Shown piece after piece: positions 1 to 39,405 of a stretch of DNA of 39,405 bases. Source of the stretch: Vulcanimicrobiota bacterium (GTDB lineage Bacteria; Vulcanimicrobiota; JAJTBE01); the NCBI GenBank assembly GCA_021107945.1, contig JAIORV010000060.1:1-39405 (forward strand), in the 5' to 3' direction. The notes below the pieces were generated by a model. It made no database searches and was not told the DNA's origin. It worked only from the letters and a program-made list of their open reading frames with translations. The number at the start of each line of letters is the position of its first letter. The stretch's first letter is position 1. Position numbers and translations under genes: made by a program.

Positions 1-29
1 TGGTGGGATCTGAATAGTAATAAATATTT

Positions 30-58
30 TTGACAGGAAACATGTGCACCCATATAAT
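30..58 (+). promoter_or_regulatory. Consensus sigma70-type promoter
   Basis: TTGACA at 30-35 and TATAAT at 53-58 are separated by exactly 17 nt, a full match to the bacterial housekeeping consensus. Transcription would start near 65 and run into the TPR operon that begins at 379, giving a leader of about 310 nt. The match is read directly; its use as the operon promoter is inferred. Confidence 0.75.
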
Positions 59-238
59 TTTGCTGTATATCCGGAAGAGATTGCCCGTCCCGGAAATAAT
101 GAAAATTGTTAAAAAAAACATGTTCAGTAACAATTTGATTACCCATATCAGCATTGGATGATATATAGTATTGCTACCGTTTTTTCGGTATTATTACAAA
201 CAATTAATTTAAACGCTTTATAACTTTTACAGAGGAAT

Positions 239-310
239 ATGGAAAAAGACAAAGAATATTATCTATTACGATATTACGATTGGCACAGTTTTTATATTTT
301 ATCGCCATAA
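239..310 (+). CDS. Possible 23-residue aromatic-rich leader peptide
   Basis: A short reading frame in the long leader starts at ATG 239 after an AGAGGA Shine-Dalgarno-like site at 231-236 and ends at TAA 308-310. The 23-residue product has five Tyr, one Trp and one Phe, in two YY pairs plus a WHSFY run. It lies between the consensus promoter and the first large gene, 68 nt before its start. The composition recalls attenuator leader peptides, but no aromatic biosynthesis gene follows and AT-rich DNA yields Tyr codons easily. It may be fortuitous. The rest of 1-378 shows only a weak TACCG/CGGTA hairpin near 178-193. Confidence 0.3.
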   Translation: MEKDKEYYLLRYYDWHSFYILSP

Positions 311-378
311 ATAAATAGTTTTATAAGTAGTTTTGGAATAAAAATTCTATCAAGAAAGACTTGAAAGGTGGTAGTTAA

Positions 379-3300
379 ATGCCCGAGGGTGTCCAGGGTC
401 TAATGCGGGAAGCTGAAGCTGCAAATGCCCGAAAAGAATGGGATCAGGCCATCGAGCTTTACCGGCAAGTTTTGGAAGCTGACCCGACAAATGAAGAGTC
501 CTGTTCAAAGCTGGCCGAGTTATATGCCATTCGCGGTTTGATTTCGAATGTAATTGAGCAATATTTCACCTTGATGGATATTCTTGAAGACAAAGCGGAA
601 CATGAATTGGCCGTCGAGGTGGCCCGATGGATAATGAAACTTCAACCCGACAATGACAAAGCCAGGATGAAGACTATACTTATCTATAAGAAAAAAGGCG
701 ATCTGGATGAGGTTGTAAAGCAATCACTTCAACTTGCCAGGTTATATATAGAATTAGGGCAGGGGGATCAATCAATCCTGCTTTTGAAAAACGCCCAGGA
801 AATCGCTCCCGATAACCTGGATATCGGTCTTGAATTGGCAGAAATGTATATCAGCCATGGTCATATTCCGGAGGGTACAACGCAATATAAGAAAATCGCA
901 AATGCTTATTTGAATGCGGGTAATTATGAAAAGGCAGCGGAAGCTTTTCGACGGATGAAAGTTGTGCAACCGGACGATCCTCAGTTAATGTTTACACTGG
1001 GAAATCTTTTTATGAATCTTGGGAAACTTAATGAGGCCGAATCTGAATTCAGAGCGATATTAAGACTTAACTTGAATCATACGGAAGCCCTTATGGCACT
1101 GGGAAATGTATGTCAGAAGAAAGGTCAATTCAGGGATGCGATTCTTGCCTTTAATAAAATATTATCTGTTGACCAGCAGAACGAAATTGCAAAGGAAAAG
1201 TTGGGCGAGCTTTACCAGGCGCAGGGTGCGACCAGCGAGGCCGTGAAGTTCTACCTTCAGGCAGCAAACGCATATCAGTACGAAGAAGCTGTTGACAGGG
1301 CTATCAAACTCTACCAGAGAGTGCTCACAATAGATCCCACAAATCCCACGGCTTGCAGGGAATTGACGAACCTTGGCGCCCCTCTTGTAAATGAGGAACA
1401 GGAGGCTGAGGCTGTTGAAGAATATAGACCGGTCATATCCCCTCTCGAGCTTGATGAAGAAGAGTTAGATATAGCGGGGCCTTCTCTCGAGGAAATGGCA
1501 GGAGCGATCTTACCGCCTTCAACCACCGGAATACCGAAAGCTGCAAAGAAAGCTCAGGTATCGGAAGATGAGGAAGATTTTTTACCCGAAGGAGCTATTG
1601 ACCAGGAAGAAGCTCCTGTTGGAGCAATCCCTTCCCAATTTGCTAATGCGGATTCGGAGGAAGAAGCCGAGTCGTTTATGAGAAATGTCGGGGACGATCT
1701 TGTTTTTTCCGGAAGAAATGTCGAATCCGATATAAAATACAGGGAACGGGAAGTTGAAGAACAAGAAGAGGTTGAAGAAGAAGAGTTTGTTGAAGAAGTC
1801 CCAACAAGAAAAGCTCGCAGACCGAAAAGAAAGGGATTAAGGAAGAAGGAGAAATATGACCAGAAAACTTCCAGAAAAGGATTTGTAAAAAAAGGACTTT
1901 TCCTCAAAGAAGAAGACCAGGATTCATTAAAGCCAGGACTCCTGCGTTCTAAAGGGTCGTCGGGATTAGGAGCAAAGAAGGGCCTTTTCGCTCGAAGATC
2001 GCCAACAAAAGGATTGCTCAAAAGACACGCAAGAGGCGAAGAAGAAGTTACGCCCGAGATGGAAGAAATAAGAGAAGAAGGAATTCCCGAGGAGTATGCC
2101 GAGGAGTATGCCGAGGAATATGCCGAGGAGCCTGCCGAGGAGTATGCCGAGGAATATGCCGAGGAGCCTGTTGAGGAATATGCGGAGGAGTCTGTCGAGG
2201 AATATGCCGAGGAACCTGTCGAGGAGTATGCTCAAGAATATGCCGATGAAATACAGGAAGAGGAAGTCCCTCAATATGAGGAGTCTGTCGCAGAGCCTCA
2301 ACTAATGGAAGAACTGGAGCCGACACCTGTAATTGAAGAGCTTCAACCTGCCGAGGAATACACTCAAGAGGAATACGATCAGTTTGAAGAGATGCCCATT
2401 GAAGAAGAGGTTGGAATTCCTTCCGGGTTAGAGTACCCTGAGGAAGAAGAAGAACCTTCGGGTTTTGACGACGTCTTCGGAGATGTTAATGCCTTTGATT
2501 CGCAACTTCCCCAGGTTGAAGATGACCAGATACCTGAAGAAGTGCCGACTTTTGAAGAGGAAGAAGTTGAAGAAATAGAGGAGCATTTTGCCCCTGCATA
2601 TGAAGAATTCCAACAAAAATCTCTTGTAGGAATAAGGAAAAGGCCGTTGGTTGAGGTAATTATAGTCAGCGAAGCTCCACCGCCTCCTGTAATGGAGCCA
2701 TTGGAGGAAGAAGCACAGGTTATTCCGCGAATGCCGGAAGAACCGGAAATTCCTCAGATTCCCATGGATAAAGAGGAAGTATCTACGGAAGAATTTGCCG
2801 AAATGCCGTTATTGGAATTGCCTGAAGAGATTGTTGCCGAGTATCCTCCCGATGAGGAGATTCCTGAAATGCCATTCTCCCAGGAGGAAGAAGAATATTC
2901 AGTTGAGCAATTCCCTGACGAGTTTAGCGAAGATATGGAAATACCGGACCTTGATTTGAGTGAAACGGAAATTGGCGAGCCTGTCGAAGAGGTAGTACCG
3001 GCTCTTCAGGATGAAATCCCGGAGATGGTTGAGCTCCCTGAATCTTTGAAGCCATTTGAGGAGACTACTCCTGAACTGGTTGAAGAGCCTGTAGTTATGG
3101 CGCCTGCAAGTTTTGAAGATATGTCCCTGCCGGATCTTGGAGAAGGCGGATTTGAACTTCCCGAGTTCTCTGATCTTGGTTTTGAAGCTCCTCCTGATAT
3201 GGGTGGAGATGATTTTACAAGTTCATTACTAAAATTGGCAGAGGAAATTGAACAGATAATTCCTGATGATGAGAGAATTCGAGAAGCCGAGGAAAAGAAA

Positions 3301-5502
3301 AAGCAGGAAGAAGAAGAAAGAAAAGTATGGGAAAAAAAGAAAGAAGAAGCTGAGCTTTCAATCCGACAAGAGTCTGAAGAAGAATTTCAACTACCGCCAA
3401 AGGTAGAAGCGACAAAGGATATTGAATTTCTTGAAATTCCCGAGCAAGTCGAGGAAATATCCCTTGAAGCTCTTCCTTCCCTGCCGGGGGATGTTGATAT
3501 GGGAGAAGTCAAAATAGCTGAATCTGTAGTTATAACTCCCGAGACAGTCTTTTTGCCCCCTCTTGAGTTGGTTCTTGAAACGGAAACCCCTGCGCAGATC
3601 GTTGAGGATATTGAAGCTCCTCCGGAAATCGAAATTGAAGAAGAAGAAGTAATGGGAGAAATTATCGAGGAACCTCCTGCGCCGGAACCGGAAGTTGATA
3701 TTGAAGAAAGAGTGCGTGAGTCGGTTTCTGCCGGGGATCTGGGAATTGCATTTCCACTTTTTGTAGAAGCGATGGAAAAGAGACCTGATAACCTGGAGCT
3801 TCGCAAGGAATATGCGGATTTATGTTACAATTACGGAAGGATGGATCAGGCGCTTGAAAATTATGGGTTCCTGCTTGAGAAAGAAACGAGAGACTTTGAA
3901 ATCAGGAGAAAAATGATAAAAGGACAGCTTCTCTACAATTATACTGAAGATGCTGTTGTATCATTGCTCGAGTATGGAAATGAACTCACCGGCGAAGATA
4001 AAATTGATGAAGCTCAAAGGATTTATCAATATGTTCTTGCTCTGGAAGAAAAAAATTCACATGCCCGGGAATCACTTTCCGAGATATATCTTAATCTGGA
4101 TATGAAAGAACTTGCCCTCTATCATTTGAAGATACTTTCAAACTACCTGGAAGAAGCAAAAAGCATTGAGCAGGCAATAAAAGTACTCAGGAAGATTTTC
4201 AGTCTGACCTCAGATATTAACATTCAGGAACGATTGGCAAGAGTCTATATTGAGAATGACTATAATGATGAAGCAATAAAGGCAATTACGGAACTGGCAA
4301 AGAGATATATGGATCAAAAGCAATATATGAAGGCGGCTACAAATTATGAGAAGATAAAAGAAATGGATCCTCAACACCTTGATGCTCATAAACATTTGAT
4401 CGATCTTTATGAGCAGTTGGGAGACAAGAACCGGAGTTATCAGGAAAAAGTAACCGTAGCCGATCTTGTTATTGCACAAGGTGATATGAAAGAAGCCTGC
4501 CAGCGTCTTGAAGAATGTCTTTCAATTAAGTTCGATGATCAGGAAGTCCGGAGGAAAATTGTAGATATTTATCTTCAGCAGTTCAGCCTTGAAAAGGCGC
4601 TTGAAGAATCCAGGATATTATCAGAGTTCTATCACAAGCAACGTCATTATGATAAAGCGATTCAGCTCTACCTGAAATTGGTAAATGCTGATGCAAAGAA
4701 TCTAACTTTAAGGGATAAATTATCCGAGTTTTATGTGATGTCGGATCAACTGGACAAGGGATTGGAGCAATTGATTCTCGTTGCCAGGGAGTTTGCAGAA
4801 CTTGGAGAATGGGATCAGGCCGTAAAAGCATACAAGAAGGCTCTCACCATAGACAACAAGAATCACGATCTACACTTCAAAATAGGTGAGATATTCCTGA
4901 ATCAAAAGAAAAATGTGGCCGAGGCGCGGTACGAATTTGCCCAGGTGTTTGAGCTTGATCCAACACACCAAAAGGCAATGGAGTATCTTGTAAAGCTATA
5001 TCTCCAGGAAGAGAAGCCGTCAAAGGCAACCTTGGTATTGAACCAGTTGATTGAACTTGATTCATCATATGCTGAGATGAAGAATGAAATCATTGATCAG
5101 TACCTGGCGGATATCAAGAAAGACCCATCCGATTACAAATTACGTTTCTATCTGGGAATAGTCTATAAAGAACTTCGAATGTGGAAACAGGCGATTGAGC
5201 AGTTCCAACAGACCAGGAAAAGCAATGATTATGTACTGGAGTCCCATAGTATGCTGGGAATCTGTTTCGCTCAACAGCCGCCCATGAGAAACCTTGCAAT
5301 TAAAACTCTGGAGAAAGGTCTCCAACTTCCCGGGTTTAAACCAAAAGACTATATCGAACTACACTATCAACTGGCACTGTTGTATGAAAAAACCAGGAAA
5401 TACAAGAAAGCTCTTGATGAATTACAGGCGGTTGTTTCATTAGATTCAAATTACAGGGATGCCGCTGAAATTCTCAGCAAGGTGAAGAAGAAAGCAAAAT
5501 AG
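379..5502 (+). CDS. Giant TPR protein with acidic low-complexity centre
   Basis: This 1707-residue protein starts at ATG 379 after AAAGGTGG. Residues 1 to about 325 are TPR repeats with the usual pattern of Ala/Gly/Tyr helices and DP turns. Residues about 330-1105 are low complexity and dominated by Glu, Pro and Val. A basic island at about 477-553 has recurring KGL motifs, a 52-residue tract of EEYA-like tetrads lies at 571-622, and a charged coiled coil at about 970-992. Residues about 1107-1707 are a second TPR superhelix. No signal peptide or membrane segment is visible, so it should be cytoplasmic. TPRs are known as protein-binding scaffolds, so this is best read as a scaffold with two binding arms on a long charged linker. 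The next gene is a paralog 45 nt downstream. The exact function is unknown. Confidence 0.93.
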   Translation: MPEGVQGLMREAEAANARKEWDQAIELYRQVLEADPTNEESCSKLAELYAIRGLISNVIEQYFTLMDILEDKAEHELAVEVARWIMKLQPDNDKARMKTILIYKKKGDLDEVVKQSLQLARLYIELGQGDQSILLLKNAQEIAPDNLDIGLELAEMYISHGHIPEGTTQYKKIANAYLNAGNYEKAAEAFRRMKVVQPDDPQLMFTLGNLFMNLGKLNEAESEFRAILRLNLNHTEALMALGNVCQKKGQFRDAILAFNKILSVDQQNEIAKEKLGELYQAQGATSEAVKFYLQAANAYQYEEAVDRAIKLYQRVLTIDPTNPTACRELTNLGAPLVNEEQEAEAVEEYRPVISPLELDEEELDIAGPSLEEMAGAILPPSTTGIPKAAKKAQVSEDEEDFLPEGAIDQEEAPVGAIPSQFANADSEEEAESFMRNVGDDLVFSGRNVESDIKYREREVEEQEEVEEEEFVEEVPTRKARRPKRKGLRKKEKYDQKTSRKGFVKKGLFLKEEDQDSLKPGLLRSKGSSGLGAKKGLFARRSPTKGLLKRHARGEEEVTPEMEEIREEGIPEEYAEEYAEEYAEEPAEEYAEEYAEEPVEEYAEESVEEYAEEPVEEYAQEYADEIQEEEVPQYEESVAEPQLMEELEPTPVIEELQPAEEYTQEEYDQFEEMPIEEEVGIPSGLEYPEEEEEPSGFDDVFGDVNAFDSQLPQVEDDQIPEEVPTFEEEEVEEIEEHFAPAYEEFQQKSLVGIRKRPLVEVIIVSEAPPPPVMEPLEEEAQVIPRMPEEPEIPQIPMDKEEVSTEEFAEMPLLELPEEIVAEYPPDEEIPEMPFSQEEEEYSVEQFPDEFSEDMEIPDLDLSETEIGEPVEEVVPALQDEIPEMVELPESLKPFEETTPELVEEPVVMAPASFEDMSLPDLGEGGFELPEFSDLGFEAPPDMGGDDFTSSLLKLAEEIEQIIPDDERIREAEEKKKQEEEERKVWEKKKEEAELSIRQESEEEFQLPPKVEATKDIEFLEIPEQVEEISLEALPSLPGDVDMGEVKIAESVVITPETVFLPPLELVLETETPAQIVEDIEAPPEIEIEEEEVMGEIIEEPPAPEPEVDIEERVRESVSAGDLGIAFPLFVEAMEKRPDNLELRKEYADLCYNYGRMDQALENYGFLLEKETRDFEIRRKMIKGQLLYNYTEDAVVSLLEYGNELTGEDKIDEAQRIYQYVLALEEKNSHARESLSEIYLNLDMKELALYHLKILSNYLEEAKSIEQAIKVLRKIFSLTSDINIQERLARVYIENDYNDEAIKAITELAKRYMDQKQYMKAATNYEKIKEMDPQHLDAHKHLIDLYEQLGDKNRSYQEKVTVADLVIAQGDMKEACQRLEECLSIKFDDQEVRRKIVDIYLQQFSLEKALEESRILSEFYHKQRHYDKAIQLYLKLVNADAKNLTLRDKLSEFYVMSDQLDKGLEQLILVAREFAELGEWDQAVKAYKKALTIDNKNHDLHFKIGEIFLNQKKNVAEARYEFAQVFELDPTHQKAMEYLVKLYLQEEKPSKATLVLNQLIELDSSYAEMKNEIIDQYLADIKKDPSDYKLRFYLGIVYKELRMWKQAIEQFQQTRKSNDYVLESHSMLGICFAQQPPMRNLAIKTLEKGLQLPGFKPKDYIELHYQLALLYEKTRKYKKALDELQAVVSLDSNYRDAAEILSKVKKKAK
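2089..2244 (+). repeat. 12-nt in-frame tandem repeat, 13 units
   Basis: Thirteen units of 12 nt, close to GAGGAGTATGCC, encode EEYA with variants EEPA, EEPV, EESV and QEYA. The unit preserves the frame, so copy-number change would lengthen or shorten the acidic linker of the TPR protein without disrupting it. Confidence 0.9.
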
Positions 5503-5547
5503 AGTATTAAAACTATTGCATAAAAGAAATTTGGAGGACAAATTTCA

Positions 5548-8500
5548 ATGTCAAACGGATTTGAAGATTATATAGTTCAGGCAAGACAGCAAGCCGAGGC
5601 GGGACAACTTGACGAGGCAATAATGTCTTATCGCGGGGCGCTTGAAGAAGATCCCACCAATGAGGATATCCGCAGGGAGATTATCAATCTCACCCTGAGG
5701 AAAGGCGATTTCGAATCGACAATTGTAGAGTATTTTGATTGGGCGGAAGCCTGTCAGGTACAGGGCGCAATTGACGATGCCATTCGTATTTACCAGGAGA
5801 TCCTTGGGTTGGATACACTTCTGAAGAAGAAGATATTCATGATGGATCAAAAGGTGGCCCACGAAACAATCGCACAGATCAAGGAAACCATTCAGGCCGC
5901 CAGTGGAGCGATTTTCTTTAATCTGGGTTACCTTTACCTGGAAAAAGGCGCTTTGGATGAAGCAATTTCCTGCCTTCAAAAGAGTCTGGAATTCAATCCT
6001 TCAGATGCAAAAACTCATACCCTTCTCGGGCAGGTTTTTATGCAAAAAGGACTTGACAGTGAGGCGACAGGGGAATTCCAGGAAGTGGTAAGACTTGCTC
6101 CCGAGGAAGCGGCATATGCTTATGAAATGCTGGGAGAAATATTTGTCCGCAAGGGAAAACCTCCACAAAATACTATTGTCTGGTTCAGGAACGCGGGAGA
6201 CCTTTATTTGCGCCATGAGCAGGTTGAGGAAGCGATACGGGCATATGAGAGAATACTGAGTCTTGAGCCAAGGAATAAAGATGTGCTGACTCGTCTTGGA
6301 GAGATCTATGCAAAACAGGACGAGAAGGACAAGGCGCTGGAGATATACAGGGAATTGGCCGAAATTTACTCCAACGAGGGACTCCTTGATAAGGTTGTTG
6401 TAATATATGAAAAATTGGTTGAATGGGATCCGGAAAATGAAGAGGCCAGAGAGAAAATAATTGATATATACAATAAAATCCTGACAATAGATCCCTCAAA
6501 CCTGACGGCGCGGCATAAACTTATTGGCAATCTTCTCAGGAAGGGATCCGCGGAAGAAGCTATACCTCAATTCCTGGCGCTTTCAAAGACATACCTAGAG
6601 AAAGGGATGAAGAAAGAAGCGTTTGCTGTATGCCGCAAGTTGCTGGAATTAAACCCCCGTGAAGCTAATGCGCATGAGTTAATCGCAGATATTATTTTTG
6701 GGCAGGGCAAAAAAGAAGAAGCCCTGAAGGAGTATCTGTATGCTTTGAAGCTTTATCAGGACGGGGGCGATGAAGATGCCTCCACAAAACTCAACGAAAG
6801 GCTCCTGGAAATGTACCCGGGAACAAAGCAGGTTGCATTTCATATGGCGCTTACATATAAAAAACGGCAGGATTACGATCTCGCCCTTGAAGAGTTCAAG
6901 AAAATTATGGCCGATGAGCCTGCAAATGTGACTATACTACAACATATAATGGATATTTACGAGGCCAAGGAAGAACTTGACAAGGTTATAGAATATGCAT
7001 ACAAGATTGTAAATCTCGACAATACACGCACAGATATGCAGGATAAGATTATATCAATATACCAAAAGCAGGGCAATACACAAAAAATTATTACAATTTA
7101 TGAGTATATGCTCAAGGTAGATCCATCAAGGTCTGATATAAGGAACAAAATACTTGAAATATACGAGCAAGAAGGCAGGCAGGATAAAATTATTGAGATG
7201 TATCAGAATATCCTGGAGCAAGAACCGGATCGGATTAATATCAGGCAAAAACTGATACAATATTATGCAACCGAGGGACTTATTGAAAAAATGCTCGGAG
7301 AATCATCAATCCTGGCGGATGTATTCCTCAAAAATGATGATCTGGCTAAAGCCGAGAGCCTGTATAAGAATGTTCTTGCTTTCATACCGGGCGATATAGG
7401 TATTCGTAGTAAACTCTATAACATATACGAGCAAAAGGGAGAAGTTGAAAAAGTTCAGGATGAACTGATGGTACTTGCAAGTATTAGTTACAGCGCCAAT
7501 GATATCGAGGGATCAGTGAAGAACTGTCAGAAACTGTTGGAATATGTGCCGAATGATATTAATATTAAAAATCGTATTGCATGTATGTCCGCAGACTCGG
7601 GCAACACTGTTGAAGCTGTTAATCAGTATAGAGATGTGGCAGAGATATACCTGGATAAAAAAATGACGGAACCCGCAAAAGAGATGATCGGGAATATCCT
7701 TGAAATTGATTCCGAGAATATCGAGTACCGTGAAAAACTGATAAAAATTCTAAAAGAGCAGTTGAAAGTTGAAGAAGCCATACAGCACTATAAAATTCTT
7801 ATCTCACATTTTCTCCGATTCGACCAGAACAATGATGCAATAACCGGGGCAAGAGATGCTATAGCCCTATTGCCGATGGATCTTGACCTCAGGAAAGAAA
7901 TTGCCGAGTTGTTCTTATCGGGGAGAGATTTGGATAATGCACGTGTTTTTGCCGATGAGTTGATTGACATTTTCCTTTCACGTAGCGAATATGAGGAAGT
8001 TAACAAAGTGTATTCTCGTCTCTCCCTGGTCTATCAAGAAAAGGGTGATATGGAAGTCTATTATGAGATGAGAGAGAATATTGCCAGGATTCTCGAAAGA
8101 CAGACCAAGTATGATGAGGCCATTAAAGAGTATCTCGGAATCCTTGAAGGGAATATGATGGAGTCCAGGAAAGGTGAAGCTGAAAAACTATTCCCGGTCT
8201 TAATCGGACTGTATTTTAAGGGGGAAAGACCAGAGCAGGCGGTCGAGAATTTTCAGGCTCTCTCCGACAAGCTTTACAAATTCGGTAAACTGAATGAATC
8301 GCTGCTTTCCCTTGAACATATAGAAGAAATACAACAACGTATTGAAGATTATGACAAAGCGCTTGAAACTCTCAAATTGATTATCAAATATCATGAAGAG
8401 AAAAATGATATTGAAAGCATTATTAAAGCTTATAAAAGGTGTATTGATATCCATTTGAGACTCAAGGATACTGCTATGGCCATTAATGAGATGTTTAGCA

Positions 8501-9225
8501 TCATACAGCGGTATCTTGAAATGGGGAATCTTGACTCTGCAATAGAGCAATTCAATGAAATTGAAAGTTTTGAGTCCGACCGTCCCGATATAATTGCCAG
8601 GATGGCGGAAACATTATTTGAATATGAGAAGTTCGAAAAGGCAAAAGAATTATATGAGAAAGTGCTTGAACTCGATGCCGAGAACTTTGATGCTATGGCA
8701 AGAATTGCAATCGTACTTGCAAAAGCCGGAAATCTACAGGATGCCGTTGTTTATACCAAGAAGATATTCTCAAAGGGACTGGTTGCAGAGGTTATCGATG
8801 AATATATGAAAAGCTCGGAAGTTGATCCTGATGATGCACAGATTCATATAAATATGGGATTGTTCTATCAGGAAATGGGTTTTGTTGAAGAAGCTATTCA
8901 TGAATTTCAATTGGCGGCAAGGGATAAAGATCGACTATTGGAAGCTTATGACCTTCTTGCAAAGTGTTTTAAACAGGAAGGCTTTATTGATCTTGCCATA
9001 AGGCAATTGGAAAGGGCTCTTGAAAAACCCGGATATCCGGAGGAGGATTATCTTGCAATAAGATACAATCTCGGAGAGACATTGCTTGAGAATAATCAGT
9101 TGCAGGAAGCCCTCTCAGCGTTTTATGAATGTTATATGGTTGATATTAATTACAAGGATATATCAGAGAAAATCGCAATGATCAACGAAAAGCTCTCCGC
9201 AGCAGAAGAGGCTGGAGTTGAATAA
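5548..9225 (+). CDS. Giant all-TPR protein
   Basis: This 1225-residue protein starts at ATG 5548 after a TTGGAGGA site and lies 45 nt after the previous TPR gene. It is TPR-like almost end to end, with many 34-residue units carrying a Tyr/Ala-rich first helix and a DP or NP turn. No signal peptide, membrane segment or enzymatic domain is visible. Its N-terminus resembles that of the upstream gene (alternating Ala-Glu helices, then LEEDPTNE against LEADPTNE), so the two look like tandem paralogs that diverged when the first gained its acidic insert. A scaffold role in the same complex is inferred from co-direction and spacing. Confidence 0.92.
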   Translation: MSNGFEDYIVQARQQAEAGQLDEAIMSYRGALEEDPTNEDIRREIINLTLRKGDFESTIVEYFDWAEACQVQGAIDDAIRIYQEILGLDTLLKKKIFMMDQKVAHETIAQIKETIQAASGAIFFNLGYLYLEKGALDEAISCLQKSLEFNPSDAKTHTLLGQVFMQKGLDSEATGEFQEVVRLAPEEAAYAYEMLGEIFVRKGKPPQNTIVWFRNAGDLYLRHEQVEEAIRAYERILSLEPRNKDVLTRLGEIYAKQDEKDKALEIYRELAEIYSNEGLLDKVVVIYEKLVEWDPENEEAREKIIDIYNKILTIDPSNLTARHKLIGNLLRKGSAEEAIPQFLALSKTYLEKGMKKEAFAVCRKLLELNPREANAHELIADIIFGQGKKEEALKEYLYALKLYQDGGDEDASTKLNERLLEMYPGTKQVAFHMALTYKKRQDYDLALEEFKKIMADEPANVTILQHIMDIYEAKEELDKVIEYAYKIVNLDNTRTDMQDKIISIYQKQGNTQKIITIYEYMLKVDPSRSDIRNKILEIYEQEGRQDKIIEMYQNILEQEPDRINIRQKLIQYYATEGLIEKMLGESSILADVFLKNDDLAKAESLYKNVLAFIPGDIGIRSKLYNIYEQKGEVEKVQDELMVLASISYSANDIEGSVKNCQKLLEYVPNDINIKNRIACMSADSGNTVEAVNQYRDVAEIYLDKKMTEPAKEMIGNILEIDSENIEYREKLIKILKEQLKVEEAIQHYKILISHFLRFDQNNDAITGARDAIALLPMDLDLRKEIAELFLSGRDLDNARVFADELIDIFLSRSEYEEVNKVYSRLSLVYQEKGDMEVYYEMRENIARILERQTKYDEAIKEYLGILEGNMMESRKGEAEKLFPVLIGLYFKGERPEQAVENFQALSDKLYKFGKLNESLLSLEHIEEIQQRIEDYDKALETLKLIIKYHEEKNDIESIIKAYKRCIDIHLRLKDTAMAINEMFSIIQRYLEMGNLDSAIEQFNEIESFESDRPDIIARMAETLFEYEKFEKAKELYEKVLELDAENFDAMARIAIVLAKAGNLQDAVVYTKKIFSKGLVAEVIDEYMKSSEVDPDDAQIHINMGLFYQEMGFVEEAIHEFQLAARDKDRLLEAYDLLAKCFKQEGFIDLAIRQLERALEKPGYPEEDYLAIRYNLGETLLENNQLQEALSAFYECYMVDINYKDISEKIAMINEKLSAAEEAGVE

Positions 9226-9268
9226 CCTGTATCTTTATATATGCTTTTCGAAACGGGAGAATTATTAA

Positions 9269-10540
9269 ATGAAAAAAAGGTTAATGCTATTGATAATAAT
9301 GGTGATTTCACTTTGTGGAATTGCCAATGCACAGATAATGCCGGGATTAAGTCAATACCATCAATTATTTGGCTATGCTCTTGCAGGACTTACTGTTCTT
9401 CTTGTAGGTCTCTTGATATGGGAAATACAATTTCAAATTTCCCGGAGAAGGGGATCCGACGAAGATACAATGGTGAATATTATAGGGGTAAGTGAAGAAG
9501 GAGACGGCAAGGATGATGAAGATCCCATCAAGGCCCTTTTAAAAGCACAGGCGAAAAGCTCTCTCTCTCAGGAGGATGAAGAAGGAGTTTTACCCCCGTT
9601 TTTACAGGATGATGAAAAAACCTCACAATCTCATCCCGGCACACCACCGGGGGCTGTTCCTGTTGCCCAGGCAGGAGATGGGGGCGATCCTTTTAAGATG
9701 CTTTTAATGAAATCAGCGCATAAGGAAGAAGAAAAGATCGAGGAGAAGCCTTCTGTTCAGTCAACTCCAATTCCAACCCCCATTCCGGAGCAAAAGCCGG
9801 CCCAACCTCATTTTCAGCGAGCGGAGGATGATCCTTTCAAGGAGTTGTTGAAATCCCAGGAGAAAAAAATCGTCCCTCCAAAACCGGCAGGCAAAAAACC
9901 CGGAGTTAAAGAGGTCACACCCTCTGCCGGCCCGCCCAGGAAGAAGTTGGCATTTACTTCACCTGAGCCTGGAAGTTCAAAGAAGAAGAAGATAGCATTT
10001 AGCATTCCTTCACAGAAGTCTGCAGGGGGAGGTCTGTTTTCCAGGATTAGCGGCAGTGATGAGCAACAAACTGATGAACCTCAAAAGGGAGTAATAAAAC
10101 CTCCCGGTCCTTCAAAATCCCCTGTTTCTCCTGAAACTCTTGAAAGGGCGATAAATATTGATTCAGGTCAAAAAGATCGAAATGTAAAAATTCCAGATAG
10201 TAATAAGGTCATTTTAAAGAAGCCTGGAGTGAAATCTGTTCAAAGACATGAGCCGCCCCGCCTGAAGATAAGAAAGCGACTTGAGTTTGACATCGGGGGC
10301 AAGGCGACAGCTAAGGCAAAAGACGACCAGGCTCCTGATACTCAAAAGATATCGAAAAAAGGAAAAAGGTTGACACTTGATATACAGGCAAAGCGTGGTG
10401 TAAGGACTTCAAAATCGCGTGTCGCCCAAAAGAGTCCGGTCAAAACCGGCCCGGGTAATGTAAAAATTAAGCCCAAGCCTCCCGGAAAAGGAAACCTGGG
10501 AGCGCCGGAGACGAAAAAGTTTGAGCAGAAAAAAACTTGA
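9269..10540 (+). CDS. Bitopic membrane protein with basic, motif-repeating tail
   Basis: This 423-residue protein starts at ATG 9269 after CGGGAG. Residues 1-21 look like a cleavable signal peptide (KKR, hydrophobic core, ANA cleavage site). A second hydrophobic segment at 34-52 is followed by RRR, so the long C-terminal part should face the cytoplasm. That tail is Lys/Pro-rich and looks disordered. It carries three copies of a DPxKxLLxxx motif (85-94, 140-149, 188-197), two copies of KKPGVK (209-214, 317-322), and four basic-hydrophobic motifs (RKKLAF 224, KKKIAF 239, RKRLEF 335, GKRLTL 365). I recognise no family. An adaptor tethering the TPR and Roadblock partners to the inner membrane is inferred from these motifs and the operon position. 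Confidence 0.87.
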   Translation: MKKRLMLLIIMVISLCGIANAQIMPGLSQYHQLFGYALAGLTVLLVGLLIWEIQFQISRRRGSDEDTMVNIIGVSEEGDGKDDEDPIKALLKAQAKSSLSQEDEEGVLPPFLQDDEKTSQSHPGTPPGAVPVAQAGDGGDPFKMLLMKSAHKEEEKIEEKPSVQSTPIPTPIPEQKPAQPHFQRAEDDPFKELLKSQEKKIVPPKPAGKKPGVKEVTPSAGPPRKKLAFTSPEPGSSKKKKIAFSIPSQKSAGGGLFSRISGSDEQQTDEPQKGVIKPPGPSKSPVSPETLERAINIDSGQKDRNVKIPDSNKVILKKPGVKSVQRHEPPRLKIRKRLEFDIGGKATAKAKDDQAPDTQKISKKGKRLTLDIQAKRGVRTSKSRVAQKSPVKTGPGNVKIKPKPPGKGNLGAPETKKFEQKKT

Positions 10541-10582
10541 AGCAGTGTTATATGTTGAAAGCTATAGGAGGAGGAGATATTA

Positions 10583-11470
10583 GTGGTTCTTCCCAAGGGT
10601 AATCCCTTGATTGAAAAAGTACATTTGCCCTTTCCCGATGTCAATGTTATTATTAACAACCTTGAACAGCAGGGTTTTACAGGTTTTGTTAAGTTGGAAT
10701 TGTATAAGGTTGACGGTATTATCTTTTTTGTGCATGGCACAATGGTAAGGGCTCTTGAAATGGACGAATCAAGCAACAAGGTTCTCCCACTTGCGAGAAT
10801 CCTTAACAGGTTGAAAAAGAAAGAAGTGGATACTTCCACGTATGTTCTGTCTCCTCGTATCGTGGGGGTTATGTCCATGATTTTTGCGTTTCAACCTCTT
10901 TATCTGGCTTATGAAGTAAAGCAAAAAGAGTTGAAAAAAGTTATGACTACCCTTGAAGCCGATAGTTATACCGGAATAATTGAAGTGAAATCAAGAGATG
11001 GCGTTTCATATCTTCTGATTGATAAAGGTGAGATTTTAACTGACAGCTTCGCGAAAGAATATGGACAAATTGTATGTGGAACTGAAGCGGTAAGTAAGTT
11101 CCTGAATTTCATCTCCAAGAAGGGCGCGGTTATTAATATCTTTGCGGAAAAGCAAGATGAAATCGATAATAAAAAGAGGTCGATCGAGGAAGAATTGGAA
11201 AAGATCAAACAGTTAATAGTCAAGGAAGAGAGAGGCTTTTTCAAGGCCGGCGATACTTTCTGGGTAGATGAATACATTGTTCAGGAATGGGGAATAAGGA
11301 ATCTAAGGAGTTTACAGTTGGAATTGGAGACACCGGAAGGTGTTGTTCATATAGTAAAAGGGGCCGTGAGCAAGAAACTAGGAGGATATATCTCCGCAAC
11401 CGGCGGACTGCTAAAAAAATTAGACCTGAAAGAGGGAGATCTGGTAAGTATAAAACCGACCAGGTCATAA
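10583..11470 (+). CDS. Protein with two similar N-terminal alpha/beta domains, DUF4388-like pattern
   Basis: This 295-residue protein starts at GTG 10583 after AGGAGGAG. The two N-terminal halves share one pattern: a hydrophobic helix, TGxxxL/V, a strand with D-G and then FxxGxMVRA or IDKGEILTDS. This recalls the DUF4388/PATAN-type domains found with bacterial two-component and gliding proteins, but the match is by pattern only. A helical linker rich in Glu/Lys (about residues 193-215) leads to a C-terminal beta-rich part ending LKEGDLVSIKP, like a small barrel. There are no membrane segments. It sits between the membrane adaptor and the Roadblock gene, fitting a cytoplasmic signalling role. 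Confidence 0.83.
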   Translation: MVLPKGNPLIEKVHLPFPDVNVIINNLEQQGFTGFVKLELYKVDGIIFFVHGTMVRALEMDESSNKVLPLARILNRLKKKEVDTSTYVLSPRIVGVMSMIFAFQPLYLAYEVKQKELKKVMTTLEADSYTGIIEVKSRDGVSYLLIDKGEILTDSFAKEYGQIVCGTEAVSKFLNFISKKGAVINIFAEKQDEIDNKKRSIEEELEKIKQLIVKEERGFFKAGDTFWVDEYIVQEWGIRNLRSLQLELETPEGVVHIVKGAVSKKLGGYISATGGLLKKLDLKEGDLVSIKPTRS

Positions 11471-11550
11471 CATTTTTGGTTTTTCTTTTTTACCAATATC
11501 AGTTTGTTAAGACTCAGGCTAAAATATCCCGAAAGGAAGACGCTTAAAAC

Positions 11551-11907
11551 ATGGCGGAATTGAATAAAATACTTGAGAATCTTTGTACCGTTGAGGGAGT
11601 TCAGGGTGCGTTTTTAATCGACGAAGAGGGAAATATGGTTGAAAGTGTAATGGATCAACCGATAGATATTGACGGCATTACCAACCTGGCTTATCGTTGT
11701 GTTACTTCAGGTAGAATGATCGCCAATTCGATAGGAAAAAAAGCTCTGAAGCAATCCTATGTGGAGTTTAAGAATTCCAGCCTGACACTCGATCTTCTCA
11801 AGAATGATGCCATATTGGCATTACTTGCAACATCGGGATCGAATCTTGGCAGGATCAGACTTGAAATAAGGAAGAATAAGAAATCTGTCGAGAATTTACT
11901 CTCCTGA
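11551..11907 (+). CDS. Roadblock/LC7 domain protein
   Basis: This 118-residue protein starts at ATG 11551 after AAAGGAAG. It is one Roadblock/LC7 domain: an N-terminal helix, GVQGAFLIDEEGNMV as the first hairpin, a long central helix, then LDLL, AILALLA and a C-terminal helix. Family members form homodimers and commonly act as regulators or scaffolds for Ras-like small GTPases such as MglA, or cap larger complexes. No GTPase gene is present in this window, so the partner is unknown. A second Roadblock domain is fused to the TPR protein at 14172-15740, so the two could heterodimerise (inference). Confidence 0.9.
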   Translation: MAELNKILENLCTVEGVQGAFLIDEEGNMVESVMDQPIDIDGITNLAYRCVTSGRMIANSIGKKALKQSYVEFKNSSLTLDLLKNDAILALLATSGSNLGRIRLEIRKNKKSVENLLS

Positions 11908-11982
11908 ACACTTAAAATAAACATTCTATGACTATAGTGAAATTAATTCATACAATACCCGGCAATTGAAGGGGGTAAAAAT

Positions 11983-12357
11983 TTGAGCAAAAAGAAAGTG
12001 ATGATTGTTGATGATGAGGCACACATTGTCGAGCTTGTTAGGGTTTGTCTTGAAGATTCCAATTATGATATTATAGAAGCATATGACGGTCAAGAGGCGG
12101 TTAACAAGGCACAGGAAGATCATCCAGACCTTATTTTATTGGATATAATGCTTCCAAATATGGATGGATATGAAGTCTGTAAAATACTAAAAGATTCTGA
12201 TGAAACGAAAGAGATTCCCATAGTAATGTTAACCGCAAAGGGACAGGAAGTTGACAAGGTAAAGGGATTTCAAGCAGGAGCGGATGCTTATATGACAAAG
12301 CCTTTCAGTCCACTCAGATTGCTTACGGAGCTTGAAGAAAAGCTATCGGTATCTTGA
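11983..12357 (+). CDS. CheY-like single-domain response regulator
   Basis: This 124-residue protein starts at TTG 11983 after a strong GAAGGGGGT site. It has the full receiver set: acidic pair D10/D11, phospho-acceptor D54 in LILLDIMLP, switch T84 and K106 in TKPF. No output domain follows, so it must signal by protein contact, as CheY or PilG/DivK-type regulators do. The histidine kinase 184 nt downstream is the obvious candidate partner. It lies directly after the Roadblock gene. Confidence 0.95.
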   Translation: MSKKKVMIVDDEAHIVELVRVCLEDSNYDIIEAYDGQEAVNKAQEDHPDLILLDIMLPNMDGYEVCKILKDSDETKEIPIVMLTAKGQEVDKVKGFQAGADAYMTKPFSPLRLLTELEEKLSVS

Positions 12358-12541
12358 TAAAGCCTTTTTAATTGATGTTATGGTAATTATATTGATAGCC
12401 TGACGGAAGTCTATCGATAGTCAAATGGAAATATATATTTGTGATTTGAATCCATCAGTTTGAGTATGATGTTGGTTTTGGATGCCTCTTTTAAGTTGAA
12501 TATTGTAGGTAATCAGGAAATTTAGTTAGAAGGAATAGTGA

Positions 12542-14155
12542 GTGAATCAAGTAGGTAATCCGGAAAAAGACCATCCCGCTTATACTCAAGAAAAGGGCTT
12601 GTTGGCTCTATATGAAATAGTAAAAGCTGTCAATTCAACTCTCGACCTTGATGAGGTCTTGAATCTGATTATCAAGGAAACCACGAAACTATTTCATGCC
12701 GATGCGGGATCGGTCATGTTGTTAAATGAAAATTCGGTTCTAACCATAAAATCCGCACAGGGTCTCCCCGGTGAGATTATCAAAAACACCAGGGTGCGTC
12801 TTGGCGAGGGCATTGCAGGCTGGGTTGCCAAAACAGGTGAAACTCTGCTGCTCGATGGAAAAGTAACCGATCCTCGTTTCAAAAACCTTGTAGATCGTAA
12901 AGAGGAAATACTATCTTCCATTTGCACCCCTCTAAAGTGCAAGGGCAAAATAATCGGCGTGTTGATGCTGAGGAGGACGCACTTTAAGAGTTATACGGAA
13001 GAACAACGAAACTTGTTTTCCCTGATAGCCGATCAAGCTGCAATAGCTATTGAAAATGCGTCTCTTTACGAGGCTGAAAAGAAAAGAAGTTATGAGTTAA
13101 GAAGACTTAACGAAATTTTACGTCTGGAAAAATTGAAGATTGAGACTATTCTCTCAAGTATGGCGGACGGTGTAGTTGTAACAACCCCCGGAGGAGAGAT
13201 TATTCACATAAACCGCTCCACGGAGAGAATGCTCAATGTAAACGGAAAGGATATTGTCGGGAAGCATTTTGATCATCTCTTTACGGAAGAATGCTGTTTC
13301 GACGAAATAAAATATACCGTTATTGAAACGGACGGGAGATACAAGTCGGACTTCTCACGTAAGACTGATGACGGTGAGATGCATTTTAGATTAATCGGCA
13401 CTGTCATGAAAGGAAAGGGAGATAAGCCAGACGGACTTGTTATGGTGATTCAGAATATCACCGAGATGAAAAGGATTGACAAAATGAAATCGGAATTCGT
13501 CTCGATGGTAAGTCATGAACTTAGAACTCCACTCACATCTGTAGTGGGATTCGCAGAATTGATGATGAACAGGGAATTCAATCCGGAACGAAGAAAACGT
13601 TATCTTAACATTATTATCAAGGACTCGGAAAGGTTAATGAGGCTTATTGATGATTTGCTCGATCTCTCCAAGTTGGAAGCCGGGAAATTTTATTTCAAGC
13701 CGACACCTTTTAAAATAGATGAAATTATTTCCCAGGTGATGGAGAGTTTAAAGGGACAGGCCCCAGAGCATAATTTGCTTCTTGAAATTACCGAAGAAAT
13801 TCCGATTTTATCCCTGGATAGGGATATGTTTACTAACCTGATTTCAAATCTTCTATCCAATGCAGTTAAATATTCCCCCGATAGTGGGGATATCAAGGTA
13901 ACATTACAAAGTAATGAAAAAGAGGTATCGGTTTGTGTATCGGATCACGGAATCGGGATAGAAGCTGAAAAGATTCCCAGGATATTTGATAAGTTTTACC
14001 GGGTTGATTCTTCTCTGAATCGTAAAACCGGTGGAACAGGACTTGGACTTGCCACGGTAAAATATATTGTAGAAGAATTTGGAGGAAAGATATGGGTGGA
14101 GAGCGAATTGGGAAAAGGTAGTTCTTTTATCTTCACCCTACCTCTTGAGGATTGA
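12542..14155 (+). CDS. GAF-PAS sensor histidine kinase
   Basis: This 537-residue protein starts at GTG 12542 after AGAAGGA. A GAF domain spans about 24-180, a PAS domain about 197-310, then HisKA with the phosphorylated H325 in SHELRTPL, and HATPase_c with the N box at N440 and the G boxes DHGIGIE and GGTGLGL. There is no signal peptide or membrane helix, so it should sense a cytoplasmic ligand or partner. The CheY-like gene just upstream is the likely phosphoryl acceptor. The 184-nt gap before it is the longest inside the operon and holds an imperfect inverted repeat near 12393-12419 (ATTGATAG, CTATCGAT), so it may have its own promoter. Confidence 0.95.
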   Translation: MNQVGNPEKDHPAYTQEKGLLALYEIVKAVNSTLDLDEVLNLIIKETTKLFHADAGSVMLLNENSVLTIKSAQGLPGEIIKNTRVRLGEGIAGWVAKTGETLLLDGKVTDPRFKNLVDRKEEILSSICTPLKCKGKIIGVLMLRRTHFKSYTEEQRNLFSLIADQAAIAIENASLYEAEKKRSYELRRLNEILRLEKLKIETILSSMADGVVVTTPGGEIIHINRSTERMLNVNGKDIVGKHFDHLFTEECCFDEIKYTVIETDGRYKSDFSRKTDDGEMHFRLIGTVMKGKGDKPDGLVMVIQNITEMKRIDKMKSEFVSMVSHELRTPLTSVVGFAELMMNREFNPERRKRYLNIIIKDSERLMRLIDDLLDLSKLEAGKFYFKPTPFKIDEIISQVMESLKGQAPEHNLLLEITEEIPILSLDRDMFTNLISNLLSNAVKYSPDSGDIKVTLQSNEKEVSVCVSDHGIGIEAEKIPRIFDKFYRVDSSLNRKTGGTGLGLATVKYIVEEFGGKIWVESELGKGSSFIFTLPLED

Positions 14156-14174
14156 AAAGGAGGTAACCACTATT
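14155..14174 (+). promoter_or_regulatory. Strong Shine-Dalgarno preceding an ATT start
   Basis: AAAAGGAGGT at 14155-14164 is near-perfect anti-16S complementarity and begins at the last base of the kinase stop codon. Seven nt later (14172-14174) is ATT, in frame with the downstream TPR-Roadblock gene. No ATG, GTG or TTG lies at a usable distance. The nearest in-frame alternative is TTG 14145, which is upstream of this site and has no Shine-Dalgarno of its own. Confidence 0.65.
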
Positions 14175-15740
14175 TCCGGCATAGAAAATTCTGTCGAAAG
14201 ACAATTACAAACTTCACTTGATCAACAAATTCTAAAATTAAAGAAGATCCTGGATGAAAATCCCGGTGATCTTTCTGTGCTTATGGCATATGCCGAGGCG
14301 AACCTGAGGAAGGGAAATCGACTCGAAGCCATGAAAGCTTACCAGAAAGTTGTTAAAATCAAGCCTGAAGTGCCTGAGGTACGTATTGCCCTTACGAAAA
14401 TTTATATTTCAATGAAACATTACGAGGATGCATACAATGAAGTAGTAATGATTTTCGATATAGATGAAAAGAATATTGAAGGGCACATACTTCTGAAACA
14501 ATTACTCAGACTCATTGAACCCCCCGGCGACTTAAATGAGAAACTTGAAGCTCATACTGATTTCAAAGCTCCTCCGAAAAAAATAAAAGTTCTCCAGGCT
14601 CTTTACGACCTGGAAAAACGTAAATATTCCAGGTTGATTAATGATTTCAAGAGACAACTCGAAGAGGATGACGGCGACCCGGTTGTCATGTATCAGAGGA
14701 ATAAAGCGCAAGAAAGACTGGCAACGGCTAATCAGGCTCTTGAAGACCTGGAAAGTATGATGGGTGAGCCTGAAGAGGAAGAAGTACCGGTTGAAATCGA
14801 GGAAGTTGAAGTAGTAGAGGAAGTTCCGGTAGTTGAGGCAATTATGCCTGACGGAGAAGAAATACCTTCAGCAGAAGAAATGAAAGTAGTTGAGGAGTCG
14901 CCCGCAGAAAAAACTGGAGTTGAAACCGAGGAGGTTACGGAGGAAACTGCGGAAGAAGCGACTGAGTCATCCAGGGCAAGAGATACCGGGGATTTAGAAG
15001 AACAAGTAGTTGATACTGCCAAACTTGTTGAAATGGCTGAAGAACAGGTTGAAGAAGTGGAAGTTATCGAGCCTGTTGCTGAGGAAGTACCTGAAGCCGA
15101 GGCTGATATTGTTGAACCTGAAGAAAAGGCCATAGAGGAATTCCAGGTTGAAGATATGGATCTGGGTGAGCCAATCGGTGAGATTTCAGCTATTCCCCTC
15201 GAGGAACTTGCCGGCATTGAAGCTATTCCTATTGAAGAAATGATTGATGAAACGGTTCCTGAATTGGCAGAGTCCCCTGAAGCTGAAGAAAAAATTGTGC
15301 AAGAGGAAGAAATAGAAGAAAAACCTATCCTTTCTCAAGAGAGATTAGCTTATTATAATGAAATAATGGACGAGTTGGATATAGTTTTACAAGCTCTCAA
15401 CCGGACAAGGGGTGTGGTTTCATCTCTTGTTCTTGATAACACCGGGCATATATTACATCTACTCAGTATCGAGAACTTCAATTCTGATGAGCTTGGCTCG
15501 CAGGTACTTCAAGGAGTAAGTCCCCTTATAAAATGGGGAACCAATACCGACGAAGAGGGGAGAGAACTTTTATATTGGGTGCTTGAATTCAAGAAAGGAT
15601 TAATGGTTCTACAGCCTCTGACTTCTGATGTTTATCTTATCGTGCTGGGTAAGAGAGGGGCCAATTTTGGCGCAGTACGATATAGCATAGAAAAGAATAC
15701 AAGCAAATTACTGAGCGCGCTTGCGAATATGCCAGGATAG
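14172..15740 (+). CDS. TPR - acidic linker - Roadblock fusion protein
   Basis: The product is about 522 residues if it starts at ATT 14172. Residues 1 to about 190 form TPR helices ending in a charged coil. Residues about 196-387 are an acidic Glu/Val/Pro linker much like the one in the first TPR gene of the operon. Residues about 389-522 are a Roadblock-like domain (LDNTGHILHLLSIENF hairpin, long helix, then FKKGLMVLQPL and VYLIVLG strands). A longer frame runs back to ATG 14079 inside the kinase gene, but that start has no ribosome site and would add a non-TPR N-terminus. The fusion links the two signature modules of this operon, TPR scaffold and Roadblock, in one chain. It is expected to be cytoplasmic. 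Confidence 0.88.
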   Translation: MSGIENSVERQLQTSLDQQILKLKKILDENPGDLSVLMAYAEANLRKGNRLEAMKAYQKVVKIKPEVPEVRIALTKIYISMKHYEDAYNEVVMIFDIDEKNIEGHILLKQLLRLIEPPGDLNEKLEAHTDFKAPPKKIKVLQALYDLEKRKYSRLINDFKRQLEEDDGDPVVMYQRNKAQERLATANQALEDLESMMGEPEEEEVPVEIEEVEVVEEVPVVEAIMPDGEEIPSAEEMKVVEESPAEKTGVETEEVTEETAEEATESSRARDTGDLEEQVVDTAKLVEMAEEQVEEVEVIEPVAEEVPEAEADIVEPEEKAIEEFQVEDMDLGEPIGEISAIPLEELAGIEAIPIEEMIDETVPELAESPEAEEKIVQEEEIEEKPILSQERLAYYNEIMDELDIVLQALNRTRGVVSSLVLDNTGHILHLLSIENFNSDELGSQVLQGVSPLIKWGTNTDEEGRELLYWVLEFKKGLMVLQPLTSDVYLIVLGKRGANFGAVRYSIEKNTSKLLSALANMPG

Positions 15741-15784
15741 ATTTAACATGCCTTTTGGCTATTTACTATATAAAATTCAAGTAG

Positions 15785-15806
15785 AGGCTGGTCTCCTGAC
15801 CAGCCT
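15785..15806. repeat. REP-like hairpin, AGGCTGGTC stem
   Basis: A perfect 9-bp stem, AGGCTGGTC and GACCAGCCT, closes a TCCT loop in the 170-nt gap after the TPR-Roadblock gene. The same stem with loop GGGA recurs at 32413-32434 and, with one mismatch, at 39111-39132. No U-tract follows, so it is a dispersed repeat and not a clear intrinsic terminator. Nothing else is visible in 15741-15910. Confidence 0.75.
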
Positions 15807-15910
15807 TAAAAGTTGTGAAACAAAGAGATGGATCAGAGAATATCTAATTATTCAACTTGTAAGTCAACCTCCATTGTATAGCTCCGGATTAGAAGGAGGC
15901 GCTAGAGAAA

Positions 15911-18097
15911 TTGGGGAGTGACTCATCTGCGAAATCAGAAAAAAAAAGAGATATTTTTTGGATAGCTGGAGTAGTTATTCTCTTTTTCCTCTTTATCTAT
16001 CTTCCTTATGATCATGGCGGCTTTTATCCCCGCTCCTATGCACTTGCCGCAATACTGGCTTTTCCTTTCCTCGCCCTCAAAATCATCTTCCCCACAGGTG
16101 AGCGGTATGACAAGGGAATTGTAGTATCAACATATATATTTTTCATTTTTTTACTGTTATCAACTTATTTTTCAACCGATCGTCATAACAGTTTCCTGCA
16201 GTTGATTTACTATTTCCTATGCGCAGCAGGATTTATTCTGGGGTATCATGCCATCAAATATAAAAAAATATTTCGTTCCGTTGTTTATTTCCTGATGGCA
16301 AACCTGTTGCTTGTTTGCTTTTTCGGAATTCTCTATTATGTAATACAAACAAAACCATCAGCAAGGGCGTTTGGAAGATTCTACCAGGCGAACATATTGG
16401 GCGGATTCCTGATAATGTTTATTCCTATGGCTCTTATGGCGGCGTTCGTGGTGAAAAAATGGCTCCTTGCATCATTGTATATTCTCCTGACTGCAATTTC
16501 AATCACAATCCTGTTTTATACATTTTCCCTGGCTTCATTTATCAGCTTATTTCTTGCGATTCCCATCATTTTCTTTTTTGCCCGGAAATATGCCTCGCCG
16601 GGAAAAATTGCCCTTAAAACACTAATTATTCTCATTCTATTGTCCCTTTTTATTTTTGCATTGTCACCGGGTTTGAGAGATATTTCAAATCGAGCTGGAA
16701 ATAAGTCGCAAATAAAGGACGTTAAGGAAAATTCGAACAACATTAATAAACCTTCTTCATACACCGATACCGACAGTGGATATAGAAAGAAGTTTAAGAA
16801 GAAGATTTACAAAAGCGGCGTATGCAGGCTTGATTTTTACAACGCGGCAGTCAGAATTGCCCTTGAGAATCCGGTTGTGGGGGTGGGATTGGGAAATTTC
16901 CAGTATCATTATCCAAGGTATCAAAAAAGAGTGGAGTTTTTTGCAAAGTACCCGCACAATTTTTATCTCTCACTTGTCAGTCAGGCGGGCATACCTGCTC
17001 TTATCGCATTTCTTGTCCTGATACTTTTCCTTGCAAGAAGGATAAAGAGAAATATTTCCACAATGGATGAGGAGGATAATGATTTTATCAAGCCCGTTGC
17101 AATTGCAATGTCTGTCGGCTTGATAGCATCGCTTTTGCATATTTTTTTCGACGTGGATTTCACTTTCCTGAGCATTGCTTTCATCTTCTGGACTATTGCA
17201 GGAGTGCTTGCGGGAATCGGACAGAAAAAACCTGAACTACCGGACAGAACACCGGGACGGAGAATCCTCCGGTTGATCGCTGCGTTGTTTATCACACTCT
17301 TGATATTTCCACCTTTTTTCCATTATCTTTCATTTGATATGCAGGGAAGGGGCAGAGCCGCTCAGCAAAAACTCAGGAATAACCTGGCCGGGGAATGTTT
17401 TGAAAAAGCTATAAAACTTGATCCTTTTGATAATGAAGCTTACAGGATATACGCATATTTTCTGTGTAAGACGGGGAAGCCCGACAGGGCGCTTCCACTT
17501 GTTGACAAGGCGATAAAACTAAGTCCCCGGAGGGCGAGACTCCGTGAGACAAGAGGGGTGATCCTGGATGCTCTCAAACGCCCGAAGGAAGCTAATAAAT
17601 CATATTTGACATCGATTTCTCTGGATCCCATAAACCAGATATATTCCTATATAGGACTGGGCAGGAATTATGAGAAAGCAGGCGATAAAGCTGCGGCGAT
17701 GGACATGTATAGAAAAGTCATTTCGTATTATGAGAATATTGATTATACCGACCTCTGGTATTTCCGGACTACTCGCCTGAAACCCCAGGTTTCTCTCGCT
17801 TATTATTCCGTGGGGAATCTTTATATTGAAAGAAAAGAATATGGAAAGGCCGTTCAGGCGTTTCATAAATCCCTGGAGCATGAAGAGTTATCCCCTGCCA
17901 TGTTCGGCCTCGGTTATGCTTATCTTGGGATGGGTGAGTATCAAAAAGCGATTGTGGCATTTCTTCGTTTCTCTGAAAAAAGAAAGGATATAGCCATATC
18001 GCATTACTATATTTCAGAATGCTACAAGAAGCTTGGGGATAATGAAAATACAGCGAAACATATGGACATTTATCGTGAGTTGTCGAAGGGGAAATAG
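15911..18097 (+). CDS. O-antigen ligase/polymerase-like membrane protein with TPR tail
   Basis: This 728-residue protein starts at TTG 15911, about 11 nt after GAAGGAGG. Roughly eleven hydrophobic segments fill residues 15-480. The large loop before the last segments holds a Wzy_C-type region with ENPVVGVGLGNF and then PHNFYLSLVSQAGIPAL, the conserved His-containing motif of the O-antigen ligase/WaaL-PglL group. Residues about 485-728 are TPR repeats. Family members transfer or polymerise lipid-linked glycans on the outer face of the inner membrane; the TPR tail would also face outside. Whether it acts on lipopolysaccharide, an exopolysaccharide or a glycoprotein cannot be told. Its TPR tail links it thematically to the upstream operon. 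Confidence 0.88.
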   Translation: MGSDSSAKSEKKRDIFWIAGVVILFFLFIYLPYDHGGFYPRSYALAAILAFPFLALKIIFPTGERYDKGIVVSTYIFFIFLLLSTYFSTDRHNSFLQLIYYFLCAAGFILGYHAIKYKKIFRSVVYFLMANLLLVCFFGILYYVIQTKPSARAFGRFYQANILGGFLIMFIPMALMAAFVVKKWLLASLYILLTAISITILFYTFSLASFISLFLAIPIIFFFARKYASPGKIALKTLIILILLSLFIFALSPGLRDISNRAGNKSQIKDVKENSNNINKPSSYTDTDSGYRKKFKKKIYKSGVCRLDFYNAAVRIALENPVVGVGLGNFQYHYPRYQKRVEFFAKYPHNFYLSLVSQAGIPALIAFLVLILFLARRIKRNISTMDEEDNDFIKPVAIAMSVGLIASLLHIFFDVDFTFLSIAFIFWTIAGVLAGIGQKKPELPDRTPGRRILRLIAALFITLLIFPPFFHYLSFDMQGRGRAAQQKLRNNLAGECFEKAIKLDPFDNEAYRIYAYFLCKTGKPDRALPLVDKAIKLSPRRARLRETRGVILDALKRPKEANKSYLTSISLDPINQIYSYIGLGRNYEKAGDKAAAMDMYRKVISYYENIDYTDLWYFRTTRLKPQVSLAYYSVGNLYIERKEYGKAVQAFHKSLEHEELSPAMFGLGYAYLGMGEYQKAIVAFLRFSEKRKDIAISHYYISECYKKLGDNENTAKHMDIYRELSKGK

Positions 18098-18130
18098 GAT
18101 AGAGGAGAGCGGAGAATGGAAGTCAGATCT

Positions 18131-18156
18131 GTAGGAGGGACGTCCCCGTCCCGATA
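18131..18156. repeat. GTAGGAG-type REP hairpin
   Basis: GTAGGAG is followed by the stem GGGACG/CGTCCC around loop TCCC, then CGATAAAC. It is one member of the GTAGGAG family described at 34922, 38776, 38941 and 39073. It sits in the 292-nt gap 18098-18389 between two short tracts of GGAGGTCGGAAG-type microrepeat. Confidence 0.75.
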
Positions 18157-18236
18157 AACAAAGGTCGGAGGTCGGAAGTCGGAGGTGAGGGTGTCGAAAA
18201 AGTACTTTTAAGGTGGTATGAGTAAGTTTTAATTTT

Positions 18237-18364
18237 ACCACGAAGGCACGGAGAGCACAGAGGACACGGAGTTTTTTTTCTTCGTGAACTTCGTGTCTTC
18301 GTGGTGAATATATATTTTTTCTCCGGTCATCCTCCGCGCTCTCTGCGAACTCTGCGGTGAAAAA
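18237..18364. repeat. CACAGAG-type repeat with arms in both orientations
   Basis: An arm beginning ACCACGAAGGCACGGAGAGC is followed by two arms in the opposite orientation ending CTTCGTGGTGAA and CTCTGCGGTGAAAA. The arms have a 9-nt period, roughly ACCACAGAG, and can fold back on each other. Any long reading frame here is a by-product of the repeat. Confidence 0.8.
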
Positions 18365-18389
18365 TCGCTTATTCGATAGTTTCAAATGA

Positions 18390-19298
18390 TTAGAGCTTGT
18401 ATTCCCTGAACCAATTAAATCCGAACTTCTCTATTGTCTTTAAATATTCTTCATTTCCTCCCGGCATTTCATTGGCCATATAGTGAAGCCCGAAATAGTG
18501 CTGAGCGGGATTGATATATCCCTGTTCTTTTATCTTTTCAATACACTTATTTGCAAATTCCTCTCCGGATACTTCCTTGCATACGTGCTCAATTTTTCTC
18601 AATCTCTTCTCTGAGATTTCAACCCGCTTCTCCAGGTATTTCCCGGTAAATACCTTGAGAAGCTCATCATCTTTCATTTCATGATATTTCTCGTTATGCA
18701 CGATTGCATTCACAGGTAGTTTTTTTCTGATTCCAGGTCTCTTTACCGGATATCCTATACACAATAGAACCACGGGTAAAACAAGATCAGGAAGCGAAAA
18801 CATCTCTTTTACTTCCGGGAAAAACTCAATTATGGTACCTATATATACAGATCCCAGTCCCATTGCATCCGCCGCTGTGCAGATATTCTGCGCCGCGATT
18901 ATCGTATCCTGGAATGATATCCAGAAATGCCTGAATGAGCAATGTGCAGTAAACGGAGCCACTTCAAGATCAGCCCATCTCTTTATCCTGCGCCAGTCAA
19001 TGCAGAAAATCAGGTTGACAGGAGCTTTACCGATAAAAGGTTGGCTACATAATTCACCGAGCCTTTTCCTGTTGTCAGGATCTTCTATTTTTATAATGGA
19101 ATAGGGCTGTAAATTACCACCCGAAGGAGTATGTACTCCCGCCCTCAAGATATAATCAAGTACCTCTTCAGGGATCTCCCTGTCCTGAAAATTACGACAG
19201 CTTGCCCTTTCAAGAAGAAGCTTGATGGTTTCGTCAGGATAAGTCTTTTCTTTTTGACTGTTTTCTATGACTCCGTGATGAGATGGCATCTTAGACAT
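18390..19298 (-). CDS. Nitroreductase-family flavoprotein
   Basis: This 302-residue protein starts at ATG 19298 after AAAGGAGAA. The nitroreductase fold is shown by RASCRNFQDREIPEE (FMN-phosphate-binding Arg35 region), TPSGGNLQPY at 57-66, and DTIIAAQNICTAADAMGLGSVYIG, the dimer helix and second FMN motif. Family enzymes use FMN and NAD(P)H for two-electron reductions. It is longer than the usual 170-220 residues, with about 90 extra C-terminal residues rich in Lys/Glu that may cap the active site. The substrate cannot be predicted. It is a single gene with repeats on both sides. Confidence 0.9.
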   Translation of the reverse strand: MSKMPSHHGVIENSQKEKTYPDETIKLLLERASCRNFQDREIPEEVLDYILRAGVHTPSGGNLQPYSIIKIEDPDNRKRLGELCSQPFIGKAPVNLIFCIDWRRIKRWADLEVAPFTAHCSFRHFWISFQDTIIAAQNICTAADAMGLGSVYIGTIIEFFPEVKEMFSLPDLVLPVVLLCIGYPVKRPGIRKKLPVNAIVHNEKYHEMKDDELLKVFTGKYLEKRVEISEKRLRKIEHVCKEVSGEEFANKCIEKIKEQGYINPAQHYFGLHYMANEMPGGNEEYLKTIEKFGFNWFREYKL

Positions 19299-19365
19299 AA
19301 ATAAATTCTCCTTTCTGATTTTAGGTAGGAATATTTACATTCTTGTTTTTACATTGTATGTGTCA

Positions 19366-19457
19366 AGTCGCTGAAGCGACTAAACGTCTGGAAATACACG
19401 CCACAAGCCTCTTCAGAGGCTTACATGTAGGTCTCCCTCAAGACGCTTCAGCGTCTT
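19366..19457. repeat. Three REP-like hairpins beside the transposase 3' end
   Basis: Three perfect hairpins lie in a row: AGTCGC/GCGACT with loop TGAA (19366-19381), AAGCCTC/GAGGCTT with loop TTCA (19405-19422), and AAGACGC/GCGTCTT with loop TTCA (19440-19457). Stems differ but remain complementary; loop and outer AAG/CTT are kept. The last one ends a few bases before the transposase stop codon. Confidence 0.85.
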
Positions 19458-19464
19458 AACAAGG

Positions 19465-19905
19465 CTATATCTTTCTCCAGACGCCATATTTCATTGCCCA
19501 CCATTTATATTCCTGAGCAAAGGTGTGGTCTTTGTGAAAATCATCCTGATCAATAATCTCCTTCTTCAGGCGATCCACATGGGCGGAGCTAATGGAGAAA
19601 GCTCCGAACCCTCTGTTCCACTGAAACCTGTGCTCAGTAAGGCCTTTTTCATTTATCCATCTTGAAGACTCTCCTTTTAATGCCTGTATAACATTGGAGA
19701 TTGACATTTTTGCGGGAAGAGATATGAGACAGTGTACGTGCTCCGGTTGAATATTGATGCTCAGTATCGGTACATCTATCTTCTCGGAATGCGCCAACAG
19801 ATGCTCACGAAGAGCATCTGTCAGGTTTCCTGTGAGTTCCTTTTTAAGGTTGTGAGTTGTCCATATCAAGTGGAGCCAGATTCTTACACAAGGATGTGTT
19901 GTCAT
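19465..19905 (-). CDS. Y1/IS200-like transposase, expected catalytic Tyr replaced
   Basis: This 146-residue protein starts at ATG 19905 after GGGGGG; an in-frame ATG at 19971 has no ribosome site. It has the Y1 transposase signature: the HxH metal motif H56-V-H58 in QPEHVHCLIS, the FQWNRGFGAFSIS strand and the C-terminal helix region. In related proteins this helix reads like KKYIxNQ or CKYILNQ, with the nucleophilic Tyr. Here it reads LKKEIIDQ, so E116 (codon GAG) occupies that place. The frame is otherwise intact. Either it is catalytically dead, or another Tyr (in QEYKWW or MKYG) has taken over, or the alignment is shifted. Confidence 0.85.
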   Translation of the reverse strand: MTTHPCVRIWLHLIWTTHNLKKELTGNLTDALREHLLAHSEKIDVPILSINIQPEHVHCLISLPAKMSISNVIQALKGESSRWINEKGLTEHRFQWNRGFGAFSISSAHVDRLKKEIIDQDDFHKDHTFAQEYKWWAMKYGVWRKI

Positions 19906-19934
19906 GTTGTTTCCCCCCTTATGTTTCGTTGTTA

Positions 19935-20014
19935 AGTCGCTGAAGCGACTCGAGCTTGTGATGATAACCATCGGTGCGCGGGGACATCCCGACCTGAAGC
20001 TGCTTCAGCCGCTT
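19935..20014. repeat. Two REP-like hairpins upstream of the transposase
   Basis: AGTCGC/GCGACT with loop TGAA lies at 19935-19950. A second, AAGCTGC/GCCGCTT with loop TTCA and one T-C mismatch, lies at 19997-20014. They match the family found at 19366-19457 on the other side of the gene. Confidence 0.75.
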
Positions 20015-20035
20015 TCCAGGAGAGTATTCTCAATA

Positions 20036-20968
20036 TCAAGCCTTTTTCCCTGTAAGTGCAATACCTTTTGTTATAAACCTCTGGTTAAACAGATATACTA
20101 TAACAACGGGCAGGAGTGTGATAACAGCGGCGGCCATAAGCATTGTCCAATCCGTGTTATATTTGCCCTGGAATGCGGCAAGTCCCACGGGCAATATTTT
20201 CATTTCCATGGAGCTTGTCACGACCAGTGGCCAGAAGAAGCTGTTCCAGTTGGTCATGAATGTGAATGTTGCAAGTGTTGCAAGTGCCGGTTTTGAGAGA
20301 GGGAGGATGATATTCCAATAAATTCTGAACCTGCTACATCCGTCTATAAGGGCGGCATCCTCGAGATCCCGGGGGATTCCAAGAATGAACTGTCTCAGCA
20401 TGAATGTGCCATAAGCGGAAAACATCACGGGTAAAATTAAGGCGTTGTATGTGTCAATCCATCCTAATTTTGTTACTACAATGAAGTTCGGTATGATAAC
20501 TATCTGCATTGGAACCATTATTGTGGCAAGGTAAAGGAAAAAGAGTGTGTCCCTGCCGGGATACCTGAGTCTTGCGAAGGAGTATGCGGCAAGAGAGCTT
20601 GTAAACACCCGCCCGGCGGTGACGAGCAAGGCGACGATAATACTGTTGGTAAAGAACCTGCCGAATGGGACCGACGTCCATGTTTATATATAATTGTCCA
20701 GGATGGCGGGAAATAAACCGAGTTTATTTGCAAATTTTCTGAAGGCCATGCTTGCAGGTGAAATTTTATATGTGTTTTTTTTATTTTCAGGGATTTTAAA
20801 GAACCGGTTATATATCTTTTTGGGAATTGGAATCCAGTGGGTTGGGGTTGAGAATACCGCAGAAGGGTCTTTAAATGATGTGGAGACCATCCATACAAAG
20901 GGTGCGAGCATGAATAGCCCGAATATAATCAAGAAAATATAGACGAATAATTTTGCCTTTTTGGACAT
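20036..20968 (-). pseudogene. Sugar ABC permease (MalG-like, CUT1) with one nonsense codon
   Basis: Read from ATG 20968 to the stop at 20036, this is a full-length permease of the MalG type: an N-terminal helix, SFKDPSAVF, later SSLAAYSFARL, and the EAA loop EDAALIDGCSRFRIYWNIILPLSKP that contacts the ATPase. An in-frame TAA at 20684-20686 (codon 95) falls where the family reads N-Y-[any]-x-W; the sequence resumes in the same frame with TWTSVPFGRFF. One C-to-T change in CAA would explain it. The start overlaps the MalF-like stop (TGATG). No ATPase or binding protein is nearby. It is very probably non-functional. Confidence 0.9.
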
Positions 20969-21915
20969 CAGTAGAGTTCCTCACCCTTTCTGAAATATTT
21001 CCATTAAAACAGGGTTATGATTAAAATAAACGCAAAAAGTATCCAGGCAATCGAGCAGGCATATCCCATCTTGAACCATTTGAACGCATTGGCATAGAGA
21101 TAGAATACAATGGTAGATGTCGCTCCCCCGGGACCTCCCTCTGTCATAACTTAAATTTCAACGAAAATCTGGAATGCACCGATAAGGGACATGACAAGAA
21201 CGAAGAATGTAGTCGGTTGGAGCATGGGAATAGTAATGGATGTCAGCTTCTTTCACCAACCTGCGCCATCAACCTCCGCTGATTCGTATAAAACATCGGG
21301 AATGCCCTGAAGACCTGCAAGGTATATGATCATGTTATATCCCAATGTTTTCCATACACTCATGATGATGACGGCGGGCATTGCCCAGAAAGTATTCCCG
21401 AGCCAGTTGATCCCCCCGATAACCGGTGAAATCGGAGAAACGCCGAATATTGACGTCACTGCATTGACCACGTTTATAAGGAAATTAACGATTGACAATC
21501 CTATTATGTTCACAAGTCCGAAGTCGGGGTTATAAAGTCATCGCCAGACCAGGGCGACAGCTATGAGAGAGGCGACAACCGGGAGAAAATAAATTGTTCT
21601 GAATATTACAATTCCCCTGAGCTTTTCGTTTAGAAATATGGAGGGGAAAAACGAGAGGACTATACTTATGGGAACGCTTACAATTACAAAGAAAAATGTA
21701 TTCAGGAGCGATTTTTGAAACCAGGGATCCCTGAGTAGAAGCTTGTAATTTTTGAGACCCACAAATTCCGGCGAGCTGAACATATCCCACCTGTGAAAGC
21801 TCAGGACAAATGCAACAATTACAGGGATAAGCATAAAGACTATGAATTCCAGTATGTTCGGGGCGAGGAATCCAAGTCCGGTTAATAGATTTTTTATTTC
21901 CTTTTTTCTGTTCAT
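20968..21915 (-). pseudogene. Sugar ABC permease (MalF-like, CUT1) with four nonsense codons
   Basis: From ATG 21915 to the final TGA at 20968-20970 one frame gives a whole MalF-type permease: GFLAPNILEF, the FVGLKNYKLLL region, the EAA loop ESAEVDGAG then KKLTSITIPML, and VMTEGGPGGATSTIVFY. Four premature stops interrupt it: TGA 21538-21540 where Trp is expected (VWR[12 protein letters not shown]), TGA 21253-21255 again at a Trp-like place (GAGW-stop-KKL), TAA 21151-21153 where Tyr is usual (FVEI-stop-VMTEGG), and TAA 21004-21006 near the end. No frameshift is present. It begins 33 nt after the PQQ gene at 21949-23379, so it may be co-transcribed. Other genes here end in TGA and TAA, which argues against recoding. 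Confidence 0.92.
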
Positions 21916-21948
21916 GATGAATCTATTAAAATAGTCATGTTTTAAATT

Positions 21949-23379
21949 TTATTGAAACTTCCTTATCCTCAACTTCACTCCACCGATATTTACAAAATCT
22001 TTACCAATTGTAATTTTAGGAGCCGGTTTTGAGGATTTCCCTTCTTTCTTTTCTTCTCTGTACTCGGGACCTTCCAGGGAATAAATTTTACCCTCATGAC
22101 TTGCCGCTATTACCATACCATTCGGCCCGATCATAATAGGATAGGGAAGGTGAACTTTCACGTTTCTTTTCCAGATTTTCTTTCCCGTTTCCCTGTTGAA
22201 GGCATGTACAATTCCTTTCGAATCTCCGGCATAAACTATACCTCCGGGCGATATTGTCGGAGAACTGACAACATTTCCTTCACCGGTTTTATGCTCCCAT
22301 ATTTTTTCTCCGGTTTCAATTTTTAAAGCCGTTATAGATCCCGCTTTATCTCCTATATAAACATTGCCGTCCGAATCAAAGGCCGGGGGGAAAGGCAGGT
22401 ATTTCTCATGGAAAGGCTCCTCTTTGGATTCGAACTTCCATTTTTCCTTTCCGGTGTCGGGATTAATTGCATGTATCGCACTGTTGTTTCCGTCGGTTAC
22501 AAATATCGTCCCGTCAGGAGCGATTGCAGGCGATCTCAATATAATAAAATCAGTTATTTTTGTCTCCCATATCTTCTCCCCTGTTTTTCCGTTTATAGAG
22601 TAAAGCATTCCGCCATGCTCCGCCGCATACACATTTCCTTTTTTATCGAATATCGCGCCGCTGTTTATGAATGTCTTCGTTTTGAATTTCCATTTCTGAT
22701 TGCCCGTTTTTGAGTCAACTGCCTTCAAACCACTGTTGTTACTGATGAATAGGGTGTTGTCAGGCCCGATTACCGGGGTGTCGCTTACAGAATTACCCAT
22801 ATCTTTTTTCCATTTTGTTTTCCCGGATTTTCCATCAATTGCAGTGATAAAATTTTCTTCTGTGACGAAATAGAGCGTGCCGTCCCTGTCCATTGCAGGA
22901 TTTATTCTTACATCTTCAAGTGTAATATCGCTTTTCCATTTTTTATCACCCATATCGGCATCAAGGATATTCATTTGTGAATCCCAGTTGGCATCAAAAA
23001 CAATAACGGAGCCGTCGCTCGATTCAATGGGGCCTATGGTTTTATCAACCCTCTTTTGCCATACATGTGCCCCATCTCTTGCATCGATTACATGAATCTC
23101 ATCGTTGTTACCGGTAAGATAAAGATGTCCTCCCGGGCTCATAACAGGCTTTTCCTGCATATAACATCCAAGTTCGAATTTCCATAAAGTACTGGGAGGA
23201 TTTTTTGATAATAAATCTCTTGATATTTTTTTAAGATCAACCTCCGGGTCTTCTTCAGTCTTGCTTTCTTTGAATGAATCGGAAATATTTTTAAAACTCG
23301 AGTTCTGCTTTTGTGATTTTCCCTGTAGTCCCGGGTGTTTTATTGATGCGTCGATTGAGCCTATATTTGTCGGTTTCAT
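21949..23379 (-). CDS. PQQ-type eight-bladed propeller protein (paralog A)
   Basis: This 476-residue protein starts at ATG 23379 after AGGGGA. Eight DxxTGxxxW-type blades run from about residue 95 to 425, for example IDGKSGKTKWKKD and INGKTGEKIWETK. The N-terminus has no signal peptide; instead it carries TNIGSI and NISDSFK, and the C-terminus ends DFVNIGGVKLRI. Both signatures are shared with the two paralogs at 24830 and 26339. Related BamB-like propellers are usually exported and serve as scaffolds, or as PQQ enzymes when catalytic residues are present. No dehydrogenase active-site set is evident. Function unknown. Confidence 0.9.
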   Translation of the reverse strand: MKPTNIGSIDASIKHPGLQGKSQKQNSSFKNISDSFKESKTEEDPEVDLKKISRDLLSKNPPSTLWKFELGCYMQEKPVMSPGGHLYLTGNNDEIHVIDARDGAHVWQKRVDKTIGPIESSDGSVIVFDANWDSQMNILDADMGDKKWKSDITLEDVRINPAMDRDGTLYFVTEENFITAIDGKSGKTKWKKDMGNSVSDTPVIGPDNTLFISNNSGLKAVDSKTGNQKWKFKTKTFINSGAIFDKKGNVYAAEHGGMLYSINGKTGEKIWETKITDFIILRSPAIAPDGTIFVTDGNNSAIHAINPDTGKEKWKFESKEEPFHEKYLPFPPAFDSDGNVYIGDKAGSITALKIETGEKIWEHKTGEGNVVSSPTISPGGIVYAGDSKGIVHAFNRETGKKIWKRNVKVHLPYPIMIGPNGMVIAASHEGKIYSLEGPEYREEKKEGKSSKPAPKITIGKDFVNIGGVKLRIRKFQ

Positions 23380-23496
23380 TATTCTTTTTCCCCTTTATTT
23401 TTTCTATATATACCATTTTACTCATAAATAGGTCTTTGTCAATTTATCTTCCGGTGATATTAATAAAGGTTAAATATTATTGAAGACCATTATTTT

Positions 23497-23676
23497 ACCA
23501 CAGAGGACACAAAGGGAAATAGGAAATAAGAAGCAGGAGGTTGGAATTCCATTTTCCAACTTCTAATTTCTAACATCTATTATGGAGATATCAATTTTTT
23601 TCTCCGGTTATCCTCTGCGGACTCCGCGATCTCTGCGGTGCATTTTTAATATTCTTTGTGGTCCTTGCGGTGAATA
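23497..23676. repeat. CACAGAG-type repeat pair with microrepeat core
   Basis: A left arm ACCACAGAGGACACAAAGG and two right arms (CCTCTGCGGACTCCGCG and CTTTGTGGTCCTTGCGGTG) enclose a GGAAATAGGAAATAAGAAG-type microrepeat and its partial complement. It fills most of the 380-nt gap 23380-23759, where I see no gene. Confidence 0.8.
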
Positions 23677-23736
23677 AAGATAAAAAGCAAAGGACAATAC
23701 GGCGTTTCAACGAAATGCAAAATTAAACATATCAAA

Positions 23737-23764
23737 GAAAGGCTTGTGTCGAAAGGCTTGTGTT
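23737..23764 (+). repeat. 14-nt tandem duplication over a start site
   Basis: GAAAGGCTTGTGTC is followed at once by GAAAGGCTTGTGTT. Each copy carries an AAAGG ribosome-site core and a GTG. Only the second GTG (23760) is in frame with the deiminase-like gene; the first (23746) is out of frame and would act as a decoy. Confidence 0.8.
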
Positions 23765-24587
23765 CGAATTGGAATATATAAAAAGCGAAGGACTATCGCT
23801 GGTCAGGGTTATGGTATGCTCTCCTGAAAAAGAGTATTTTAACATTAAAAACACTGATGAACACAATATTTCTGAAATCCCGGACCCCGAAAAGGCAAAA
23901 AAACAGCATGAAATGCTTAGGGAAACAATGATAGGTTTCGGCGTTGATGTAATTGACATCCCGGAGATGCCGGGGCATCCCAATTCCGTTTTTACCAGAG
24001 ATACTGCGGTTATAACTCCCCGGGGGTACATAAGAATGCGGATGGGATTACCCTCGCGAAGAAATGAGGGTAAGTGGATTGAGAGTCACCTCGAGGAGAT
24101 GTGTATCCCATGTGCCGGCGAAATAGAGCCGCCGGGAACGGCGGAGGGCGGCGATGTTATTCTTGCGGGTAAGGTGGCATTTGTTGGAATGTCGGGGAGA
24201 ACGAATTTCGAGGGCGTTATTCAATTGACGAAAATCCTGGAATCGATGGGATACCAGGTGAGAACAACAGAGGTGCCCACTCCCTATCTCCATCTTGGAG
24301 GGGCGATGAGCATGGTTGCGCCCGGCAGGATTCTAAGTGTTGAAGGGATATTCTCGTCTCCGTTTTTTGCTGAATTTGAAGTGATAAATATTGCGCCCGG
24401 TGATTTTGTCAGTGGAAATGTAATATGTCTGAAGGAAAACAGGGTCATAGCTCATGACGGCAATCAAATGGCAATCAGCAAGCTTGAAAAATTTGGAGTA
24501 AAGGTTGAGGCGGTTGACCTGTCCGAGTTTATAAGGGGAAACGGCGGCCCAACCTGCCTCATCATGCCCCTTGAAAGAAGAGAATAG
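23760..24587 (+). CDS. DDAH/arginine-deiminase superfamily hydrolase
   Basis: This 275-residue protein starts at GTG 23760 after AAAGG, with TTG 23769 as an alternative. It matches the guanidine-modifying (dimethylargininase-like) fold: HPNSVFTRDTAV, D132 in GGDVILAG, SGRTNFEGVIQL, the catalytic His178 in YLHLGG, and the nucleophile C266 in GGPTCLIMP. Family members hydrolyse arginine, methylated arginines or related amidines. Length and motif order fit DDAH better than the larger arginine deiminases, but the substrate is not certain. It is single, between two PQQ genes. Confidence 0.9.
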   Translation: MFELEYIKSEGLSLVRVMVCSPEKEYFNIKNTDEHNISEIPDPEKAKKQHEMLRETMIGFGVDVIDIPEMPGHPNSVFTRDTAVITPRGYIRMRMGLPSRRNEGKWIESHLEEMCIPCAGEIEPPGTAEGGDVILAGKVAFVGMSGRTNFEGVIQLTKILESMGYQVRTTEVPTPYLHLGGAMSMVAPGRILSVEGIFSSPFFAEFEVINIAPGDFVSGNVICLKENRVIAHDGNQMAISKLEKFGVKVEAVDLSEFIRGNGGPTCLIMPLERRE

Positions 24588-24703
24588 TCTAAAATTAACA
24601 TTCTTTTAATCTGGATTTGTTGTCATAATTGGGATCATTTGATAGTATAAATGTAAGTATCATATCCAATAAACCATTTTCAGGAAATAATGCCTTGTTA
24701 ATT

Positions 24704-24765
24704 GGTCGGCGGGACGCCGCCCCCACCATTATAACAATGTAGGTGGCTGCGGAGTCTCGCGGCAG
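24704..24765. repeat. Hairpin-rich dispersed repeat
   Basis: CGGCG/CGCCG around GGA (24707-24719) is followed by CCACC (24723-24727) pairing with GGTGG (24742-24746), then CTGCGGAGTCTCGCGGCAG. No gene is visible in 24588-24829. Confidence 0.5.
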
Positions 24766-24829
24766 AAAAAACTGACTTCATTAATTATTAACAGCTTAAA
24801 TGCAAAATAATAAAAAGGTTGGAAAAGAT

Positions 24830-26146
24830 ATGTCAAATACAAACATCGGTTCAATAAATCAGGGGGGATTCAATCCCACAATCAAGGGGAAATCTAAAGG
24901 CAACAATTCATCATTAATGAATATAACCGATTCTTTCAAGGCTTCGGGTAAAGTTGGGGATAGCTCGCCCGGGCTTGACGCGAAAAAAGTGGCGAAGATG
25001 ATGTCCAAAAATAGAAGGGTATGGGACCTTGAAAAGCTCTGGTCAACCCCAACCGAGGGAAGGATTTTCACGAAGCCCAATATCGGTCCCGACGGCTCTA
25101 TTGCAGTCGGTACAAATACAGGCAAGTTGTTTGTCGTTGACGGTAAGACCGGTAAGAAGAAATGGAATTTCGAGATGAAGGGTGACATACGTTGGTCGGT
25201 ATTCGGAAAGGACGGCACAGTCTATACCGGGGGGAGTATGAGCGAGATACATGCTCTTGACGGAAAAACGGGAGAGGAGAAATGGAGTCATAACCTGGAT
25301 CAACACTACTGCCTCGAACCTGTGATCGGGCCGGCGGGAAATATGTATATCGGTGATAGCGACAATCTCTATTCAATCGATACAAAAACAGGTCAGCGAA
25401 AGTGGAAACAGGATTTCTCCCTTTACCAGATGAGTTATTCTCCTGTCATTGCCGATTCCGACACTATTATAATGAGCGGCGGGGATATTACATTTACTGT
25501 CGATGCCAATACCGGCAAGCAAAAGGACGACTATGGATATGCCGACTATCATCACAACCCGGCGCTAAAAGACGGTGTGATGTTTGTGGCCAAAGGCCGG
25601 CGTGAAAAGTCCATGCTCGCAATTGATCAAAAGACAAAAGAGACAAAATGGCAGACCGACATTGACGGGTGGCTCGCAACACCGCCGGTAATCGGTAAAA
25701 ATGGAGTGATGTATGCCGCTGTCACATCCAATGATAAAATTATTGCACTTGACGAAAAAACAGGTAAGAAGAAGTGGGAATTCAAGACAAGGATTAAAAA
25801 TGATGCTTTTGTGGTTCTGAACGAGAAAACAGGAACAGTGATGTCTGTTAATAAGGATAATAATGAGATTATTGGGATTGATGCAGACAACGGGAAGTTG
25901 AAATGGAGATTGTCCCATTCGAATAGGATGCTGAATGCTCCTATGGTAGGCAATGACGGGACGATATATGTCGGGGACGGCGACGGCAATGTCCACGCGT
26001 TCAGGGAAAAGGAATGGAAGGAAGACCTTCAGCAGGAGTATTCTGAAATCAAGGACGATGACGGTGAAAGCTTGAAGATTGAAAAAGGCGACGGTTTCGT
26101 GGTAATAGGAGGCGTGAGACTTCCTGCGGGTAAGGAGAAGGGATAA
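24830..26146 (+). CDS. PQQ-type propeller protein (paralog B)
   Basis: The likely start is ATG 24830, giving 438 residues. An in-frame ATG at 24800 lacks a ribosome site, and 24830 aligns with the starts of the other two paralogs (MSNTNIGSI against MKPTNIGSI). The N-terminal signature continues SSLMNITDSFK and a short Lys-rich helix. Seven to eight blades with DxxTGxxxW cores follow (VDGKTGKKKW, LDGKTGEEKW, LDEKTGKKKW and others). The end reads GDGFVVIGGVRLP, matching the other paralogs. No signal peptide, lipobox or membrane segment is seen. Function unknown. Confidence 0.9.
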   Translation: MSNTNIGSINQGGFNPTIKGKSKGNNSSLMNITDSFKASGKVGDSSPGLDAKKVAKMMSKNRRVWDLEKLWSTPTEGRIFTKPNIGPDGSIAVGTNTGKLFVVDGKTGKKKWNFEMKGDIRWSVFGKDGTVYTGGSMSEIHALDGKTGEEKWSHNLDQHYCLEPVIGPAGNMYIGDSDNLYSIDTKTGQRKWKQDFSLYQMSYSPVIADSDTIIMSGGDITFTVDANTGKQKDDYGYADYHHNPALKDGVMFVAKGRREKSMLAIDQKTKETKWQTDIDGWLATPPVIGKNGVMYAAVTSNDKIIALDEKTGKKKWEFKTRIKNDAFVVLNEKTGTVMSVNKDNNEIIGIDADNGKLKWRLSHSNRMLNAPMVGNDGTIYVGDGDGNVHAFREKEWKEDLQQEYSEIKDDDGESLKIEKGDGFVVIGGVRLPAGKEKG

Positions 26147-26314
26147 CGGAGAACGGATAACGGAGAACGGAGAACGGATGACGGAGGTCGAAGGAGAGGT
26201 TATCGAAAAACCTCAAAATCTCGGCTATTTCCCGTTTCCCTTTTCTCATTTCCATTTCCCACAGAGGACACAGAGATATCAATGTTTTTTCTCCGGTTAT
26301 TCTCTGCGGTGAAT
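26144..26314. repeat. GGAGAACGG microrepeat plus CACAGAG-type arms
   Basis: Immediately after the paralog B stop lies a run of GGATAACGGAGAACGG-type units (26144-26190). CACAGAGGACACAGAG follows at 26258-26275 and the opposite arm TTCTCTGCGGTGAAT at 26300-26314. The second arm ends about 10 nt before the Shine-Dalgarno of paralog C. Confidence 0.75.
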
Positions 26315-26338
26315 AGTTGCAAAAGGAGATATATAATC

Positions 26339-27793
26339 ATGAACACAGGAAATATAAGACCTGTACAGGGTGGAATCCAGACCGGGAAGCAAATAAAAGC
26401 AAAACCCGACAGGCAACTTATGAATATAACCGATTCTTTCAAATCCACCGACGGCAAGTCCGACACTCCTCTCGATCTTGCAGGCGCCGCTCGAAAGCTG
26501 ATAGGTACAAACAAAAGCAAGGGTGTTGTGCGTAAATTTATGCCTGTCGTGGCGGTTGACCGGTGTCACCAGCCCCTTGTGAGCGATGACGGGGTAATAT
26601 ATATGGGGAGTCAGGACCACAGCTTTTCCGCTCTTGACGCAAAAACAGGAAAGCTTCTATGGGATAAGCCCGTGCCAAATTATATTCCGTATAAAGCCGG
26701 GATAAGTAAAGATAATGCCACATTGTTTGTCTCCCGGAATAATGACAGCATGATGGCTCTGGATGCAAAAACAGGTAGAAAAATATGGGATTTCAGCAGT
26801 GGGCACAACTGTCGACTCTCTTCTCCCGTTGTTACGCCTGACGGCAAGACCGTTCTCACTTGTAGTGGCTATAAGGGTTTTTACGGTATCGATGCAAAGA
26901 CCGGTAAGCAGAAATGGTTGAAGGACTTCAATATAAGGGACGGCTCATCTCCCGTGTTGAGCAACGACGGCAAAACCGTTTATTTCGGCGATGATTTCCA
27001 GAGCATACATGCCCTTGATGTTGATACCGGCGATCAAAAATGGGAATATAACCTGGGTGGCTTACTTCGATGTACTCCCGCCGTCGGGCATGACGGGACC
27101 GTTTATGCCGCAAACAGCGACGGTCAGATATTTGCCATAAAGGGAGATAGTGGCGAGAAAAAATGGCGCACCAAAAAAATGGAAGATAATGCTCTAAGAG
27201 AGTTTGGATTTGCTTTGAATCCAGATGGAAAGACCGTTTATGCCGCCACGCCGTTTCTCAAGTCCGGTAATTTCTATGGTGAGGTATATGCCTTTAACAC
27301 AAGGAACGGTAAGGAAAGATGGAAATTTCAGGCGAATGGAAAGATTCGTTCCGTGGTAGTGAACCCCGATGGTGGAACGATATACTTCGGTAGTGAGGAC
27401 AATCATCTTTATGCTCTGGATGCCAAGACGGGAAAGGGAAAATGGACGTATGACGCGGGAGAGGCTGTTTATTCTCCCGCATTGAGCAAGGACGGCTCAA
27501 TCCTGTATGTGGCAACATCCCATTATGTCAAGAATCAGGGATCCGTGAGCGAAATGATTGCCGTTGATGCAAAAACCGGTAGGAAGATAGATAATTTCAA
27601 AACCGAAGGAATAATGGATAAATCGAAAGCTATAACAGGCTCCGATGATGTCTCCGTTAATAAGGAGATAATTGACGAGGAAATGAAAGACTTACGGGAA
27701 TTCGATGAGAATAAGGATTATACCATAGAAAGAAAGGGTAAGTCGGTAATAATCGGTGGAGTTGAGCTGGAAGTGAAAAATCAAGATAAATAA
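26339..27793 (+). CDS. PQQ-type eight-bladed propeller protein (paralog C)
   Basis: The likely start is ATG 26339 after AAAGGAGAT, giving 484 residues; the in-frame ATG 26282 lies inside the repeat and has no ribosome site. The N-terminus has GNIRPVQGG and LMNITDSFK, then a helix LDLAGAARKLIG. Eight DxxTGxxxW-type blades follow (LDAKTGKLLW, IDAKTGKQKW, LDVDTGDQKW, LDAKTGKGKW and others). The C-terminus ends GKSVIIGGVELEV. It shares all signatures with paralogs A and B and is in tandem with B. No export signal is visible. Confidence 0.9.
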   Translation: MNTGNIRPVQGGIQTGKQIKAKPDRQLMNITDSFKSTDGKSDTPLDLAGAARKLIGTNKSKGVVRKFMPVVAVDRCHQPLVSDDGVIYMGSQDHSFSALDAKTGKLLWDKPVPNYIPYKAGISKDNATLFVSRNNDSMMALDAKTGRKIWDFSSGHNCRLSSPVVTPDGKTVLTCSGYKGFYGIDAKTGKQKWLKDFNIRDGSSPVLSNDGKTVYFGDDFQSIHALDVDTGDQKWEYNLGGLLRCTPAVGHDGTVYAANSDGQIFAIKGDSGEKKWRTKKMEDNALREFGFALNPDGKTVYAATPFLKSGNFYGEVYAFNTRNGKERWKFQANGKIRSVVVNPDGGTIYFGSEDNHLYALDAKTGKGKWTYDAGEAVYSPALSKDGSILYVATSHYVKNQGSVSEMIAVDAKTGRKIDNFKTEGIMDKSKAITGSDDVSVNKEIIDEEMKDLREFDENKDYTIERKGKSVIIGGVELEVKNQDK

Positions 27794-27932
27794 TTAATAA
27801 ATTGAAATATGACAGTTAACCAGGGGACGCTCTTTTAAGAAAATTGCTTCCCCTGACCTATTTTAACAGGAATTTCACCTTATAACTCAAATTAACTACA
27901 AACATCAGTTTTCCGGAACGAGGTAACTGTAA

Positions 27933-28583
27933 ATGTCCAGAAAAAAGAAAAAACAATCAAAAAAGAACAGCAACATACTTCTAAGGTTTATCGATAATCC
28001 TGGCGGGGAGATAATTCTGCAGGGAAATAGAAGCGGATTGGTTTATTTTGCAGGAGAAGTAAGGAAGATGGCCGCTTCCAAGTTCTCGGAGAAGAAATTA
28101 AAGCTGACTCCCGGGAACGAACTTTCGGATGATTCATCACATACAATTATTTTTAAGAAGCTCAAGAAAGATATCAGGAAAGAGATAGCAGGTCATCCCG
28201 ATGATAAGGAGAAAGCTCCCGTTGATGTTGAGAAGAAGCCCGAATCAATTTCAGAGGAACTGGAAATTGTTACCGAAAAACCGGAAGATGTAAAAGAATC
28301 TTATTTATTCGAGGGCGAGCCAGAGGAAATATTTGCAATACAGTTTGTTGTATGCGGGACTGGTGAGACAAGTCTTACTCCTGGAAGATTATATAGAGTG
28401 GAGCAATTATGCTCATTTTTGGGTGATAATACTCAAGGTGAAGTTAATATTCCCTGCGCGGAGCGGAAATATTCGTTTTTCATCAATAATGACCGGGGAG
28501 AGGAGATTGGCGTGGATTTATGCCTGGAAGATAAAAGGATAAATTTCTTTTCAAAGGATGAATTGATGAGGTTATATAGGTGA
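27933..28583 (+). CDS. Hypothetical protein, basic N-terminus
   Basis: This 216-residue protein starts at ATG 27933 after GAGGTAA. I recognise no family. The first 14 residues are strongly basic and Ser/Asn-rich. Residues 15-45 form hydrophobic strands (ILLRFID, GLVYFAGEV). A charged Glu/Lys/Pro linker covers about 85-125. A beta-rich C-terminal part (IQFVVCGTGE, YSFFINNDRGEEIGV) with three Cys follows. There is no signal peptide or membrane helix. Codon use looks normal and the ribosome site is good, so it is probably real. Confidence 0.75.
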   Translation: MSRKKKKQSKKNSNILLRFIDNPGGEIILQGNRSGLVYFAGEVRKMAASKFSEKKLKLTPGNELSDDSSHTIIFKKLKKDIRKEIAGHPDDKEKAPVDVEKKPESISEELEIVTEKPEDVKESYLFEGEPEEIFAIQFVVCGTGETSLTPGRLYRVEQLCSFLGDNTQGEVNIPCAERKYSFFINNDRGEEIGVDLCLEDKRINFFSKDELMRLYR

Positions 28584-28645
28584 TTGGTATCGGAGGATTT
28601 GAAGGCAAATTGACGAATTTATCAATCAGATGGGATTTGGGGGCA

Positions 28646-28661
28646 GGCGGGCAATCCCGCC
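28646..28661. repeat. GC-rich hairpin
   Basis: GGCGGG and CCCGCC pair around CAAT in the 156-nt gap between two small genes. No U-tract follows, so a terminator role is unlikely. Confidence 0.55.
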
Positions 28662-28739
28662 AGAGTAAAGTAATTGAAAGGGATAATCCCTCCGACGCAA
28701 TACCAATTATCTTAAGGATTCCAGGAAAAGGAGACAGGA

Positions 28740-29123
28740 ATGGAACTTACACTGCGCAATGTAGTTTTCTGCGACTCGGTAATACCTCTCCCGGATAATA
28801 AAATAGTATGTTACGGGGTTTTCAACGAGATAAGCTCAAAAGAATTCCCTCTAAATTACCCCCATTTCTGCATCATGTGCTCGTGGACAAACGGGACAGG
28901 GTTTCATATTCAACAGATAAAGCTTCTTAATCCCACGCGAAGTCTGATTGTCACACAGTCTCCAGAGCAATATTTCACTCTCAATAGTGAAACGGAAACA
29001 GCATATATTACAACTGACGTAAACCAGATTATTTTCACGGAGCCGGGATCATATTGTTTTCAGGTATTTATTGATCAAAACCTTGTAGAAGAGATTCCCC
29101 TTCATTTTCTTGAAAAGAGTTAG
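28740..29123 (+). CDS. DUF6941-like protein
   Basis: This 127-residue protein starts at ATG 28740 after AAAAGGAGA. The pattern of a leading strand with CDS, then NKIVCYGVFNEISSKEFPLNYPHFCIMCSW, and a later GSYCFQVFIDQNLVEEIPL, fits the small beta-sandwich family DUF6941, which has no established function. No signal peptide is seen. It is in tandem with the hypothetical gene at 27933 and 142 nt before pyruvate kinase. Confidence 0.75.
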   Translation: MELTLRNVVFCDSVIPLPDNKIVCYGVFNEISSKEFPLNYPHFCIMCSWTNGTGFHIQQIKLLNPTRSLIVTQSPEQYFTLNSETETAYITTDVNQIIFTEPGSYCFQVFIDQNLVEEIPLHFLEKS

Positions 29124-29221
29124 TATGTTTTCAGGGAAGTAACTATTCAACTTCTCTGTAATGTTTGGGCTTCTATAAGGAAGAATAAAAAAACCGTAAA
29201 TCTGCAAATATAATTTCTAAA

Positions 29222-29244
29222 CTCTGTGGTCTTTGCGGTAAATA
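29222..29244. repeat. CACAGAG-type arm upstream of pyruvate kinase
   Basis: CTCTGTGGTCTTTGCGGTAA is a single right-hand arm of the family. It ends about 8 nt before the GGGAGGA ribosome site of the pyruvate kinase gene, so it lies in the 5' untranslated region. Confidence 0.75.
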
Positions 29245-29265
29245 GATACACAGGGAGGAAATAAA

Positions 29266-31011
29266 TTGTTTACAAGAACGAAAATTGTCTGCACAATAGG
29301 CCCTGCCTGTTGGGATGAAGAAACATTACGAAAACTCATCAGGAACGGCATGGATGTTGCCAGGCTAAATTTTTCCCATGGAACTCATGACTCCCACAAA
29401 GAAGTGTTTTATCGGATTCGCAAGCTTGCGAAGGAAGAGGGAGTTCCCATTGCAATAATGCAGGATTTATGTGGACCCAAGATTCGCCTTGGAGAAATCC
29501 CTAACGGTCCCATCAATCTGAAGGACGGACAGGAAGTAGCCCTGACCGGTGAGGAAGTGGCGGGAACAAGCGACAGGCTGCATGTATCATACCCTCATCT
29601 GGTGAAGGATCTCAAGGTGGATGAGCCGGTGTTGATTGACGATGGAATCGTGCAGTTAAAGGTGAAGAGAATAAGGGGCGCGGATGTTATATGTGAGGTT
29701 ACTGCCGGGGGCGATATATCATCTCATAAGGGTGTAAATTTACCGGAATCCCAACTGCAAGTGACTGCTCCCACTGAAAAGGATATCGACGATCTGAAAC
29801 TCGGAATGGAGTTAGGCGTTGATTTTGTAGCTCTTTCATTCGTGAGAACCAATGCGGATATCAGGCGTTTGAAAGAGATTCTTGATAAATCAAAGAGATT
29901 TATACCGGTTATCGCAAAAATAGAAAAACGTGAAGCTGTTTTGAATCTTGATAAAATTCTTGCCTCAGCGGATGCTGCAATGGTGGCAAGGGGAGACCTG
30001 GGCGCGGAAATTCCCATTGAGCGGGTGCCACATATTCAAAAAGAGATCATCCGCAAGTGTAATATACTTTCAAAGCCCGTGATAACGGCAACCCAAATGC
30101 TGGATTCCATGATTAGAAATCCTATTCCCACAAGGGCGGAGGTCACCGATGTTGCAAATGCGATTCTTGACGGAACCGACGCGGTGATGCTGTCAGGTGA
30201 AACCGCATCGGGAAAATACCCCATAAAGGCAATACAGAATATGGATCGTATTGCAAGAGAATCGGAAAAATATCTTGCATCGAGAACCAAAGTGGATGTT
30301 ATCAACCACCATGACGTGGTGGATTCAATATCCCTCGCCACATGCCAGATTTCCTGCGAGCTGGATGCGAAGGCAATCCTTGTTCTCACCGACTCGGGAC
30401 GAACAGCTAGGCTTGTTTCCCGATATAAACCCGACAGGCCTATTCTTGCAATTACACCAAATGATGATACCGTTCGCAAGCTCATGTTGTCGTGGGGCGT
30501 GATTCCCCTGAAAGTTGAGGAGAGCAAAGACACCGACAAAGCCCTGGATGATGCCAATAAAGCGGCGCTTGCTTCGGGAATTGTGAAAGATGGAGACCTG
30601 ATTGTAACAACCGCCGGAATCCCGACAATGGTCAAAGGAAGCACAAATATGATAAAGGTAGATGTGCTGGGGAGTGTATTCCTGCGGGGAACCGGAGTGG
30701 GACCGCAGGCAACTGTTATAGGAAAGGTTTGTGTGTGTAAGAATGCCGATGAAGCTATCAACAGGGTTGAGTCGGGGGATATATTGATAGTAAGGAATAT
30801 TGACGAGTCATACCTGCCTGTGGCGAACAAACTTGCCGGACTTGTGGTGGAGCGTGGCACGCAGGGATCGTATGCTGATTACTACTGTACAAAATTCAAA
30901 ATTCCCGGACTTCTAAATGTTCCAGGTGCAACGAGTAAATTCTTTAGCGGTCGTATTGTCAGCCTGGACACTGAGCATGGTATTATTTACGAAGCGAAAA
31001 CTGAATTGTAA
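29266..31011 (+). CDS. pyk: Pyruvate kinase with C-terminal phosphohistidine domain
   Basis: This 581-residue protein starts at TTG 29266 after GGGAGGA. It converts phosphoenolpyruvate and ADP to pyruvate and ATP in glycolysis. The (beta/alpha)8 core shows TKIVCTIGPA, RLNFSHG, the substrate-binding IAKIE Lys, AAMVARGDLGAEIP and TATQMLDSM. After the usual C-terminal allosteric domain, residues about 480-581 form an extra PEP-utilising-enzyme mobile (phosphohistidine-type) domain, as in Bacillus-type pyruvate kinases. All key residues are present. A zinc-ribbon protein gene follows after 18 nt. Confidence 0.97.
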   Translation: MFTRTKIVCTIGPACWDEETLRKLIRNGMDVARLNFSHGTHDSHKEVFYRIRKLAKEEGVPIAIMQDLCGPKIRLGEIPNGPINLKDGQEVALTGEEVAGTSDRLHVSYPHLVKDLKVDEPVLIDDGIVQLKVKRIRGADVICEVTAGGDISSHKGVNLPESQLQVTAPTEKDIDDLKLGMELGVDFVALSFVRTNADIRRLKEILDKSKRFIPVIAKIEKREAVLNLDKILASADAAMVARGDLGAEIPIERVPHIQKEIIRKCNILSKPVITATQMLDSMIRNPIPTRAEVTDVANAILDGTDAVMLSGETASGKYPIKAIQNMDRIARESEKYLASRTKVDVINHHDVVDSISLATCQISCELDAKAILVLTDSGRTARLVSRYKPDRPILAITPNDDTVRKLMLSWGVIPLKVEESKDTDKALDDANKAALASGIVKDGDLIVTTAGIPTMVKGSTNMIKVDVLGSVFLRGTGVGPQATVIGKVCVCKNADEAINRVESGDILIVRNIDESYLPVANKLAGLVVERGTQGSYADYYCTKFKIPGLLNVPGATSKFFSGRIVSLDTEHGIIYEAKTEL

Positions 31012-31029
31012 CCGATAAGGAGCTTTGAT

Positions 31030-31515
31030 ATGGAGTTCTATTGTACAAATTGTGGCAGTACACTCAAGGTCGAGGACAGGAATCAGGGAAAGACGGTTGA
31101 TTGTCCTCATTGTGGAAAGCCGACCGCCGTGCCGCATGCCGAGGGCACGCCAACATCAGCTTACGCAAGACCCGGGTTTGTTAAATGTCCATATTGCCAG
31201 ACCGAGATTCCGGCCAATTCCACATTATGTCGTAAATGCGGTGGAAAACTGCAAGGGAACTTACCCCCGGGAGGATATCCCCCCAATAACTTTATGCTGG
31301 AGAAGGAAAACAAGAAAAGAAGCAACGAGGCGATATTCATCCTGATTTGCGGGCTGCTGGGCTGTTTTGCCCCGGTTGTTGCAATTTATGGAACCATAAC
31401 CCTCTTAAAGCATAAGGATTATCCCAACAGGACCCTTGCAATTATAGGAACCGTTCTTGCATGGATATGGACACTTATCACGTTAATGATTGTAATATCG
31501 GGGATTGCCTCTTAG
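31030..31515 (+). CDS. Double zinc-ribbon membrane protein, DUF4190-like
   Basis: This 161-residue protein starts at ATG 31030 after AAGGAG. Two zinc ribbons lie at the N-terminus: C5/C8 with C25/C28, and C53/C56 with C67/C70. A short Gly/Pro linker leads to two membrane helices at about 102-126 and 135-160, the pattern of DUF4190-type small membrane proteins. The ribbons should face the cytoplasm. It follows pyruvate kinase by 18 nt and may share its transcript. Function unknown. Confidence 0.87.
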   Translation: MEFYCTNCGSTLKVEDRNQGKTVDCPHCGKPTAVPHAEGTPTSAYARPGFVKCPYCQTEIPANSTLCRKCGGKLQGNLPPGGYPPNNFMLEKENKKRSNEAIFILICGLLGCFAPVVAIYGTITLLKHKDYPNRTLAIIGTVLAWIWTLITLMIVISGIAS

Positions 31516-31612
31516 CCATAGAACTTTTAAGGTTCTGTGAATTCTGCAGTTTAAAATTTTTTAAAGATGGGGTAAGTTCTTTGGACACCACGCTGAAACT
31601 GGAGATAAAACA

Positions 31613-32314
31613 ATGAGAACGCTGACTGTAATAATCCCTGCATACAATGAGGAGAAATGCATAGAAAAGACATTGAGCGATTTGTTCAAGAGCGCAAAGT
31701 CTGATGATATAGATCTGTCGCTGGTGGTTGTTGATGACGGAAGCCAGGATGCTACATATGATATTGTCAAAAAATTGGCGCAAGACAATTCCAAAATAAG
31801 CCTTGTGGGGCATAATACAAACAGGGGATTTGGAAAAACTGTGATGACGGGGATAAAGCATTCCAGTGACGAGAATCTTCTTCTTGTACCCGCCGACGGT
31901 CAGTTTGATCCCGGCGAAATGGATATTTTCCTGGATGCCCTCGATGAGTATGATCTTGCAATCGGCACAAGATCTTCAAGGTCGGGATATACACTATTCA
32001 GGCAGTTTGTGTCTTATTTGTATATAAACCTTGTTAATATATTTTTCTGTCAAAACTATAGGGATACGAACTGGGTTCAGGCATGGAAGAGAAAGATATT
32101 TGACAAAATAAGTCCGGAAAGTACAGGTGTATTCTTCCTCCAGGAGACCATAACAAGGGCAAACAGGATGGGGTATCTCATAGGTCAGGTAAATTCGATC
32201 CATCTCCCCAGGGAAACCGGAGAGGCCAAGGGTGGGAATCTTGATTTTATTATATTCACATTTTACGAGATGATGAAATTCTGGTGGAAATTATATATAG
32301 AACATTCGATATAA
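31613..32314 (+). CDS. Family 2 glycosyltransferase, dolichol-phosphate-mannose-synthase type
   Basis: This 233-residue protein starts at ATG 31613 after GGAGATAA. The GT-A fold is clear: LTVIIPAYNEE, VVVDDGSQD, an RGFGKTVMTGI turn, and LLLVPADGQFDP, where the usual DxD metal motif reads DGQFD. LAIGTRSSR and QETITRANRMGY follow. It lacks the C-terminal membrane helices of some relatives. Such enzymes add a sugar from a nucleotide donor to a lipid-phosphate carrier at the inner membrane. No other glycan genes are adjacent. Confidence 0.9.
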   Translation: MRTLTVIIPAYNEEKCIEKTLSDLFKSAKSDDIDLSLVVVDDGSQDATYDIVKKLAQDNSKISLVGHNTNRGFGKTVMTGIKHSSDENLLLVPADGQFDPGEMDIFLDALDEYDLAIGTRSSRSGYTLFRQFVSYLYINLVNIFFCQNYRDTNWVQAWKRKIFDKISPESTGVFFLQETITRANRMGYLIGQVNSIHLPRETGEAKGGNLDFIIFTFYEMMKFWWKLYIEHSI

Positions 32315-32319
32315 CTATT

Positions 32320-32349
32320 CACCGCAGAGGTCGCAGAGGTCGCAGAGAG
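32320..32349. repeat. CACAGAG-type arm
   Basis: CACCGCAGAGGTCGCAGAGG followed by one more GTCGCAGAG unit lies directly after the glycosyltransferase stop codon. The 9-nt period is especially regular here. Confidence 0.8.
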
Positions 32350-32366
32350 AAGAAAAAGAGATAATT

Positions 32367-32467
32367 GTATTTATTCAGACCCATACTGTAGCCTCGATTT
32401 TATACCATTTTCAGGCTGGTCGGGAGACCAGCCTCCACCCAAATCCTGGGGTGGTCTGAATAAATAC
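32367..32467. mobile_element. MITE-like element with 15-bp terminal inverted repeats
   Basis: GTATTTATTCAGACC (32367-32381) and its exact complement GGTCTGAATAAATAC (32453-32467) bound a 101-bp unit with no gene. Inside are a trimmed GTAGGAG-type motif (32386-32397), the AGGCTGGTC hairpin (32413-32434) and a CCACCC/GGGTGG stem. The left end recurs at 34901-34915 and, degenerate, at 38605-38618. The size and lack of coding capacity fit a non-autonomous miniature element. No clear target duplication is seen. Confidence 0.8.
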
Positions 32468-32473
32468 GATACA

Positions 32474-33076
32474 TTATTTGATTGGCTGTCTTAAAATAGT
32501 TTTCATTTTTTCAGGTACAGTTTTTCTTGGATCTGAAAGATAAATTTCATGATGAAGTCCATTATTACTATAACCATTTTGCTTTATAAAATCTCTCATT
32601 GTCTGGATAGTTTCAGGTTCTGTTGCGTAAGGACCAATGTGCATGATTTGAATACATTTAGCCTCATCAATTATTTCAAATTTGATTTCCTTGATCAAAT
32701 CCAAACCTTTTTTCCTGAATACTTCTGCTTTTGCTTTTTCGATTATTTCAGATGCTGCAAAATCAGGCATGCGAATTAATAGTTTCCAATACCATTCTGA
32801 ACGAGGAACTTCTAAAGCTAGCTTGTTTGATTTCACCCACCACAAACCTTCTAATTTGGGAACACCAAAATCCTGACCTTGTTTCCTGCAAATACTCTTT
32901 ACCCCATAAGCAAGAGGATACAAGGCCTCAACAGTTTTTGTAAAAACTTCACCACCAGGCTCACCTTTTCCCTCAATTGAGAGATATGGAACTTTACCAA
33001 ATTCAACAACTGCCGGAATTTTTTTGGCTGTATAGTACTGCTTGTATTCTTTAATGAAATCCAATTTTGCAGTCAT
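32474..33076 (-). CDS. GyrI-like effector-binding domain protein
   Basis: This 200-residue protein starts at ATG 33076 after AAGGAGAT. The pattern FGKVPYLSIEGKG, VEALYPLAYGVKSICR, LEGLWWV and KCIQIMHIGPYATEP fits the GyrI-like small-molecule-binding family, related to SOUL/BmrR-type ligand domains. It has no DNA-binding domain. Members bind hydrophobic ligands or toxins, and some hydrolyse them. It is read divergently from the glycosyltransferase side and lies 24 nt downstream of the amidohydrolase gene on the same strand, so they may be co-transcribed. Confidence 0.88.
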   Translation of the reverse strand: MTAKLDFIKEYKQYYTAKKIPAVVEFGKVPYLSIEGKGEPGGEVFTKTVEALYPLAYGVKSICRKQGQDFGVPKLEGLWWVKSNKLALEVPRSEWYWKLLIRMPDFAASEIIEKAKAEVFRKKGLDLIKEIKFEIIDEAKCIQIMHIGPYATEPETIQTMRDFIKQNGYSNNGLHHEIYLSDPRKTVPEKMKTILRQPIK

Positions 33077-33099
33077 AATATCTCCTTAAAGGGTTTTTA

Positions 33100-34881
33100 T
33101 CAGGGCTTCTCGTAAACTACCTCCCCACCCACAATCGTCATAATTACCATGCCGTCCAGGTCGTTGGGGCCGACCCCGCTGTAAGGGTCTATTCCCCAGG
33201 TGGATATATCCAGCAGATCCACGGAGAATATTGCAAAGTCCCCGTATTTGCCCACCTCGATGGATCCCACACTATCCTCCAACCTCATGGCCTTCGCGGA
33301 GCTGATGGTATAATCCATCAAAACATTTTCTATGGGCAATTTCTGTTCCGGACCCCAGTCTGTATTACCCTGAGAATTTATCCTGGTTGACCCAAAAAGA
33401 AGACCGAACATCGGATTAAAGGGGGCGGCAGTCCAGTCGCTTCCGGCGGAAAGCTCCACGCCGGCATCCTGCAAGCTTTTCCAGGGCATCACCCGCTGCA
33501 CTCTCTCAGGTCCGACCATAGCCTCAAACATTTCATCTCCACCATAAAAATGAGAAGGCTGCATTGCCGCGTATATCCCCAGCGGAGCTATCCTGTCTAT
33601 GTCTTCCTGGGCAAAGAATTCAGCATGCTCAATACGATGGCGGGAATCCCTCACACCATTGAGTTTCCTGACGTGCTCATACCCATCTATCACACTGCGA
33701 GTCGCTCCGTCGCCTGTCGCATGGACACAGGACTGGAGTTCCATCCCGTCAATAATTTCCATAACCCGGTTGAAATTTTTCTGCGACCAGTAGGGTTCGC
33801 CGCAATAGTCGGGCATATCGCTGTAAGGCTCAAGCATAAACGAGGTATGGGTGCCAATCACCCCGTCCATATACATCTTGACAGATTCACCCAAAAACAG
33901 GTGGGAATTGTAATCCTGCTGACCCAGCTCCTTCCATTCCTCCAGTTCTTTCTTCAGCCCGGCCTCATCATCAAGAGCATCCGGGTCTATATAGTACGAA
34001 CACACGATCCTCACATTTTGAATTCCTCCCTGCTCATAGAATTTCAAAATCTTCGGGATGAAATTTTCATAAATCTGCATATCATTGAGGGTGGTAACTC
34101 CCACTTCCAATGCCATGTCAATCGCTGTGCCCATCGCCTCAAACATTCTCTGCTCTATGTCGCCGCCCATCTCCTCGGAGGAGAAAAAGTCCATGGGATT
34201 ATATCTCTGGAAGTTGAGAAGAAGTCCGGTTGGTTTGCCGGTGACCTCGTCATGTGTAGGAGTCAGGAACTCGAATGCAGCAGGATTTCTCTCCTGCATT
34301 AACGCCAGTGCCTGTGTGTTAACCAGTCCCGTGTGGCCCCCACTTGACCACATGAGCAGGGGGCGATCCGATATGATCTCATCCGCATGCGTCGCATCAG
34401 GCATACCGTCAGGGAAAAATCCGAACCTCCATCCGTTGGACATAACAAATGGATCATTTGGGTGATTTTCCCCATACTCAATTATGGCGGCCGACATCTC
34501 CTGCAGGCTGGTTGCGTCATAAACATTTTTCATTATCCCCTGCAGCGCTCCCATCCACAATATGTGGCAGTGGTTGTCAACAAACCCGGGGACAACCATA
34601 TTTCCCCCGGCGTCAACTACCTTTGTATCCGAGTCGATATAGTCCTGGACGCCGCTGTCGTCCCCGACATAGCAGATCAATTTATCCTTGACCGCCACAG
34701 CTTGAGCCCACTTATTATCGGGATCGGATGTAAAAATCCGCCCGTTCTTGATAACCAGGTCAGCCTTTTCGCAATCCCCGGCACCTTTTGAACACCCAAA
34801 TACAAACATAGCGGCAACAATAACCAGAACAACCGCCACCAGAATCCTCATCTTCATCCTCATCTTCATCTTCATCATCAA
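33100..34881 (-). CDS. Lipoprotein amidohydrolase, YtcJ-like (Amidohydro_3)
   Basis: This 593-residue protein starts at ATG 34881 after GGAG. The N-terminus is a run of Met-Lys/Met-Arg pairs encoded by a 6-nt ATGAAG/ATGAGG repeat, then a hydrophobic core and lipobox VFGC with C30, so it should be a lipoprotein. The amidohydrolase fold follows: VVPGFVDNHCH metal motif, CVHATGDGA, RHRIEHAEF, and SAGSDWTAAPFNP. Relatives hydrolyse amides, N-formyl groups or similar bonds with one or two metals; the substrate is not predictable. The export signal suggests action on an external compound. Confidence 0.93.
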   Translation of the reverse strand: MMMKMKMRMKMRILVAVVLVIVAAMFVFGCSKGAGDCEKADLVIKNGRIFTSDPDNKWAQAVAVKDKLICYVGDDSGVQDYIDSDTKVVDAGGNMVVPGFVDNHCHILWMGALQGIMKNVYDATSLQEMSAAIIEYGENHPNDPFVMSNGWRFGFFPDGMPDATHADEIISDRPLLMWSSGGHTGLVNTQALALMQERNPAAFEFLTPTHDEVTGKPTGLLLNFQRYNPMDFFSSEEMGGDIEQRMFEAMGTAIDMALEVGVTTLNDMQIYENFIPKILKFYEQGGIQNVRIVCSYYIDPDALDDEAGLKKELEEWKELGQQDYNSHLFLGESVKMYMDGVIGTHTSFMLEPYSDMPDYCGEPYWSQKNFNRVMEIIDGMELQSCVHATGDGATRSVIDGYEHVRKLNGVRDSRHRIEHAEFFAQEDIDRIAPLGIYAAMQPSHFYGGDEMFEAMVGPERVQRVMPWKSLQDAGVELSAGSDWTAAPFNPMFGLLFGSTRINSQGNTDWGPEQKLPIENVLMDYTISSAKAMRLEDSVGSIEVGKYGDFAIFSVDLLDISTWGIDPYSGVGPNDLDGMVIMTIVGGEVVYEKP

Positions 34882-34900
34882 TCACTCCAGAACTTAATTT

Positions 34901-34986
34901 GTATTTATTCAGACCCATCACTGTAGGAGAGGCTTCCAGCCTCGATTTTCGTGGCAAGATGCCACTCCTACAAGGGAGGACTGAAT
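34901..34986. mobile_element. Degenerate MITE-like copy carrying a REP pair
   Basis: The left end GTATTTATTCAGACC (34901-34915) matches the element at 32367; the right end is reduced to GGACTGAAT near 34978-34986. Inside, TGTAGGAG (34922-34929) and CTCCTACA (34965-34972) form 8-bp inverted ends around two hairpins, AGGCT/AGCCT and GTGGCA/TGCCAC. That inverted pair has the architecture of a REPIN. Confidence 0.7.
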
Positions 34987-35190
34987 GCTAGCCTTTGTTT
35001 CAGATATTCTTCAATAATCCATATATTTTCCCCAAAAAACCCGATTAACCTCCACGACAGAGCATATTCCGGTTCACTTGAAACTATTATCTTCTTTGTC
35101 TCCAAAAGCAATAGAGGGAACATGACCGTAAGGCATTATTTCAACAAGATCGGTGTCAAATAAGGCTCTTTCTATAGCGGATGTTCCGTT
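34968..35190 (-). pseudogene. Frameshifted remnant of an unknown gene
   Basis: Two frames on the minus strand read as protein and meet at a shift. The first (35190-35074) reads TSAIERALFDTDLVEIMPYG, then HVPSIAFGDK and a TGA. The second (from about 35090 to TAG 34968) reads IIVSSEPEYALSWRL, then IGFFGENIWIIEEYLKQRLA. Removing one base after GACAAA (about 35090) joins them. The remnant lies between a CACAGAG-type arm (35194-35226) and the MITE-like copy at 34901-34986, which supplies its last codons and stop. I do not recognise the family. Confidence 0.6.
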
Positions 35191-35193
35191 AAA

Positions 35194-35226
35194 ACTCTGC
35201 GTCCTCCGCGAACTCTGCGGTAAAAA
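35194..35226. repeat. CACAGAG-type arm
   Basis: CTCTGCGTCCTCCGCGAACT followed by CTGCGGTAAAA is a right-hand arm at the edge of the gene remnant at 34968-35190. Confidence 0.75.
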
Positions 35227-35239
35227 AATACTATCCGGG

Positions 35240-35563
35240 TTAAATTGCATCTTTCATTTTGTGGGTTTTTTTCTTTATTGCTTCTTTCCTACGGTGCAAC
35301 GCGGAAAGGAAAGGGGAATGAGCGCGGGAAACACGTAGATCCCTCAATAGCTCATCTTTCAATTCTGATTTGTGAGAATGATCTACTGGAATACCTGAGC
35401 TGGAAAAACACTCGATATTGTGTATTACCTCACGTGTTTCTTCCGATATTTCCCTGCAGGATTTGCATTTATCGAGGTGATTTTTAACGACACTCATCAT
35501 CTCCATATTCAAATTCTCATCTATATATTCGATAAACACAGATTTTATTTTATCACAATCCAT
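35240..35563 (-). CDS. Soluble zinc-finger anti-sigma factor (zf-HC2)
   Basis: This 107-residue protein starts at ATG 35563 after GGAAGGGAA. C3, H29, C33 and C36 form the C-x(n)-HxxxCxxC zinc motif of ZAS anti-sigma factors. No membrane helix follows, so it should be cytoplasmic; the tail is basic. ZAS proteins bind and silence the ECF sigma encoded next to them, which here lies 160 nt upstream on the same strand. The intervening gap holds a repeat pair. Confidence 0.85.
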   Translation of the reverse strand: MDCDKIKSVFIEYIDENLNMEMMSVVKNHLDKCKSCREISEETREVIHNIECFSSSGIPVDHSHKSELKDELLRDLRVSRAHSPFLSALHRRKEAIKKKTHKMKDAI

Positions 35564-35623
35564 TTAATTATTCCCTTCCTTTTTTATCGTGCAAGCTATT
35601 CCCAGTTATTGATGACTTTTTTT

Positions 35624-35694
35624 CACCGCAAAGTCCACAAAGACCACAAAGGTCAAAAATAATTTTCTCTGCGTTCTTTGCTTCTTTGCGGTTT
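35624..35694. repeat. CACAGAG-type inverted pair
   Basis: CACCGCAAAGTCCACAAAG (left) and GCGTTCTTTGCTTCTTTGCG (right) face each other across about 20 nt, between the sigma and anti-sigma genes. The pair could fold in their shared transcript and alter the ratio of the two proteins (inference). Confidence 0.8.
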
Positions 35695-35723
35695 TAATAT
35701 AATTCCAATAAAAACGACATTAT

Positions 35724-36242
35724 TTATTGAAAACAGTTTATCTCCCGCAGTTTGTTTATCGCCCGGTGGTGAAGTGTCTTTATGGCTGGCACGGAACGCC
35801 CCATAATCCCTGCCATCTCTTTCATGCTGTATCCCGATATGTCTTTTAAGATTATCACATCCCTGTAGTCGGCTTTCAGGTTATCAAGCTTTTCAATGAA
35901 CGGTGCAATATCAGGGGCTGAGGAGTTGTTATATTTTCGCATTTCATCTCCAACAACAGAAACTGCCTTCAATAATTTCTTCCTCCTGTTCAAAATATTC
36001 ATACAGAGGTTTTTAGCAATCCTATAGAGCCAGGCTGAAAATAATCCATCCCCCCGGAATTGTCCCGCATACCGGAAAGCTCTGAAAAATGTATCGTTTA
36101 CAACCTCTTTTGCATCTTCCGGGTTTTTCAGGATAACGAGGGCATATTTCCAGATTCCTTCATAATGCCTTTCGAAGAGGATCTCAAGAGCATACTCCTC
36201 CCCGCGGGCAACAGCCTGTATCAATTCATTTTCATTGTGCAT
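35724..36242 (-). CDS. ECF-type RNA polymerase sigma factor
   Basis: The product is 172 residues from ATG 36242, which overlaps the upstream gene by 11 nt; a longer frame to 36311 lies inside that gene. Region 2 is clear (FERHYEGIWKYALVILKNPEDAKEVVNDTFF, then SAWLYRIAKN, shown in parts) and region 4 reads YRDVIILKDISGYSMKEMA and IKTLHHRAINKLRE. ECF sigmas direct transcription of a regulon in response to a signal relayed by an anti-sigma factor, here the zinc-finger protein at 35240-35563. The overlap with the GspF-like gene implies one transcript and coupled translation. Confidence 0.93.
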   Translation of the reverse strand: MHNENELIQAVARGEEYALEILFERHYEGIWKYALVILKNPEDAKEVVNDTFFRAFRYAGQFRGDGLFSAWLYRIAKNLCMNILNRRKKLLKAVSVVGDEMRKYNNSSAPDIAPFIEKLDNLKADYRDVIILKDISGYSMKEMAGIMGRSVPAIKTLHHRAINKLREINCFQ

Positions 36243-37446
36243 TTTCAATCTCAATATCGATAATTTCCGGTTCGTCGCGAAGCTCGGCCTTGACCTTGTC
36301 CCAGTTGTCATCAGGTAACATTGGATGAGGCGGGGAAAATTCAGCTTTTAGTATATAGTCGTTGTTATTGATTTTAATATCCGTTTTAACATATTGCCGG
36401 AGTTTCATTTCCGCAATATCCATTCCGATTATACTTTTTAGATAATTTGTCACGGAACGGAGAAGTACATGGTCTTCAGTTTTCACTTCTATGAACTTGT
36501 GTAATTCAGTTTGATCATCCTCCATTACCACCATATATCTGTTGTTCTTAATTATAATGGTGCATTTCTTCCCCCTGCTATTTAAAGTCTTTTCCAGGAT
36601 TTTTCCTGCAAGCTCAGATGTACCTTCTTCACAGAGAATGTCCACATCAGTCTCAACTTCAGTCTCAATGTTATCCTCAATGTTATCCCCAATTTTATCT
36701 ATCTGGGGGAGGATATTATATTTATCCTTCAGATATAGAGAGAGAATCTCTATCATCTCGTGAATATAACCTCCCTCCTCGGCGGAGTCCAGGAGATGCC
36801 AGAAAAGAGGATTGGCGATTTTTCTGAAGACAGGCCTATTCATATAATTGGACATTGATCTTGCAAAAAATCTCTTCTTGTAAAAATTGCCCGGGATAAT
36901 ATCAATCCATTCGCAAATAACCGGGTCATCTGTGAGCTTTTTTATAAGGGGAAGTATGTCATTCTTTGTCGGAGGAGATTCCTTATTATCGATAATATAG
37001 AGCTTATCGCTTGTAATCAGAAGAGATGATGTATCAATATCCTTGAGGAAGCCTGACAACTTCAGGATAAAATCTCCCAGTACTTCAGGTTTAACCTTTA
37101 TGTTTTTTCCCATAATAAGCTGATCAAACTTCAATATCCCCGCCACCTGCATAAAAACTTCGTCAAGTAATCCGAATCTCTCACCCAGGTTTACCCACTT
37201 GGTAAATGCCGGTCTGAATATCCGGGGAATCCATTGTAATCCATGGCTGAGGCTGTATCCCCTTGATATGGTCTTGGCAAGGATGTCGTTGATATTCTTG
37301 AGTCCGGAGTTGTCAGGCCGGTATTCTTTTTTTGTTAGTATATCCATCAGGGGAATTCCCCAGGATAGCATGAGACCCAGATCGGCGCAATATCGGTATA
37401 GATCCTTACGATTGACTTTTATTTTTATCTTGATAAACTCTGACAT
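36232..37446 (-). CDS. GspF-like (T2SF) protein lacking membrane helices
   Basis: The product is 404 residues from ATG 37446 after AAAGGAGAA; a longer frame to 37593 runs into repeats and has no ribosome site. Residues about 8-100 match the cytoplasmic helical bundle of GspF/PilC: GIPLMDIL, ISRGYSLSHGL, then FTKWVNLGERFGLLDEVF. A second, weaker copy is near residues 200-250 (LLDSAEEGGYIHEMIEILSL). In GspF each bundle precedes membrane helices; none are seen here. A Glu/Asp-rich linker and a beta-rich C-terminal part follow. It heads a likely operon with an ECF sigma and anti-sigma factor, so it may be a regulatory offshoot of a secretion or pilus platform protein. Confidence 0.8.
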   Translation of the reverse strand: MSEFIKIKIKVNRKDLYRYCADLGLMLSWGIPLMDILTKKEYRPDNSGLKNINDILAKTISRGYSLSHGLQWIPRIFRPAFTKWVNLGERFGLLDEVFMQVAGILKFDQLIMGKNIKVKPEVLGDFILKLSGFLKDIDTSSLLITSDKLYIIDNKESPPTKNDILPLIKKLTDDPVICEWIDIIPGNFYKKRFFARSMSNYMNRPVFRKIANPLFWHLLDSAEEGGYIHEMIEILSLYLKDKYNILPQIDKIGDNIEDNIETEVETDVDILCEEGTSELAGKILEKTLNSRGKKCTIIIKNNRYMVVMEDDQTELHKFIEVKTEDHVLLRSVTNYLKSIIGMDIAEMKLRQYVKTDIKINNNDYILKAEFSPPHPMLPDDNWDKVKAELRDEPEIIDIEIENAQ

Positions 37447-37533
37447 ACTATTTCTCCTTTTTTTGTTGTCGTCAATATAAATGATATGGCAAAAACGAAA
37501 AAGGTTACACCCGTATAAAATTTCGTATCTATT

Positions 37534-37562
37534 CACCGCAAAGACCACAGAGACCACAAAGG
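37534..37562. repeat. CACAGAG-type arm, left of GxxExxY remnant
   Basis: CACCGCAAAGACCACAGAG followed by ACCACAAAGG is one arm. The facing arm is at 37744-37780 and the gene remnant lies between them. Confidence 0.85.
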
Positions 37563-37609
37563 TTATTAAAATATTCAACCTGATTTTACTCATTAATGAA
37601 CAGGGGTTT

Positions 37610-37780
37610 TTATCGTTCGGATTTGATTCCTCTCAATTCAAATTCCTTGCAAAGACATTGTTCATTGGCAGATTCAAGAAGTTCGGTTCCTAAATTCGTA
37701 AGTGCTTCAATACATACCCCCATGATATTATATGGTGACTTACCTGCGTTTTCCTTTGCGTTCTTTGCTTCTTTGCGGTT
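37610..37780 (-). pseudogene. GxxExxY-family gene remnant reading through a repeat arm
   Basis: The minus strand reads NRKEAKNAKENAGKSP out of the repeat arm and continues in the same frame into YNIMGVCIEALTNLG, TELLESANEQCLCKEFELRG and IKSER before TAA 37610-37612. This is the N-terminal third of a GxxExxY protein (typical form GACIEVHKELGPGLLESAYE). The signature Gly and Tyr have become Glu and Asn, and the middle and C-terminal parts are missing. A little further on, the strand again reads into repeat-encoded hydrophobic residues. It is a clear relic. Confidence 0.75.
37744..37780. repeat. CACAGAG-type arm, right of GxxExxY remnant
   Basis: CTGCGTTTTCCTTTGCGTTC followed by TTTGCTTCTTTGCGGTT faces the arm at 37534-37562. 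On the minus strand it encodes the start of the remnant. A further 8-bp hairpin, ATTCTAAA/TTTAGAAT, lies at 37782-37805. Confidence 0.85.
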
Positions 37781-37918
37781 TATTCTAAATTTCTTCTTTT
37801 AGAATGACAAGTGTTCAAGGGGAATGGAGCTAATAAACTTTGTTCCGAAAACCAAAAAGCCAGAACAGCAAAAATACTGCCCCGACTTGAATGTAAAACC
37901 TTCAATCAGGTATTATTC

Positions 37919-38302
37919 TTATTCCTGAAACAGAAATTTTGGATTGGAATTGCCCAATTTTACACCACTGAGTGTTTCAATTCCACCTTGCGGAGAACTG
38001 GGTCCATTCAAATTAAAACTCCCGAACTGATCACTTGCGCCACTGAGAAAATATGCCTCTGCAGTTATCTCACTTGACCCCCCAAGCGCATTTGTATCTT
38101 CAGAAATGGGTAGTTTCACCTCGGGCTTCGCGAAGTTAAAAGCTTCTCTTGGATCCTGTATCTCAGGTCCATTGAAATAGCCTGTTACAACTCCGTCCTT
38201 GACCTGAGTTGGTTCGCTCTTGGGCTTTGGTGGAGCAGATTTTCTTGTACCGGACATCCCTGAAATATTCTTGGGACCCCCAATAAAACCTATGCCGTCC
38301 AT
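37919..38302 (-). CDS. Small hypothetical protein, Gly/Pro/Ser-rich
   Basis: The product is 127 residues from ATG 38302, 8 nt after a full AGGAGGT; a GTG at 38311 overlaps that site and is unlikely. I recognise no family. The N-terminus reads MDGIGFIGGPKNISGMSG, then a Lys/Pro linker, then a stretch rich in Gly, Asn and Ser with alternating hydrophobics. No signal peptide or membrane helix is visible. The N-terminal GIGFIGG faintly recalls the NIGSI start of the PQQ paralogs, which may be chance. The strong ribosome site supports a real gene. Confidence 0.65.
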   Translation of the reverse strand: MDGIGFIGGPKNISGMSGTRKSAPPKPKSEPTQVKDGVVTGYFNGPEIQDPREAFNFAKPEVKLPISEDTNALGGSSEITAEAYFLSGASDQFGSFNLNGPSSPQGGIETLSGVKLGNSNPKFLFQE

Positions 38303-38337
38303 TTGGTACACCTCCTGTTAAGGAAACGATCGTCCAT
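38290..38337 (-). CDS. Possible 15-residue upstream ORF overlapping the next start
   Basis: ATG 38337 follows AAGGAG and opens a 15-codon frame ending TAG 38290-38292. It contains the AGGAGGT ribosome site of the 127-residue gene as tandem AGG Arg codons and runs past its ATG in another frame. Its own ribosome site is good. It could couple or gate translation of the downstream gene. Confidence 0.4.
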   Translation of the reverse strand: MDDRFLNRRCTKWTA

Positions 38338-38775
38338 TACTTCTCCTTAATAATAACATCAAAACTAATGCTGTGTAAACATGATTTTTGTTAATTATTT
38401 GTTAACAAAGGCACAGATCATAGACGAAAATGGTAACATGGGTATCCTATAAAAAATCTGTAGGAGCTAATTTTTCATGACCTTTTTTTTACCGCAAAGA
38501 CCACAGAGGGTTCAAGGGATTGATACGCCAACGGTCATATTTTCGATTTAAAATGCACCTCGTTTACACCTCATGTTTTTTATACTCCCCATAATAAAAC
38601 AATAGTACTATTCAGACCTCTCATTGTAGGAGCAATACCCAAGAATTAATGGGTGATGCAGATGTTGGCGCTGGATTATAACCACAATATGAGATGCCCT
38701 ATGGGATTTATTGACGTTCTCATGCCATTCCGCTTAAAAATGCGTAACTCCTGACCTAATTCAGTGGCGTTGACT

Positions 38776-38799
38776 GTAGGAGGGGCGTCTCGCCCCGAT
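38776..38799. repeat. GTAGGAG-type REP hairpin
   Basis: GTAGGA then stem GGGGCG/CGCCCC around TCT, followed by CGATAAACGG. It has the same flanks as 18131-18156 with a different but complementary stem. Confidence 0.8.
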
Positions 38800-38940
38800 A
38801 AACGGATTGTGGGGGATGAATGATGGATTTGTTTTTTCACCACAGAGGACACAGAGACCACAGAGGGGAATGGGCTTTTGAGAACGGAGTCCGTGATAAT
38901 AAACCCGCTTCCCACCTCCCATTTCTCGCCTCTATTGCGT

Positions 38941-38966
38941 GTAGGAGGGGTTTCCTAACCCCGATT
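38941..38966. repeat. GTAGGAG-type REP hairpin
   Basis: GTAGGA then stem GGGGTT/AACCCC around TCCT, followed by CGATTTCC. It is the same architecture with a third stem sequence. Confidence 0.8.
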
Positions 38967-39072
38967 TCCAATAGTTTCCTGATTCCGATAATATCGTCCA
39001 TCGTTGACCGCCGTTGTTCGCCATCGTTTAATGTCGTTTAGTATTGCCCTTGTCGCCTTTGGGAAAAGGCGT

Positions 39073-39132
39073 GTAGGAGAGGCTTCCAGCCTCGATTTCA
39101 TACCATTCCCAGGCTGGTCGGGAGACCAACCT
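39073..39132. repeat. Composite REP: GTAGGAG hairpin plus AGGCTGGTC hairpin
   Basis: GTAGGA, stem GAGGCT/AGCCTC around TCC and CGATTTCATACCATTCCC lead to AGGCTGGTC (39111-39119), GGGA and GACCAACCT with one mismatch. The same order occurs inside the MITE-like element at 32367-32467, so this is an internal fragment of that element. Confidence 0.8.
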
Positions 39133-39405
39133 CCACCCAAATCCCAAATCTTTATATATTCTTTGGGATAGAGTGAATTGGCCGATAATCATATCAATTT
39201 TTGTGTCATCCTGAGCGGAATACGATCTTTTCCTTTCCCGGATAAAACATGGCAAGAACAGACATATACTTGCCTCCGATTTATCCCACAGCGAAGGATC
39301 TCATCCCCGGGGATCTACTTCAGAATAATCCTCTTTTTTATCAAGACCTGCTCCATTAAACAATCAGGGCCGAGATTCTTCGCTGTGTCAATCACGAGCA
39401 TCAAG

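Follow-up and report, generated by a model that had tools for sequence, protein, structure and literature searches.

A conserved TPR/Roadblock gene cluster of the UBP9/Xenobia lineage as a candidate membrane-associated scaffold

Genes and transcription signals of the locus

The window analysed here (the whole stretch of 39,405 nucleotides, located on contig C54 of a 5.56-Mb genome) harbors the eight co-directional genes, P1 to P8, which an earlier note on the same DNA had described; all eight reading frames are present on one strand, the single correction being the start of P8, now placed at 14163. The assignments made there for P1 and P2 (TPR proteins), P5 (Roadblock), P6 (receiver), and P7 (GAF-PAS kinase) are supported by Pfam. 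A ninth gene, P9, which had been overlooked, is included in the following feature list.

30..58, + strand: putative sigma-70-type promoter, TTGACA-17-TATAAT, matching the consensus at 12/12 positions
379..5502, + strand: P1, giant TPR protein without transmembrane (TM) segment (Pfam TPRs); first cluster gene in relatives
5548..9225, + strand: P2, giant TPR protein without TM segment (Pfam TPRs)
9269..10540, + strand: P3, predicted bitopic membrane anchor, located between P2 and P4 wherever relatives have that gap covered
9521..9541, + strand: P3 motif 1, DPIKALL, residues 85-91 (translation, motif count)
9686..9706, + strand: P3 motif 2, DPFKMLL, residues 140-146 (motif count, codon-pattern search)
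9830..9850, + strand: P3 motif 3, DPFKELL, residues 188-194 (motif count, codon-pattern search)
10583..11470, + strand: P4, two DUF4388/PATAN-like domains and a C-terminal double-psi beta-barrel (Pfam, hhalign, AF2, Foldseek)
11551..11907, + strand: P5, stand-alone Roadblock protein, class A (Pfam Robl_LC7 2.4e-7; own clade 100/100)
11983..12357, + strand: P6, CheY-like receiver, accessory (Pfam; missing in 11/21 loci)
12542..14155, + strand: P7, GAF-PAS-HisKA-HATPase sensor kinase, accessory (Pfam; missing in 8/21 loci)
14163..15740, + strand: P8, TPR arm, acidic linker, and class B Roadblock domain (profiles, hhalign, AlphaFold, Foldseek)
15911..18097, + strand: P9, Wzy_C (O-antigen ligase family) membrane protein with C-terminal TPRs (Pfam, synteny)

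The start of P8 is very likely the GTG at 14163 and not the TTG at 14079, since the former lies 7 nt 3′ of the P7 stop codon and is preceded by AAAAGGAGG, while the latter overlaps P7. A leader of about 310 nt, in which no Rfam family was matched, separates the promoter match from P1. A scan of the + strand for terminator-like sites returned none in any of the gaps from P1 to P9 and one 3′ of P9, at 18507.

Synteny and distribution in the phylum

Synteny in relatives, which the earlier note had set beforehand as one test of its proposal, is extensive: the gene order 1-2-3-4-5-(6-7)-8 is kept in about 20 genomes representing 11 families of one phylum. A tblastn analysis of the relatives' neighbourhoods, the view being limited by contig ends, gave the arrangement 1-2-[P3 position]-4-5-(6-7)-8-9 on a single strand at nearly all loci. 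Because this order is conserved across 11 families, the cluster does not represent a chance arrangement. Homologues of P5 and P4 were detected in 23 and 21, respectively, of 38 genomes of the phylum, P4 having no match in the listed genomes of family f9; in one genome (G003), the P4 gene lies on a separate contig from the remaining cluster. Of 149 genomes of the phylum, a P4 profile matched 27, all belonging to families f1, f3 to f5, f7, f8, f10 to f13, and f15, with no match in the listed genomes of f14 and f16. No flanking gene past P9 is conserved phylum-wide.

Among named records, the P4 gene occurs in UBP9_UBA1432, in CPR1, and in several bins which are uncultured or mislabelled. As a wide alignment was too diverse for a contig scan, these records were sought with a narrower profile of nine closer sequences and one peptide pattern, a combination which may miss distant relatives in other phyla. 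UBP9 presumably corresponds to class Xenobia of the Eremiobacterota. The class Xenobia is listed in PMC9758169.

No relative was found in the viral contigs scanned. The gene set had been said to match no named system, and this stands: none of the Pfam, NCBIfam, or PADLOC models names the set, no paper describing it was found in the open library searched, in which DUF4388 is mentioned by a single paper, and all of its recognisable domains are already known. A defence system was considered and discarded, PADLOC having returned generic TPR matches only.

Features of the encoded proteins

The assignment of P8 as a TPR-Roadblock fusion holds beyond a Pfam Robl_LC7 score of 20.3 bits, which is below the 23-bit cut-off: the Roadblock domain was confirmed by a profile seeded with P5, by an hhalign comparison relating the P5 and P8 profiles (99.4%), by a search of PDB profiles, and by AlphaFold modelling. 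The model adopts the canonical Roadblock fold, with MglB as the best Foldseek match (TM about 0.83) and LAMTOR2/p14 also matched. When searched against PDB profiles, both Roadblock profiles of the cluster match MglB, CvnB5, and dynein Roadblock, while the P8 profile matches LAMTOR2 at 2e-4 and the P5 profile matches LAMTOR3 weakly. P5 scores 25.2 bits against the MglB equivalog, the cut-off of which is 200, and is characterized by invariant residues G100, R101, R103, and E105, forming a GRxRxE signature near the C-terminus of the alignment. Every covered locus encodes one P5-type and one P8-type Roadblock domain, and in a tree of 43 such domains the 22 P5 and 21 P8 sequences are split by one branch with 100/100 support. 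This two-class pairing, which had escaped the earlier note, suggests that P5 (class A) and P8 (class B, carried on a TPR arm) may form an obligate heterodimer, as would be consistent with one of each per locus and two clean clades.

The GTPase which Roadblock proteins would be expected to accompany, already noted as missing from the cluster, was sought genome-wide with two Pfam profiles, Arf (PF00025) and Roc (PF08477), and with an MglA sequence as query. In 37 of the 38 genomes, namely, the genome carrying the window and 36 of its 37 relatives, these searches detected no MglA-type GTPase. Matches to the Arf and Roc profiles were mostly low-scoring and located in ORFs of about 850-1000 or 460 aa, which we take to be sizes typical of IF-2 and Der. 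The sole exception is contig C186 of genome G034, where an MglA-like gene is followed by a Roadblock gene. Contamination is not demonstrated in this case, as the GC content (0.68) resembles that of the rest of G034, and the exception indicates that the MglA search works. When the G034 MglA served as the query against the 38 genomes, only two further marginal matches were obtained, both inside large frames. Within the sensitivity of the Pfam profiles and the single MglA query on which it rests, the absence of a recognisable GTPase is well supported. The genome carrying the window does encode, on contig C11, a Roco-type protein (a 1272-aa frame with a 122-bit Roc domain); this protein, or a highly diverged GTPase, could be a partner of the Roadblock pair.

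P3 has no Pfam match. Its predicted features, namely, a signal peptide, one TM segment ending in WE, and a disordered, cytoplasmic tail, agree with its original description as a bitopic protein. In all relatives in which the interval from P2 to P4 is fully covered, it codes for a predicted bitopic protein, though overall sequence similarity is gone, and the constant features are the single TM segment, usually ending in WE, and short DP(F/W)KxLL motifs, the conservation of which had gone unremarked. Across 20 P3 tails, DP[FWYI][KRG]x[LIF] yielded 22 matches in 13 of them against 0.07 expected, the maximum in shuffled sequences being 2. Families f4, f5, f10, f11, and f15 possess motif variants only (e.g., DPFKTRV, or GGWADLLQRV and AWEALLK in f11 and f15) or no motif. 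In f8, P3 comprises only 52-57 aa, consisting of the TM segment and one terminal DPFGLLN-type motif, DP(F/Y)G, a reduction which suggests that what is essential is the anchor together with the motif. In the genome carrying the window, there are four occurrences of the exact codon pattern for DPFKxLL (two in P3, one in a frame of 15 codons, and one in a 158-codon frame which looks non-genic), so that P3 is the only plausible gene containing it; a search for further clients bearing the motif elsewhere in this genome produced no convincing candidate.

The earlier note had also envisaged an assembly based on complementary charges between the acidic linkers of the scaffold proteins and a basic P3 tail. 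Acidic linkers in P1 and P8 are indeed common among relatives. The net charge of the P3 tail, however, ranges from -37 to +21, and the idea of charge complementarity is rejected because the basicity of the tail is not conserved. Both the P3 tail and the P1 linker diverge too fast for alignment. A basic GLF/GLL repeat of the P1 linker, considered as a second motif, is not conserved.

P4, which matches Pfam DUF4388 at 5e-6, had been described as two DUF4388-like halves. The tandem of two related domains was confirmed (hhalign 94%, E 9e-8) for the first two thirds of the protein, and what the description had overlooked is a third domain, a double-psi beta-barrel (DPBB). An AlphaFold model built from 21 sequences has a pLDDT of 91.5, its Foldseek matches being double-psi beta-barrels, such as designed DPBBs and the VCP N-domain, which align across about 87 columns; from the secondary structure of the model, the barrel probably occupies residues 205-293. 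DUF4388 is presumed to correspond to the PATAN domain. P1 consists of a TPR arm, a long acidic disordered linker, and a second TPR arm. In two f11 genomes (G016 and G032), a second, diverged P4 is encoded directly 3′ of a protein which matches P1 residues 11-339, indicating that the P1 N-arm and P4 were duplicated as a pair. The separate duplication of exactly these two elements suggests that P4 would pair with the N-terminal TPR arm of P1.

By their distribution, P6 and P7 are accessory genes. Of 21 loci, 8 lack the kinase and 11 lack the receiver, the remaining cluster being retained, and their presence on the P4 tree implies at least two changes for P7 and three for P6. Control by phosphorelay, as the earlier note had proposed, is weakened by these absences: kinase and receiver are intact in the window, yet both are missing from many loci at which the cluster stays.

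P9 is polytopic, with 13 predicted TM segments and a Wzy_C score of 61.2 bits versus a cut-off of 31.7. The positive-inside rule places its N-terminus inside, and hence its C-terminal TPRs are predicted to be periplasmic, a location from which no direct contact with P1 or P2 would be possible. A Wzy_C gene is present on the module contig in 15 of the 16 non-f8 genomes in which this contig is long enough to show it, and P9 is, by synteny, a ninth cluster member in most lineages. The exception is G022, in which P8 is directly followed by a C39-type peptidase gene that in the relative G024 lies beyond P9. No Wzy_C was found anywhere in the four f8 genomes. As f8 keeps the core, P9 is better regarded as its usual partner than as its reason for existence. 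Capsule/EPS-type genes (Bac_transf, DegT, and CapD-type) are located downstream of P9 in G003, G013, and G017.

Proposed function, alternatives, and known systems

Almost everywhere, Roadblock domains are interpreted as regulating Ras-like GTPases; in this lineage, a matched Roadblock pair is maintained in a fixed cluster, while in nearly all genomes no candidate GTPase was found. We propose, judging the chances of this sequence-based reading to be about even, that the cluster specifies a dedicated UBP9/Xenobia membrane-associated scaffold, in which a Roadblock pair forms the basis and operates without a Ras-like GTPase, and which mostly serves surface-glycan assembly. Synteny shows that P1, P2, P3, P4, P5, and P8 are one ancient unit. 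P3 would keep the complex on the cytoplasmic membrane, at its inner face, and its DP(F/W)KxLL motifs, predicted to be cytoplasmic, may dock into a module protein, be it the Roadblock pair, P4, or a TPR groove. P6 and P7, where present, would feed a two-component signal into the scaffold. The linkage of P9 suggests that the usual output is cell-surface glycan assembly via this ligase/polymerase; surface glycan cannot be the sole output, as f8 does without P9 and the G022 cluster lacks it.

In a narrower and more tentative form, for which we consider the chances to fall short of even, the cluster would encode a GTPase-free bacterial Ragulator-like scaffold, ancestral to one large lineage, in which an obligate Roadblock heterodimer with one half on a TPR arm is brought together at the membrane by a bitopic protein carrying the motifs and by a PATAN-DPBB adaptor. 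If true, Roadblock domains would act in bacteria as a stand-alone assembly platform, and, were the assembly shown, GTPase-independent Roadblock roles could be tested using only a few proteins, all of them expressible. The scaffold would also provide a first handle on how uncultured UBP9/Xenobia cells may organise surface-glycan synthesis.

The foremost alternative, which we regard as unlikely, is a module for polarity or for type IV pilus/gliding control, in which the Roadblock pair, the TPR giants, and the PATAN-like P4 position a surface motility machine, as MglB, SgmX, and PATAN proteins do elsewhere, the GTPase having been replaced or become very diverged. Myxococcus MglA recruits the 14-TPR protein SgmX, thereby controlling pilus formation, and PATAN proteins are listed as possible SgmX partners (PMC11580455); in cyanobacteria, the pilus motor is acted on by response regulators with a PATAN domain, which is thought to connect the two (PMC7690835). 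A secretin gene upstream of P1 in G006 would fit such a role. P2 matches the SgmX model as well, but at 115 bits, far under the cut-off of 1800, and as a generic TPR match. The failure to find MglA in 37 of the 38 genomes, the lack of any pilus gene conserved beside the cluster phylum-wide, and the linkage to P9, which points to glycans instead, further argue against this alternative.

It is improbable that P5 and P8 act as a GTPase-activating protein (GAP) for an unrecognised partner, either a distant small GTPase or a Roco protein encoded elsewhere. MglB dimers are GAPs for MglA (PMC11016934 and PMC4316618), and the 122-bit Roc domain in the genome carrying the window supplies a candidate, but module-bearing relatives lack a comparable Roc match, theirs being weak and in the ORFs of IF-2- and Der-typical sizes, and P5 remains far below the MglB equivalog cut-off. 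About equally improbable is a complex of the conventional two-component type with surface polysaccharide as its output, built around kinase and receiver and using the TPR/Roadblock proteins as passive adaptors. The intact P6 and P7 domains in the window, the P9 linkage, and the downstream capsule genes of three genomes would suit it, yet P1 to P5 and P8 persist where P7 or P6 has been lost, and f8 retains the core without any O-antigen ligase. Finally, TPR and two-component genes are common, and the physical contacts, signalling direction, and output of the scaffold are ones which we infer, yet separate housekeeping TPR, signalling, and glycan genes sharing one long operon without joint function seem scarcely credible given an order kept in 11 families, Roadblock classes which are matched, and a P3 which has retained its position while losing nearly all of its sequence.

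The proposed scaffold shares individual features with several known systems. The MglAB network of Myxococcus and Thermus likewise combines a regulator of Roadblock/LC7 fold with a TPR effector (SgmX). Unlike in that network, no Ras-like MglA was found in the genomes searched (only G034, on contig C186, has one), the cluster includes two Roadblock classes, one of them TPR-fused, together with a membrane anchor, its gene order differs from mglBA, and P5 scores far below the MglB equivalog cut-off. In actinobacterial conservons (CvnA-D), too, a histidine kinase is encoded close to a Roadblock protein and to an uncharacterized protein. In contrast to these, the small GTPase CvnD was not found in the cluster, none of the nine proteins has a CvnC-type (DUF742) domain by Pfam, the kinase is optional and of GAF-PAS type, and the TPR giants and P3 are without counterpart in Cvn. 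Because these defining features were looked for and not found, the cluster is not filed under MglAB or the conservons; it may nevertheless act in the manner of a Roadblock platform. The domain layout of P9 is that of the Wzy_C/O-antigen ligase family with C-terminal TPRs, differing in that synteny links P9 to a Roadblock/TPR module which is cytoplasmic.

The scaffold would work like the eukaryotic Ragulator (LAMTOR), in which a membrane-anchored extended protein wraps Roadblock heterodimers (PMC5680233), P3 being predicted from sequence to be such an anchored protein at every covered locus. Two Roadblock partners of distinct class, and the match of the P8 profile to LAMTOR2, add to the likeness. 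The cluster is not a member of the Ragulator family: P3 is bitopic, not lipidated, and not homologous to p18/LAMTOR1, and TPR giants are present and Rag GTPases absent. Roadblock proteins without an adjoining MglA are common in bacteria, 328 of 749 MglB homologues lacking a neighbouring mglA gene; these 749 derive from 238 genomes, of which 200 also have MglA and 38 do not (PMC4316618). Unlike such orphan homologues, the cluster described here keeps a fixed nine-gene context and a matched Roadblock pair across many families of one lineage.

The second Roadblock module and GTPase-like genes

The same lineage harbors a second Roadblock module, which was observed in the window's own genome on contig C20 (L092:9478-14352) and in the stretches L065-L071, and which comprises the following:

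Part 1: protein of about 800 aa with Roadblock domain(s) at its C-terminus
Part 2: Roadblock protein of 115 aa
Part 3: kinase, hybrid or GAF

Several relatives have a giant TPR protein next to this module, whereas in the own genome the two are not adjacent. As for the nine-gene Roadblock/TPR cluster, no GTPase was found nearby. An MglA-like gene with a hydrophobic C-terminal extension, located upstream of a Roadblock gene, was present in a single genome (L070:228-1754, G034:C186), these genes representing either a contaminant or a separate system. The own genome encodes a Roco-type protein (G000:C11:46698-47039; frame of 1272 aa, Roc domain of 122 bits), and no comparable Roc match was detected among the 37 relatives searched.

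Relatives of P1 and P4, and the P1 leader

A stand-alone pair, consisting of a TPR protein resembling the N-terminal arm of P1 (the giant TPR protein opening the cluster) and a diverged copy of P4 (the double DUF4388/PATAN-like protein), occurs in two genomes of family f11 (L062:8606-10550 and L063:8465-10365). Further diverged P4 copies are present in G144-G146. The leader, extending from a perfect promoter match to the P1 start, matched no Rfam family:

59-378: leader, about 310 nt

Paralogues and dispersed elements of the window

Three paralogous PQQ-type beta-propeller-like proteins, sharing SFKNISDSFK-like N-terminal and VxIGGVxL-like C-terminal tags, are encoded at 21952-27790:

21952-23379, - strand: paralogue 1
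24800-26143, + strand: paralogue 2
26282-27790, + strand: paralogue 3

Further features are:

15786-15805, 32414-32433 and 39112-39131: palindrome GGCTGGTC-NNNN-GACCAGCC
19468-19971: transposase of the IS200 type; its REP-associated match is weaker

The palindrome, a dispersed, REP-like element, has 76 sites genome-wide (at most one mismatch), against none for its reversed control.
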